A program made the translations under genes and the position numbers. From the IMG/VR virus record IMGVR_UViG_3300009008_000050, positions 1 to 52,950 of that record: a stretch of DNA of 52,950 bases; one strand, 5' to 3'. Below are positions 1 through 52,950 of the stretch, piece by piece; within the stretch, counting starts at the first letter, position 1, and the number at the start of each line of letters is the position of its first letter. The notes under the pieces are model-generated. The model ran no database searches, was not told the DNA's origin, and saw only the letters and a program-made list of their open reading frames with translations. Source of the stretch: a virus.

Positions 1-1
1 C

Positions 2-268
2 GTGGCAGTCGCAGAACACCTGGACCAGGAGTATAACCAGGTCCACCTGTTCGAGAAACACGCCCCCCAGGTATCGGGCGGCGTCGACTTCGATGAGGCC
101 ACTGAATTCCGGCTTTATAGCTGGAATGGCCTCGAAGAGTTCCTCAACACCCTCGCCGACCCCGGCGAGGAATACGAGAAGCTCTTCCTCGCGGAGAGAA
201 GGGCCTGTAGCCACAGGCCCGACATCCGCGACCCTCAAGCAACTCGGTTCTTCTCCCGCAGATTTTAA
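2..268 (+). CDS. 3' end of an unrecognised gene, cut by the window edge
   Basis: An open frame of 88 codons runs from the window edge to a TAA at 266-268. The first codon in frame is GTG, but with no upstream sequence I cannot tell whether this is a real start, so I treat the gene as 5'-truncated. The product is acidic and shows no family I recognise; a helical Leu/Glu-rich segment lies in the middle. The DNA looks noticeably more GC-rich than the genes that follow. The stop codon sits in the loop of a perfect 8-bp hairpin (252-259 with 276-283), and an intrinsic terminator follows 20 bases later, so this is the end of a transcription unit. Confidence 0.55.
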   Translation: MAVAEHLDQEYNQVHLFEKHAPQVSGGVDFDEATEFRLYSWNGLEEFLNTLADPGEEYEKLFLAERRACSHRPDIRDPQATRFFSRRF

Positions 269-287
269 AAGATCGGCGGGAGAGAAA

Positions 288-316
288 GAAGGCTCACGAC
301 GACGAGTCTTCTTTTT
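288..316 (+). terminator. Intrinsic terminator after the first gene
   Basis: Stem GAAGGCTC (288-295) pairs with GAGTCTTC (304-311), with one G-T wobble, around an 8-base loop ACGACGAC, followed by five T (312-316). A second perfect hairpin (TCTCCCGC / GCGGGAGA, 252-259 and 276-283) lies just upstream without a T tract. Together they would separate the first gene from the unit starting at the next promoter. Confidence 0.7.
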
Positions 317-324
317 GTATAAAC

Positions 325-352
325 TTGATAAATGTATAATACAAAGTATAAT
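325..352 (+). promoter_or_regulatory. Sigma70-like promoter for the 381 gene cluster
   Basis: TTGATA (325-330), a 16-base spacer, then TATAAT (347-352), 28 bases before the ATG at 381. A second TATAAT-like hexamer lies inside the spacer at 335-340. The position directly after a terminator supports it. It matches the pattern of four other promoter candidates in the window (TTG plus three bases, 16 or 17 bases, then TATAAT or a close match). Confidence 0.65.
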
Positions 353-380
353 TGTAGTAGACTAAAAGACAGGAGCAATA

Positions 381-1052
381 ATGGAAGAACATCGTTATGT
401 AATAAGAAACCCCGAGAAGCTAGATCAATACGACATTAACACCAATACCGCCGTTGACTTCACTGACTTCTATTTCGGCCCTGGTAGACGTATTAGAGTC
501 TTCCCTAAAGACAAATACCGTGCTCTCTTTATCAAAGGCAAAACCGGGAATAAGATAAAAGAAGTTGTACCACTACGGATGGTAGAGAAGATGATTGACG
601 TAGCCCCACATATTGTGGCAAAAGAGGGCGTGGGGGAATTTATGATAGATGGGGTAAAGGCCTATGCCGAAAAGGTAAACGGCGAGACGCAGGTTGAGAT
701 TGAAGGCCCGCCCCTTTCTCAAATCCCAGATGGCTGGGAAGAGATCGCTGACGTGTATTCGCATACAAAGAAAGATATACAAAAGACAGCCCAAAATATG
801 CAAATAGCAGAATCTGGTGATAATCTTTGGAATTGGGGGTACCAAACCCCAGAGCAGATCCAAATATTCGCAGACGCCAACCCTACATGGAGTGACCCTC
901 GAAACTATCTTAACGTTGGAGACGAGTATACCCTTCCTGGCTTACAATCAACCCAAGAGGAAATAAACCCCCGTGATGCTCTTATAAACAACTATGGTTT
1001 TGAAGTTTATCCGAGTGGGCTTAATGACTATATGCGCGGATTGGTGAGATAA
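381..1052 (+). CDS. Virion-type protein with C-terminal LysM domain
   Basis: A 223-residue protein. Residues about 145-187 read as a LysM repeat: GDNLW at the start, ANPTWSDP in the middle and a closing VGDEYTLP, matching the family pattern of GDTLW, ANP and pG..L.IP. LysM domains bind peptidoglycan, so the protein probably contacts the cell wall during adsorption or DNA entry. The N-terminal 140 residues are not recognised; residues 60-110 look beta-rich. The start has a good AGGAG ribosome binding site five bases upstream. The stop overlaps the next ATG (TAATG), so the two are probably co-translated. The LysM call comes from motif reading only. Confidence 0.65.
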   Translation: MEEHRYVIRNPEKLDQYDINTNTAVDFTDFYFGPGRRIRVFPKDKYRALFIKGKTGNKIKEVVPLRMVEKMIDVAPHIVAKEGVGEFMIDGVKAYAEKVNGETQVEIEGPPLSQIPDGWEEIADVYSHTKKDIQKTAQNMQIAESGDNLWNWGYQTPEQIQIFADANPTWSDPRNYLNVGDEYTLPGLQSTQEEINPRDALINNYGFEVYPSGLNDYMRGLVR

Positions 1053-1396
1053 TGAATATCACTCCAGGATACGAATATATCCGCCCAGAGCAAGAGATAA
1101 CAACGCCTTCTGGGGAGACCTACGTCATCCCGGCAGACACCATAAGCGCACCGGCTGACACTACTATGACCCACGGTATCATAAAAGGCGGGCCACGCGC
1201 ATACAATTGGGTAGGGGGAGGAGAGAGCGCTTGGGGTGACAATCTTTTTGAAGCTATGAGTACGATATTTGACCGCGGGAGAATGAGGCCCTTCTCGGGA
1301 ATGTATGATACAAACCGAAGGTTTCATGGTGAGCCAGAGGTATTGCCAGCCTTCCCATTTGGTGATTTGTTTGACCCTTATGGTAAGGAAAGGTAA
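1052..1396 (+). CDS. Small unrecognised protein
   Basis: A 114-residue protein without a family I recognise. It is rich in Gly, Pro and aromatic residues, with no signal peptide or membrane segment. It overlaps the gene before and the gene after by one base each (TAATG junctions), so it belongs to the same operon as the LysM protein and the polyvalent-type protein. A GGTGAG sequence before its ATG may serve as ribosome binding site. A structural or accessory virion role is a guess from position alone. Confidence 0.7.
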   Translation: MNITPGYEYIRPEQEITTPSGETYVIPADTISAPADTTMTHGIIKGGPRAYNWVGGGESAWGDNLFEAMSTIFDRGRMRPFSGMYDTNRRFHGEPEVLPAFPFGDLFDPYGKER

Positions 1397-3261
1397 TGCT
1401 CTCTCAATTACGTAAACTTGTCGCAGGCTCACCACCTCACCCAGAAAAGCCCGGTGTCTTCATTCACTACATCCCCCCGGAGGCTATAGAAGACGTAAAG
1501 CGCGAGGGGTTAAAGGGAGTCGGGCAGTTATACAAAGAAGACCCCGAAGCCTACCTGGAGCGTCTTAAAACATATGCTAGGTTTCAGGATAAAGAAAACC
1601 CAACGCCAGAAGAAATAATAGAGGGCATACGACGATTTAGAGAGCAACCTCATGGTGAGAATGCCATCTTTGGTTATCCACACATGGTTGACTTGGAAAA
1701 GAGCAAGCGGCTCAAAAAGTGGCTAAAGGGCAAAGTCCCCGTTAAAGTAAATGTAGAAGAGGCTATTCTTGCGGGCATTATAGAAGGCGTAGCAGACCTT
1801 AACGCCCCACCTGTGGATTATTCTAAAGTAAAAGACAAGGGTCCTGCTTTAATAGGCATCCCACACCCGATGTTAATACCCAGAACGGGCAGAAACCTTC
1901 CCGATTCGGGTAGAATCCCTTCTAGGTTTTTGGAAATAATGGAGGGCTTTGAGAAACAATCCATGCTTGATGGGATAAGGAAGGTTATGTACCATGGATC
2001 TCCTCGTTTATTAGAGGAGATTAGCCTTAGGGATGAACATGGAGACCCTGACGTCCCGCTTGTTGTATTCGGCACACCTTCGCGTAAGTTCGCTGAGGAG
2101 CTCCGAAAGCTCTATGGGGTCCTAGAGAAGACGGCGGCGTATTCAGAAGGAGGATCATTTACTCACGACGGAGCTCGCTATTCTCTTAGAGAGGCATTCC
2201 GTGTGGCGAACACCAAGCCTACCAGACAGGTACGGGTGGACGACCTCAAGTGGGTATTGGCGTACGACCGCCCAGACCCTAAGAGACTCCGGGCAGCCGA
2301 TCTATCTGCCCCGATACTCGTAGTGCCGGACAGGAGGGGTAGGCCTACAGCGGTGGACGGCCTACATAGACTCTCCAAGGCAGTACGAGAGGGAAGAAGG
2401 ACACTCCCTGCTAAGAAGCTCAGACTGTCTGAACTCACCAAGGTGGCGTCTAGGACATTCACCGACAACGACGTCACCTACGACGTAGAGAAGCTGTGGG
2501 GCACTGAAGGCAAGGTCAGAAGGGTCTCCCCGGACAGGCTCCTGCGAGCAACAGGTAGTACATGGGGGCACGGATCCGGGAAGTATGGCTGGAGGGATGT
2601 GCTGGCTGACCCCAAGAAGTACCCGGGGGAGACGGAGCGCATTAGAGATGCGGACCTTAGATACCCTCTTGCATACCTTGGGGAGAGGTGGGGGGATAGA
2701 GATATAAACCAGAACCTCCATTACTCAGATGACTCAAACGCCCCCGACAGAGAGAGTACCATAACTTTAAGAGAGATGCGCCCCAATGCCTTCGATAGAA
2801 TCTATAAGAACAAGGCCGGATACCTCTATCATCTAGATAGTGATGCCTTCCATGGAACTAATAGAGGCGGTGATGACTATTGGGAGCAAATATCAGAGAA
2901 GCCACTCACCCCTTTAAAGGTGGAAAAGATAGATAATGTTCTCCGCGCCTTAGAAGACGCTGGGGTTGAGATGCTTCCTTATGACAAAGATGAGACTATC
3001 AAAATCATAAAGAGTGAAAGTATTCGCAAGCGCTTGGCGGCGATGACCCCAAAGGCGAGGGCACAGTATATCAGATGGATGTCCGAAGGTGCCCCAGAAG
3101 AACTTCTCTCCACAATTAACTCGTTGAGGGAAATAGAAGAGAGATACGAAGAAAATCTCAAAAAGCAATCCATGTTAGGTGGGATAAGAAAGGTAGCGCA
3201 GTCTGGAAACGCAGACTATCGGGCAGGCGGAGCGAATGCACCCTGGGGAGACGGCTATTAA
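1396..3261 (+). CDS. Polyvalent-type multidomain protein (ART-like and ParB-like segments)
   Basis: A 621-residue mosaic. Residues about 195-240 start with YHGSP, followed by LLEEI and later a VVFGTPSRKFAEEL segment, resembling ADP-ribosyltransferase-like domains of phage polyvalent proteins. Residues about 245-350 contain VDDLKWVL, SAPILVV and VDGLHRLSKAV, the pattern of ParB/sulfiredoxin-like domains. A second, degenerate copy follows (FTDNDVTYD, then RIRDADLRYPLAYL, about 355-440) without the DGLHR motif. The near-identical segment KQSML-x-GIRKV occurs at residues 187-197 and 590-600 and seems to border modules. Proteins of this kind are often injected with phage DNA to act on the host; that role is inference. 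The ribosome binding site GGAAAGG is strong. The domain calls are moderate because sequence similarity is short. Confidence 0.55.
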   Translation: MLSQLRKLVAGSPPHPEKPGVFIHYIPPEAIEDVKREGLKGVGQLYKEDPEAYLERLKTYARFQDKENPTPEEIIEGIRRFREQPHGENAIFGYPHMVDLEKSKRLKKWLKGKVPVKVNVEEAILAGIIEGVADLNAPPVDYSKVKDKGPALIGIPHPMLIPRTGRNLPDSGRIPSRFLEIMEGFEKQSMLDGIRKVMYHGSPRLLEEISLRDEHGDPDVPLVVFGTPSRKFAEELRKLYGVLEKTAAYSEGGSFTHDGARYSLREAFRVANTKPTRQVRVDDLKWVLAYDRPDPKRLRAADLSAPILVVPDRRGRPTAVDGLHRLSKAVREGRRTLPAKKLRLSELTKVASRTFTDNDVTYDVEKLWGTEGKVRRVSPDRLLRATGSTWGHGSGKYGWRDVLADPKKYPGETERIRDADLRYPLAYLGERWGDRDINQNLHYSDDSNAPDRESTITLREMRPNAFDRIYKNKAGYLYHLDSDAFHGTNRGGDDYWEQISEKPLTPLKVEKIDNVLRALEDAGVEMLPYDKDETIKIIKSESIRKRLAAMTPKARAQYIRWMSEGAPEELLSTINSLREIEERYEENLKKQSMLGGIRKVAQSGNADYRAGGANAPWGDGY

Positions 3262-3320
3262 TAATTCCGCGAGGAAAACTGAAGTATCTACAATAAGAAA
3301 CGGACAATGGGTTTATAAAT

Positions 3321-6300
3321 ATGAATAACAGCCTATCAAAAGACACCGTCAACAAAATGCTTGATAAAATCGACTCTGTGTACGTACACAAAATGGGTAC
3401 AGAACTAGAAAAAATAGGGAACCCGCTAGGCATTTGGATAGGCGATCAATACCAATTCGATAAAAAAATTGCTGAAGATTATATCTCAATGTTAAATTTA
3501 GTTCGAGGCTATATAGAAAATAATTTTAATGTAGAGGGTGAAACTCGAGATTTAATCATCGAGGATTTTAAATTAGACATCCCAAAAGACTATCCGGACT
3601 ACAAAGGGCAGATACAGGCCAAGCATATGAACGCCACATGGGGCATTCCGATCAAGGTGAAATTCGCACTTAAAGATAAGGCTGGTAAGTCTTTAGACAA
3701 GTCGGGATGGAAGACAATTCTCAACATTCCCCTCCTCACAGGCAGAGGCACATACATAGTCGACGGCCAAGAATACGCCATACGCCGCCAGCTTCGCCTC
3801 CTCCCTGGTGTATATACGGCTAAGACAGCCGAGGGTGTGGGTACGTTTATTAACACGAGTACTAGACAGAATATCAAGATGAGTTTCTCTCCAGACACTT
3901 TAAAGTTTGAGACGAACATTGGTAATCGTAAATTTTCGTTATATCCCGTGTTGTCGGCGCTAGGCGTGCCTGACGATGTAATGCGGAAGACGTGGGGAGA
4001 GAAAGTCTTCTCTGCTAATGCCGAGCGTGGTGCGCATCTCCTTGAGAGTACGGTTGACAGATTGTATAAGACGATGTATGCTTATGGTGAGCCTACGACT
4101 AGTTACCCAGATAAGGTACAGTTAATCCTCGACGCCTTCGAACAGAGTGGTTTAGATGAGTGGTCGACGAAGACTACGCTTGGCAAGCCGTACGATGGTG
4201 TAACTCCTGGGATGTTCATTGACACGACGAAGAAGATGCTTGGGGTGTCTAATGGTACGCTGAAGAGCGACAGGCGTGATGCGCTGTACTTTAGGTCGCT
4301 GTATGGCATTGACGATATGGTTGGGTTTGCTTTAAATAAGTATCAGCAGAAGCTTGACAAAAAAATTCGCTTTAGGCTAGACAATCTTGAGCGTGACGAT
4401 ATAAATTACATTGTATCGCGGCCCATTGCTATGGTTAACAAGGCTGTACTACAGCGGTTTAACCAACACGACCTTGCCTTCTTACCCATACAGGCGAATC
4501 CACTAGATGACTTTAATACGCTTTCCGAAGTTACTTTAATGGGAGAGGGTGGTATTGGGTCTGAGCATTCTATCCCAATCTCATCTAGAGCGCTTGACGA
4601 CTCTAACGTGGGAATGCTCGGGCCTCTTCAAACCCCTGCGAGTTCGAGGGTTGGTGCCAATACACATCTTACTTTAGGTGCGGACAAAGACGGCCCTGAC
4701 ATCATGGGAATGGTTGCCCCAATAGATTCACACGAGATATACCACGCTTCTGCTAGAGAAATGTATGACTTACACATTGCATTACCCGGGGAGTTTAAAA
4801 AAGTTCCAAGCGGGTGGAAGGCTAATAAGTCAAAGGTTCTCGCTGTATATAAGGGTAAGATTGGCAAAGTCCCTGCGGGTAAGATTAAGTACGTCATACC
4901 TAACCATTCGAATATGTTCACATTGTCGAGTAATACTATTCCTTTTTTGAATCACGACGCCCCGACGCGAATGAGCATGGGGACTTCACAGATGGCACAC
5001 TTGGTTAAGCTGAAGAATCCACAGCGCTCGCTTGTACAGAATATAATAGATTACGATGGCAAGAAGCCTATTACGGCCGAGGAGTCGTATTATAAAAAAA
5101 TGAACATACGCTCGCCGTTGCGTGGAGTGGTACAGCGCGTCGAGGCTGACAACATCGTTATAAAGGGGACGAAGGATGGTAAGTTGCACAAGGTTGCTTA
5201 CTATAACAACTTCCCCCTGAATACTACACGAATGATGAATACGACACCTATAGTGAAGAAGGGCGACCGCATACGTGAGGGTGATGTTATCGCGGAGAAC
5301 GGCTTTAGTGATCGTGGTCAGTTAGCAACGGGGCTTAACCTTCACATTGCGTATATGCCGTGGAAGGGGCTTAACTTTCAAGACGGGCTCGTTATATCAG
5401 ACACGGCGGCGAAGAATTTTACATCGTTACACACGTATCAAGAAGAGTATTCGAAGCACCCGAAGGATGTATATAACAAGTCGAAGTTTGTCGCCCATTA
5501 CCCTAACCTATACACTAACAGCCAGCTAAGCAAAATGGATGCCGACGGTATTATTAAAGAGGGTATGCAGATTAATAAAGGCGATCCCCTGGCGTTGAAA
5601 ATAAGCCCTCGCAAGCTTACAGAAGACGATATTCTAAGGGGGCAGATAAGCACGGTATTCAGATCGCCGATGGCTAGAGACGAGAAGACGTGGGAGCATG
5701 AGAATCTCGGCACGGTACATAAGGTAGTCAAGGGGCGAGACTTTATTAAGGTGTACGTTAAGACAGAAGAGATGCTGAGACGGGCTGATAAGCTAAGTGG
5801 ACGTCATGGTCAGAAGGGTGTCGTTGTAGCGGTGCTACCGGACGACGAGATGCCTCGTACCCAAAATGGGGACATTATAGACATTATACAAAATCCCGCC
5901 GCTGTACCTGCTCGAATGAATCTCGGGCAGATACTGGAAACCTCCGCTGGTAAACTCGCCCACCACACTGGCAAGGTGTATAAGGTAGACAACTTCAGAG
6001 ATAACATTACTCCCGAAATCTTATCCAAGCAGCTTAAAGACGCTGGCTTATCTGATCAGGATATGCTATACGACGCCGAGGGTAACGAGATTGGCTCCGT
6101 GTTTACGGGTAGACAGCATTTCTTTAAACTACGTCAACAGGCGGAGAAATACTTTAAGGCGCGTAACCAGAACGACCCCTACGACATTATATCACATAGG
6201 CCGATTAAGGGGCCGAAGATGGGGCCGCTGGGCTTCTACGCAATGCTAGCGCATGGGGCAACTAAGAACCTTAAGGAATTCGCGGGGTTTAAGAGTGAGC

Positions 6301-9300
6301 ATAATGACGACTGGTGGAGGGCTTACGAGACAGGCGCCGCCCTTCCAAGGCCTCAGACAACTTTCGCATTTGATAAACTACAGACATTCTTAAAAGGCGC
6401 CGGCATCAACGTGCGCCAAGAGAAGGACTCTTTAAGGTTACTCCCACTTACAGACAACGATGTAGACAATTTGTCGAGCGGAGAGGTACAGGATCCTTCA
6501 CGGGCGGTTAAAATAGGCGACCCCAACAGGAAGGATTTCCTGAAGCCAATCCCTGGCGGTCTATACGACCAGAAGCTTTTCGGTGGTTTAATGGGAGAGA
6601 AGTGGGGGCACATGAATCTTGCCGAGCCTATCCCTAACCCAATTTTCGAGAGGCCCATTCAAACCCTCTTAGATCTCACGCAGGGTCAATACACTCGTAT
6701 TCTAGACGGCAGGGATGGTGTACTCAAGGGAGAAATCGTCGAGATGACCCCAGAAACTCGTCCTAAGGCCATAACGGGCGGTCCGGCTATAGGAGAGTTA
6801 CTTTCGAAGATAAAGGTCACCAGCGCGCTTAAAGAGCAGGTTGACATTTCTAAGCATACCCGTGGCGACAAGCGTGATAAGGCTGTTAGAAAAATAGGCT
6901 ACCTCAATGGACTCAGGCTCGCTGGGATGAAGCCACAGGATTACATCATCTCTAAGATTCCCGTAATGCCTCCACAGTTCCGTCCGGTATACATGACCGA
7001 ACGTGGAGACATGAGGGTGTCGGACCTTACTGCGCATTATCATGACCTTGGCCGCGTTAACAACCAGATGAAAGATATGCGAGGCTTGCCTACCGAGGTG
7101 ACGGCAAATCTACGCGACGATCTTTATGATACCGTTAAAGCCTTGCAGGGAATTGGCGACCCCAACAATTACGGTCGCGCCAGGGGTGCGGCTGGTATTC
7201 TTAAGTTCATGAAGGGCAAAATACCAGCCAAGGGCCATTTTCAAGATAAGATATTCAGCAAGCGCCAGTCTATAGGTGGGCGTGCCGTGATCATGGTAGA
7301 CCCCGAACTTTCAGTAGACGACGTTGGTGTACCCGAAGAGATGGCGTGGTCGATATTCAAGCCTTTCATAATGAGAAGACTTACTACTGCTGGTATTAAG
7401 CCACTTGACGCAGACAAGATGATAGAGACGAGACACCCGCGGGCTTCTGACGCATTAGACGCAGAGATGGATTATCGGCCCGTAATATTGTCAAGAGACC
7501 CCAAGTTGCACAAGTTTAACTACCTTGCCTTCAATGGGCATCGCATTAAAGACGATGCTCTTCATATCCCGCCTCTTATTACCAAGGGGTTTAATGCGGA
7601 CTTCGATGGCGACGCAATGTCAGTCAACGTTCCTATAATGCCCGACGCGGTTCAAGAGGCGAAGTCAAGGATGCTTGCTAGTCAGAATCTCATCAAGTAC
7701 GGCAAGGATACAATCATAATGGCGCCCGAGAACGAGGCTATCGCTGGTTTATACGCGGGAACGGTAATTAAAGACGACAAGGGAATCGCGTACGGCTCGC
7801 CAGGGGAAGCATTAAGCGCATTTCATCGCGGAGATATAAAACTCACTGATGGTATTTTCGTTGCCAATAAGAAGACTTCGCCTGGCCGCGTAATGCTAAA
7901 CGAACTCTTGCCCGCTGATCTGAGAGACCATTCAAAGCGCTGGGGGAATAGTGATATCCGTGACATGCTTAACTTTGTTGCGCGAAACAACTCTAACGAA
8001 TATGTGCCAATCGTGCAGGGGATAAAAGATCTCGGTGATTTTATGGGGAACAAACTTGCTCTTTCGTTCACACTTAAAGATTTCTTCTCGATGGATAATA
8101 AAGATCTTAGCAGTATAAGTGCGAAAGCAGATAAGTTGGTGGCCATCAGTAATCGCGGCGAGGGTGACTGGACGGGCGACACTTCCTTTATGCCTGCGGA
8201 CTTCGATGCTAAGCTTGACGTAAAACTCAAAGCACACGCAAAGGACTCTACCCTTGGTATGCTTGCGGAGTCTGGCGCGAAGGGTGGCTGGGGAAATATA
8301 AAGCAAATGATATACTCACCCGTATTGATGGCAGACGTTGAGGGTGGCATAATACCTCATGTGATTAAACGTGGCTTCGCACACGGTATGGATCTTGGTG
8401 ATTACTGGACGGCAGCTAAGGGCTCGCGTGCTTCTATATTCGCATCACAGCTTGGTGTACAGGACCCTGGCTTCTTCACGAAGCAACTCCTTAGGGCTAC
8501 GCTTGGTGGCACAATTGCACCTGGTGATTACAACTCTGGGAAAGGTGTAGACTATCCCGTCGATCACCCTACGGTGCTAAACCGCTACCTTGCTAAGAAT
8601 CTCAGAGACAAAAACGGGCATCTCTTGGCCGAGGCTAACGATCTCGTTACGCAAGAGCTTGTAGAAGCCGCTAAGAAGCGTGGGGTTGAGGCAATGACCG
8701 TAAGATCGCCTCTCACATCAGTCGCCTCTCAGGGAATGTATGCGAAGGATTTCGGTAGGCTCCCCGATGGGCAGAAACCCAGAGTGGGTATGGATGCCGG
8801 AGTTATTGCAGCGCATACCCTTACAGAGCCTGCGACTCAGCTTGCTCTGAGATCGTTTCATAGCGCAGGTGCAGTGGGGCAGAATAAGAATGTCAAGGGG
8901 CTCTACTCAATCTGGCCGCTTCTCAATGGCAGGCCACCGACGGGAGCGAAGGCAGTAATGGCGACTAAGCCGGGTACGATTGAAAAGATCCACGGGCTCA
9001 AGACTGGTGGTAGCGATATCACAATGGACGACGGCACCGTATACAAGGCGACTCCGGGGCTTAAACTACACGTCAAGAGTGGTGACACCGTAACCAAAGG
9101 TCAAGCCCTTCAGGATGGATTTATGGATCCCAAGGAAGTCTTACAGTATTTAGGCATGCCCGCATTACAGCAATATCTCGTTGATCAGACTGAGGATAAT
9201 TACGGAAAAAACGCACCCGATCGTAGATATCTAGAAACACTAGTTGCATCTTTGACGAAATACAGTAAAGTAACAGATGTGGGCGAATCATCAGGATTGT

Positions 9301-9587
9301 TGCCTGGGGATATCTTACCAACAGCGCAACTTGAACAGATGAATGCTAATATGAAAGAAGAGCAGGCAAGAATAAAATCACAGCCAATCTTTACGGGGAT
9401 GGATATGTTTACCCCCAAGGTTGAGCAGGACTGGGCAGTTAAAATGATGGGGCGTGATATGATAGGCCAGCTTAGAGAATCCGCAGCAACGGGAGCTCAG
9501 AGTTTTCTTCGCGGGCCGAAACCCGTTTTGCCATTTATCGCAGGCGTTGACTTCGGTAGTCGGATAGACGATTTAGGAGTTTACTAA
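3321..9587 (+). CDS. Single-chain multisubunit-type RNA polymerase, fused beta-beta'
   Basis: A 2088-residue fusion of the two catalytic halves of a cellular-type RNA polymerase, which copies DNA into RNA. Beta half (residues 1 to about 1000): PLLTGRGTYIVDG and RRQLRLLPGVY, then MPWKGLNFQDGLVIS, then DKLSGRHGQKGVV with the two active-centre lysines K824 and K832, then PARMNLGQILE. Beta' half (from about 1030): SIGGRAVIMVDPEL, LSRDPKLHKFN, the catalytic loop NADFDGDAM with D1427, D1429 and D1431, a bridge helix (LAESGAKGGWGNIKQM) and trigger loop (ATQLALRSFH, R1844 and H1847). All key residues are present, so it should be active. It is shorter than E. coli beta plus beta' (2749 residues) and lacks the Cys zinc sites; I see no cysteine anywhere. 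No alpha or omega gene is visible. The gene ends in TAATG shared with the first tagged virion protein. No strong ribosome binding site is visible. Confidence 0.95.
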   Translation: MNNSLSKDTVNKMLDKIDSVYVHKMGTELEKIGNPLGIWIGDQYQFDKKIAEDYISMLNLVRGYIENNFNVEGETRDLIIEDFKLDIPKDYPDYKGQIQAKHMNATWGIPIKVKFALKDKAGKSLDKSGWKTILNIPLLTGRGTYIVDGQEYAIRRQLRLLPGVYTAKTAEGVGTFINTSTRQNIKMSFSPDTLKFETNIGNRKFSLYPVLSALGVPDDVMRKTWGEKVFSANAERGAHLLESTVDRLYKTMYAYGEPTTSYPDKVQLILDAFEQSGLDEWSTKTTLGKPYDGVTPGMFIDTTKKMLGVSNGTLKSDRRDALYFRSLYGIDDMVGFALNKYQQKLDKKIRFRLDNLERDDINYIVSRPIAMVNKAVLQRFNQHDLAFLPIQANPLDDFNTLSEVTLMGEGGIGSEHSIPISSRALDDSNVGMLGPLQTPASSRVGANTHLTLGADKDGPDIMGMVAPIDSHEIYHASAREMYDLHIALPGEFKKVPSGWKANKSKVLAVYKGKIGKVPAGKIKYVIPNHSNMFTLSSNTIPFLNHDAPTRMSMGTSQMAHLVKLKNPQRSLVQNIIDYDGKKPITAEESYYKKMNIRSPLRGVVQRVEADNIVIKGTKDGKLHKVAYYNNFPLNTTRMMNTTPIVKKGDRIREGDVIAENGFSDRGQLATGLNLHIAYMPWKGLNFQDGLVISDTAAKNFTSLHTYQEEYSKHPKDVYNKSKFVAHYPNLYTNSQLSKMDADGIIKEGMQINKGDPLALKISPRKLTEDDILRGQISTVFRSPMARDEKTWEHENLGTVHKVVKGRDFIKVYVKTEEMLRRADKLSGRHGQKGVVVAVLPDDEMPRTQNGDIIDIIQNPAAVPARMNLGQILETSAGKLAHHTGKVYKVDNFRDNITPEILSKQLKDAGLSDQDMLYDAEGNEIGSVFTGRQHFFKLRQQAEKYFKARNQNDPYDIISHRPIKGPKMGPLGFYAMLAHGATKNLKEFAGFKSEHNDDWWRAYETGAALPRPQTTFAFDKLQTFLKGAGINVRQEKDSLRLLPLTDNDVDNLSSGEVQDPSRAVKIGDPNRKDFLKPIPGGLYDQKLFGGLMGEKWGHMNLAEPIPNPIFERPIQTLLDLTQGQYTRILDGRDGVLKGEIVEMTPETRPKAITGGPAIGELLSKIKVTSALKEQVDISKHTRGDKRDKAVRKIGYLNGLRLAGMKPQDYIISKIPVMPPQFRPVYMTERGDMRVSDLTAHYHDLGRVNNQMKDMRGLPTEVTANLRDDLYDTVKALQGIGDPNNYGRARGAAGILKFMKGKIPAKGHFQDKIFSKRQSIGGRAVIMVDPELSVDDVGVPEEMAWSIFKPFIMRRLTTAGIKPLDADKMIETRHPRASDALDAEMDYRPVILSRDPKLHKFNYLAFNGHRIKDDALHIPPLITKGFNADFDGDAMSVNVPIMPDAVQEAKSRMLASQNLIKYGKDTIIMAPENEAIAGLYAGTVIKDDKGIAYGSPGEALSAFHRGDIKLTDGIFVANKKTSPGRVMLNELLPADLRDHSKRWGNSDIRDMLNFVARNNSNEYVPIVQGIKDLGDFMGNKLALSFTLKDFFSMDNKDLSSISAKADKLVAISNRGEGDWTGDTSFMPADFDAKLDVKLKAHAKDSTLGMLAESGAKGGWGNIKQMIYSPVLMADVEGGIIPHVIKRGFAHGMDLGDYWTAAKGSRASIFASQLGVQDPGFFTKQLLRATLGGTIAPGDYNSGKGVDYPVDHPTVLNRYLAKNLRDKNGHLLAEANDLVTQELVEAAKKRGVEAMTVRSPLTSVASQGMYAKDFGRLPDGQKPRVGMDAGVIAAHTLTEPATQLALRSFHSAGAVGQNKNVKGLYSIWPLLNGRPPTGAKAVMATKPGTIEKIHGLKTGGSDITMDDGTVYKATPGLKLHVKSGDTVTKGQALQDGFMDPKEVLQYLGMPALQQYLVDQTEDNYGKNAPDRRYLETLVASLTKYSKVTDVGESSGLLPGDILPTAQLEQMNANMKEEQARIKSQPIFTGMDMFTPKVEQDWAVKMMGRDMIGQLRESAATGAQSFLRGPKPVLPFIAGVDFGSRIDDLGVY

Positions 9588-10027
9588 TGACAAAAACGGC
9601 GGCAATACATAATCTTGCACGAGAGGTCGTTAGGCGAGAGATGCATAAGTGTGCAAATACAAATTGGAACAAATGGCCAATCGGTCGCTGGGGTTATTTA
9701 GATTATTTAGATGACCCTACCTTTGATAATGCCGTGCGCGGCGGGTCAAGCCTTGGTGCGCCGATAGGTATCCTTGGGGGTGCAGTCGGAGGGACTGTGG
9801 CTGCCGGCCCGGCAGCGGGAGCTGCTCTCGCTCCGGTGTGGGGCGGCATAGGGGGATTGGTAGGCGGGGTTCTTGGTATGCTTGGGTACCACATAGGTGA
9901 TTGGCTTGCACCGAGCGAAGAAGACTATTATTCTGACGCATATAAAGATTTTCTTAACGAGGGCCCAGACGGGTCTTCGTATAGTTTAAAAAGCAGTGAT
10001 TTAGGCGCCCCAAGGGCGAGGAACTAA
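9587..10027 (+). CDS. Tagged small protein with glycine-zipper membrane segment
   Basis: A 146-residue protein. The N-terminus (residues 1-22, with VVRREMHKCA) is the most divergent member of an N-terminal sequence shared by six proteins of this cluster. Residues about 52-105 are Gly/Ala-rich and hydrophobic with repeated GG and GxxxG spacing, typical of glycine-zipper segments that pack in membranes. Its start overlaps the polymerase stop (TAATG) and has an AGGAG site seven bases upstream. I infer a virion protein that could enter the host envelope during DNA delivery, like internal head or pilot proteins; nothing in the sequence proves this. No enzymatic motif is present. Confidence 0.75.
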   Translation: MTKTAAIHNLAREVVRREMHKCANTNWNKWPIGRWGYLDYLDDPTFDNAVRGGSSLGAPIGILGGAVGGTVAAGPAAGAALAPVWGGIGGLVGGVLGMLGYHIGDWLAPSEEDYYSDAYKDFLNEGPDGSSYSLKSSDLGAPRARN

Positions 10028-10041
10028 AGAAGGAGAATAGC

Positions 10042-10281
10042 TTGACAAAAAAAGAATTAATAAAACTTGCCGCGGCTCAAGTAGTCAAAAGAGAGCTTGC
10101 AAAAAGCGCCGGAATAAGAGATGCCGTAGCAAGACGCAATGAAATATACGCTAATATGGGCATAATAGAAGCGCCCGCGGATAGCGCCGCGACAGACTCT
10201 CTCTGGGTAGAGCCGGGAGAAAATGCTGACTCTAGCCCATGGAGTTGGTTCACGGACCTTTTTAAAGGGTGGGGGTCATAG
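10042..10281 (+). CDS. Tagged small protein
   Basis: A 79-residue protein starting at TTG, chosen because AAGGAG lies seven bases upstream and because the product then begins with the shared tag (KELIKLAAAQVVKRELAKSA, then GI). The rest is short and acidic, ending in a Trp-rich amphipathic stretch (PWSWFTDLFKGWGS) that could sit at a membrane surface. No known domain. The tag makes up about a third of the protein, so its job may be mainly to be delivered or processed with its neighbours. The existence of the gene is supported by the ribosome binding site and the conserved N-terminus. Confidence 0.75.
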   Translation: MTKKELIKLAAAQVVKRELAKSAGIRDAVARRNEIYANMGIIEAPADSAATDSLWVEPGENADSSPWSWFTDLFKGWGS

Positions 10282-10286
10282 AGACA

Positions 10287-10700
10287 ATGAATAAAGAAAT
10301 TATAAAATTAGCCGCATCTATTATTGTGAGAAGAGATATGAATAAGACCTCGGGAATTTTTGATATCGATCTTGACTCTTTGGGCCTGTCTGAAGCGTGG
10401 CCCCAAATTAGCGAATTTTGGGAAAGAGCCCAGGGCTGGGAAGGTGGAGAGGAGCTTACGGATATCCCAGCTTCTTCTGACAATATAATTCCAGCAAATT
10501 TATCATGGATGTACAATAGGGTAAATGACGCTTACGGGGACTCTTCTGTTTTTGCTGACAGTGTAGATAAATATATACCAAACTTTTCTGAGGATTACCA
10601 GGACATAAATCTGTGGGACGCTGTTTCTCTTTTAAGAAATAAAGACGTACTAGGCAATTTGTTCTCGCTTGGGGCGCTTGGTGGTTCGGCCAGTGACTAA
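10287..10700 (+). CDS. Tagged small acidic protein
   Basis: A 137-residue protein. I start it at ATG 10287, not the in-frame GTG at 10269, because the product then begins MNKEIIKLAASIIVRRDMNK, matching the shared tag. The body is acidic with many Asp and Trp residues and no family I recognise. The ribosome binding site is poor (GGGGG about 12 bases upstream), and translation is probably coupled to the gene ending at 10281. The sequence SGIFD after the tag is also found in the M23 protein at 10844, so the two share a slightly longer start than the other members. Confidence 0.75.
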   Translation: MNKEIIKLAASIIVRRDMNKTSGIFDIDLDSLGLSEAWPQISEFWERAQGWEGGEELTDIPASSDNIIPANLSWMYNRVNDAYGDSSVFADSVDKYIPNFSEDYQDINLWDAVSLLRNKDVLGNLFSLGALGGSASD

Positions 10701-10729
10701 ATATAGAGAAGTATATTAAGGAGAATAAA

Positions 10730-10840
10730 GTGAACAAACAAGCGGCTTTCGTCGGGTCTTATAGGGCGGGACAGCATAGCGGTAGCCCGGTAGATGCCCC
10801 TTCACAGACCCCTGCTCTCCCAAAGATGCCTTGGCGTTAA
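10730..10840 (+). CDS. 36-residue small protein
   Basis: A short frame starting at GTG with a strong AAGGAG site six bases upstream and ending in TAA three bases before the ATG of the M23 gene. It fills the gap between two tagged genes exactly. The peptide begins MNKQAAFVGSYRAG and is rich in Gly, Ser, Pro and Ala, with no predicted helix after the first residues. Its MNK start resembles the tagged neighbours, but the IKLAAA core is absent. Support comes from the ribosome binding site and tight packing; I cannot suggest a function. Confidence 0.6.
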   Translation: MNKQAAFVGSYRAGQHSGSPVDAPSQTPALPKMPWR

Positions 10841-10843
10841 TCT

Positions 10844-11647
10844 ATGAACAAAGAGTTTGCCAAACTTGCCGCAGCCGCGATTGTCAGAAACGAACTCTCT
10901 AAATCGAGCGGTATCTTTGACTGGTTTACGAACAACCCAAGTGATTATTATAGCCCTGCCTATGTTGAAAGCTTATTAAATGCAAATGTAGAATCTATGG
11001 ATGGCCTCGGATTACACGCGGGCGAATGGGCTAATCATTATGCAGGATTAGAACAGAAACGTGAAGACCTCCGACCGCGGAGTTATTCTGAGCTGGTCTT
11101 TGGGGAAGGAAACGAAGACGAGTATTCCCTTGGTAGCCCTCATGGCCATAGGCCTCGCCTCCTTATTGAATATGCTTGGGACGAAGAGACCCAGAGCGAT
11201 ATGCCTATATATGGATCATCAGAACACAGGGGGCAGGATTACAGGGCGGGCGTCGGTACTCAATTGTACGCACCCTTTGGTGGGGAGATTACTTCTAGCC
11301 ACCACGATACTGGTGGTGGGGGTAACTTAAGTTTCCTAAGCCCCTTTTATCCTGATGGCAGCCCTAGTGATTTGGCATTTAGCGCAATGCACTTAGCCGA
11401 GCCTACTGGTTATGAAAGAGGGGACGTTGTTGAACCTAGCGACCCTTGGGGCCTAGTCGGGTCAACAGGAAGGTCTAGCGGCCCGCATCTACATGCCGGC
11501 GCTAAGGTTGGCGATGCTTCGGTACATCCAGCTTTTTTAACAAGAAAACTAGATAGACTTTTTGACAAATACGAAGAAATGGGAAGGTATTCCCCATTTA
11601 CAGAAGAAGATTTCGTCAGCGATGACGATTATCTATACTTAAACTAG
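10844..11647 (+). CDS. Tagged M23-family (LytM-type) peptidoglycan endopeptidase
   Basis: A 267-residue protein. Residues 1-22 are the shared tag (FAKLAAAAIVRNELSKSS). Residues about 120-230 form an M23 metallopeptidase: HRGQDYRA supplies His128 and Asp132, MHL gives His183, and the closing STGRSSGPHLH gives His215 and His217. These match the H-x3-D and HxH zinc-site pattern of LytM. The family cuts peptide crosslinks in peptidoglycan. There is no signal peptide, and the gene sits among virion-type genes, so I infer a structural lysin carried in the particle that opens the wall during DNA entry. The tag linking it to small unknown proteins is the best clue that the set is virion cargo. A C-terminal acidic tail follows the catalytic domain. 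Confidence 0.88.
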   Translation: MNKEFAKLAAAAIVRNELSKSSGIFDWFTNNPSDYYSPAYVESLLNANVESMDGLGLHAGEWANHYAGLEQKREDLRPRSYSELVFGEGNEDEYSLGSPHGHRPRLLIEYAWDEETQSDMPIYGSSEHRGQDYRAGVGTQLYAPFGGEITSSHHDTGGGGNLSFLSPFYPDGSPSDLAFSAMHLAEPTGYERGDVVEPSDPWGLVGSTGRSSGPHLHAGAKVGDASVHPAFLTRKLDRLFDKYEEMGRYSPFTEEDFVSDDDYLYLN

Positions 11648-11655
11648 GAGATATT

Positions 11656-12300
11656 ATGGGAAGCGTAAAAAGATTTATAAAACAGGCACAGCAACAGATA
11701 CAGCTCCCTCCCCCTCAATATCTAGAATACCCGATGCCTACTCGCCCCCGCGATCGGTGGGAGGAAGAAGCCCCCCCCTTGTCACCGGAAGAGAAGGAAG
11801 AGTCTCCTTATCAAGACCCATGGGTAGAACCCGAGAAGACAAGTTCGTTTACAACAACCCCAGGGCTAGATGTTTTTCTCCCTATATTAAGCGAGATGAT
11901 GGATAGGGCTAACGTTCCAACGATAGGAAACACTAACGTTTACGAGCCCGAAGCGATAAAGTCTATATATAACCTTCTTGCTCCTGGTATTTTAGAAGAC
12001 GAAGGGGTGCAACGAGATTGGATTAATCTCTACAACGCGTACGCCCCCGGGGAAGAAGAGCCTACCTTTGCGGATTCTCTTGAGAACATCTGGCCGGATC
12101 TCAATGTGTTTGATTATTATGGAATAAGCCCGGAGAGTAGATATGCTATTAACGAATATGTGGGCGACCAATTTCAAGCGATTCCTCCCGGCGCGCCAGA
12201 AGAAGCCGTAATAGAAATAGACGACGATTCGGACACGGGGGATGCGGTTATAGAAAAAGGTGGATCTTTCCTTAAACAATTACGTCGGCTAAAGAAGTAA
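11656..12300 (+). CDS. Proline-rich acidic protein with MGSVKR start
   Basis: A 214-residue protein with a clear AGGAG site. It begins MGSVKRFIKQAQQQIQ, which matches the start of the repeat protein at 13858 (MGSVKRMI) and not the KLAAA tag of the other neighbours. Residues about 17-60 are Pro/Glu-rich and probably disordered. The middle is acidic and unrecognised, and the C-terminus is a basic stretch (FLKQLRRLKK) after an Asp-rich segment. No catalytic motif. Position suggests a virion-associated role. Confidence 0.7.
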   Translation: MGSVKRFIKQAQQQIQLPPPQYLEYPMPTRPRDRWEEEAPPLSPEEKEESPYQDPWVEPEKTSSFTTTPGLDVFLPILSEMMDRANVPTIGNTNVYEPEAIKSIYNLLAPGILEDEGVQRDWINLYNAYAPGEEEPTFADSLENIWPDLNVFDYYGISPESRYAINEYVGDQFQAIPPGAPEEAVIEIDDDSDTGDAVIEKGGSFLKQLRRLKK

Positions 12301-12301
12301 T

Positions 12302-12329
12302 TTGCATATTATTTGCAAACGCGTATTAT
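12302..12329 (+). promoter_or_regulatory. Putative sigma70-like promoter before 12359
   Basis: TTGCAT (12302-12307), a 16-base spacer, then TATTAT (12324-12329), 30 bases before the ATG. The -35 overlaps an inverted repeat TTTGCA / TGCAAA (12301-12306 and 12314-12319). The -10 is imperfect. The intergenic gap of 58 bases is one of few in this dense region, which supports a control site. Confidence 0.45.
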
Positions 12330-12358
12330 ATAGTTAGGAAAACCATTTAAGGAGAATT

Positions 12359-13075
12359 ATGGAAAGAAAAGAAATAATAAAGCTTGCGGCAGCCTTGGTT
12401 ATAAAAGCCGCTCAATCTGCGGCCGACGATCCCGATTCGGGCGCGGGGACGTATGAAGCGGATATAGCTCAATTAGAAGAAGAAATCATTCAGATAGGAA
12501 ATAGTCAACAGGAAGATGCTAACCTCGCTGCGACCCGAAGGGCTTTAGAGAATGCGACCATACTTCAAGAAGAAATAGATGCCGAGAAAGCAAGAATAGC
12601 CGCGGAAGAGGCTGCACGGCAGGCGTGGGAGGATGAAACTTTTTCTTCCCCAGAATACTACGCTCTTCAGCAAGAAGCCCTAGACCATACGCGTAATACC
12701 ATGAACCAAGAGTACGCAGTCCCTAGCGTTATGGATATTATAAACCAAAACGTCAAGGGGGGTGATTGGGACACACAGAGTGGATTGGAATCCATTGGTG
12801 AATGGGCAGGAACGGTAGGCTTACCAGTAGCAGCAGCGGCACTAATAGCAACGTTGCCAGGATTAGGTGGAACGTATACCCTAGGCAGCCACTTAGGGGC
12901 AATGCCAGCACTTAGTAGTATAAACGCGGGTCTCCTCGGCGCCGGCGGAAATCTCACCGGAATCGGTAAGGGTATAGGTTGGTTATGGGGCGAAGGTGGC
13001 CCTGACCTGTGGCATGGTAATTATATAGACTACGCCGACATACAAGGTTGGCTTGACAAAGAAGATTTATTATAA
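12359..13075 (+). CDS. Tagged protein with coiled coil and hydrophobic segment
   Basis: A 238-residue protein that starts with the shared tag (KEIIKLAAALVIK) but lacks the E-M-x-K end of it. Residues about 30-100 are Glu/Gln/Ala-rich with heptad spacing, a likely coiled coil. Residues about 145-205 are hydrophobic and Gly/Ala-rich (VAAAALIATLPGLGG and similar), enough for one or two membrane passes. This layout resembles ejected pore-forming internal proteins, though I cannot assign it to a family. It has its own putative promoter and an AAGGAG site, so it may head a sub-operon. Confidence 0.72.
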   Translation: MERKEIIKLAAALVIKAAQSAADDPDSGAGTYEADIAQLEEEIIQIGNSQQEDANLAATRRALENATILQEEIDAEKARIAAEEAARQAWEDETFSSPEYYALQQEALDHTRNTMNQEYAVPSVMDIINQNVKGGDWDTQSGLESIGEWAGTVGLPVAAAALIATLPGLGGTYTLGSHLGAMPALSSINAGLLGAGGNLTGIGKGIGWLWGEGGPDLWHGNYIDYADIQGWLDKEDLL

Positions 13076-13092
13076 TAACGAAAGGACACGAA

Positions 13093-13824
13093 ATGACAAG
13101 AAAAGGATTCATAAAACTCGCAGCCGCACAAATAGTGAGGAACGAGATGTGGAAGCGTGCGCAGGTAGACCCAAGAACCCAGCCCCCCGTGGAAAATAGG
13201 ACAGCTCATCCCTATTTTATTCCAGACCCGGGTGGCCTCGGCTGGGAGGGATCCGAGGAGCAAAACGCGAGAATCGGTGCAAAGAAAGAGGAGCTTGATG
13301 CAATCGCAGCAGGCGAAGCCGCTGCAGCTAGAGACGCGCGGGGTATTGTTGAAGAGGCAAGAGGTCACATGGCAAGACGTGCTAGAGGTAAAGCCGAAGA
13401 ACAGCGCAACTCTCTTGCTGATCTAATCGCTGGGAAAGGTAACGCCCCTCTCGGCATGCCGTATCCGGAGCTTGTCCAAAGATTCGAGAGCGCCCAGCCT
13501 ATGGCCCCCATTTACGCCGCTGCCGGCCGTGGAGACATATCTCACCCCGGTACGAGCTTTAGTAATAGCCTTAACACCGTATCTCGCGATCTAATAGAAA
13601 ACATCTACGGCTCTAATTTTTATGACCAAGGCTTCTTAGAAACCTTTGGCGAAACGGCTACCATTCCTATAAGCGGGCTTGCGAAGTTGATAGGCACGGC
13701 TCCCTATCAGATAAGCGATGCCGCTTCCAATGTTTGGGACGCTACTAAAGAATTCGGTTCCAATGCTTGGGACGCTACTAAAGAATTCGGTTCCAATGCT
13801 TGGGACGCTATAACTGGTTATTAG
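13093..13824 (+). CDS. Tagged protein with 11-residue C-terminal repeats
   Basis: A 243-residue protein. The N-terminus is the fullest version of the shared tag (GFIKLAAAQIVRNEMWKRAQ). Residues about 50-105 are Ala/Arg/Glu-rich and probably helical. The C-terminus ends in tandem 11-residue units, SN-x-WDATKEFG, two full copies and one partial. Eleven-residue periodic repeats often form amphipathic helices that lie on membranes. No enzyme motif. The AAAGGA site six bases upstream is good. With its neighbours it forms the cluster of presumed virion cargo. Confidence 0.72.
   Translation: MTRKGFIKLAAAQIVRNEMWKRAQVDPRTQPPVENRTAHPYFIPDPGGLGWEGSEEQNARIGAKKEELDAIAAGEAAAARDARGIVEEARGHMARRARGKAEEQRNSLADLIAGKGNAPLGMPYPELVQRFESAQPMAPIYAAAGRGDISHPGTSFSNSLNTVSRDLIENIYGSNFYDQGFLETFGETATIPISGLAKLIGTAPYQISDAASNVWDATKEFGSNAWDATKEFGSNAWDAITGY
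13725..13811 (+). repeat. 33-bp tandem repeat within the 13093 gene
   Basis: About 2.6 copies of a 33-base unit (for example TTGGGACGCTACTAAAGAAT and the following 13 bases), nearly identical between copies, encoding the 11-residue unit SN-x-WDATKEFG. The length is a multiple of three and the copies stay in frame, so it is a protein repeat. Confidence 0.9.
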
Positions 13825-13857
13825 AAATAACTATAAACATAAGAAAGGACGCTAACA

Positions 13858-14532
13858 ATGGGTAGTGTTAAAAGAATGATTGGCAACGGCATGAGAAAGC
13901 AAGCTTCACAGCAGATGCAAAAACGTGCCTATGCTAACGAAATGTACAAAAGAGCCTATGCTAACGAAATGTACAAAAGAGCATATGCTAACGAAATGTA
14001 CAAAAGAGCATATGCTAACGAAATGTACAAAAGAGCATATGTAGGAGAAATGCAGAAGCGTGCACATCTCAACGGACTCTACAAACGCGCATATGTGAAT
14101 AAAATGCAGAAGCTGGGTATGCCGGCTTCTATAATGAGGCTTCTTGGGAAACAAGCTCCGAAGGCAAAGGTTCTCCCAAAGATCCTTAAGTCTCTTGCTG
14201 CGGCTGCAGGCATCGGTGGGCTTGGTTATGCTGGATACAAAAACCAAGACGAAATATCCGACGTCCTCTCTGGGTTATTTGGTGACTCGCCACCTAGGAA
14301 AAAACCCTTTGTGCCAGATCCAGATAGACCCCCCCACCATATATCAGGAAACCCTGAGGGCGTGCGTCCAGTCAGACCAGGCGGCCCGCCTCCCTTCAGC
14401 GCTATGCCTCCGATCGTTGGAGAAGAATCAGACATAGAGGGAATACGCGCACAAATTGTGAAGTACTTAGAGAATAATAACGAGAGTCTCACGCAGGACG
14501 AAATTGATGCTCTGAAAGAGTACGGCTTTTAA
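13858..14532 (+). CDS. Protein with seven tandem 9-residue RAYANEMYK repeats
   Basis: A 224-residue protein. It begins MGSVKRMI like the 11656 product. Residues 23-85 are seven 9-residue units: RAYANEMYK four times, then RAYVGEMQK, RAHLNGLYK and RAYVNKMQK. The core NEMxKRA equals the end of the shared tag in neighbouring proteins (RNEMWKRA at 13093, RREMHKCA at 9587), so the repeat looks like an amplified version of it. Residues about 103-125 are hydrophobic (LKSLAAAAGIGGLGYAGY). Residues about 140-190 are Pro-rich and probably disordered, and the end is acidic. No known domain. The AAAGGA site is good. It could be a scaffold or adaptor that displays many copies of one recognition motif; this is inference. 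Confidence 0.75.
   Translation: MGSVKRMIGNGMRKQASQQMQKRAYANEMYKRAYANEMYKRAYANEMYKRAYANEMYKRAYVGEMQKRAHLNGLYKRAYVNKMQKLGMPASIMRLLGKQAPKAKVLPKILKSLAAAAGIGGLGYAGYKNQDEISDVLSGLFGDSPPRKKPFVPDPDRPPHHISGNPEGVRPVRPGGPPPFSAMPPIVGEESDIEGIRAQIVKYLENNNESLTQDEIDALKEYGF
13924..14112 (+). repeat. 27-bp tandem repeat, seven units
   Basis: Seven in-frame 27-base units. The first four are nearly identical at DNA level (unit starts GCATATGCTAACGAAATGTA), while the last three have diverged. The gradient suggests recent expansion at the 5' side. There are no spacers between units, so this is not a CRISPR array. Confidence 0.95.
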
Positions 14533-14536
14533 ACTC

Positions 14537-14565
14537 TTGCTTTTAATCTTGGGTGTGTGTATAAT
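14537..14565 (+). promoter_or_regulatory. Sigma70-like promoter for the tail chaperone and downstream tail genes
   Basis: TTGCTT (14537-14542), 17 bases, then TATAAT (14560-14565), 35 bases before the ATG at 14601. It lies in a 68-base gap directly after the repeat protein gene, the natural start of the tail module. Confidence 0.65.
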
Positions 14566-14600
14566 ACTTTCGTAGACAAATACTAACGAAAGGAATACAC

Positions 14601-15119
14601 ATGCCCAATTCTATACTTAACGGAATAGAAGATGTCAATCAGGCTCTTTTTCAAAAACACAAAGAAAAATTTAACCCCGACCAAGTAGACGAAGATATTG
14701 CTCGTATACAAGAAGGTAAGCGGGTTGTACGCGAAGTTGACGTTGGTAACCAAACTGTGGTTTTGCGCAACCTTAAGCTTAGCGAAGCCGATATTGCCAG
14801 AAACATGGGACGCCAAGTAGATGCCGAGGGTAAGATTCTTAGGAACAGTAATGGAGAGGCTATTGTTGACGAAGCCGTCTTCGGTAGAATACAATTATAT
14901 CTTTCTATATACTCTATTTCGGGGAAAGACTTAACCGCCTTCCCGGGAGACCTCGGAACAGTTGAGAATCGCCAACAGTTTGAAAAGGCCTTAGAAGAGC
15001 GGCGCGAATGGATAGAGGACCTCCCCCCCACTTGGGTTAGACCGGTGGTAGAAAACAACATTGCTCTTATAGTTTACGTTGAAAAGCTTTCTGACCCGAA
15101 GACAATAGCAAATTTTTAA
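14601..15119 (+). CDS. Tail assembly chaperone, short form (gpG-like)
   Basis: A 172-residue acidic, helical protein. I identify it by gene order and by the frameshift signal at its end rather than by sequence similarity. It precedes a large tape-measure candidate, and its last sense codons form the slippery heptamer A AAT TTT followed at once by TAA. In lambda and many other tailed phages the chaperone gene is read in two forms, G and G-T, by a -1 shift at such a site; both help the tape-measure and tube proteins assemble. The AAAGGA site and the promoter at 14537 mark the start of the tail module. Classic family motifs are not visible to me. Confidence 0.7.
   Translation: MPNSILNGIEDVNQALFQKHKEKFNPDQVDEDIARIQEGKRVVREVDVGNQTVVLRNLKLSEADIARNMGRQVDAEGKILRNSNGEAIVDEAVFGRIQLYLSIYSISGKDLTAFPGDLGTVENRQQFEKALEERREWIEDLPPTWVRPVVENNIALIVYVEKLSDPKTIANF
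15110..15116 (+). promoter_or_regulatory. Programmed -1 frameshift site
   Basis: The heptamer A AAT TTT fits the X XXY YYZ rule (X=A, Y=T) in the reading phase of the upstream gene and is followed directly by the TAA stop at 15117-15119. After a -1 slip the ribosome continues at 15116 with no stop until 15398-15400. Confidence 0.75.
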
Positions 15120-15400
15120 ACAGCCCTCTCGGTTCATTAGTTGCCGACCTGTTGTACCGGGGGGTATGGAAAATCCAAGACAGCATGTCTTACTCTATAA
15201 TGATTATGTATCATCGGAGAAAACTTGCTATTGACATGATAACTGCTACGCAAGGAGCTCGGTCACAAGAACAATTCGAGGCGATTAAGTCACTCATTCT
15301 TCCGTGGGAGATGCCTACCTTTACGGGAGACGCTTATTGTGATACAATTATGCGCAATCATCCAATGATAGGCAAGAAAATACAAATCAGCAAATCTTAA
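15116..15400 (+). CDS. Tail assembly chaperone, frameshift extension (gpT-like)
   Basis: The -1 frame is open from the slippery site to the TAA at 15398-15400 and adds 94 residues, giving a G-T fusion of about 266 residues. The extension starts near LNSPLGSLVADLLYRG and contains helical segments such as SIMIMYHRRKLAIDM. A separate start at TTG 15152 is possible, but it has no ribosome binding site, whereas the frame is fully open back to the heptamer. The extension normally contacts the tape-measure protein. Gene order (chaperone, extension, long gene) is the usual one for tailed phages. Confidence 0.7.
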   Translation, partial: LNSPLGSLVADLLYRGVWKIQDSMSYSIMIMYHRRKLAIDMITATQGARSQEQFEAIKSLILPWEMPTFTGDAYCDTIMRNHPMIGKKIQISKS

Positions 15401-15403
15401 CAG

Positions 15404-15431
15404 TTGAAGAATAAGAATTCTATCGTATAAT
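15404..15431 (+). promoter_or_regulatory. Sigma70-like promoter before the tape-measure candidate
   Basis: TTGAAG (15404-15409), 16 bases, TATAAT (15426-15431), 21 bases before the ATG at 15453, in a 52-base gap. Confidence 0.6.
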
Positions 15432-15452
15432 TAACATAGCGAAAGGATTTTT

Positions 15453-18400
15453 ATGAACGGTCAAGCTTATGCGGGTTACGCAACTTACGATAATTTAAGC
15501 CAAATAGGCCAAGCGTCTACAAATCAATTAAATCAAATGAGTGTTCCTGGTCCCGTTATAGGGGCTACTGGTTATAATATGGCAGGCTCTGCAATGGCGA
15601 CATATTCTTCATTTCAAATTCAGACCGACGCAATAAATCGCCAGTTACAACAGCAGGTGGGGCAGGAGTATGCTGACTACCAAAGACGATCTTATAATTT
15701 TGACTTAATGGGTATAGCCGCGATGCCTATTTTAGGAGCTATAGGTGGAGCGTTTGCGGGCGGGCCTGGAGCCGTCGCGGGGTATGCCGCTGGCGCAGGG
15801 CTTATGATGGCGCTTCCTTCAATGGCGGCCGAGTTTGGTTTCTTGCAACTGCCTGAATCTGTAACCATAGAAGAGCAGACAAAGGCATTGATGTCCGAAG
15901 CTGTCTATGGTGCAGCATGGTCTACAATGGACCCATTCACGACACGCGGCCTTCGCGGAACATCGGTTCTACAGGCACAAGACGCCGCCGAGGAACTTTA
16001 TAGTTCTATGCGATCTCAGGGCTTCCAGGGAGCAGAACTTTCTAGACTCATGCCTGCGTTACAATCTATAGGCGCGTTCTCTGGCACTGACAATATAGAC
16101 GAAATGGTCGCCGTCGCCGAGCAGTATATAAGTTCTATACGCGACTTCATCTCTCGTACAAACGCTATGATGGAAGACGTTGTTGCGCTAGTTGGCGTTG
16201 GCGGAATGTTTGGGCTAGAGGGCGCTGGTATAGAAAACTACTTACAATCGATTAGCCGTGGAGCAGGAGCCTCTAATATGGCCCCTGCTGACTTTGCTGA
16301 AGACGCGGCAATGTCAGCGGCGAGGCTTGTAGGGCTTGGCGATGACTTAACGGGTGTCTTTGAACAATACGCTCTCACGGGGGCTTACACCAGGGGGGCG
16401 GCTCGCTTATCTAATGAAGAAACATGGGGAAGTCCGTTTACCCCTCAAGAGATGGCAAAGCAGATTGCTGGGTTGGGTATAGGTCGATTCACAGGCAGCC
16501 CAAGCGGGATGGCGCAAGCGACCGCAATGTCAGTATCCCCAGGCGCACTCGATGATTATTTGTCGACGGGCTACGTTGGCTCGGAGGCTTATAACGACTA
16601 TTGGGACCTTTCCCCCACCGAGAGATATAAAGCCAAATACAACGTAGGAGAATTCTTAGCAAATAACTCGTCTAGTTTATATTTAGGAGATGTTTCTAGG
16701 ATAATGAACCTCGCCCCGGACTTTGGCGGGGATTTAGAGGCTGGCGGAGCTTATCTTGCTGAAAGATTAAATGCCGAATACAATATGGGAATGACGCCAG
16801 TACAGGGAAGAAACATGCTGGAGACGTACGACTTCCAGCGTTCAATTTCGGGGCAGGCTCAGACGTGGGAGTATATGACACTGGTACAGCCTTACGAAGA
16901 AAAGCACCAAACCGCCTTATCGGAGATGACAGAAAGAATCTACCGAGGATTGGTAGGAACGCAATATATCACCAACAAAGAAGTGGGGTGGGGGACGAAT
17001 AACCCATGGTATGATGACGAGAAGGGGCTTAAGGTTATTGAGGGTAGTCGGAATTTTCGATTCCTGAGCGATGACGAATTATCAAAGATGGATGCCAACC
17101 TAATAGGACTAGGTAACACGGAGTCGATAAGTTATCTTGTCGGCAGAGAGGAAGGCAGGGCTGTTGATTTAGTCGGCCTAATGTATGGAGCTGGAGAGTT
17201 TGTGCCAAACGAACAGCGCATGCTAACTGCGGTAATGAATAATTCTCGGTTATACAGAAAAACTGACAACGGAGACGTCCTAGTAGAGGGAGTAAGAGCT
17301 CAGATTATCGACGGAGAAATAAGGTGGATTGTTTCAGGGGACGGGGCCTTTAACGCGGGTGCCACGAGCTCAGTTTATAAAGAAGGGGATGATGTTACGA
17401 ATTACGTCACCGGCGCCACAGGCGCTCGGTTTGGATTCCGGGGAGATGATCTTACCGATGCATTAGCGGCAATAACGGTTGGCTCTTACACATCGGAAGA
17501 AAGCTGGAATTACGCTAATAGATATGGCGTTGCTGGTACGCTGGATGAATACATCGACTTAAACTTCGAACTCGCTGACTTCGAGAGGACTAACGCTAGC
17601 GGTGCACGTAATGCCTTAGAACCACTTCTCCTTGCTCAGGCAACTCAGATTACTATTTCTAGCTCGGATTGGGATTTTGGATGGGTGGACCTTCGGGGAA
17701 GAAGTAGCCTTGATATTGCGAGAGGAATCGCATACAGAAAATTTGGAACGACAAATATATCTTCTCTAAGTGAAGGCGAGCGAAACTGGGTGGCTTCTTT
17801 TGTTACGCAGAAATACAACAGAACCTTTGATTTGGAGACGGCAACAGATTCTTATACAGACTTTATGGGCGACGAAGACATCTATAGTAGCTTATCTACC
17901 GATCAGCAAAAAGAGCGAATGTCTAACATGTCGGCAACTGATCAAAAAACGCTTTGGGATTATTTTCACGGGATAAGGAGCGATCTCCCCCTACATCTTC
18001 GAGGTGTGGTTAGCGCGATGGGGCTTACTAATGAATCAGGCGCTCAGGTTCTGGAGTCTGCGGCACATTACCAATACAGAACCGCTCTCACCGCCGCGGA
18101 AACTTTAATACGGGAAGAATTAAAATTAAATAATTTTAATATAGAGGATGCCGCTTCGGGTGGAATAGAGGGGACCGCCTTGGCTAATTACTCTGGCGAT
18201 AATAAAGAGCTTTTAGGAATTATTGATTACCTGCGGGGCGGCATAACAGCACAAGAAAGACCCGGCTTTATAAGCTCTGTTGGGCATACCCCGGTTTTAG
18301 ACATAGCGGCGTCGGGTTCGCCTGAGCTGACAGATAGAACAATTGCTGAAAATACAATGAATTACTCCAAGGAAATGGTAGATATTTTAAATCACATAAA

Positions 18401-18473
18401 AACATATGGTATACAGACTGTAGAAACCAATAACACCCCGGATACTTATAATGACACGAATGGCACTACATGA
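15453..18473 (+). CDS. Putative tail tape-measure protein
   Basis: A 1006-residue protein, the longest gene of the tail module, directly after the frameshifted chaperone. That position is the main reason for the call. Residues about 83-130 form a Gly/Ala-rich hydrophobic region (PILGAIGGAFAGGPGAVAGY and on), as is common in tape-measure proteins, which may insert into the host membrane during DNA entry. Much of the rest is helical and Ala/Ser/Gly-rich; I see no peptidase or lytic motif. At roughly 0.15 nm per residue it would fit a tail of about 150 nm. AAAGGA precedes the ATG. The stop overlaps the next start (ATGA). An internal virion protein of another kind is the alternative. Confidence 0.6.
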   Translation: MNGQAYAGYATYDNLSQIGQASTNQLNQMSVPGPVIGATGYNMAGSAMATYSSFQIQTDAINRQLQQQVGQEYADYQRRSYNFDLMGIAAMPILGAIGGAFAGGPGAVAGYAAGAGLMMALPSMAAEFGFLQLPESVTIEEQTKALMSEAVYGAAWSTMDPFTTRGLRGTSVLQAQDAAEELYSSMRSQGFQGAELSRLMPALQSIGAFSGTDNIDEMVAVAEQYISSIRDFISRTNAMMEDVVALVGVGGMFGLEGAGIENYLQSISRGAGASNMAPADFAEDAAMSAARLVGLGDDLTGVFEQYALTGAYTRGAARLSNEETWGSPFTPQEMAKQIAGLGIGRFTGSPSGMAQATAMSVSPGALDDYLSTGYVGSEAYNDYWDLSPTERYKAKYNVGEFLANNSSSLYLGDVSRIMNLAPDFGGDLEAGGAYLAERLNAEYNMGMTPVQGRNMLETYDFQRSISGQAQTWEYMTLVQPYEEKHQTALSEMTERIYRGLVGTQYITNKEVGWGTNNPWYDDEKGLKVIEGSRNFRFLSDDELSKMDANLIGLGNTESISYLVGREEGRAVDLVGLMYGAGEFVPNEQRMLTAVMNNSRLYRKTDNGDVLVEGVRAQIIDGEIRWIVSGDGAFNAGATSSVYKEGDDVTNYVTGATGARFGFRGDDLTDALAAITVGSYTSEESWNYANRYGVAGTLDEYIDLNFELADFERTNASGARNALEPLLLAQATQITISSSDWDFGWVDLRGRSSLDIARGIAYRKFGTTNISSLSEGERNWVASFVTQKYNRTFDLETATDSYTDFMGDEDIYSSLSTDQQKERMSNMSATDQKTLWDYFHGIRSDLPLHLRGVVSAMGLTNESGAQVLESAAHYQYRTALTAAETLIREELKLNNFNIEDAASGGIEGTALANYSGDNKELLGIIDYLRGGITAQERPGFISSVGHTPVLDIAASGSPELTDRTIAENTMNYSKEMVDILNHIKTYGIQTVETNNTPDTYNDTNGTT

Positions 18474-19564
18474 TAATTACGACACAAGAGGCTTTAGAGG
18501 ATTTCGTAGAAAGCCTAGAAGACGAGATTGAAATAGAAGAAGAGGGTGGGGCGGAAAGTTCAAAAAAACTTCTTCTTAAAAATACCGCTAACTTTATTGC
18601 GTTTGTAGAACCCGATAATTCTAACAATATACCTCCAACTACTGAAGGCTTTATATTAGAGCAGTATGCGACATTTCGTTGGCATCTTATCGACGGAGCC
18701 GCACCAGATGGCTATAAAACAATCGGCCCATTGATTGAAGCTATAAGAGGAAACGCTAGCATAATAAGCATTGACGAAATTCTTCTTCTTGACCCTGATG
18801 AAGGCGAAACATTAGACCCCACTGACCTAGGTAAGATTAATACAGCCACAGGGGGCGACTCGGCCTATATTATAGCAGATGACGTTGCGGAAGATAGACT
18901 TTATTTCGAGGAAGACTTCAGCCCAGAAGAAGAGGCGTCTGTTTCTACTGACGATTATTACACCACCGCCGGCATCTGGTCGGCAAGGCAATTCGACGGG
19001 GAGGAATTCGACCTTAACAACGTCATCGCCGCTGGCTTTAAAACTCCCGTGCGCCCTCTCAAGTATTCTTCGGACGACGTTCCTAGAAGAGAAGCCTCTC
19101 TTTATGTTGTTGGTTTAAATGGGGTGGTGTGGTTTGGTACGTCTAACTTTATTCTAGAAGCCGTACAGAAAATCGAACAAGAGGTGCCTATAACAATTTC
19201 GTCAATGGCTGGGAGTTCTATTAGCTTTGCATGTTCGCCTAACTCTACATATCGCTTTCAGGGGAGATTATTTGATGCGAGCAATTACGACTGGGCCCGA
19301 AACTGGGAATATAATTGGCAAGCGTACATGAAGGGCAAGGTTACTGCTAGAAATAATTGTAGAATCGTATTGCTTTATAACAATCAGATGATTTCTGGGT
19401 ATATGGTAAATTTTCAGTCCGCGTCTCAAGTTGGACTTCAGTTAATGGAAAGCATGATGTTTGACGTCTTTGTGTCGAATTATGAAATAATCCCGCCTGT
19501 TATAAATGTAGAGGGCGAGGAATATATTTCCGACACACTTACTTTATCCGAACGTGTGGAGTAA
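18470..19564 (+). CDS. Tail or baseplate protein, first of two tandem paralogues
   Basis: A 364-residue acidic protein whose C-terminal half matches the next gene product: VVWFGTSN-F/L-I, then a WARNWEYNWQAYMKG block, then a hydrophobic IVLLYNNQMISGYMVNF strand block. The N-terminal part is Glu/Asp-rich. Position after the tape-measure candidate and before the hub suggests a tail-tip or baseplate component, but I cannot name a family. The ATGA overlap with the preceding gene indicates translational coupling. No membrane segment or catalytic motif is seen. Confidence 0.72.
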   Translation: MIITTQEALEDFVESLEDEIEIEEEGGAESSKKLLLKNTANFIAFVEPDNSNNIPPTTEGFILEQYATFRWHLIDGAAPDGYKTIGPLIEAIRGNASIISIDEILLLDPDEGETLDPTDLGKINTATGGDSAYIIADDVAEDRLYFEEDFSPEEEASVSTDDYYTTAGIWSARQFDGEEFDLNNVIAAGFKTPVRPLKYSSDDVPRREASLYVVGLNGVVWFGTSNFILEAVQKIEQEVPITISSMAGSSISFACSPNSTYRFQGRLFDASNYDWARNWEYNWQAYMKGKVTARNNCRIVLLYNNQMISGYMVNFQSASQVGLQLMESMMFDVFVSNYEIIPPVINVEGEEYISDTLTLSERVE

Positions 19565-19566
19565 TA

Positions 19567-20784
19567 ATGGGAGCTGTTTTTAAAACCGTAGAAGATTTTG
19601 AAAGCGATGCCTTTTTCGACGCACTTATAGAAAACGCAGAAACGACGATAAAGTTTTTAACAGAAGAGGCTTTTCTCACAGAATCTGACGGCACTCCTAT
19701 TACAGAATCTTTCATTAATGCGAATTGGGACACTTTAATCGACGGAGAGCCCCCTACGGTTGACACTCCACACCTCGGCTTCCTTCTTGGGGCACAGCAT
19801 GTGCTTGACGAAGAGTTTCAAAAAGAAGGCTATAGACAGGAATATGATGCTTGGCAAATTTTAAAATACGAATCCGGGACCGATTCTTTTGTAGGGTATT
19901 TAGATTTAACAGTAGTGGCGCCCGAGGACGATGCCGCTATAGAAAAATGGGCGGAGATGCGATCTGAGTTATTAAGTGATATTGGGTATATTTATGAGTG
20001 GGGGGCGGACGATGACGACGGCAACCCGAAAGATAGCCCGATAAAACTAGAAGAATGCAGTTTTATAGACCGACTATATGTAGCAACGGATAGGCTTTTT
20101 GCAGAGTCACAAAACAATATTGATGCTAGCGACGACACAAATAGCCCCCACTTGCCTTTCCTTATTGGCAGCCCCCTTCGGCCTGTTAAACAGGCGAATT
20201 TCGATGGTAGTGTAGCGTGGAGTAACCTACCGACGATTAGCCGACAGATTTTTCCCCACTTCGAAAGACACCCGGGGGATAGACGCGCTACAATTAGAGT
20301 AATGACTAGTGATGGTATTATTTGGTTCAGTTCGACTAATCTTATCGTACAGGAAGTGGGGAAGGGAGACTCTGAAACAGTCGGCCCCTTGCCTACGTTT
20401 GATGGGACTACTGGAATATTTTTGCAATCAAACCCAAGGACTTTTGCTATTAAAGGTGGGCTTATTAGCGCCGACGACTATCAATGGGCTCGTTCGTGGG
20501 AATACAATTGGAGCAGGTATCTAAAAGGAAGCGAGACTCACCAAAGCGGAGCAAGGGTTTTCTTTTTTTATAACGGCTGGTTACTTGGGGGGCATTTGTT
20601 GAATTACTCGTTATCAGAAGCAGCCTCCTCTCCGCATTATTGCGCAATACAAATTTCTATATATGTTACAGACTATAAACCATTACCAAATACATCTGGC
20701 GAATGGGAAGAGTCAAGTGGGGAAAACTCAGGGAGTTACTATAGAAAAACTGGACAAACTTTAGACGAGGTAATGGGTCAATGA
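19567..20784 (+). CDS. Tail or baseplate protein, second tandem paralogue
   Basis: A 405-residue protein related to the preceding one: IIWFSSTNLIV, WARSWEYNWSRYLKG and RVFFFYNGWLLGGHLLNY align with the equivalent blocks there. The gene starts two bases after the previous stop with GGAG five bases upstream, and its stop overlaps the next ATG (ATGA). The pair looks like an old tandem duplication that has diverged mostly in the N-terminal half. A role in the tail tube end or baseplate hub periphery is inferred from position only. Confidence 0.72.
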   Translation: MGAVFKTVEDFESDAFFDALIENAETTIKFLTEEAFLTESDGTPITESFINANWDTLIDGEPPTVDTPHLGFLLGAQHVLDEEFQKEGYRQEYDAWQILKYESGTDSFVGYLDLTVVAPEDDAAIEKWAEMRSELLSDIGYIYEWGADDDDGNPKDSPIKLEECSFIDRLYVATDRLFAESQNNIDASDDTNSPHLPFLIGSPLRPVKQANFDGSVAWSNLPTISRQIFPHFERHPGDRRATIRVMTSDGIIWFSSTNLIVQEVGKGDSETVGPLPTFDGTTGIFLQSNPRTFAIKGGLISADDYQWARSWEYNWSRYLKGSETHQSGARVFFFYNGWLLGGHLLNYSLSEAASSPHYCAIQISIYVTDYKPLPNTSGEWEESSGENSGSYYRKTGQTLDEVMGQ

Positions 20785-23447
20785 GCGTAAGACAATATTT
20801 GCCAATAGTTTATATAGAGGGAATAAAATTCCCATGTCTAGGAATTACTATATCTTCAGGCATTGGGCAGCCTACTAGTATTAATATTCAACTTCCTCCC
20901 ACGAGCACAATGCGTCCGGATTGGGAAATTGAAGAGGCCACAGAAGAACAAGAAGACGACGGGTATATATGTGACTTTTCTGCAGAGGGAATTCAGCCTA
21001 AAAGCACCATACATGTTTTCTTACAAGATAAAAAGAATAAGGAAGAGATATTTCTTACGCAGGGAGTTATTTCTACTGTTGCGCAACGCGTTTCAGCCCA
21101 GGGGTTAGTTTATATGATAACGGCCGTTGGTGGCTTGGGTATTTTAAATGAAATAAGAACATATATGTTAGATTACCTACGAGGGGTAGAAAGCGCGTCG
21201 GGACAGCAGGTTGCTATTTCCGAGTTAAACAAGCTTCCTGGCTTAGAAGTGGTGCAATTACCCGCACAAATTTGGTCAACCTTAATGGAGAAAGGCTTCG
21301 GCGTCGGCATTAGAGATTATTTAGAATCGGCGGCAAAGGGGTCCAATGATTACTTAAATCTAATCTGGAGGCTTTATCGTTTTTCTCAGCGCTTTGTCTG
21401 CGTGGGAGGAAAAGAAGTTGAACAGAATATGTTCTGGGACGATAATATTCTTGAGACAGTACAGGACAAGATCCAATCGATTTTAAGCGTGGCGAATGGA
21501 ATGGCTCCGGTGGCAGATACCATTACACAGATTCTTCAATATGCTAGAATGAACCTTATTAATAATATAGCACCTAGCTTTGTCAACGTTTCGTACCCTA
21601 GCGGAATAGAAACACCTTCATTAATGATTGTATCCGAAGAAGAACAATCCAATAACGCGGTAGACGAAACGAAAGAAGGTCAGGCTTTTTGGGAGAAGGT
21701 AACCGCTACAACAGACACCTCAAAGAAAGCAACAATAGATAAAAATATTCTCCCGGATAACGAAGACACTTTAATGTTGTCAGACATATTAATAATGCCC
21801 GAACTCCCCCTTGCCCCGCCACCGAGATGTAATGTCTTATTTCCAACGCAATACCAGGGTTACGACTTTTCTCAATCCTTTTATCACAAGCCAACTAGAG
21901 GCTGGTGCCAAACGTCAGCGTCTCAAGCCTTCGTGAATAATACAAGCGATGACTCTCCGTTCCTTGTATTGCCAGAAGATATAAGAGAGGGTATTAATGA
22001 ATATGGGGTTCATTGGGCTTCCCCTGAAGAAATGTATCGCGGGATTATTTATTCTCAGTTTAATTCGTTGCGGCCAGACTACTTGCTAGATAATAATGAT
22101 GCGTTTATAAAGGGCGTGATGAAACATGCGTACGAACGGGCAAAGCATTCCGGGAACGCGCTCTCTATCACTGGAGGAGCCCTTAACTTTAACCCTGTTT
22201 TAGGCCTGCCAATACTAGTTTTAACCGAAAGCGAAAATCATATGATTGGTACGCTTGTTGGGATTTCACATACAATTACAACACAGGGAAGTCATACGGA
22301 GTATTCGATAGCAGAACCACGAGATTACAAAGAGTCTATACCAGAGTCAAGCTCGGATCTATTCTGGTCAAGCAAGGTGTTTGACAATTCGGTAATTGGC
22401 TCGTTGTTATACCACCAGATTCTTGGGAAGAATTATGCATATTCTTTAATAGAAACCGCAGAAAAATACCCTACGATAGACGAGCTTACATTAGCAGATC
22501 TACCTCACGAGATTTTAACAATTATAGAAAATAGCAACCCCATCTGGACTGAGTTGTCCGAAGAAATAGACTTGTCGGAAATAAAAATAACCGATGTATT
22601 GTTTAGCGATATGTCTATTTTAGCTCATCTAGAAACCGTTGATACCGAGACAGAATCTATAGTAGACCTACTGGGCACTGGTGGTGTTTTGGATGTAGCT
22701 GTTCAAGAGTTCTTTGGGGATAGCACTGATACCGAAACGGCAGAAGAAATGATTGATAATCTTAACACTCTTTCCTCGGTATTAGGTGCTAGTATAGATG
22801 AATACGAAGATATTACCACAAAGAAAAGAGCGCCTGACGCGATTGAAAAAGCTGTGGACGCGCTGTTTGCGGAATACAAAGATCAAGGCAGTCCGGATCA
22901 ATATGTGTATAACTACGGGAGAAGAATCCCTGTGGGTCGTGATCAACTTTTTACAGACTTCTACGGCGCGAGGGGGTCTTCCGATCGCTTTTCGTATGTG
23001 GGTGGATATAGCGTACAAAAGAACACATTAACGCCGCGTGTAGACGATACGCCCGGGACTATTGGCGAAACAACAATGCCTATATTCGGATTACCCAGCA
23101 TAGACAGCACTGAGGCGCCAGACAGCACTACTGGCAGTGCAACAGAAGAAGCTGACGGAATGGAGAACGTAGAAGCCGGAGAACAAATAATTGACGACGC
23201 TAACGACATTACTCTTGTTAAGGGCGAGCCTATTAGCGCTGACTTTGACATAGGCGGTTGTTTTTATTTAGAGAAGCAGAGGGCGTTAATAGGCCCAGCT
23301 AATACTTTGTTGACTCTCGTAGAAAATTCTATTTTTCAAGATATAACACAAATCTCAGGTGCTGGCGCTTTGAATATAGGACTATCATTGCCAAGCATTG
23401 TAGAAGAAAACACAGGCAGCTACGGAGGCGATACTAATGGCGAATGA
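20781..23447 (+). CDS. Putative baseplate hub protein (gp27/gpD-like)
   Basis: An 888-residue protein. The first 150 residues (beta-rich, with SINIQLPP, IHVFLQDK and a FLTQGVIST segment) resemble the start of hub proteins that describe a physical plane or bind tail-tube ends, such as late-control gpD and gp27. A middle region with aromatic and Pro-rich stretches is followed by a Glu/Thr-rich tail. No lysozyme or peptidase motif is seen. Gene order (tape measure, two small tail proteins, hub, gp25-like, gpJ-like) fits a contractile-tail module. The similarity is a fold-level impression. The next gene starts inside its 3' end. Confidence 0.5.
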   Translation: MSVRQYLPIVYIEGIKFPCLGITISSGIGQPTSINIQLPPTSTMRPDWEIEEATEEQEDDGYICDFSAEGIQPKSTIHVFLQDKKNKEEIFLTQGVISTVAQRVSAQGLVYMITAVGGLGILNEIRTYMLDYLRGVESASGQQVAISELNKLPGLEVVQLPAQIWSTLMEKGFGVGIRDYLESAAKGSNDYLNLIWRLYRFSQRFVCVGGKEVEQNMFWDDNILETVQDKIQSILSVANGMAPVADTITQILQYARMNLINNIAPSFVNVSYPSGIETPSLMIVSEEEQSNNAVDETKEGQAFWEKVTATTDTSKKATIDKNILPDNEDTLMLSDILIMPELPLAPPPRCNVLFPTQYQGYDFSQSFYHKPTRGWCQTSASQAFVNNTSDDSPFLVLPEDIREGINEYGVHWASPEEMYRGIIYSQFNSLRPDYLLDNNDAFIKGVMKHAYERAKHSGNALSITGGALNFNPVLGLPILVLTESENHMIGTLVGISHTITTQGSHTEYSIAEPRDYKESIPESSSDLFWSSKVFDNSVIGSLLYHQILGKNYAYSLIETAEKYPTIDELTLADLPHEILTIIENSNPIWTELSEEIDLSEIKITDVLFSDMSILAHLETVDTETESIVDLLGTGGVLDVAVQEFFGDSTDTETAEEMIDNLNTLSSVLGASIDEYEDITTKKRAPDAIEKAVDALFAEYKDQGSPDQYVYNYGRRIPVGRDQLFTDFYGARGSSDRFSYVGGYSVQKNTLTPRVDDTPGTIGETTMPIFGLPSIDSTEAPDSTTGSATEEADGMENVEAGEQIIDDANDITLVKGEPISADFDIGGCFYLEKQRALIGPANTLLTLVENSIFQDITQISGAGALNIGLSLPSIVEENTGSYGGDTNGE

Positions 23448-24153
23448 AGAACTAAAACAACACCAACAGGACCTGTGGTCTAGTTGGAGCGTTTCTAAGG
23501 ACGATACACACATGTCTAGTCTCTTAGACTCTCTACAGCCCCTCATAAAGAGCCGTATAACGAAGTTTGTGCGCGGGCCTATACCATATAGCGTATTATT
23601 GGGTCAGGCTAATCTACTGGCGCGTGACGCGCTCGAGAAGTACGACCCCGAGAAGGCGCAGCTTACCACATATCTAGTGCACCAGCTCCGCCCAATGGAG
23701 AGGTTCGTGTCTCAAAATCAAAATATTAAATACGTCCCCGAGCACGTTTCTATGGAGTTTGGTCGATATGAGAATACGCTCCGCACCCTCGAGAACTCTC
23801 TTGGTAGGCACCCTACTCATGAAGAGATTGCAAAAGAGATGGAGGTTACTCAGCGAACCGTATCTCTTATTGAGAAGGGAATCGCCCCTGAGCAGATTGC
23901 GTCGTCAGTACCTGGAGAGATGGGCGACGAGTTGCAATTCTCTGAAGAAATTTCCTCTCGACAGGGTGACCTCGCTGCTTATTTGAGAGCGGAACTAGGC
24001 GGGAATCAACTGAAAGCGTTCGACATGATTTCGGGTCGGAAAGGAAAGGCTAAGAGCCCACAGGAGATAGCAGAAAAACTTAAAGTCGAAGTGGGGGACG
24101 TCTATAATTGGAGACGACAATGGACCGATCGGCTGAAAGAAGTTGAAAATTGA
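23437..24153 (+). CDS. Sigma-factor-like protein within the baseplate operon
   Basis: A 238-residue protein laid out like a sigma70-family factor. DALEKYDPEKAQLTTYLV resembles region 2 (compare FDPERG-x-FSTYA). ENSLGRHPTHEEIAKEM with the following helix resembles region 3. SPQEIAEKLKVEVGDVYNWR resembles the helix-turn-helix of region 4. Region 2 is weaker than in true sigma factors, and the promoter-melting aromatic residues are not clear. Its gene overlaps the hub gene by 11 bases and the next gene by four, so it is expressed with late structural genes. It could guide the phage polymerase to late promoters, be packaged with the polymerase, or have been recruited to a structural role. Family call good, function open. 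Confidence 0.72.
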   Translation: MANEELKQHQQDLWSSWSVSKDDTHMSSLLDSLQPLIKSRITKFVRGPIPYSVLLGQANLLARDALEKYDPEKAQLTTYLVHQLRPMERFVSQNQNIKYVPEHVSMEFGRYENTLRTLENSLGRHPTHEEIAKEMEVTQRTVSLIEKGIAPEQIASSVPGEMGDELQFSEEISSRQGDLAAYLRAELGGNQLKAFDMISGRKGKAKSPQEIAEKLKVEVGDVYNWRRQWTDRLKEVEN

Positions 24154-26249
24154 TAAAGTGTAAGAAAGACTCCATATTGCCAGACCCAGACCCTGGGCAG
24201 TCTCCAGGGCAGGGCCCTAGCCAGGGCTCAGGGTATGCCCCTGGCATAACCCCGGGCACCCCAGGAGCGGGGCCAGGGGCGGGGAGCGGCCCATCATCAG
24301 GTGGCTCTCAAAGTGATGTAGAACAGGGCGGTGGTGGCGGTGGTGCACAGCCAGGTAATGAGCCTAAGCTTAATGTCACGAAAGGGATGTCTTGCGCTGG
24401 GCCAAACCTTCCAGAAGGCGCAGAAAAGGTTATGGGGGCTATCCAGAACGGAGTGGGGGCCGTCTGTGCGATGGGGTGCTTTGTTAAAATGTTAATTCTA
24501 ACAGCAAGGCAGGACGTAGAGGGCCTTAATATAGACCTAAGCGAAACCTTTACTTCTCTACAAAACATGATGTTGGCTTTAGCTGGGAGCTCTCTCACAC
24601 CCGTTACCAACTACGCACTAGGGATGCTAAATACCATAGCGGCCCTTTTGTCAAATACTATAAATGAAATCGCTGATATCGTGGGGAATTTTGCTAATAT
24701 TCTTAAATCTATGGTGGCAAGCGTTGTCATGCAGTCTCTCGGAGCTTTAATAATGGCAATTGCCCAAAACACAGTAAATGCTCTGAAGCAAGACTTACAA
24801 AACAGAATCGATGTAATAGAAGACATAAAAACAGACAATGGCTTAATAAGGCGAAAAATGCAGTCTGTCTCTGGCTTAGGCTTTTGGGATGATTTAAAAG
24901 CAGCTATTATTGCTTCGCGAGGAAGCGTCCGTAGCGCTAAGAGAAACTTGGCTAGTGGCTACTCAAACCTTGGCGGGGGGCAAGATGCTTCTCCTAGGAT
25001 AGAGGCCGCTGAGCGCAATTTATGGCAGTCTGTATGGCATCTATCTTCTGATAGCGAAAAGGAGGCTTTGCTTGGAGAAGGCATGGAAAACACAGGCGCC
25101 TGGTCTATTGAGTGGGATGCTCTTAATATCTACAAGGGTGGTTTTTCACAGGTGAGTATCTATTTTTCTGAAGCCTGGGCGGCTATCCAGAGAATTTCGT
25201 CTAATTACACGTGTTTAATACGCATCGGCGGACGCCTCTCCATCTATCAAACCATTTTACTTGCCGTAGAACGCCTTGTCGACTTTGTTGTTGATTTTAC
25301 AGACGATCAATGGAGTGCTAGCGAGTTTATTGGTGCATCTCTTAGCTTTAAAATTCCAGGAGTAAGCTCTATGTTGATTGGGGTTCACGACAGGTTAGCT
25401 GGTATAGAAACATCCATGAATGATGTTGTCGCTAACGACCAAAAATACATAGCCCCCGTAATGTCTGAGACTTGGAAGACAGAACTTAACGCCCTTCGAT
25501 ATGTTTTAAATTCTCTTATAGGCGGAGCGCCTATTGTCGATATTAATATAGGCTTATTGGATCCTAGTAAATTAGTGATATCGCCACAGGCTTCACAAAT
25601 AAGCGTAGACGCTCTCAATGACTTCAACGCAATAATGCATCCAGAGTACGAGGGGGCTTTTTGTATAACTGATGCTGATTTTACCCAGGACCGTGTCATG
25701 AGCCTGGCTGAGTCTTTTGTTGGGCTAAGCCTTTCTGTACCTAATATCATATTCTCATTTGATTCATGGAAAGAAGATTCTATAAGCTTCGATAACCAGA
25801 TATCATCTGTTCAAGATTATGATATGTCCATTCTCGATTTAATAGCCCGTTTTAGCGGATACGAGCACGACTCGTTCGATACGCTATCTTATCTGCTTGA
25901 AAAAATCGGCGGGAAAGACCTTGTGGCGAGTTTAGAAAAGGGGGAGTTGGCGGAGGTTTTGTCAGCGGGGGCGGATTACCTTGGACCAATAAGCTCCGTC
26001 TTAGATTGCCTAGGGGTTGTTCTGGAGGGGTTTGATATTGACACAAGCAACCTTCCCGCTTCTCTAGGAATAGAAATAGAAGAAAAAATGGCCGTTATAT
26101 TCGGCGATGCGCAGGTAGCCCAAAGAAGCGGGATGACAATGCCAGCAATCCAATATAATATAATCAGTGACTTACAAGAAAAAATATCATCGAAGATAGC
26201 TTATATAGGTGATCTTATAGGGAGACTACAGAGGGGGTGCCCGGAATGA
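24150..26249 (+). CDS. Large tail/baseplate protein with Pro/Gly-rich N-terminus
   Basis: A 699-residue protein. Residues about 10-75 are low complexity (Pro-Gly-Gln-Ser, then a run of Gly), followed by a Cys-containing segment (MSCAGPNLPEG, VCAMGCF) and a long helical, hydrophobic region with Ala/Ile/Leu repeats. The C-terminal half is mixed helical. I recognise no family. It lies between a sigma-like gene and the gp25-like gene, joined to both by short overlaps, so it is probably a baseplate or tail-tip component. The collagen-like start may be a flexible linker. The stop codon lies within the start region of the gp25-like gene. Confidence 0.7.
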   Translation: MIKCKKDSILPDPDPGQSPGQGPSQGSGYAPGITPGTPGAGPGAGSGPSSGGSQSDVEQGGGGGGAQPGNEPKLNVTKGMSCAGPNLPEGAEKVMGAIQNGVGAVCAMGCFVKMLILTARQDVEGLNIDLSETFTSLQNMMLALAGSSLTPVTNYALGMLNTIAALLSNTINEIADIVGNFANILKSMVASVVMQSLGALIMAIAQNTVNALKQDLQNRIDVIEDIKTDNGLIRRKMQSVSGLGFWDDLKAAIIASRGSVRSAKRNLASGYSNLGGGQDASPRIEAAERNLWQSVWHLSSDSEKEALLGEGMENTGAWSIEWDALNIYKGGFSQVSIYFSEAWAAIQRISSNYTCLIRIGGRLSIYQTILLAVERLVDFVVDFTDDQWSASEFIGASLSFKIPGVSSMLIGVHDRLAGIETSMNDVVANDQKYIAPVMSETWKTELNALRYVLNSLIGGAPIVDINIGLLDPSKLVISPQASQISVDALNDFNAIMHPEYEGAFCITDADFTQDRVMSLAESFVGLSLSVPNIIFSFDSWKEDSISFDNQISSVQDYDMSILDLIARFSGYEHDSFDTLSYLLEKIGGKDLVASLEKGELAEVLSAGADYLGPISSVLDCLGVVLEGFDIDTSNLPASLGIEIEEKMAVIFGDAQVAQRSGMTMPAIQYNIISDLQEKISSKIAYIGDLIGRLQRGCPE

Positions 26250-26707
26250 AAGATATAACAACTGTAATTTTTAGTGGCGGAGAAAATTCAAATACTTATA
26301 CGACAGCTAAGGGCCTAAGGGGCCGAGAGCTCTCTTACGGGAGAAGCGGGGCGTCTTTGTTGACCCAAATGATAGTTTCTTGGCTCTACAAAACCCCGGG
26401 GAGGGACGCGATAGACCCTTCTTTTGGGGGTGGGCTTGCAGAATTAGTATATACGAATCCGTCTGACAGAGCCAATACAGAACATAAAATAGTAATGGCT
26501 GTCGCCGCCGTAGAAAGCCAAATGAAAGCATTACAGACGGGAAAAGATTACCCGCGCGATGAAATGTTGAAACGCCTTGCAATCCATCCAACAAAGGGTA
26601 TAATTTTCCATGAGGATACACACCGCTGGGAAATAAATATTATAGCCGAGTCGTTGGCTAACGAACAGATGGTTATTAATGTACCCATAGGAGATACAAA
26701 TGTATGA
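26246..26707 (+). CDS. Baseplate wedge protein, gp25/W-like
   Basis: A 153-residue protein of the size and pattern of T4 gp25 and P2 gpW: a beta-rich start, SFGGGLAELVYT near the middle (compare the P-x-FG-x-L family motif), a long helix and a C-terminal I-x-I-x-V strand (EINIIAESLANEQMVINVPI). This family forms part of the inner wedge and attaches sheath to baseplate. I start at ATG 26246, which overlaps the preceding stop as ATGA, rather than at GTG 26237. The next gene is gpJ/gp6-like, the usual partner. This pair is the main evidence for a contractile tail. Confidence 0.75.
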   Translation: MKDITTVIFSGGENSNTYTTAKGLRGRELSYGRSGASLLTQMIVSWLYKTPGRDAIDPSFGGGLAELVYTNPSDRANTEHKIVMAVAAVESQMKALQTGKDYPRDEMLKRLAIHPTKGIIFHEDTHRWEINIIAESLANEQMVINVPIGDTNV

Positions 26708-27818
26708 GAGAATATTAAATTTTGTAAAGAATTACCTAGAAGAGTTCGAAGAATTTCAGGACATGGCGTTCCGACCAGGTACTGGTATCTGGGATTTATT
26801 CGTAAAAGCTTTTGCAATGCTATACCGCCGCGTGATGATTCTATTAGATACGGCCGTTGCTGATCTAGACATAAGAAATTATGCCACAATGACCGAGCGG
26901 GCCATGAATATGCTTGGGCGAATGTGGTTTATAGAAAGAACAGAGGGCGGCTATTCGTATGGACAAGTTAGGGTTTATTTAACTACCCCCGTTTCGGCAA
27001 ACGTACCATCCGGGATTACTTTTTCTACAGCCGATAACAAGCAGTTTAAAACTTACGAGGACGTTTCTTTTAGTGCTACTCAAGTAATGAACAATAGAAG
27101 CGGAAATGAATTTTATATATCTCTTCCTGTGAGATCTATTCAAAAAGGTACGCAGTATAACGTGCCGGCTAGATCGGTAACTAATGTAATTTCCTCAACA
27201 ACCCTTCCTTGGGCTAGCGTTACAAACCTACAGCCGATAACAGGCGGGGCCGCTAGCGAGAATAATACAGAATATTATAATCGCATTGTAAACTCCGTAA
27301 ACACCCGTGATCTTCTTATTACAAAGGGGAGCGTGGCTACTAGCTTATACGAAGCTTTCCCCACATTTACAGATATAGAAGTTGTCGCAGCGGGGGATGA
27401 TAATATGGATAGAGATCTTTTATTAGGTGTTGTAATGGGCGGAGACGGGGAAGAGCCATATACAAAATCGGACTTCTATGGAAAAACTTTAGGGTCCCTA
27501 GAAAGAAATAAAAGCGAAGCCCATTGGTATTCTATTGACACACAAACACCGACGAGCGACGACGTAGGCTCGGAGCTTGCCAACGACGAATATTGGGATC
27601 TTGCCGCTTATGATTTGGATTATTTTCAATGCAAGGGAGGCTCTTTGTTTTCAGATCAATTTGAAAACAATACAACCTTCACTGACGTTGACTCTAATTG
27701 GATTGCATACGATAACGGCTACGAATATGGGAGAACTCAATACTCTCAAAGTATACATGCCTATAATGGGTATTTATTAATAGGGGAGACTGCGTCAACT
27801 CAGTCTTCTACGATATAG
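26700..27818 (+). CDS. Baseplate J/gp6-like protein, N-terminal polypeptide
   Basis: A 372-residue protein. Residues 75-200 carry the baseplate-J pattern: RTEGGYSYGQVRVYLTTPVS, then VPSGITFSTADNKQFKT, then KGTQYNVPARSVTNV and a GG-x-ASENNTEYYNRI helix. J-family proteins form the wedge ring that joins tail fibres to the tube. The C-terminal segment (from about 315) looks like the start of a beta-sandwich that continues in the next gene. The usual C-terminal J domain is missing here and appears at the end of the 27826 product, so the function seems split over two polypeptides. It overlaps the gp25-like gene by eight bases. Confidence 0.75.
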   Translation: MYERILNFVKNYLEEFEEFQDMAFRPGTGIWDLFVKAFAMLYRRVMILLDTAVADLDIRNYATMTERAMNMLGRMWFIERTEGGYSYGQVRVYLTTPVSANVPSGITFSTADNKQFKTYEDVSFSATQVMNNRSGNEFYISLPVRSIQKGTQYNVPARSVTNVISSTTLPWASVTNLQPITGGAASENNTEYYNRIVNSVNTRDLLITKGSVATSLYEAFPTFTDIEVVAAGDDNMDRDLLLGVVMGGDGEEPYTKSDFYGKTLGSLERNKSEAHWYSIDTQTPTSDDVGSELANDEYWDLAAYDLDYFQCKGGSLFSDQFENNTTFTDVDSNWIAYDNGYEYGRTQYSQSIHAYNGYLLIGETASTQSSTI

Positions 27819-27825
27819 GAGTATT

Positions 27826-29562
27826 ATGACAATATTAACACAAAGCGGGGCCCTCGGGGTAGAAGATTCTAATATTATTCCAGAGACTAGCGCCGATCAG
27901 TTTATATGGACGGCCCCCGGGATGATTCGAAAATTAACAGAAGTGGATTCTTTCGAAAATACAGCTATTACAGGAGGCGGGCTTTCTACGACGGATACCA
28001 GACAGAATCCATCAGTATTCTTTTTAACAATAGCGCGCAGAGGGCCTGATGATAACGTTTCTATAGGCAGTTATTTCGATGGCTTTGGTGTTGCCCTAAT
28101 ACCTATTTCAGAGGAAGACTACGCTAATGGTAGGTTTAACCTTTATATAGTTGACAACGAGCCGGCTGCTAGAGAAGTTATTTTGGGAGAAAAATTACAT
28201 ACGGGCTGGGGCGACTACGGATATCTTGCGGCAACAAGTGTACCTTTCTATGCTACAACAGTAGACGACTCTTATTTTTACAACTTCGAGCTTTTGGTAG
28301 ACGAAGATAACGCGTTGCGCTTTTCTCTCTGGGAAAGCACCTCTCTTAAGCCAGCTTCCCCTAGTATTACTTACGGCGCACATGTTCCTTCTGGCGAGGG
28401 AAGCTATTGGGGTGTTTCTACGAGCCGGACCGATGGATATAAGTGGAGAGTCGGCAACATGGCTTTATGGGGCCGGGGTGAAAAGTATGGTGTTCTTGAG
28501 TGTAAGCTATCGACAGAAAATATATCAGAAACAGCCATTGTAAAAGCACACGCATATGCTTCAGGATATAATTCGGATGATGTAACCGACGACGCGGGTG
28601 TGAGTCTGTTTATAAAGAATCAAGAAACTGGGCTATGGGAAGAGAAAGATTCTAACGAAAGTTCTGTCGGCGGAGAAAGTGCGCTTCTCGATTCGGGAGA
28701 GCTTCTCTTGTCTACATATGCTACCGCGTCAATACCGCAGCGTATAGAGGCTACAGTCGCCCCAGCGTACCCTTCTAGTTACGGAAACGGCTATGACTCA
28801 ATTGTTAACGTAGACTATATATGGGCAGAATCGTGGGATGCCGCAGTTGCTCATATTGGCGGAAAAAGCGATGTTTATATAGAAGAAGGCACCCTACCAA
28901 CCCTGACATACATTGATTTATACAATACAGGGACAATAGAGTTTCTCGTCCCATCTAATACAAAAATCCAAGATGTAGCTGATTTTATACAGCCGATTCT
29001 ATGGGTTTCCGAAATAGAGTCTCTTGATATAAACGGCGACCCGACTGGGGTTTATTTAAGCCTTAATAGCGATTATTCGTTTAGCTGCGAAAATCCTAAT
29101 TATAGATTTTCTATAGAAGAGACAATAAAGATTATTCTCACCACCCCTAATCAAAACATTAGAGTGCATTACTATACTTATTCTAATATTAACGCGGCGC
29201 AAATCTACTGTGACGAGTCTTTACATCGCAATATAACTAATGATATTTTAGCAAAGGCTAAACAACCGCTAGAATTATTTATAACAATGACCGCAACAAC
29301 CACTCTTCTTCCGCCTACTATAAGAGGTGCTATTTCACAATACCTCACCCAGGCAGAAGATTTAGAAGTAACATTCGCTACACTCGAAGCCCTCGTCTTA
29401 GCCCTCGAAGGGGTTTCGGCAGCTTCTATAACCAGCGTTACTCAAAGATTGCATGAAATAGATGGTTCTACAGAAGATACTGAATTAACCGAAAAAATAA
29501 CCAGGACGAACATACAGCAATTTTGTCTCGTCGACGATGCGGAGCATATTGAAATTGGATAA
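27826..29562 (+). CDS. Baseplate J/gp6-like protein, C-terminal polypeptide
   Basis: A 578-residue protein. The first 230 residues look like a lectin-type beta-sandwich (FDGFGVALIPISEED, YFYNFELLVDEDNALRFSLW). The C-terminal 150 residues resemble the end of baseplate J/gp6 proteins: LHRNITNDILAKAKQPLELF followed by the helical segment that ends the family. The ATG has AGGAG four bases upstream, overlapping the previous stop codon, so it is a properly translated second gene rather than an obvious sequencing break. The phase differs by +1 from the upstream gene. Possibly an insertion of a carbohydrate-binding domain split an ancestral J protein. Confidence 0.68.
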   Translation: MTILTQSGALGVEDSNIIPETSADQFIWTAPGMIRKLTEVDSFENTAITGGGLSTTDTRQNPSVFFLTIARRGPDDNVSIGSYFDGFGVALIPISEEDYANGRFNLYIVDNEPAAREVILGEKLHTGWGDYGYLAATSVPFYATTVDDSYFYNFELLVDEDNALRFSLWESTSLKPASPSITYGAHVPSGEGSYWGVSTSRTDGYKWRVGNMALWGRGEKYGVLECKLSTENISETAIVKAHAYASGYNSDDVTDDAGVSLFIKNQETGLWEEKDSNESSVGGESALLDSGELLLSTYATASIPQRIEATVAPAYPSSYGNGYDSIVNVDYIWAESWDAAVAHIGGKSDVYIEEGTLPTLTYIDLYNTGTIEFLVPSNTKIQDVADFIQPILWVSEIESLDINGDPTGVYLSLNSDYSFSCENPNYRFSIEETIKIILTTPNQNIRVHYYTYSNINAAQIYCDESLHRNITNDILAKAKQPLELFITMTATTTLLPPTIRGAISQYLTQAEDLEVTFATLEALVLALEGVSAASITSVTQRLHEIDGSTEDTELTEKITRTNIQQFCLVDDAEHIEIG

Positions 29563-29565
29563 AAT

Positions 29566-30978
29566 ATGGCGCTAGAAAAAAACCAAGAAGAGCACTCTAA
29601 TAATCTTAGTTGGCGTGGCTTTGATGTAATATGGGATAATCTCAGTAATTTCTGGGATAATATGCCCGGGAGAGAATATCTTACTATTGTATGGAAGGCG
29701 TGGGATGCTCTTGTTAATCCTTTGAAATATTATATTAGAAGAAAATCTCTCGATCATTCTATTTTTTCAGAGTCTTATAATAAAAGAAATATTTACGCAG
29801 TTCCTATAAAGCTTACATTCCCTTTATCTTCTGAGAGTCATAGCTTTTATGTTAATTCGGAATTTGCGAATATTACCGTTTTAACAGATTATATAAATTC
29901 TCCTGAAAATATTCTTAGGTCTTCAAATGGTGACTTTACTTTTGCTCGCGGTGACACAGACTCTGACCGTGGTATTATAACTTTCTCGAGCGAGAGTTAC
30001 TCTAACTCTATGTGGGTTACTCAGTATAAGTTGAAAAAAATCAACGAAATCGTCGGCCGCTTCGGGGTTTTCGTAGATTTCGATCGCAAGACTAAATACG
30101 AAACGAAGACTATAGAAGAAATTCTTGGATTAATGATGGCACAACAACTTGGGCCAACCATCCCGCGTCTTGAGGCCGGGGTAAATATTATCAACGAATG
30201 GCCCTACTCTCCCGCGGGGGGCACGGTATCGTCAGTTAATGATTCTCGTATCGTTGTGAGGAAAGACGCCGGTGGCTCTTCGTTTATCTACAACAATATT
30301 GACTTAGACTTCGAGCATCGCGAAGATGGCGATGGGGATTTAGTTGACACTACAGAAGGCTCTGTCATTATTGAATACAGCCCGCTTACAAAGGCGGTTC
30401 GCTTCGACGACGTAATTACAATGCCCGATATGCACTCTCGGTTCCCTATTAGTTACTACGAGAGATGGCACACATTCCTGGTGAGATTTGACGAAGGCCT
30501 CCCCGACACCACCTCCTTTGTTGATGCAACCACATCTGAAGTAACATATGATATAGACTGGGATTGGTCGCAGAGATTTGTCGAGCGTAATAAGCCAGTG
30601 GGTGCGAAGCCTTACTATATGGTGTATATAAACGCTAGGCCGACCTCGGGCGTTTCGGCTACGTCGTATGTAGATCTCCCCGCCCCAACCTGCGGAATTA
30701 TTACAAGCTGGACGGAGTTTAACGAATTACCGCCGACATGCGGAATTCTTACAAATTATAATATAGAGTTAAATATTCCGATCAATGGGGTGTTCACTAC
30801 CTTTGGCATTGATATAGACACCATTCCCGCAGCGTCGATACTCTTGACGGCTTTTGTTAATTTTAGTGGATTTGATATAATAACAGGGGTAGAGTCATCG
30901 CTAGAAGATGGTGGCGATGTCATTATTTATTTAGACGAAGCAGCAGAATTAGAAGAATTCTCAGAATTAGGAGTGTAA
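29566..30978 (+). CDS. Unrecognised baseplate-region protein
   Basis: A 470-residue protein starting three bases after the J-like gene. The N-terminus is rich in Trp and aromatic residues (DVIWDNLSNFWDNMPGRE, IVWKAWDALVNPL), followed by beta-rich sequence. Residues about 370-425 carry a triplicate short repeat of the form TSWTEFNELPPTCGILTN, perhaps a small beta-repeat stalk. I cannot assign a family. Position suggests a wedge or fibre-attachment protein. Confidence 0.7.
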   Translation: MALEKNQEEHSNNLSWRGFDVIWDNLSNFWDNMPGREYLTIVWKAWDALVNPLKYYIRRKSLDHSIFSESYNKRNIYAVPIKLTFPLSSESHSFYVNSEFANITVLTDYINSPENILRSSNGDFTFARGDTDSDRGIITFSSESYSNSMWVTQYKLKKINEIVGRFGVFVDFDRKTKYETKTIEEILGLMMAQQLGPTIPRLEAGVNIINEWPYSPAGGTVSSVNDSRIVVRKDAGGSSFIYNNIDLDFEHREDGDGDLVDTTEGSVIIEYSPLTKAVRFDDVITMPDMHSRFPISYYERWHTFLVRFDEGLPDTTSFVDATTSEVTYDIDWDWSQRFVERNKPVGAKPYYMVYINARPTSGVSATSYVDLPAPTCGIITSWTEFNELPPTCGILTNYNIELNIPINGVFTTFGIDIDTIPAASILLTAFVNFSGFDIITGVESSLEDGGDVIIYLDEAAELEEFSELGV

Positions 30979-30979
30979 T

Positions 30980-31213
30980 ATGGAGACAATAAACAAATCA
31001 ACAACTTGGGGCGATGCGGTAGATGATATTAATAGTAATTTTGACGATGTAGATTATTCCGAACATCTACACCTGCCACGCGTGAATGATGAAAATATGG
31101 CAACCACGGGGGGGACAAAGGGCGAGCTTGTATACAACGTGTTCGATGATTATCTTTATTATTGCACCGCGACGGCCGATCCGGGCACCTGGGCAAAAAT
31201 AAAGACATTTTAA
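30980..31213 (+). CDS. Small fibre-type protein
   Basis: A 77-residue protein. The start (STTWGDAVDDINSNFDDVD) resembles the N-terminal motif of many phage fibre and adhesin proteins, and the end (LYYCTATADPGTWAKI) resembles a short fibre head strand pattern. It begins one base after the previous stop and ends 12 bases before the next gene. It may be a short fibre or a connector between baseplate and larger fibres. Confidence 0.68.
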   Translation: METINKSTTWGDAVDDINSNFDDVDYSEHLHLPRVNDENMATTGGTKGELVYNVFDDYLYYCTATADPGTWAKIKTF

Positions 31214-31225
31214 AGGAGGCAACTA

Positions 31226-32497
31226 ATGGGAACAATAATAATGGTAAACAAAGAAGCCGATGTGCAGTATAATCACATCAAAGTATATAAGCCGACGACG
31301 GGCACAATTTCCCCGGGGTACGGCGGCTGGGGCATAAGAGAGCGCGACGAAGGGCTGGCGTATCGCGCGCCGGTTTTGTGCGCAGCCTATCCTATACCCG
31401 GAGGCACCAGAGTAAGCAACGTTGCCTTTATGCTTTCTGACGAAGAGGGCATTGCGAGCCCATATGTTTCGTTTGGGATATGGCGAGAGAATAACTTAGC
31501 ACCCCTGGTAATGACGCGCATTGCGGGGTTTAAAATAGAAGAGGGCGATGTGGGCGCCTGGGAAATGGATGTCAGGTACACCGTTAACTTCGACTCGATT
31601 TATTTAACCCCGAGCTCGACTTATACATATTATCTATGCGTATACGGCGACGGCTTAAAATTGCACCGCACTAATAGCGGAGCCACTTCTGATGGCGCGA
31701 TGTTTTACGATGATGGCATTTTCCCTATAACTGACATCAATCTCGCCACGGCCACTACAATTGACGTAGCTGACCTAACCGACACCACTGCGGCTATCTC
31801 CGCCGAAATGTGGGGGACCGTTACTTCTTGGGAACAGGATCTAAACGGCGGATGTATTTTAGAAGAGTCTACTGATTGGCATGACACGGGAATTACAGCA
31901 AGCGACTGGAATGACCCTACTTCTATTCAGGAAGATGACGCTAATGTCGCAACGTCTAACACAACCGGGGCTAGAATTTGGATTGATTTAGGAGATGGCT
32001 TGGATCCTACTACAGCATGGGAAGATTTGCCTGCGGCTACTAGGGTATTATTCCCTGACTACGAGACCACGGGGGTTCGTGCGTGTGCTAGAGTATATGC
32101 AGAAGGAACTATAGACACAGGCGGAGAAATTTCGATAGAATGGTCGGATATAGACTCTACCTCAAGACCAGTGTCTGGGTGGCAGAATCTACTGGTGATA
32201 GATGAGCCCGGTGCGTTTGACACAACGGCCGACCTTCCCGAAATCGCCCGCTGGCTTAAAATAGAAGAAGAGGGCTCTCCGGCTATCAACGACGAAATCT
32301 CTTACTTCCGCATAGATCAATTCCGCGTTGGGATAGATGACGGTGAATTTCACGTGGATCATAGCGCTGACCCGCACCACGTGTGGGTAAAAAACTACCC
32401 GCTTGCAGACATGGTTTACAAAACCTCAATTGGCAACATTGCAGGCGCCGAGTCAGAAACGTCGGAAGAGTTCACTAACAGAATAAATAAGGACTAA
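31226..32497 (+). CDS. Putative tail fibre or adhesin
   Basis: A 423-residue acidic, beta-rich protein with many Asp, Thr and Trp residues and no coiled coil. A beta-sandwich-like region occupies residues about 30-160, and a second beta-rich block (SAEMWGTVTSWEQDL, then ISIEWSDIDSTSRP) follows. The ribosome binding site AAAGGAGG is the strongest in this module. The stop overlaps the next ATG (TAATG). A receptor-binding or fibre-shaft role is inferred from position between baseplate and fibre genes. Confidence 0.65.
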   Translation: MGTIIMVNKEADVQYNHIKVYKPTTGTISPGYGGWGIRERDEGLAYRAPVLCAAYPIPGGTRVSNVAFMLSDEEGIASPYVSFGIWRENNLAPLVMTRIAGFKIEEGDVGAWEMDVRYTVNFDSIYLTPSSTYTYYLCVYGDGLKLHRTNSGATSDGAMFYDDGIFPITDINLATATTIDVADLTDTTAAISAEMWGTVTSWEQDLNGGCILEESTDWHDTGITASDWNDPTSIQEDDANVATSNTTGARIWIDLGDGLDPTTAWEDLPAATRVLFPDYETTGVRACARVYAEGTIDTGGEISIEWSDIDSTSRPVSGWQNLLVIDEPGAFDTTADLPEIARWLKIEEEGSPAINDEISYFRIDQFRVGIDDGEFHVDHSADPHHVWVKNYPLADMVYKTSIGNIAGAESETSEEFTNRINKD

Positions 32498-34425
32498 TGC
32501 CTGAAAAGTATATAATAAAAGACGGCGCGATTCGCGACTTAGCGGATGATTATAGCGATCTGCAGGGTGTTTTAAATAGCAACCTGCAGACTGCCGTCGC
32601 ATTATTTGCAGAAAGACCTGGCTTGCTTTTTGAGAACGAAACTGATTTCATAATCACCGTTGGCGTAGAGAGCTTAACTTGCTCCAATATCAATAAGATG
32701 ATTTTTGGCAATAACATCTGCGTTACGCCATCTGAGGCCGAGATGGGGGTTTCTGGTGGTTCGCTCCCTCTCGATACGGAGACTACGTATTATCTATATT
32801 TTTCGTTGATTGAAGTAGAATCCGATCCCGGCACTTACGAAGAAGGCTACCCAGAAGGCGACACAGAAAATACCACAATCACATACGATGTTGAGTTGCA
32901 ACTACTTGAGGGGACAAAAGAATCCGAGGCGCTTCTAAAAATCTGCTCGCTTTCATATGAATTCGTTGAAGAAGAAGAAGAGGGGGCGTGGGTTGCTAAC
33001 TACGAAGGGGTGTCCCTTAAACTTCGTAGCGATCAACAAAAGACGGGGCTGAGTGCGCCTGAGAATATTTCATATACAAATATCTTTCAGAGGCAGCTTA
33101 TTAATTCAGAGGGCGCAAATACCGTATCTCCGACAACCAACCTTTCGCTTAGCGGATTGCTTCTCAAAGTCGAATGGGACGCTCTTCTCAACAATCGTGG
33201 CATCTACGGCTACGAAGTAAAGCTAACCCCATGTCGTGGCGACGAGCCTGTTGTCAACTTCTCCGAAACAAAAATTGTCCCCGCTCAGCGTAGTGAGACT
33301 TCGCATTCTATACACATGGAGGTTTGCGAGGGTGTATATTATAGATTAGAGGTTCGTGCCATCGGTACGGGCTTTTCCCCTGGCGACTGGAGCAATCCTA
33401 TATTGTTATTGGCGGGAAGTAGCGGAGAAATTCCAGACGTACCTGATCTTTCAATAACTGAGGAAGCCCCGCCTAGCGTATTAAACATCATGACTTCAAT
33501 ACCAAATCCGCCTTCAACACCGTATTTTATACAGATATTCAAAAACGCAGAAGTGATTTATGAGGGTGCGCCAGGCCTACATAGCCATATGCTAGCCCCG
33601 ACAGATACTAATGTAGAAATAAAAACCCGCGTGGTAGCCGGCGGCGGAGTGTGCTCGGGATTTGCAACATTTTCCGAAACATTTACGGCGGTGATCTTTG
33701 ACGGCGCACTTGCCACGGAAGTTGGTATGCTTGCAATACCAATAGACTTAATAAGCACACATGAAGATCATTTTTATAGTGAAAACACTTTAACATGCGA
33801 AGCCACTGTCCCCAGCGGGGGAGATGATATTAAAGTTGAGATAGGTGATTACGAAAAAGAATTGGTAAGCATCCAAGAAGGCGTAGTAATTACAGCCGTT
33901 ATATCTAATTCGTCAAAGCCGCTTATTGTCCCGAATGGCGCCTATACTATAACTAAAATAACAGAAAATGATAACGAATGGTCTGTTTTTTTTGAAGGCC
34001 AGGGCATTAGCGCCGCTGGAAGCGGTACATGTGATTTAGAAATTTATAGTCCGGTTGGGGTATTAAACGAACCAATCTCAATATTTTCTATCCCCGGCGA
34101 TATAAAAATCACAAGAATGAGCTTTGTTTCTCGAGCCTGTTCGATAATAGATGGTGCCGTCGAAAACTTAAGTCTTCAAATAGACACGGAAAACCGGGAA
34201 TCACCATATTCCCTAACGCTTTCGGGCAATCGACCGGGGCTATATGTTGGCTCGTCCAATCCTTACAACACGGATGACTGTATGCATATTTACCAGCGGG
34301 GTAATATAGAAGACCCCTGCGTCTTAACAGATTCTGCAACGTGCCGAATAGTAGCTGACTATTACGGGGGGACATTAAATGTAAATGGCACTCTCTTGCT
34401 TTACTACGAAAAGGTGAGCGAATGA
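32497..34425 (+). CDS. Tail fibre protein, paralogue A
   Basis: A 642-residue beta-rich protein. The first 70 residues, a short polar helix followed by GLLFENETDFIITVG, match the starts of the two following gene products, which share the order: helical start, a VGKIVFP or VGQAVFP-type strand, then a long YYLYFSL / YEVVFQL strand. The middle contains fibronectin-like beta segments (LKVEWDALLNNRGIYGYEVK, residues about 225-245). Overlaps with both neighbours (TAATG, ATGA) show a co-translated set. I infer three related fibre or adhesin subunits that attach to the baseplate through a common N-terminal domain. Confidence 0.65.
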   Translation: MPEKYIIKDGAIRDLADDYSDLQGVLNSNLQTAVALFAERPGLLFENETDFIITVGVESLTCSNINKMIFGNNICVTPSEAEMGVSGGSLPLDTETTYYLYFSLIEVESDPGTYEEGYPEGDTENTTITYDVELQLLEGTKESEALLKICSLSYEFVEEEEEGAWVANYEGVSLKLRSDQQKTGLSAPENISYTNIFQRQLINSEGANTVSPTTNLSLSGLLLKVEWDALLNNRGIYGYEVKLTPCRGDEPVVNFSETKIVPAQRSETSHSIHMEVCEGVYYRLEVRAIGTGFSPGDWSNPILLLAGSSGEIPDVPDLSITEEAPPSVLNIMTSIPNPPSTPYFIQIFKNAEVIYEGAPGLHSHMLAPTDTNVEIKTRVVAGGGVCSGFATFSETFTAVIFDGALATEVGMLAIPIDLISTHEDHFYSENTLTCEATVPSGGDDIKVEIGDYEKELVSIQEGVVITAVISNSSKPLIVPNGAYTITKITENDNEWSVFFEGQGISAAGSGTCDLEIYSPVGVLNEPISIFSIPGDIKITRMSFVSRACSIIDGAVENLSLQIDTENRESPYSLTLSGNRPGLYVGSSNPYNTDDCMHIYQRGNIEDPCVLTDSATCRIVADYYGGTLNVNGTLLLYYEKVSE

Positions 34426-36041
34426 TTACAAAATATGTACAGACGGGGTTGATTATTAGCTTCACCGACTTCTACGACGAAATTCAAGACAATGCGATTG
34501 CTAATCTCCAGGAATTTCTTTCTATTGTTTGCAAGACCCCTGGCGTTAAGGTGGCGGATGAAGAATTCGAATGCAGTGTTGACCGTGGGGTGCTTAAGGT
34601 CGACATCGGCCAGGCGGTCTTCCCCAATTACGTCCCATTCTTTCCCGGCACCGAAAGACACGTCGAATTAGACCTGTCGACGATAAACCAACTTAATGAA
34701 TACGAGGTCGTCTTTCAACTTACCGCCGACGATGTGCCCGAGAGTCACCCATACCCCTTTGTTCCAATAGGCAACCCCGATCCCGCTGAGACTCCGCAGT
34801 CAATGCGGCATTACGCAATGGAGTATAGGGCGACTAGAATTATAGTAAGAGAAGAAGAGGCGCCTGACAACTACACACTACAGCTAGCCAGACTTTATTA
34901 CGACAATGGTTGGGTAATAGAAGATATGCGTACCCAGCTTGAGTTGGTTAAGCCGCTGTCTTTTGACGGACATGACGAGCCTAATCTTCTAGCCTCGTCG
35001 ACTAATTTGTCTAAATTAAGACACGTGCCTGAGGGGCGGGCTGATATTACTATAAATAATCAATCTGACATTACTAATATCGCCCCGGGTTCGAGAGCGA
35101 TTGTATCATGGGACCCCATGGATGAAATGGGATTTTACATTGCAAGAATTCACATTCACATCGATATTCTAGCCCCGGACGGCAGTGATCTTCTTTCGCA
35201 GTCTAGGCTCATATTTCATTACGGAGGCACGGAGCGCATTTACACATCTATCCCCTGCGCAAATGGGGTAGATTACATAGCGAAGCTTTTCTATTCCCCA
35301 TCTCTTCTTAACCCGCGCTTTGTTAACCTTGGCGAAGCAAACTTCCGCGGTGGGGCACAGAATTATTCGGACGAGATTGCGACGCCTGCAACATCATATT
35401 CAATAGAATATCTTTATAATACGAGTCGTATAATACGATATACCCCCGGTGAAATTCCGAGCAATGCGGAATTAATGAAAGTTTATATTTATGATCGATT
35501 TGAGGGAGACGATGCCGCACCACCAACACTTCCTTATCAGTATTTATACAAAGAAATGTCCCCCGGGCCATTTACATATTTCGCCAGCGAAGATTCTGTA
35601 GATATAACAATAGAGGTTGTCTTCTGCGACGGAGGGCAACAAAACGTAGCACATTCTTCACAACAAACAATTGAACTCTCACGGGAGCCTATGAATTCGA
35701 ATCAATTAGTTATTCCCATTTTTATCCCTGATGACGACGATGATGCCGTGGGAGAAGAAACAATATACGAAATGACAGCCTGGCGTAATTTTGTAATAGA
35801 CAGAATCCGAGTGGTGGGGACCGGGGACTCTCAATCTGGTGACGACACGTTAGACGTAAAAGATGGCGATGGGAACGTAAGGTATTCCGTTGATTTTGAC
35901 GAATATAACAACGGTGTCGCCGCATTTTCTGGCAGCGATCTGTATTTATTCGAAGAAGATGATGACATTGAATTTACTATAAGTAATGGTGCTGATCTTA
36001 GAGGTAGTACAATATACCTTACTGTAAGGGTGGTAGAATAA
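34422..36041 (+). CDS. Tail fibre protein, paralogue B
   Basis: A 539-residue protein related at its N-terminus to the genes on both sides: FYDEIQDNAIANLQEFLSIV, then LKVDIGQAVFPNYVPFF, then a strand YEVVFQLT. The middle holds a beta-sandwich segment with INNQSDITNIAPGSRAIVSW, fibronectin-like in pattern. The C-terminal 110 residues form another beta-rich block ending in STIYLTVRVVE, similar in style to the end of paralogue C. It starts inside the preceding stop (ATGA). Receptor binding is likely but not shown. Confidence 0.65.
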   Translation: MITKYVQTGLIISFTDFYDEIQDNAIANLQEFLSIVCKTPGVKVADEEFECSVDRGVLKVDIGQAVFPNYVPFFPGTERHVELDLSTINQLNEYEVVFQLTADDVPESHPYPFVPIGNPDPAETPQSMRHYAMEYRATRIIVREEEAPDNYTLQLARLYYDNGWVIEDMRTQLELVKPLSFDGHDEPNLLASSTNLSKLRHVPEGRADITINNQSDITNIAPGSRAIVSWDPMDEMGFYIARIHIHIDILAPDGSDLLSQSRLIFHYGGTERIYTSIPCANGVDYIAKLFYSPSLLNPRFVNLGEANFRGGAQNYSDEIATPATSYSIEYLYNTSRIIRYTPGEIPSNAELMKVYIYDRFEGDDAAPPTLPYQYLYKEMSPGPFTYFASEDSVDITIEVVFCDGGQQNVAHSSQQTIELSREPMNSNQLVIPIFIPDDDDDAVGEETIYEMTAWRNFVIDRIRVVGTGDSQSGDDTLDVKDGDGNVRYSVDFDEYNNGVAAFSGSDLYLFEEDDDIEFTISNGADLRGSTIYLTVRVVE

Positions 36042-37651
36042 TGTATTTACATCGCGACGGCTTGCAAATATCCATATCTGATTCAATCGCCCTTCTTCAA
36101 GAATCCGTTAATGATGACATCCAAAATACTATTAAGTTACTTTCAAATAAAGCGGGATGCTTTACTGACTCATATCTTATTACAGAGACAATAGCCCCCA
36201 TCAATAGCAATGCGCCCAAGGCCCTTGCCATTAGAATAGGGAAAATAGTCTTCCCTAGCGGCGAAGTCTTTTTAGGAGAGGATTTTCTATACCAGCTTCC
36301 TATATATGAATCAGAATCAAATCAATACCTTATAGCTACGTACCAGCCGTTAAAAGACGAAAAGGCCGATTACCTTTGTGATTCAGTAGAAGAATATTAC
36401 TTCCGTCGTAATGGTATTAAGCTTGAACTGCAAAATAACTTTATACAGACAAATCTCAACCAAGCGGTATTGGCAAAAGTAACGTTTTTCCCAGGAGAAA
36501 TCTTAGAGATAAACGACTGGCGGCAGATGTTTTCTCCATATCACAAAACCGTTATGTCAGAAATTACCGCTTCAATTACAGAACAATACGAATCGGATTA
36601 TCTCGCCTTCGCCCGCCTGCCGTTTAATATAGAGGGTAAGCTTGTCTCAAGATATTCTTTGCCAACGCGCCTTGCGGACATGTATAAACTTAGACACGAG
36701 ATTTTAAACGACGCAACTAAAATCGCACAAATTGACAATACTATAATTAACTGTGTCGACGCCGACGGCTTCTCTTTGCCAGTCAACCTAATTCCTGTCG
36801 AATACTTACCCGCGGGAGTGAAGGTCGAAACATATATTAAGTCTCTCAACCCATATGATGCCAATGACGAATCCGAATGGCTAGAAATGCTTCCGCGTAC
36901 CACTGGAGAAGATGAAGAGCCCGCCGGGGTAACCCCATCAATTTCTTGGTGTAAAAACATACCTGCGTTTACATATAGGCTGTCTACTGCTGATGGTATA
37001 GACAATCAGGTATATGGTCAGACGTGGTTTGCCGTAGATGTTGGCTGGTATGGTCTATTGGCAGATATTGATATAACAAAGCCGCCTACGAGTGAGAACA
37101 AAGTTGTCTTTCAGGGAGGCGTCGGCACGCCCGGAGAATCGTTATTCTTCCCACGAGAAAGCGACGGGGTTAAATTAGGCGCCCGCGCCGTGGGTGATGG
37201 TAATGTTACGGGGGTAATTACTGGCATTAATGAAACTTCAACGGTATTTACCGAGCCGATTCTGATGAAAATCCCATTTAGGGGACATGGAACTATTGAT
37301 GATGACTACGCTGCCCAGCGATGGTACTCCTGCACAGATGGCAGCGTGCCCGTATTTCAATTACACAACCCATCAGAGAAAGGCATGTATATTACTAGGG
37401 TAGATGTAATAAACTACGGAACGGGAACTGGAGAATCCACTCTATATATCGGCGACGAAGAAATCTGCAGCGTTGATGAAGCGGCTGTTGCCTCGCCCAT
37501 AGTGCCATTTACCGATAGCGCAACCGAGATTGAGATTTTTATTACGGGTCTAGGCGGACGAGATAGCAATAAAATCTTTTACATTAAATCAGATGATAGT
37601 TACATAAACTTCGATGGGGAGCTAACACTGCATGTCTGCTATTATCGATAA
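36041..37651 (+). CDS. Tail fibre protein, paralogue C
   Basis: A 536-residue protein with the same N-terminal plan: SIALLQESVNDDIQNTIKLL, then LAIRIGKIVFPSGEVF, then YLIATYQP. The C-terminal domain (from about 420) is beta-rich and ends FDGELTLHVCYYR. It shares a TAATG junction with paralogue B, and its 3' end is overlapped by 20 bases by the membrane protein gene. The three paralogues keep similar N-termini but very different C-termini, as expected when the distal parts face changing receptors. Confidence 0.65.
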   Translation: MYLHRDGLQISISDSIALLQESVNDDIQNTIKLLSNKAGCFTDSYLITETIAPINSNAPKALAIRIGKIVFPSGEVFLGEDFLYQLPIYESESNQYLIATYQPLKDEKADYLCDSVEEYYFRRNGIKLELQNNFIQTNLNQAVLAKVTFFPGEILEINDWRQMFSPYHKTVMSEITASITEQYESDYLAFARLPFNIEGKLVSRYSLPTRLADMYKLRHEILNDATKIAQIDNTIINCVDADGFSLPVNLIPVEYLPAGVKVETYIKSLNPYDANDESEWLEMLPRTTGEDEEPAGVTPSISWCKNIPAFTYRLSTADGIDNQVYGQTWFAVDVGWYGLLADIDITKPPTSENKVVFQGGVGTPGESLFFPRESDGVKLGARAVGDGNVTGVITGINETSTVFTEPILMKIPFRGHGTIDDDYAAQRWYSCTDGSVPVFQLHNPSEKGMYITRVDVINYGTGTGESTLYIGDEEICSVDEAAVASPIVPFTDSATEIEIFITGLGGRDSNKIFYIKSDDSYINFDGELTLHVCYYR

Positions 37652-38342
37652 GATTAAAAAATACTCCAAGAATACCCTCATTATAATTCTCGTAATCGCA
37701 CTTGGTATAATGCTAATCCTTCGAGGGTGTTCGGGCGACCACAACGAGAAAATAATCAAGAAGATTGCACAGAATACAATCGGAGAAATTAAAGAGAACT
37801 ATTTCGAGAAGCCTAGCATATTTACACACGGAAAAGTTAGGGTTGACACAGTCTACGTCATTGAGTATTTAGACCCCCCTCCCACCGTAAATGTCTCAGG
37901 AGGTACCATAACCTCCTCAGGAGACGTTTCTTTTGAAATCGGGTATGGCAGCGCCTATTCGCTTTTAAATTGGCGTACGGGCCATTACTACGGCTTAGGG
38001 AGGATTTCTGTCCCTGACTCCAATCATATTGAGATAAATTACCCACGAATTGCTTTCGAGCCAATTCTGTCCGCGGGTTTGTCATTAAACGGCCCAGGTG
38101 TTAGTATAGAGACATTACATTTTAATAACTTTTTAACAATGGAGACAGCCTTGCATTTCCCAGTATTGTACATGGAGACGGATTATAATACCGAAGAGTT
38201 TAATGTGGGCGTCGCTGCCTCGATAGATATCTTCCCAGAGAACACCAATCTTCGCATCGGTGCCGCAGGGACAGTCGATCTCGGGGATCTTTCGCAGCGA
38301 AGATTCACGGTGTTTTTACATACAGATTTGGTGGGGTTTTAA
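37632..38342 (+). CDS. Membrane-anchored protein with beta-rich ectodomain
   Basis: A 236-residue protein. Residues 1-12 are basic, residues about 13-31 form one clear transmembrane helix (LIIILVIALGIMLIL inside), and a helical stalk follows to about residue 60. The rest is beta-rich with many alternating hydrophobic residues. The basic residues before the helix suggest an N-in, C-out topology. The sequence RGC after the helix is not a good lipobox. It is not a recognisable spanin or holin. It overlaps paralogue C and precedes the glycan island; a role at the envelope, for instance blocking superinfection, is only a guess. Confidence 0.65.
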   Translation: MSAIIDKIKKYSKNTLIIILVIALGIMLILRGCSGDHNEKIIKKIAQNTIGEIKENYFEKPSIFTHGKVRVDTVYVIEYLDPPPTVNVSGGTITSSGDVSFEIGYGSAYSLLNWRTGHYYGLGRISVPDSNHIEINYPRIAFEPILSAGLSLNGPGVSIETLHFNNFLTMETALHFPVLYMETDYNTEEFNVGVAASIDIFPENTNLRIGAAGTVDLGDLSQRRFTVFLHTDLVGF

Positions 38343-38343
38343 T

Positions 38344-39054
38344 ATGAAAAAAAATATTATTATTACAACCTACTTTACAACAAAAAAAGATCCCCAGCGC
38401 AAAAGGAAAGTTGAGCCAAATAATTTTAATTATATAAAAAGTTGGTATAATAGCATAAAAAAACTAGGATTAAATGGTATTATTATTCACGATGACTTAA
38501 GCGATGAATTTGTTGAAAAATATACTTCGCCAAAAATTAAATTTAATTACTATCCAAACAAGAGCAGGCGATCTACAAATGACGAGAGATTTGTTGCTTA
38601 CTATAAATTTCTCAAAGAGAGAAAAGATATAGCAAATATTTTTCTAACAGACTTACATGATATTACTTTTTTAAAAAATCCTTTTCAATTAATAGATGAC
38701 AAAAAGTACGATTTGTATGCCGGAGACGATAAAGGGATTAAAATTATGAATAGTAGTTTTATGAAAAAAAGAATGACAAGGGCTTATGGAAAGGTTTTGT
38801 ATAAAAAAGAGACCAAATTAATTGCGGGAATTATTGGCGGGTCTTATAAAAATATAATGAAACTATTAGATCAAATAATATTAGATTTACAGGATTTACA
38901 AAAAAAGAAAATTTTCAGCAATCTCAATATGGGCATTTTTAACAAGTGCGCTTATCAGTTGTTTGGGCCCGAAAGAATAATGTATGGCGAGCCACTTAAC
39001 AGCAAGTTCAAAAGACGTCAAAAAACTGGCAATTTTTGTATCAGACATAAGTGA
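38344..39054 (+). CDS. Putative glycosyltransferase-like protein
   Basis: A 236-residue protein starting at ATG 38344. It begins with a strand (KNIIITTYFTT), contains FLTDLHDITFLKNPF, which resembles the metal-binding D-x-x-D region of nucleotide-sugar glycosyltransferases, and later LNMGIFNKC and GEPLNSKFK. I do not recognise the exact family. The DNA is very AT-rich with long A runs, unlike the genes before it. It heads a cluster of sugar-modifying genes, which supports a role in glycan synthesis on the virion or the host surface. Confidence 0.6.
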   Translation: MKKNIIITTYFTTKKDPQRKRKVEPNNFNYIKSWYNSIKKLGLNGIIIHDDLSDEFVEKYTSPKIKFNYYPNKSRRSTNDERFVAYYKFLKERKDIANIFLTDLHDITFLKNPFQLIDDKKYDLYAGDDKGIKIMNSSFMKKRMTRAYGKVLYKKETKLIAGIIGGSYKNIMKLLDQIILDLQDLQKKKIFSNLNMGIFNKCAYQLFGPERIMYGEPLNSKFKRRQKTGNFCIRHK

Positions 39055-39055
39055 A

Positions 39056-39649
39056 ATGATTAATTATAAAGATAAATATATTTTTGTTAGGGTACCGCGC
39101 ACGGCCTCGCGAGCTATTTCTAGTATTTTAGATTGTCCTTTTCTGACACACACTCCGATTGAAAAACTAAAGACAAAAAAAACGAAAAACTTTTTTTCTT
39201 TTGTGTTTGTTCGCAATCCTTGGGATCGTTTAGTTTCATCATTTTTTTATTTAAAAAAAGGTGGGCTCCAAACCAAAGGGGACTTAAAACGAAAAAAAAT
39301 ATTTATTGATTCTTGCAATGGAGATTTTTCAATTTTTGTACATAAATTTTTTAAAAACAACGACGAGAAAAACCTCGTAGCCCAAAGCCCTATTAACCCC
39401 GTGCATTTTAGACATCAAGGACACTGGCTTAATATTAATGGTGTATTGGCAGTAGACTATGTCGGAAGATTTGAAAATATAAACAAAGATTGGGAATATA
39501 TTTCAACTATAATAAAAAATAAAAACGAATTAAAAAAGACAAATTCATCGGAGCATTGTTTCTATAAAAAACATTATGATAAAGAAACAAAAGAAATCGT
39601 CGGAAAATTTTATGCCAATGATGTGCTACAGTTTGGATATGTTTTTTAG
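39056..39649 (+). CDS. Sulfotransferase family protein
   Basis: A 197-residue protein starting at ATG 39056. The PAPS-binding motifs are visible: FVRVPRTASRAISSIL near the start (5'-phosphosulfate loop type, compare PKTGTTSL) and FVFVRNPWDRLVSSFF (3'-phosphate binding with R, N-P and S). The late segment VDYVGRFENINKDWEYI matches the typical C-terminal motif of the Sulfotransfer_2 type. Such enzymes move sulfate from PAPS to sugars. The host would have to supply PAPS. In a phage this suggests sulfated glycans on the particle or on the host surface. The gene starts one base after the previous stop and is strongly AT-rich. Confidence 0.82.
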   Translation: MINYKDKYIFVRVPRTASRAISSILDCPFLTHTPIEKLKTKKTKNFFSFVFVRNPWDRLVSSFFYLKKGGLQTKGDLKRKKIFIDSCNGDFSIFVHKFFKNNDEKNLVAQSPINPVHFRHQGHWLNINGVLAVDYVGRFENINKDWEYISTIIKNKNELKKTNSSEHCFYKKHYDKETKEIVGKFYANDVLQFGYVF

Positions 39650-39655
39650 GATGAA

Positions 39656-40084
39656 ATGAAACTATATACAGAGGATAGCCAAATTCAATATTTTGCAGAT
39701 AAGCACTATAAAGGTAGGCGCAAGGGGACAAGCCTGAAAGAACGGCTATGTGGAATGGATAAAGTATTTACACTTATAGATAAAAATGATACCATTTTAG
39801 ATATCGGGTGAGCAGAGGGTTTAATTTTGAATAGATTTGGTGATTTTACGCTAGGCAAAAAGGTTGGATTAGATTTGCAGAAACTTTCAATAAAACTTGC
39901 AAAATCTAAATTCCCGCATTTAATTGATGATAAAATAATTTCTTATATAGGCAATCCCAATGGGAAAACACCGCCAAATACCAATGTCAGAATTTTACAC
40001 CTCAAATCAGATACCTATGCAAAGGAGATAAAAGACCGCCTAAATATGCCATTTGCAAAGAAGTATGTGGAAAAATATTTATGA
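39656..40084 (+). pseudogene. SAM-dependent methyltransferase interrupted by in-frame TGA
   Basis: Reading from ATG 39656, the frame runs 51 codons to a TGA at 39809-39811 and then stays open in the same frame to TGA 40082-40084. The interrupted place reads DIG-stop-AEG, exactly the SAM-binding motif I (DIGCAEG in many class I methyltransferases), with the stop at the usual Cys position; a second motif (VGLDLQ) follows. A single base change of TGC or TGT would create it. No frameshift is needed, and the end still overlaps the next gene as ATGA. A restart at TTG 39827 would give a protein lacking motif I. TGA is a true stop elsewhere in this window, so this is most likely a recent inactivation, readthrough, or a sequencing error. 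The complete product would have only 142 residues. Confidence 0.75.
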
Positions 40085-40677
40085 TCGCCATATGTATACC
40101 GACCTGGAACAGAAAAAAATTTACCGAAGAATGTCTTGAATCATTTAAAAAGTTTACTAATTTTGATTTAGTAACTAAAGTTATCATATATGATAATAAT
40201 TCATCTGACGGAACCCTAGGCATTGTGAAGAACAGTGGTATAAATTACAAAACAGGAAATTACCCTGGGGCCTGGGTGGGGTTTAATGAACTGTTTAAAG
40301 ACATAAAAAAAGTCCCTTCAATTAAATATATTGGAAAAGTTGATAATGATGTTGAATTTACACAGCCTTGGATAGAAGAAATCATCGAGGAGTTTGAAAA
40401 AAGGAAAAAACTTGGAAGTATTCGCTATGGGCTCTCAAGTAGCAATGGGGGCACGCATCCATTTGAAAGCGGAGGATATCATGGCGGCCTAAAGATTTTT
40501 AGAAAAGATGTTGTTGTTCCCATAAAAGGAAAGGGACGTTGTGGCTCTAATCCAATTAGTGATAATATACAAAAGAAAAATATGACAATGGGGACATTAG
40601 GTGTTGGAATCCGTATGTTGGATAAAAAATATCCATACTTAGCAAAAGAATACAAGGGGGAAAAATGGCAAAGGTGA
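40081..40677 (+). CDS. Glycosyltransferase family 2
   Basis: A 198-residue GT-A-type enzyme. The first strand and loop ICIPTWNRKKFTEECLESF, then IIYDNNSSDGT, and the metal-binding D-x-D as KVDNDVEF give a clear family 2 signature. These enzymes transfer a sugar from a nucleotide-sugar to an acceptor. At 198 residues it is shorter than many members and probably has a minimal acceptor region. It overlaps the preceding (interrupted) frame as ATGA and the next gene by 13 bases. AT-rich like its neighbours. The acceptor cannot be inferred. Confidence 0.85.
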   Translation: MIAICIPTWNRKKFTEECLESFKKFTNFDLVTKVIIYDNNSSDGTLGIVKNSGINYKTGNYPGAWVGFNELFKDIKKVPSIKYIGKVDNDVEFTQPWIEEIIEEFEKRKKLGSIRYGLSSSNGGTHPFESGGYHGGLKIFRKDVVVPIKGKGRCGSNPISDNIQKKNMTMGTLGVGIRMLDKKYPYLAKEYKGEKWQR

Positions 40678-41354
40678 AGCACCTTATTCTAACAAAATTC
40701 AACATCCCCATGTTTAAAAACAAAGATGGCGCTAGTGAAAAATGGATGAAAGATCGATTTAAAATATTTAACGCGGCTTGTTACCCATCAATAACCAATC
40801 AAATAAATCAGAATTTTCAATGGCTTGTATTTTTTGACCCAAAAACAAAACCAAGGTGGAGAGATAAAATTAAAGAATATAAGAGGATAACACCCATTTT
40901 CTGTGACTGGAAAGATAGATATAAAGAAATTAGCAAAAAAACAGAAGGTTATGACCATCTTATAACAACTAGACTTGACAATGACGACGCCTTGGAAGAA
41001 AGAAGTATTGAGGCCATACAAAGAGAATTCAAAAGCCAAAAATATCAATATCTAAACTTTAGAAAAGTATTAATAACCAATGGTAAAAAAATTAAACTTA
41101 GTAACGAGCCATCCAATCCATTCATTACCTTAATTGAAACACGCCCATTTAAAACTGTATGGTATCTTCAGCACGGGCAAATTAAAAGAGAGCGGGCAAC
41201 AAAACAAATCGAAAATATGTATATGGGACTAAGAATAATTCACCAGGATAATGTGAGCAATCAATTTATAGGAAAAATGTTAAATATTGATATTAAGGAG
41301 ACTCTTTCTAAATTTAATATTAAACATGGGAAATTAATAGATGCTATCCAATGA
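40665..41354 (+). CDS. Rhamnosyltransferase-like glycosyltransferase
   Basis: A 229-residue protein with the pattern of the putative rhamnosyl transferase family: start HLILTKFNIP, then TNQINQNFQWLVFFDP, then HLITTRLDNDDALEE with the DND-D metal-binding motif. The specificity of the family is not well known, and rhamnose is only the name of the family. It overlaps both neighbours (13 and 14 bases) and belongs to the AT-rich glycan island. Confidence 0.78.
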   Translation: MAKVKHLILTKFNIPMFKNKDGASEKWMKDRFKIFNAACYPSITNQINQNFQWLVFFDPKTKPRWRDKIKEYKRITPIFCDWKDRYKEISKKTEGYDHLITTRLDNDDALEERSIEAIQREFKSQKYQYLNFRKVLITNGKKIKLSNEPSNPFITLIETRPFKTVWYLQHGQIKRERATKQIENMYMGLRIIHQDNVSNQFIGKMLNIDIKETLSKFNIKHGKLIDAIQ

Positions 41355-43434
41355 TATAATAGTTTCTTTGGTTGTTCCAATGGGGCCTAATGACTCAAGA
41401 CATTTTGCCATTATGTTACAGACTCTTGAACACCAAACCGCGAAAAAATTTGAAGTGATTGGGGTTGTTGACGGAGGGGACGAAGAAAAAATACGAAAGC
41501 AAGCAAAAGATCTCAATTTGTCTTTCCCTTGTAGGGTTATTAAGTCCCCTAGATTATCTAGAACAGATCTCCCGCACCGCAATCACGCAAGAAATGCAGG
41601 ATGCAAAGTAGCCAAATCTCCACTCATTTGGATAATAGATGTTGACCAAATTATTTCATCTAATGCTATTGAGCAAATAGGAAAAGAACAAAAAAAGGAC
41701 CTAAAAAACAAAACTCCTAGTATTTATGTTATTCCTTTGTTTGACGTAAGTTTATCTCCTCGGCAGTGGGTAAGTTATTACAAAGATTGGGAAAAAAGCA
41801 AAAAATCCATTCAGTCTCTTTTTGACTCTGTAAAGAAAGACGGAGCCGGCTTTGGGCGTTTAGGGAAATATTATCGGGAAAACGGGGATACCGTTAATAT
41901 AAAAAAAATACAAGAAAATATGCCTATTATTCCCAATCAACTTTTCGAAGCTCTTAAGGGCTTTGATGAGTCTTTCCTCGGATGGGGAGGGAATAAACAC
42001 GAATTTTGCACAAGACTAGAGGCTTTGGCGCAGAAAGAAATAATAACAATGAAAATTATAAAATCCGCACGGCTTTTGCATCAAGCACACATTCAAGATA
42101 AAACCAAAACAAACAAAAAGCACAGAGAAAAAAATTCTCGTAAGCTCAACACAAAAAAAAAAGATATGAAAAATAATGCACCATGGTGGATAGATCAGGT
42201 CAACAACGCCAAGAAGACAATTGACAGTGTTTTTGGTAATTTTACGACCATTGTCATCCCTGATATGTGCTCCGAAATCTACAAAGAACTAGGCGATGCC
42301 GATGTAATTGCCATTAATTCAACCCTTCGCAAGCCCCACGATAATCTAACACTTCTACGCACCGCACCTCACCTTACAGAGATGGATCAGCTTGCGCTTG
42401 CTATACCCTACGCTGAGTCTGGGCGATTAGTCATAGTGCGCCCGGGCAAGAGGCCCTCGGCGGAAGAAATACTTTCTGCAACAACGACTACTAGTAACGT
42501 AATCTGCATATCAAAATACCGCCTTGCCGAATTAGGCAATTACCCTTCATATATATCAACCTTTGATGACCTTGCTCAGGTTTTAAGTGATGGCACTCAG
42601 TTTTTAAGCAGCACCCCATATCGCCAACGCTTGCCAGAAATTTCCGCATTTCGTCCGGCTATCCTAAAGAGGAAGCCTAAGATATCTCTTGGTATAATCA
42701 CATTTAATCGTAAGGGCATATTAAAAAAAGCGCTAGACTCCCTCCGAGAAAGTATGCGCCCCGATCTATTTGAGTACGATGTGTTTATAGTAGACGACGG
42801 ATCTACCGATGGGACGGTTGAATTTCTTAAGGGACAGGAATTCCCATGGGAGGCCTTTAAACGCGGCGGCGTACATCGACAGAGTAATCGTATTCTTAAA
42901 CACTTTAACGGTAATGTAGAATATGGCTTTCTTTGTAATGACGATCTTACCTATAAAGAGGGTTGGGAAGAAGCATATATTGCCGCAATGAAGCATACCC
43001 CTTACGAACATATTGTCTATATGGATCATGGATTTGAAAACAAACTTCGCAGCGGAAGTCTCAAAACCCCGCAGGATATTAAAATCTTCGATGGCGTACC
43101 GCTGGTATGCTGGCGCACAAATCGCATACAGGGGGTCTTGCTTACGTTTACACAAAAAAGCATTGATAAAATCGGCGGAATGGATGCGGCAAACCTTGGT
43201 CTTTGTGGGCATGGGCATGTAGATTATACATTACGTAATATCAAGGCAGGGATGGCGCCTGGGAGCAAGTCTACCTCAACGGGTGTTTATGATGTAATGG
43301 GGAGTAATAATGTCTTAAGGCTCACCTTGGCACCCCACGCCGCGCCGGGAAGGCCGGGTTCACAAAAGTCAGCATCATATTTTAACAAGGTTAAAAATAA
43401 GACAGGACGAATAAAGGTGGGGATGGTAACATGA
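41341..43434 (+). CDS. Two-domain glycosyltransferase (GT2-GT2 fusion)
   Basis: A 697-residue protein with two family 2 domains. Domain 1 (about 8-250): VSLVVPMGPNDSRHF, VVDGGDEEK, WIIDVDQII with D-x-D, and GWGGNKHEF. Domain 2 (about 440-680): ISLGIITFNRKGILK, IVDDGSTDGT, FLCNDDL and GLCGHGHVDYTL. A linker of about 160 residues (280-440) contains IVIPDMCSEIY and similar. The first domain lies in AT-rich DNA with long A runs, and the composition shifts near 42180 to that of the rest of the genome, as if a foreign GT domain had been fused to a resident one. It may act processively or add two different sugars. Confidence 0.82.
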   Translation: MLSNDIIVSLVVPMGPNDSRHFAIMLQTLEHQTAKKFEVIGVVDGGDEEKIRKQAKDLNLSFPCRVIKSPRLSRTDLPHRNHARNAGCKVAKSPLIWIIDVDQIISSNAIEQIGKEQKKDLKNKTPSIYVIPLFDVSLSPRQWVSYYKDWEKSKKSIQSLFDSVKKDGAGFGRLGKYYRENGDTVNIKKIQENMPIIPNQLFEALKGFDESFLGWGGNKHEFCTRLEALAQKEIITMKIIKSARLLHQAHIQDKTKTNKKHREKNSRKLNTKKKDMKNNAPWWIDQVNNAKKTIDSVFGNFTTIVIPDMCSEIYKELGDADVIAINSTLRKPHDNLTLLRTAPHLTEMDQLALAIPYAESGRLVIVRPGKRPSAEEILSATTTTSNVICISKYRLAELGNYPSYISTFDDLAQVLSDGTQFLSSTPYRQRLPEISAFRPAILKRKPKISLGIITFNRKGILKKALDSLRESMRPDLFEYDVFIVDDGSTDGTVEFLKGQEFPWEAFKRGGVHRQSNRILKHFNGNVEYGFLCNDDLTYKEGWEEAYIAAMKHTPYEHIVYMDHGFENKLRSGSLKTPQDIKIFDGVPLVCWRTNRIQGVLLTFTQKSIDKIGGMDAANLGLCGHGHVDYTLRNIKAGMAPGSKSTSTGVYDVMGSNNVLRLTLAPHAAPGRPGSQKSASYFNKVKNKTGRIKVGMVT

Positions 43435-43976
43435 GAAGCAAAAGGTCTATAACTACGAAAAATAGACCCGCTAAAGCAAAGAAGGCAAAGCACTCAAGAG
43501 CGCTTATTCCTAAGGGTAGCGCACATAATAAACGACGTGCAAGGGCCAAAGGTCTTCGTATATTTTCAGCATCACATAACAAGCCTGTGCCCAGGCCAAG
43601 CCGCCACTCATCTTCCTCTAAATATAGTTTTGACACAAAGCGCGTGCGCGGATTAAGTATACCTGTTTTAATGTCAGAATTTAATATTAAAGAGATCGAC
43701 GCCCTAGACTATGACGTGTCTATAATGCTAACTGGCAGCAAGTTACCTAAGCACCCTTCGGTAATCGGCTGTGTTGCTACCACGGGCGACTATGTGCAGC
43801 CTTTCTTAGAATCCGTATATTCTTCTATAGCGATTATAGGCAGCCCACCTGAAGAGGCGACTATAGACGCATTTGAGAAAAGCGATAATGACTACCAAGA
43901 AATCCCGGGTGGTTATTTAGTCAAGCCGGGTAGACCTGGCTTACCTTTGACAAAATTTGCAGAGATATTAGATTAG
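43431..43976 (+). CDS. Small protein with very basic N-terminus
   Basis: A 181-residue protein. The first 60 residues are dominated by Lys, Arg and Ser (for example KRRARAKG), probably disordered and able to bind nucleic acid or acidic surfaces. The remaining 120 residues form a compact alpha/beta-like domain (SIPVLMSEFNIKEIDALDYD, and VIGCVATTGDYV) which I do not recognise. It overlaps the GT2-GT2 gene as ATGA. Its composition resembles the main genome and not the AT-rich island. No function can be given. Confidence 0.65.
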   Translation: MRSKRSITTKNRPAKAKKAKHSRALIPKGSAHNKRRARAKGLRIFSASHNKPVPRPSRHSSSSKYSFDTKRVRGLSIPVLMSEFNIKEIDALDYDVSIMLTGSKLPKHPSVIGCVATTGDYVQPFLESVYSSIAIIGSPPEEATIDAFEKSDNDYQEIPGGYLVKPGRPGLPLTKFAEILD

Positions 43977-43994
43977 GGGGGGGAAGGAGATACA

Positions 43995-44339
43995 ATGAAT
44001 GTACATGCAATAATTACAAATCCCGTAGTAAAACAAGGCAGCGCGCCCGATCTTGAGATTATACTCTATGACGACGATGGACTTAGAATAGACCTTGACA
44101 CCGCGGAAGCTGTTTCTGTTATTTTTAAGCGCTGGCATGCTAGCGATACTGCGATTATAAATCAGCTTTGTGAAATAACTGATTCTACAAGAGGTGAGTG
44201 CGTAATTCCTTTGCTAGAAGAAGACACTAGTGCATTTGAGTTAGGCCGTTTCTTTGGGGAGATTCAGGTTGACTTTAGCGATGGTGTAATCGAGCGAACG
44301 GAAGATCTCGTTCTATGGGTCAAAAAATCGGTTAGATGA
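43995..44339 (+). CDS. BppU-like N-terminal domain protein
   Basis: A 114-residue beta-rich protein resembling the N-terminal domain of phage upper-baseplate proteins (BppU type): a start with VKQGSAPDLEIILYDDDG, then EAVSVIFKRW, and a closing DLVLWVKKSVR. In lactococcal phages this fold anchors receptor-binding proteins to the baseplate; here it stands alone. A very good AAGGAG site precedes the ATG. It overlaps the next gene as ATGA. Function inferred from the fold pattern only. Confidence 0.6.
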   Translation: MNVHAIITNPVVKQGSAPDLEIILYDDDGLRIDLDTAEAVSVIFKRWHASDTAIINQLCEITDSTRGECVIPLLEEDTSAFELGRFFGEIQVDFSDGVIERTEDLVLWVKKSVR

Positions 44340-45508
44340 AAGGCATACGCTTTTTAAAGGCTAACCCCAAAGTCATAATGAAATCGCAATTCGATCTCGT
44401 AGGGGAACATCTTTGGTTTCCCGACTTCCTTAAAAGCGCGCTAGTCAATAACATAGCGCACAAACACCCCGATCAATTAGTGGATTTAGAAGTAATTGAG
44501 CCCACTGTCCCTCGCTATAATGGCGAAGAATTACACGGAAAGCATCTTGGCGTAGCTCGCACGGGTGGCGCCGGGGACATTATAATGATAGGCGCATCCC
44601 TGCAAAAGCTTAAGAAACTCTACCCAACCTGCGAGATCACCTTCATGACAGACGCTAAATACGCTCAGGTAGCCGAAGCTGTTACCGCCGTCGATGGCGT
44701 TGCCACATATCCCGTAAGAGAAGAAGTACACACTACCTTCGATTACTGGACAGACTTCGTTGGGTCGATAGAAGCGCCCTCTTGGGATGCGCGTAATATA
44801 CACGGAATTGATTTATTTGCAGGCCTAATGAGTGTTAAACTCAACGACGACGAGAAGTTACCACATCTTTCGGTACCCTTCGAGGCGCAGAAAAGAGCAG
44901 ACGCTCGTTTAAAGTCAATAGGCTGCGAAGGCAAGAATCTCATTGCTGTGCAATTCAGAGCAACTAACGTGAATCGCTGTTTTGATCAAGAAAAGATGAT
45001 TAACATAATCGCCGGACTTGCTGCTAAAACAGAAGATGCACACATTATAATCATGGGCGGAAAGCGTACCGTGATGGATAAAGACAATAATAAAACAAAA
45101 GAAAGAGATTGCCCTATAGACTTTTTCACAAACATAGGTGGAAAAAAGATGAAGCACCCTCAGATCCACAATCTAACCGGGCAGACGGACTGGCTTGAGT
45201 CAATGGCGATTCTCTCAAAATGCAAACTTGCACTTGGTCCAGACAGCAGTATAGTACATATTGCAGGGAGCATGAAAATACCCTGCTTGGGTATTTACGG
45301 TCCCTTCCCAGCCAGGATTAGGACGACGTACTACCCGGAATGCGAGACTATTGAGTCAAATTACAAATGCGCGCCATGTTTCTCACATGGATCGATGCCT
45401 TGTTCTCATATGGATCGCAAAAGAATGGTAGCCCCCTGCTGGGAGGAAATAACTGCTGATATGATAATCGATAAGGCTCAATCAATGTATACGAAAGGAC
45501 AAACATGA
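44336..45508 (+). CDS. Glycosyltransferase family 9 (heptosyltransferase-like)
   Basis: A 390-residue GT-B protein. Residues about 75-100 carry VARTGGAGDIIMIGASLQKL, matching the N-terminal loop of ADP-heptose transferases, and residues about 300-330 carry LGPDSSIVHIAGSMKIPCLG with the later GPFPARIRTTYY, matching the nucleotide-sugar site. Bacterial family members build lipopolysaccharide core. In a phage it may modify the virion or the host surface. A Cys/His-rich stretch near the end (CAPCFSHGSMPCSHMD) could bind a metal, as in some family members. It has normal genome composition, unlike the AT-rich sugar genes upstream. Confidence 0.85.
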   Translation: MKGIRFLKANPKVIMKSQFDLVGEHLWFPDFLKSALVNNIAHKHPDQLVDLEVIEPTVPRYNGEELHGKHLGVARTGGAGDIIMIGASLQKLKKLYPTCEITFMTDAKYAQVAEAVTAVDGVATYPVREEVHTTFDYWTDFVGSIEAPSWDARNIHGIDLFAGLMSVKLNDDEKLPHLSVPFEAQKRADARLKSIGCEGKNLIAVQFRATNVNRCFDQEKMINIIAGLAAKTEDAHIIIMGGKRTVMDKDNNKTKERDCPIDFFTNIGGKKMKHPQIHNLTGQTDWLESMAILSKCKLALGPDSSIVHIAGSMKIPCLGIYGPFPARIRTTYYPECETIESNYKCAPCFSHGSMPCSHMDRKRMVAPCWEEITADMIIDKAQSMYTKGQT

Positions 45509-46629
45509 ACGTAAGAGGAATTATCCTGGATGCGTATGACATGCTTAGTGCGAAGCAGATCTCGTCGGAAGACATGCAAAAAGTGGCGCTGGACCACAAA
45601 GAAAGTGTACACACACAAGAGGACATCTACCGCCAAATAGATCGTGACTTCGGTCTTATTCTTGTCTTTAAAAACGGCGACAAATTGAGGAAGTTCCCTC
45701 TTAATTCAAAAACAAACGTGACTTTCAGCATGAATGCTTTCAAGAAGAATAAGCATAAGCTGCCCGATGCTGCGAAAAGAATGACAGCCGTACGCATAGT
45801 TGCCGCTTGTGAGCGTTATGCTATGGATTGTGATGAAGATATTAAGGCAATTGCCAAGGGCGCAATTGACGACGGTAATTATTATCATGTAAGCGAAGAT
45901 ATGATGAATATGCTTAGCGGGCTTGCTGATATAAAAGACGAGAAAAAGACAGATGACGCAACCGCGCCGAACGAGGTTAAAGAAGCCGAATGGGGCATAA
46001 ACGAGACTATTAATGGCGTCTCTGTGCGCAAGTTTCCTCTTCGTACCCAAGAACAGGTAGAGAAGGCGCTAGGAAGATTCCCGAAGACAGCTTCTAGGCT
46101 TCTTGCTAAATATGCATTCAACCTTGCTGATAATATAAAGAAGAAGGCTGAGATACTTAACGTAGTCGTCCCCAAGGATTCGCTAGTTAATCAGTATACG
46201 AGCGATGCATATTCTCCGCTTTTCAAAATGGCTATGCGGGCTAGGATTGCTTATTCAAATGCTAAGAAGAGTAGCCCGGGCCCGTATATGTCATTGCTTG
46301 CAAAGACATCTAATCTCGCCCCAAGAGATGCTGCTGTAATTCTCGAAGGCATCGATATGGACCAGGCGTTTCATCACCGCTATGGCACATCTTTCCCAAG
46401 CGCAGTTAATAGCGTAATGGACAAGACGGCTAAAGAATTTAGCACGGGCGATGCTATGGTTGACATGAGCCGCCTGAGAGAAGCCATCGTCAATCATAGA
46501 CATGTATTCGAAGAGCATTTTGAGAAAGATCTGCTTGACGGCCTCGAAAGAAATACCGACACCGTATTTAAATCCCTCCCCGCGCCGGTAAGGCAGCTCA
46601 TTGGTAGGATTCTTAATACGCTGTCATGA
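45505..46629 (+). CDS. Unrecognised protein with internal duplication
   Basis: A 374-residue protein. Two segments, about 65-115 and about 175-220, share the pattern RKFPL, then a Val, then a helical stretch with AAKRM-x-AVRIV and TASRLLAKYAF, suggesting a duplicated helical domain. The same layout occurs in phage proteins of unknown function encoded near heads or portals. The stretch between them is Asp/Lys-rich. It begins inside the GT9 stop (ATGA), with AAAGGA upstream. It lies two genes before the portal, so a head-assembly role is possible, but not shown. Confidence 0.68.
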   Translation: MNVRGIILDAYDMLSAKQISSEDMQKVALDHKESVHTQEDIYRQIDRDFGLILVFKNGDKLRKFPLNSKTNVTFSMNAFKKNKHKLPDAAKRMTAVRIVAACERYAMDCDEDIKAIAKGAIDDGNYYHVSEDMMNMLSGLADIKDEKKTDDATAPNEVKEAEWGINETINGVSVRKFPLRTQEQVEKALGRFPKTASRLLAKYAFNLADNIKKKAEILNVVVPKDSLVNQYTSDAYSPLFKMAMRARIAYSNAKKSSPGPYMSLLAKTSNLAPRDAAVILEGIDMDQAFHHRYGTSFPSAVNSVMDKTAKEFSTGDAMVDMSRLREAIVNHRHVFEEHFEKDLLDGLERNTDTVFKSLPAPVRQLIGRILNTLS

Positions 46630-47249
46630 AAAGTATTTTAACCCTATTAGTTAATACCGAAAGCACGCCTGCACAGCTCCTCGCTGCAATGAATGAAGCG
46701 TTTGGCGAGGGTTGGCTTAAGTGGGAGCCGGCAACGATTAGGGCTGAATTAGAAGATATTGGCTTTGATTTTAACACGCTTCCCAGGGGTTCGTGGGACA
46801 AACTAATGGCAACCAAGGCTGCCTTTATGAACAACGCCCCCTGGAAGGACTGGACGGCTTTTCTCACCTTCGCACAGGCGATGAATAATTACCAGGTAGA
46901 CTTTAATGTCGCCAGGGTATGCTCGCCGGCGGAGGCTGCGTGGACAGTTGAGTGCTTAAAGCTAATTCGCCCCGACGAGAAGTTTTCTCGCGAGGTGCAG
47001 GCGATGATAGGGTCAATTTTTCTTAGCAATGGTATTGTAGTTCCCCCGGCGGGATTAGAGCTCGTTAAAGATGAGATGAAAGAAATGCAAGACAAGACAA
47101 TGGCTATGGATGAATTTACAAAAATAGCTGAAGAGCGTTATACTCTACATAGAAGTCAGAGCACCGCGCCCGAGGGCGACTCTGCATTAGATATACACAC
47201 AACGAAACTCTTAGCAATAGATGAATATATAAGGAGCAAGAATGGCTGA
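46626..47249 (+). CDS. Unrecognised protein upstream of the portal
   Basis: A 207-residue helical protein. It starts inside the previous stop (ATGA) and its 3' end overlaps the portal start by eight bases. It has no membrane segment, and I see no family motif. The segment EPATIRAELEDIGFDFNTLP and several Trp residues in the first half are typical of small phage head-region proteins. A portal partner or packaging-related role is plausible by position only. Confidence 0.68.
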   Translation: MKSILTLLVNTESTPAQLLAAMNEAFGEGWLKWEPATIRAELEDIGFDFNTLPRGSWDKLMATKAAFMNNAPWKDWTAFLTFAQAMNNYQVDFNVARVCSPAEAAWTVECLKLIRPDEKFSREVQAMIGSIFLSNGIVVPPAGLELVKDEMKEMQDKTMAMDEFTKIAEERYTLHRSQSTAPEGDSALDIHTTKLLAIDEYIRSKNG

Positions 47250-49305
47250 TGGCAGTAATTTTGAGACTAGTACCAATTATAATCTAATCGCATCCGGGGA
47301 CAATCCCTTTCTTGACATTAGCCAACTTTACTTCCCTCGCAATATAAAAGACGCCTTCCCGCTTGCGCGTACTATATTCTATACCAATGGTTTAGTACGG
47401 CAGGCTATAAAAAAATTAGCAGAGTATTCAATTACCGACCTTGAGTTTATCGCCCCCGAAGAAGGCTCTGGCATGCGCAAGGAAGAAATACAAAATGTAT
47501 ACAAGCGTATATTCTCGAAGCAATTAGATATAAAGAAATTCCTTATCTCTGTCGGACTCGATTACTTCGTATACGGCAACGCCTTCGTGTCGATCTACTT
47601 CCCATTTAAAAGAATGCTTACCTGCAAGAGTTGTGAAGAACAGATGCCGCTTTCGCTAAACGAGATTGCAGACTGGGAATACACTGATAAGGGTTATCGT
47701 GGCACCTGCCCGCGTTGTAAGAAAAAGGTAGAGTTTACCGCACAGGATAAAACTATACAGCAAGAAGACAGAATGCGTCTTATTCGCTGGAATCCCGAGA
47801 ACATCGACATAGAATATTATCCCTTTAGCGGCGAGAGAATCTATACATACGATCCCCCTGAAGAGATTCGCGCCAAGATACTAGGTGGCGACAAAGAGGC
47901 TATACTTCGCACGCCTACGCTTATTCTCAATGTAATCAAAGACGATAAAGTAGTAAAACTCAACCCACACGATCTCTTTCACTTCGTTGCGGAAAGCCCG
48001 ACTGATGAACAACAGGCCTGGGGTAAGGCTTTAATTATATGTGCGTTTAAAAACATTTTCTACGCATCCGTACTGCGTAAGGGCGCTGAGGCAATTGCGC
48101 TCGATCACATTATCCCCCTTCGAGTGCTTTTCCCACAGATCACGGGCTCTGAGGGCTTCCACTCGACTAGCGTAAGGCTTAGCAAAATAGAAAGCAAGCT
48201 GCGCTATGAGTTCACCGAGTGGAGGAAAGATAAAAACCGTGTTATCATTTCTCCTTTCCCCATGGGTATGCAATTCCTGGGCGGCCAAGGGCGTGGTCTT
48301 CTCCCCACGCCAGAGATTCAACAGGCGACTGAAGAAATCTTCCTTTCTCTAGGCTTACCCCAGGGATTGCTCATGGGTAGCGCACCGTGGGCTGCCAATA
48401 GCATCGCGATGCGTATTGTAGAGAATGCCTTCCTTACATATCGCAATCAATTACAGACAATTCTCGACTTCGTAAAAGACAGACTTAGAGACTACCTAGA
48501 CCTCCCTGACTGTACCGTACGGATGAAAGAATTTAAAATGATGGACGACGTACAATATAAGCAGCTTATGATGGGCCTTGCACAGGGTAGATTGATTTCT
48601 AAGCGTAGATTGCTTGAGATGTTTAACATCGATTACGAAGAGGAAATGGGCATTGTGCGCGACGAAATGAAAGATGAATCCATCTTCCAGGCAGAAGCAC
48701 AGGGCGAGATGATTAAAATCCAAGCCGGTATGCAGGATGAAATACAGGCATCACAGTCAGCGTCTATGATGGAACAGCAGAGCTCGCAAATGGAAGAGGT
48801 GGCTGAAAACTTCCTCTCAATTACGCAAAAATTCATTGACTCAGGCTGGCCTATGGATCAAGCTATTGGTATTGTTAATAACGTTATGCAACAGCAGATG
48901 TATATGCAAATGCAGCAGGCCGAGAAAGCCAAGGCAGACCAGGCAAGAGCCCTCTTTATGCAGGATCGTATGGCGTCTACCGGATGGAGCCTTGCAAGGG
49001 CACAGAGGCAGCTTAAGATGTTCGATGTTATGGATCAGTTTAACCCCGCGCCGACCCCGCAACAGTTCCAGGACGAAGGGCAATATGTTAATAGCCTCGT
49101 AAGTTATCTAATGCAACTCCCTGGCGACCAACGAGAAGCTCAGCTAAATAGTATTAAGAATAAAGACATCGCCTTCTTCGAACGCCTCGTAAATTACCTC
49201 AATGGTATGGGGATGAATGTAGGCGCACAGGATGGCGGAGGAACGAATAATAATATTAATCCATTACCGCAGGATAATGCACCCAGACGACAAGGATATA
49301 AATGA
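47242..49305 (+). CDS. Portal protein with zinc-ribbon insertion
   Basis: A 687-residue portal candidate. The portal is the ring at one capsid vertex through which DNA is packed and released. The early part (DAFPLARTIFYTNGLVRQAI and YFVYGNAFVSIYFPF), the middle (LTYRNQLQTILDFV) and a Met/Gln-rich C-terminal region of about 150 residues fit phage portals. Residues 128-159 hold a zinc ribbon: C128-x2-C131 and C156-x2-C159 (CKSC, CPRC), unusual in this family. The C-terminus is rich in Gln, Met and Asn and is probably a flexible or helical barrel end. Capsid and terminase genes must lie outside the window. Confidence 0.75.
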   Translation: MADGSNFETSTNYNLIASGDNPFLDISQLYFPRNIKDAFPLARTIFYTNGLVRQAIKKLAEYSITDLEFIAPEEGSGMRKEEIQNVYKRIFSKQLDIKKFLISVGLDYFVYGNAFVSIYFPFKRMLTCKSCEEQMPLSLNEIADWEYTDKGYRGTCPRCKKKVEFTAQDKTIQQEDRMRLIRWNPENIDIEYYPFSGERIYTYDPPEEIRAKILGGDKEAILRTPTLILNVIKDDKVVKLNPHDLFHFVAESPTDEQQAWGKALIICAFKNIFYASVLRKGAEAIALDHIIPLRVLFPQITGSEGFHSTSVRLSKIESKLRYEFTEWRKDKNRVIISPFPMGMQFLGGQGRGLLPTPEIQQATEEIFLSLGLPQGLLMGSAPWAANSIAMRIVENAFLTYRNQLQTILDFVKDRLRDYLDLPDCTVRMKEFKMMDDVQYKQLMMGLAQGRLISKRRLLEMFNIDYEEEMGIVRDEMKDESIFQAEAQGEMIKIQAGMQDEIQASQSASMMEQQSSQMEEVAENFLSITQKFIDSGWPMDQAIGIVNNVMQQQMYMQMQQAEKAKADQARALFMQDRMASTGWSLARAQRQLKMFDVMDQFNPAPTPQQFQDEGQYVNSLVSYLMQLPGDQREAQLNSIKNKDIAFFERLVNYLNGMGMNVGAQDGGGTNNNINPLPQDNAPRRQGYK

Positions 49306-49589
49306 AAGGTAACGCTGTAATTGGGATGAGTGTACCTACGGAAAAGCCTGACAACGTTAGGCTAACTAGACACTGTAAGCTTATTAATCTAACTGCCGAT
49401 GTTAATGGCGCGATGTATGAAGCTGCCGTTAATGAGCTTAGTGATAATGTAGATATACTCATAACTGATAAGGAGCTGCACTGGTCCGACGAGGGCGACT
49501 GTTCCCTTGTTATTTTCTATGAAAGGTATGAAGAAACGCCAGAGAAATCACCTAAGGCGCCTAAGGCAATGCAAAGTGCCATCCGCTGA
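49302..49589 (+). CDS. Small unrecognised protein after the portal
   Basis: A 95-residue protein starting inside the portal stop (ATGA), with a beta-rich body (VNGAMYEAAVNELSDNVDIL, then SDEGDCSLVIFYERYEE) and a Lys/Pro-rich end. No family recognised. Its end overlaps the probable start of the sigma factor gene, which would couple sigma production to the portal operon. Confidence 0.62.
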   Translation: MKGNAVIGMSVPTEKPDNVRLTRHCKLINLTADVNGAMYEAAVNELSDNVDILITDKELHWSDEGDCSLVIFYERYEETPEKSPKAPKAMQSAIR

Positions 49590-50343
49590 TTTTGATATAA
49601 AGCTCTCTGACTTCGACACGCTAACCCTAGAGGAAGAACTAGAGTTAGGAAAGTTAATTCAAGAAACCGACGACGTCGAGGCTCAAAATAAACTAATAAA
49701 AGCTAATATACGCTTCGTGTATTACATCATAAAGAAAAATTACAAAGTAACCGCCCGCCTTACCTTCGAAGATATGGTAGGTGAGGGTATGCTAGGCCTT
49801 GCAGAGGCGGCGAAGCGTTTCGATCCTAAACATGGGTGTAGATTCTCAGCATATGCACGACACTGGATACAGAAGCTATTGAATAAATATATCTACTCAC
49901 AGGCAACCGCCGTACACGTCCCTATTACAAAAATACGCACAATACATCGCCTACATAAACTTAGCGGGGAACTTGAGAAAAAAGAGGGCCGTGAAATCCG
50001 AGATGAAGACCTTGCCGAGCAATTAGGCCTTGACACCCTCTCTATATCGGGGGTTAGAGGAGCTTTCCAACCGATAGAAATAGAAGATCCTGACCATTTA
50101 GAAGGCAAAGAAATCGAAAGCGAACATTTTTCTATGGGCGTGCCACTAGGACACTTAGAAGAAGCTTTAGAAGCCCTCCCGGATTTAGAAAAAGACATCG
50201 TTTGTCGATATTATGGGGTTAACTGCCCAATGCAGACACTTCAGGAGATTGGAAAAATCTACGCACTCTCAAGGGAGCGTATACGACAACTCAAAAAAGA
50301 GTCCCTAGAAGCGCTTCGCAAAAAGTTAGACCCTGGGGCGTAG
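49576..50343 (+). CDS. Sigma70-family RNA polymerase sigma factor
   Basis: A sigma factor of about 255 residues with regions 1.2 to 4. EEELELGKLIQETDDVEAQN and NIRFVYYIIKKN give regions 1.2/2.1. RFDPKHGCRFSAYARHWIQK is region 2.3-2.4 with the promoter-melting aromatics and -10 recognition helix. REIRDEDLAEQLGLD is region 3. LQEIGKIYALSRERIRQLKK is the region 4 helix-turn-helix that reads the -35. It directs RNA polymerase core to promoters; the obvious partner is the phage fused polymerase, though host core is possible. The start is uncertain: GTG 49576 has TAAGG nine bases upstream, and ATG 49519 and 49528 are in frame but lack sites. The last 10 bases are shared with the tRNA-Gln gene. Confidence 0.93.
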   Translation: MPSADFDIKLSDFDTLTLEEELELGKLIQETDDVEAQNKLIKANIRFVYYIIKKNYKVTARLTFEDMVGEGMLGLAEAAKRFDPKHGCRFSAYARHWIQKLLNKYIYSQATAVHVPITKIRTIHRLHKLSGELEKKEGREIRDEDLAEQLGLDTLSISGVRGAFQPIEIEDPDHLEGKEIESEHFSMGVPLGHLEEALEALPDLEKDIVCRYYGVNCPMQTLQEIGKIYALSRERIRQLKKESLEALRKKLDPGA

Positions 50344-50408
50344 TCTAACTGGCAAAACACAGGGTTTTGGTCCCTGACTTGGAGGTTCGAGCCCTCCCGC
50401 CCCAGCCA
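50334..50408 (+). tRNA. tRNA-Gln(UUG)
   Basis: A full cloverleaf can be drawn. The acceptor stem TGGGGCG (50334-50340) pairs with CGCCCCA (50398-50404). The anticodon stem CAGGG/CCCTG encloses loop TTTTGGT with anticodon TTG (50367-50369). The T arm is GGAGG-TTCGAGC-CCTCC. The D stem has one C-A mismatch. The discriminator is G (50405), and CCA (50406-50408) is encoded. It reads CAA codons. It overlaps the last 10 bases of the sigma gene, and its CCA directly abuts the endolysin stop on the other strand, so its processing must come from a sigma-gene transcript. Confidence 0.93.
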
Positions 50409-50897
50409 TTACTTTAATAAATATTTTTCAATCGCCCGCTGTAATTCAACATTCATATGAATCACTGTTTTTATGATGGGTAGTAATTTATACAAATTGT
50501 CCCCCGGACAATCTGTCTTCCCTACGTCTCTATGTGCAAGTATATCTTCAAGTGGATTAAGATTATATTTCTGACACAGCTCGGTTACAAGGCGAATTAA
50601 CGACGCTATCTGTAGCGGAGTAGGCTCTGTTTTCATAAAGGTACCAATAAGACTTACGCCGATAGACCCTTTATTAGACCCCCTAGCATGCGCACCCATT
50701 TTCTCTACGGGGCGACCCTCTTGAATCTCGCCATCTTTACCAGCCTTCCATTCGCCATTCTTTTTCCCGTTAGTAATAAGATAATGATAGCCTATATCTG
50801 ACCACTTATTGCGATCTACGTGAAGATAGCGAATAAATTCCCTATCGCCGCCTTTGGATTCGGTGTGATGGATGATTATTTTGTTTATTTTGCGCAT
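50409..50897 (-). CDS. N-acetylmuramoyl-L-alanine amidase (T7 lysozyme-type endolysin)
   Basis: A 162-residue Amidase_2 protein that cuts the bond between N-acetylmuramic acid and L-alanine in peptidoglycan. Zinc ligands are visible: the first His in IIIHHTES, His in LAHRDVGK and Cys in TDCPGDN. GYHYLITNGK and NKGSIGVSLIGTF are other family motifs. The size matches T7 lysozyme (151 residues). There is no signal peptide, so release would need a holin, not found here. The start is ATG at 50897-50895 with AGAAAGGA upstream on the minus strand; a longer in-frame reading to 51011 lacks a site and crosses the promoter. T7 lysozyme also inhibits T7 RNA polymerase; whether anything similar holds here is unknown. 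Confidence 0.92.
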   Translation of the reverse strand: MRKINKIIIHHTESKGGDREFIRYLHVDRNKWSDIGYHYLITNGKKNGEWKAGKDGEIQEGRPVEKMGAHARGSNKGSIGVSLIGTFMKTEPTPLQIASLIRLVTELCQKYNLNPLEDILAHRDVGKTDCPGDNLYKLLPIIKTVIHMNVELQRAIEKYLLK

Positions 50898-50933
50898 AAC
50901 ATTCCTTTCTAAAAATGACGTTTTTACGTTATA

Positions 50934-50961
50934 ATTATATTCCGGGACATGTTTTTTGCAA
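50934..50961 (-). promoter_or_regulatory. Endolysin promoter with palindromic -35 region
   Basis: On the minus strand: -35 TTGCAA (50961-50956), 16 bases, -10 TATAAT (50939-50934), with the endolysin ATG about 37 bases further on. The -35 is the exact centre of a perfect 24-bp palindrome (50947-50970, arms ACATGTTTTTTG), a possible operator. The -10 region is close to symmetric (TTATAATTATA), so a plus-strand TATAAT at 50930-50935 overlaps it. Confidence 0.6.
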
Positions 50962-50990
50962 AAAACATGTTTTGGTGAGCAGCGGAGTTT

Positions 50991-51038
50991 CCCCCCCCGC
51001 CCCCCAATCACAAAACGAAAAAGGGGGGGCGGGGGGGG
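50991..51038. repeat. 15-bp C/G hairpin
   Basis: C8-G-C6 (50991-51005) is perfectly complementary to G6-C-G8 (51024-51038) around an 18-base A-rich loop. It is a near-homopolymeric, extremely stable inverted repeat. No T tract follows on either strand, so it does not look like a simple intrinsic terminator. Confidence 0.9.
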
Positions 51039-51063
51039 CTCATTTCATTCGAAAGGAGGTGAA

Positions 51064-51135
51064 ATGAGCGTGAAAAAGGCATCCCGCAAGCGCGGGGGGC
51101 GCATTCACCGAAGCGGCAGAACAAGCCGCCGGTGA
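51064..51135 (+). CDS. 23-residue Arg/Lys-rich peptide
   Basis: ATG at 51064 with an ideal AAGGAGGT site three bases before it, ending in TGA 51133-51135. The peptide contains ten Arg or Lys and one His (starts MSVKKASRKRGG). The ribosome binding site lies in the loop, and the ATG in the 3' arm, of the first hairpin, so translation could depend on folding. It could be a leader peptide, a nucleic-acid-binding micropeptide, or chance. The excellent site is the main support. Confidence 0.5.
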   Translation: MSVKKASRKRGGRIHRSGRTSRR

Positions 51136-51263
51136 ACACGCCCCTCCCACTCTTCTACCCAAGAGTGGGAGTGCTAAAGCACAACACACGAAAGCATGCT
51201 AGTGTGTTGTGTATTATTAGCCACGGGAGAAATTCCCGGGCAAGTGGTAGTTGCATGTAGAGA

Positions 51264-51296
51264 GAGGGGGGAGGCCAATCCCCCCTCCTTTTTTTT
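51264..51296 (+). terminator. Intrinsic terminator of the structured region
   Basis: GAGGGGGG (51264-51271) pairs with CCCCCCTC (51280-51287) around the 8-base loop AGGCCAAT, followed by one C and eight T (51289-51296). It acts on the plus strand, although no ordinary gene lies directly upstream on that strand, which argues that the intergenic region is transcribed. It lies just beyond the 3' end of the convergent minus-strand gene at 51307. Confidence 0.85.
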
Positions 51297-51306
51297 ACAA
51301 CTTCCC

Positions 51307-51759
51307 CTAATATATTACAATCGAGTTATCCACAAGATACTCAACCCACTCTTCAAACCTATCTCCCTGGGAAGCAAGTGCTTCTACATATCTACAAGTG
51401 CTTGTTTCTACCACCACAAGGCAGTCTTCAAACACCATAACAAGGAAGTCCGAACTCCAAGTAACATCCCTGCTGACCCTACCAATAGCGCCTACTGCAA
51501 TGATAACTCTCTGTGTATCTTCGTCCTCAATTTTGGCGTGGTATAGGTCAGGGTATCCAAAATACCTATTTTCAAATCCAATTACATAGCATCTACCATA
51601 CTCGGGGGTATCTACGATGTTAGAATTGCACTCTACTCCCATTCTTCTTAGTTCCTGATATACAGCGTTAGCATCGCTCCAGTAAAGCGTACCATCCATT
51701 ACACCAGCCGATGCTGTTATTGCGAAGAACAGCATTAGAGTTAATATTGTCTTTTTCAC
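51307..51759 (-). CDS. Secreted protein of unknown function
   Basis: A 150-residue protein with a clear Sec signal peptide: KK, then a hydrophobic core (ILTLMLFFAI) and a likely cleavage after ASA, giving a mature protein of about 131 residues. The mature part is alpha/beta-like with Cys residues (VECNSN, YGRCYV, FEDCLV, TSTCRY) that could form disulfides in the periplasm. No known domain. It starts at GTG 51759-51757 with AAAGGAG seven bases upstream. A phage protein exported to the periplasm may affect superinfection or lysis; this is not shown. Confidence 0.72.
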   Translation of the reverse strand: MKKTILTLMLFFAITASAGVMDGTLYWSDANAVYQELRRMGVECNSNIVDTPEYGRCYVIGFENRYFGYPDLYHAKIEDEDTQRVIIAVGAIGRVSRDVTWSSDFLVMVFEDCLVVVETSTCRYVEALASQGDRFEEWVEYLVDNSIVIY

Positions 51760-51784
51760 TCTAGCGCTCCTTTCGTGTTAGTGT

Positions 51785-51807
51785 TTTCTACCAACGGTTG
51801 GTAGAAA
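51785..51807. promoter_or_regulatory. Perfect 23-bp palindrome, operator candidate
   Basis: TTTCTACCAAC, a central G, then GTTGGTAGAAA, 26 bases upstream of the secreted-protein start. The half-site CTACCAAC occurs again at 51869-51876, about 80 bases away in the same 153-base gap (51760-51912). Repeated half-sites next to a gene start suggest a dimeric repressor or activator. I see no convincing -35/-10 pair here. Confidence 0.5.
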
Positions 51808-51912
51808 GCGTTCCGGGGCTTCTGTACGCTTCGCTCCGCGTCAGACACCATATTAAAAACAATGCTATCTACCAACCCCTCTCAGCACATTTGGGCTTTG
51901 TGTAGTTAGCCA

Positions 51913-52278
51913 TTAATTTTCCTCCTCAAAGGCTCGCACCACCTCCCACAACTCCCCAGGATTTCTGGGGGCGTAGGTGATATTCTTTTCGGAGTCATGT
52001 ACAAAATACACACTATCTTCATCTGCGCATCCATCTTTTTTGAACCAATCGTGGGTAAGATCACCCTCTATTCCGTTGGCTTCGTAGAGCCACCACTCCA
52101 CCCAATCGTGGTAATGGGGCCATAACTTGCCTATAACGGCAAACAACGGCCCGTCCATAGTAAACACTGGAAAACCATCCATGGCGCTTTCTACCCCCGC
52201 CATAAACGTTTTTACGTTGGAGTGATGATCCCGGATGAGTTCGACCATCTCTACGAACTTCTCTTTGCTTATGTCCAC
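51913..52278 (-). CDS. Unrecognised small protein
   Basis: A 121-residue acidic protein starting at GTG 52278, with AGGGGG five bases upstream, and overlapping the previous minus-strand gene by 10 bases. The sequence is rich in Trp, His and Asp (HYHDWVEWWLYEANG) with no membrane helix and no motif I know. It is the second gene of a small leftward operon, probably early or accessory genes. Confidence 0.65.
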   Translation of the reverse strand: MDISKEKFVEMVELIRDHHSNVKTFMAGVESAMDGFPVFTMDGPLFAVIGKLWPHYHDWVEWWLYEANGIEGDLTHDWFKKDGCADEDSVYFVHDSEKNITYAPRNPGELWEVVRAFEEEN

Positions 52279-52772
52279 ATGAACCCCCTTAGTTTAATTA
52301 GTCTCTCTAACGCCTCCTGGTCCTCTCTCTCGAATAGACGCTCTTGTTCTGCGCACCTTTCTAGAACCTTAAAGTATTCCTGGAAGTTTCCCCTTACGGC
52401 AGACATGTCGTCTCCGTTGCCGTCTAGTTGTCTGAGAGCGCTAGGGCGTCTTATCCCTTCGAAGTGGTCATCTGCGTAGGGGTCTTCTCTTTGTGGGCGC
52501 TCCTCTGTCCACCAGATGTAGAGTCGTTTAAGCTCTCTTAGCCCTTCGTTCATCACGCAATGCTCTTTGGGCTTCTCTTGCTCAAAGAAGTTTACGAGAA
52601 GTTGAAAGCAGGCGTGTAACATGATGTGGTCTTTATCCCACCAGCGCTCATCAAGGGTTTCGATGCGTAGTTTAAGTTTTAGCGCAGACTGCCAGTATTC
52701 CTTGATGTGTAACCATAAAATTAAAATCCACTTGGCTAGCCACTCCCAGATGGTTTGCTTCTCTTCTTTCAT
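52269..52772 (-). CDS. Unrecognised protein with aromatic N-terminus
   Basis: A 167-residue protein. The first 30 residues are Trp/Ile-rich (IWEWLAKWILILWLHIKEYW) and could be a membrane-associated amphipathic or short transmembrane helix. The remainder is charged and helical (Glu, Arg, Lys), ending near the next gene's start. No family recognised. The upstream ribosome binding site is weak, and it probably depends on coupling with the 21-codon frame just before it. Confidence 0.62.
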   Translation of the reverse strand: MKEEKQTIWEWLAKWILILWLHIKEYWQSALKLKLRIETLDERWWDKDHIMLHACFQLLVNFFEQEKPKEHCVMNEGLRELKRLYIWWTEERPQREDPYADDHFEGIRRPSALRQLDGNGDDMSAVRGNFQEYFKVLERCAEQERLFEREDQEALERLIKLRGFMWT

Positions 52773-52774
52773 CT

Positions 52775-52840
52775 CTATATACCATCCCCGCCCTCTTTAT
52801 GTTCAGTATGTTGGTCATTATCTTGTTTACCGTCCACCAT
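52775..52840 (-). CDS. 21-residue polar peptide (candidate)
   Basis: ATG at 52840-52838, stop TAG at 52777-52775, two bases before the ATG of the next gene. AAGGG lies about five bases upstream. The peptide is rich in Asp, Gly, Glu, His and Gln. It fits exactly between a stop and the next start, as expected for a coupled short gene or a leader, but the length makes chance likely. Confidence 0.3.
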   Translation of the reverse strand: MVDGKQDNDQHTEHKEGGDGI

Positions 52841-52841
52841 G

Positions 52842-52950
52842 CTAACCCTTATCCCTTTCTTTCGTAAGGTTACGAAGGGTAAGGGACGGAACCTCGCCCC
52901 AGTCAAAATAACTTTCAGAAATCGCGATATCGATTTCGTCACCCTCTTCC
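52842..52950 (-). CDS. 3' end of an unrecognised minus-strand gene
   Basis: The last 35 codons of a gene that enters from beyond the right edge, ending in TAG at 52844-52842. The visible C-terminus (for example SYFDWGEVPSLTLRNLTKER) is acidic then basic and not recognised. It is the first visible gene of the leftward unit. A strong inverted repeat TTCGTAA/TTACGAA lies inside this coding part and is probably incidental. Confidence 0.55.
   Translation of the reverse strand, partial: EEGDEIDIAISESYFDWGEVPSLTLRNLTKERDKG

Follow-up and report, generated by a model that had tools for sequence, protein, structure and literature searches.

A Phi-x-K-x-A motif shared by eight proteins encoded next to a phage RNA polymerase is a probable head-protease processing site

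In bacteriophage T4, internal proteins are loaded into the head via a 10-residue capsid targeting sequence (CTS) ending in L/I-x-E, in which the residues for targeting and for cleavage lie side by side (PMC9026906). The cargo includes IPI-III and Alt, the sequence is cut by gp21, and the protease itself carries the motif (PMC9026906). SPN3US has propeptides of 20 and 24 residues with several copies each of the motif A-x-E, and the protease of this phage is self-cleaving (PMC10052503). The prohead-protease motifs reported for T4 (PMC9026906), phiKZ and SPN3US (PMC10052503) all end in glutamate. In phage P1, the 30 N-terminal residues of DarB are sufficient for a reporter to be taken up by the head (PMC9024508). 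In the open-access literature searched, no prohead motif of the K-x-A type was found, and to our knowledge a lysine/alanine version of the head-protease mark has not been described before.

The DNA analyzed here, referred to as the window, is the whole stretch of 52,950 bases in the IMG/VR record IMGVR_UViG_3300009008_000050, a linear fragment. It encodes a fused RNA polymerase (RNAP), the tagged ORFs that are the subject of this work, a tail module, glycosyltransferases, a portal protein, and a sigma factor (Table 1; ORFs are named by their first position). The RNAP gene is located directly 5' of the eight tagged ORFs, and tail genes adjoin the set on its downstream side. Genes for a capsid maturation protease and for capsid proteins are absent from the 52.9-kb fragment.

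Table 1. Coordinates of the RNAP, the tagged ORFs and other motif-related features of the window.
Feature	Coordinates	Strand	Remarks
621-aa multi-segment protein	1396..3261	+	three strict Phi-x-K-x-A copies at residues 243, 347, 597
Fused beta-beta' multisubunit-type RNA polymerase, 2088 aa	3321..9587	+	PHROG and Pfam matches
Tag MTKTAAIHNLAREVVRREMHKCA of ORF 9587-10027 (146 aa, glycine-zipper protein)	9587..9655	+	two Phi-x-K-x-A copies
Tag MTKKELIKLAAAQVVKRELAKSA of ORF 10042-10281 (79 aa, TTG start)	10042..10110	+	two copies
Tag MNKEIIKLAASIIVRRDMNKTS of ORF 10287-10700 (137 aa)	10287..10352	+	one strict copy and one with Ser
Tag MNKEFAKLAAAAIVRNELSKSS of ORF 10844-11647 (267 aa)	10844..10909	+	M23 peptidase domain at residues 127-229
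MGSVKRFIKQA, start of ORF 11656-12300 (214 aa)	11656..11688	+	single copy (RFIKQA); not in the earlier note
Tag MERKEIIKLA of ORF 12359-13075 (238 aa)	12359..12388	+	second copy degenerate or lost
Tag MTRKGFIKLAAAQIVRNEMWKRA of ORF 13093-13824 (243 aa)	13093..13161	+	two copies
N-terminal third of ORF 13858-14532 (224 aa)	13858..14121	+	nine strict Phi-x-K-x-A copies
374-aa protein, two genes upstream of portal	45505..46629	+	seven Phi-x-K-x-A copies, 0.8 expected
Portal protein	47242..49305	+	homologous to the relatives' portal and to Arash portal Gp204

An earlier note on this DNA had described a common N-terminal pattern on six of these ORFs, and all six are present and carry the pattern as described. 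The results from BLOSUM62 local alignment of residues 2–31 of the six tags gave a mean pairwise score of 46.7, against an average of 15.7 (maximum 21.1; 1000 draws) for six random other N-termini of the window and 16.3 (maximum 18.9) for shuffles of the tags themselves. The similarity ends after the tag, with residues 41–70 of the same six proteins scoring 18.3, and the tag is a short N-terminal block common to otherwise unrelated proteins. Between tags, pS is 0.76, i.e., synonymous sites are saturated, while pN is 0.41; because the synonymous sites are saturated and the non-synonymous ones are not, the tags appear to be old and to have been kept by selection. The earlier note set a recent, functionless duplication against its own reading, taken here as the copying of a single leader sequence. 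The paralogous N-termini are adjacent, and there are recent 27-bp tandem copies within ORF 13858, as such a duplication would lead one to expect. Nevertheless, the amino acids have been kept despite the synonymous divergence, and the core of the tag recurs in about 80 phages at 30% identity. This candidate, which we consider to have next to no probability, was rejected on the grounds of the synonymous saturation of the tags.

The 23-residue pattern is real, although it consists essentially of two copies of a shorter core, Phi-x-K-x-A (where Phi is L, I, M or F), spaced 13 residues apart, e.g., eLIKLAaaqvvkreLAKSAg. Similarly, the six members are confirmed, but the set is actually one of eight consecutive ORFs, with 11656 and 13858 as additions. 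The core occurs within the first 44 residues in all eight of these, compared with 2/35 other genes of the window (hypergeometric p about 3e-7, by our own arithmetic). One of these two genes is the motif-rich 45505. Head and cargo genes of the window contain 35 copies where 7.2 would be expected. It might be argued that the eight ORFs encode tail proteins, such as a tail-tip hydrolase and tape-measure accessories, in which the motif is incidental. Their position directly upstream of the tail genes would fit, as would the weak similarity of the M23 protein (10844) and the 13093 product to tape-measure PHROGs. The true tail genes, however, are not enriched, either in the window (3 copies vs 3.7 expected) or in the related Salmonella phage Arash (1.4x), while these ORFs have the motif in 8/8, and we regard a tail origin as highly improbable.

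The tagged proteins differ in what follows the tag. The M23 peptidase noted earlier on one of them was recovered in ORF 10844 (PF01551, E value 1.3e-9), for which a single-sequence structure model was uninformative (pLDDT 32). Glycine zippers are found in 9587 and 12359, and 13093 and 13858 encode coiled-coil/repeat proteins. In ORF 9587 the initiator Met forms part of the first motif copy (MTKTA), and in both 10287 and 10844 the second copy is degenerate (K-x-S). The copies in ORF 13858 include MRKQA, MQKRA, and four of the form NEMYKRA, these four of the nine being part of a tandem repeat of 27 bp that is nearly perfect (YANEMYKRA). The product of ORF 1396, 5' of the RNAP gene, is possibly a further cargo protein. 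No homologues of the eight ORFs were found elsewhere, and in the relatives described below just the core motif recurs, not the whole 23-residue tag.

Searches of IMG/VR with the RNAP or the M23 protein singly found no close relative, while a search with an alignment of the RNAP and two distant phage RNAPs returned 80 loci at about 30% identity; several RNAP matches (L007, L008) were excluded as bacterial rpoB/rpoC in contaminated phage records. The window is linked to these relatives by homologues of the RNAP, the portal, 45505, 46626, and the sigma-like protein. A scan of genome contigs gave mostly bacterial rpoBC matches and did not indicate a host; the bacterial rpoBC loci were used as the negative control for motif enrichment. 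When all 400 Phi-x-X-x-Y patterns were counted without bias in 1196 proteins of the relatives (about 80 phages), Phi-x-K-x-A ranked first, with 1417 occurrences vs 596 expected (z 33.6; second place z 14). The variants Phi-x-R-x-A (0.95x) and Phi-x-K-x-S (1.06x) were flat, and A, S and E were enriched in the residue following the motif. In the bacterial control proteins, processed in the same way, Phi-x-K-x-A stood at 0.95x and rank 242/400, and there was no enrichment in mycobacteriophage Pleione, which has a distant protease homologue but lies outside the clade (7 copies vs 5.0 expected).

The location of the motif in the relatives is also uneven. Enrichment is 4.9x at residues 16–30 vs about 2.1x inside the proteins. 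The dialects of the tag around the core differ among phages, e.g., GF-x-D-E-L-x-K-x-A, often near the N-terminus, and GF-x3-Phi-x-K-x-A was seen 20 times where 2.0 would be expected. In the complete genome of Arash, the head cluster contains 30 copies vs 3.7 expected (8-fold), compared with 0.9x on the minus strand and the tail value given above; the tail, fibre, portal-RNAP and early regions are near or below expectation. A residual class of other Arash genes stands at 2.4x, due mainly to Gp242, which has eight copies and was detected in virions. The homologues of 45505 in relatives contain 3–10 copies whose positions shift.

Two of the relatives' head proteins locate the motif with some precision. 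In Arash, gp222 has its match in a family of head maturation proteases (phrog_18299; E value 2e-6 to 9e-10 for the relatives' protease) and gp226 in one of major head proteins (phrog_2522). Homologues of the protease and capsid protein are present in 20 of 35 relative records, with the protease gene among the head genes and the capsid gene a few kb downstream. The protease residues H96 and S148 (Arash numbering), about 50 residues apart, are invariant in 14 sequences and are presumably catalytic. At the N-terminal boundary of the protease domain, K-x-A is present in 25/25 aligned sequences, and at the C-terminal boundary Phi-x-K-x-A is found 16–20 residues past FFDIS in 20/25, and in two more without FFDIS. 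Both K30/A32 and L216/K218/A220 are invariant in the proteases of eight phages sharing 27–55% identity with the first. An AlphaFold model of the protease of one relative (L087) is confident just for residues 32–224, i.e., between the sites at 29–33 and 217–221. A comparison of the protease model with BFVD gave 126 matches at E<=0.001, many of them named prohead protease, while fold and sequence searches against the PDB found no significant match. In the major capsid protein, K-x-A is present at residues 23–29 in 18/18 sequences, one of them after correction of an over-long start call, and this would correspond to the point at which other phages cut off a propeptide. The motif is thus found in relatives at the propeptide boundary of both proteins. 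The kinship in RNAP, portal, 45505, 46626 and the sigma-like protein suggests that the phage of the window has the same protease and capsid genes.

Based on these observations, Phi-x-K-x-A is probably a capsid-protease processing site, which in this phage would serve as a propeptide for head loading that is afterwards removed. It would be the recognition and cleavage motif of the prohead protease in a large clade of tailed phages with their own multisubunit RNAP. The eight ORFs downstream of the polymerase would carry from one to nine N-terminal copies as a short removable propeptide, which would carry its protein into the core of the assembling prohead; at head maturation the protease would cut at the motif, and the freed peptidoglycan hydrolase, glycine-zipper and coiled-coil proteins would be packaged and would probably leave the head together with the DNA upon ejection. 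For the window proteins, we infer cleavage, head targeting, ejection and presence in the virion. A scissile bond after Ala (P1 Ala, with P1' often Ala or Ser) is slightly preferred to one after Lys, because the residue following Ala is under selection as well. The herpesvirus assemblins likewise have Ala at P1 and Ala or Ser at P1'. A cut after Lys would mirror the L/I-x-E of T4.

Two other explanations would dispense with cleavage of the motif or give it another function. In the first, Phi-x-K-x-A would be an uncleaved docking site for the scaffold, the core or another head protein, and would target its bearers to the prohead. The proteins with many copies, i.e., the 45505 family and ORF 13858, are suited to multivalent binding. 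In addition, the virion table of Arash lists the motif-rich head proteins Gp221, Gp223 and Gp224 at 100% coverage (PMC10585845), which is an odd fit with full removal of a propeptide and counts against the cleavage model. Coverages of 100% are also given there for proteins with two unique peptides (PMC10585845), and these values look unreliable, but the objection to the model still holds. On the other hand, the motif coincides exactly with the two ends of the folded protease domain and, in the capsid protein, with the place of the propeptide, autocleavage and propeptide removal occur at the equivalent places in T4 and SPN3US, and the strict use of K rather than R and of A rather than S fits a protease subsite; an uncleaved docking site is therefore considered unlikely. 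In the second, the tags would be membrane-active amphipathic helices with which ejection proteins build a passage through the host envelope, and their similarity would result from the physics of the helix. While the tags are rich in Lys, Ala and Leu, glycine-zipper segments occur in several of the ORFs, and a peptidoglycan hydrolase in one, the composition-keeping shuffles and the K-to-R control indicate that residue order and identity matter. Moreover, the same motif is present in the capsid protein and the protease, neither of which inserts into membranes, and the membrane-helix explanation is judged quite improbable.

Returning to the processing site, the earlier suggestion of a T4-like head-targeting and processing signal is favored by a core motif that in relatives brackets the protease, lies at the capsid propeptide position and is found mainly in head genes. 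The claim that the tag is specific to a set accompanying the polymerase is not supported, since in relatives it is rather a general head-protein motif. Nor is there support for the tag as a mark of the polymerase itself. The window RNAP contains a weak copy, LEKIG, at residues 29–33 and no clear Phi-x-K-x-A copy, and just 8/76 RNAPs have a copy at the N-terminus, the window's own being counted among the eight. As the RNAP is without a clear copy and few RNAPs have one, the tag does not explain polymerase packaging, and the RNAP must reach the head by another route. In virions of Arash, the RNAP is the most abundant protein, its beta subunit yielding more spectra than any other (PMC10585845).

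We propose that the products of 10844, 9587, 12359, 13093 and 13858 may constitute a kit that is ejected along with the DNA, helps in crossing the envelope and goes with the polymerase. The eight proteins, which include a cell-wall hydrolase, would probably be injected alongside the polymerase as its partners. As a wider and more tentative possibility, the motif might be a clade-wide cargo code, in which the protease both matures cargo and cuts precursors (ORF 1396, 13858) into separate injected proteins. If so, any gene gaining Phi-x-K-x-A would become head cargo, and sequence by itself could then reveal what many uncultured phages that encode an RNAP carry as cargo. A Lys/Ala motif in this large, mostly uncultured RNAP-carrying clade would in any case allow head cargo to be found by a rule at the sequence level, and it offers a cheap test of protein sorting into heads.

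Among known systems, Arash and the Vibrio phages D69, D148 and D181 resemble the window in having a homologous RNAP (29–31% identity), portal, and tail-module sigma-like protein, and they carry the motif in the head cluster, the protease and the capsid protein. However, their RNAP is split into two genes and homologues of the eight ORFs were not found there, and the motif was not described by the authors of the Arash study (PMC10585845). Unlike the tags of the window, the N-termini of the P1 Dar proteins have no consensus and no defined cleavage motif (PMC9024508). The systems of phiKZ gp175 and SPN3US gp245 are similar in that they belong to large phages with a virion RNA polymerase and employ multi-copy propeptides of 20–24 residues and longer (PMC10052503), but the motif there is S/A-x-E or A-x-E, the RNAP has another architecture, and a shared N-terminal block has not been reported for the cargo (PMC10052503). 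As in the CTS of T4, a short N-terminal propeptide containing the protease motif would be common to unrelated head cargo, and a hydrophobic residue stands two before a charged one. In T4, L/I-x-E is cut after Glu; the tags do not have this motif and contain instead Phi-x-K-x-A, mostly in two copies per tag and in as many as nine. By this comparison, the tag falls outside the T4 CTS family, though it would work like one of its members.

The motif Phi-x-K-x-A (Phi = L, I, M or F), proposed as a cleavage site of the capsid maturation protease and a mark for head loading, recurs in the family of the 45505 gene product, whose homologues are found in L032, L026, L019, L044, L046, L043, L013 and L027, all loci retrieved by alignment search with the RNAP. 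These proteins carry 3–10 copies each vs 0.3–0.8 expected; the motif positions shift among homologues and the copy number is conserved. In the 1396 gene product, the motif copies separate its segments, one of which has a weak match to DUF6886, and this protein may be a precursor which is cleaved to give several cargo proteins. The SNAWDATKEFG repeats at the C-terminus of ORF 13093 are encoded by the 33-bp tandem repeat; both this repeat and the 27-bp one nearby are recent expansions.

The sigma-70-like gene is located within the tail module, and its product shares 33% identity across 141 aa with Gp10 of Salmonella phage Arash, for which 467 spectra were reported in virions (PMC10585845). It is probably a sigma factor carried in the virion that serves the injected polymerase.

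Features in the window and in two related loci
Feature	Position	Strand	Remarks
621-aa protein	1396-3261	+	LEKTA, LTKVA, IRKVA
RNAP	3321-9587
33-bp tandem repeat	13725-13810		98% match; C-terminal part of ORF 13093
27-bp repeat	13930-14041
Sigma-70-like protein	23437-24153	+	Sigma70_r3, E value 9e-9
Motif-rich family member	45505-46629	+	two genes 5' of portal
Portal	47242-49305
Second sigma factor	49507
Protease gene, large insertions	L124:5246-8587		1113 aa; as oriented in neighbourhood read-out
Protease gene, large insertions	L133:4325-10420		2031 aa; as oriented in neighbourhood read-out

The large insertions in the two protease genes are possibly inteins or inserted domains. Two loci, L007 and L008 (OR844998, OR846602), deposited as Staphylococcus and Enterococcus phages, were rejected as contamination, their rpoB/rpoC being flanked by ordinary bacterial genes.

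In Arash, Vibrio phage D69 and many relatives the portal gene lies directly 5' of the RNAP gene, whereas in the window the two are far apart.
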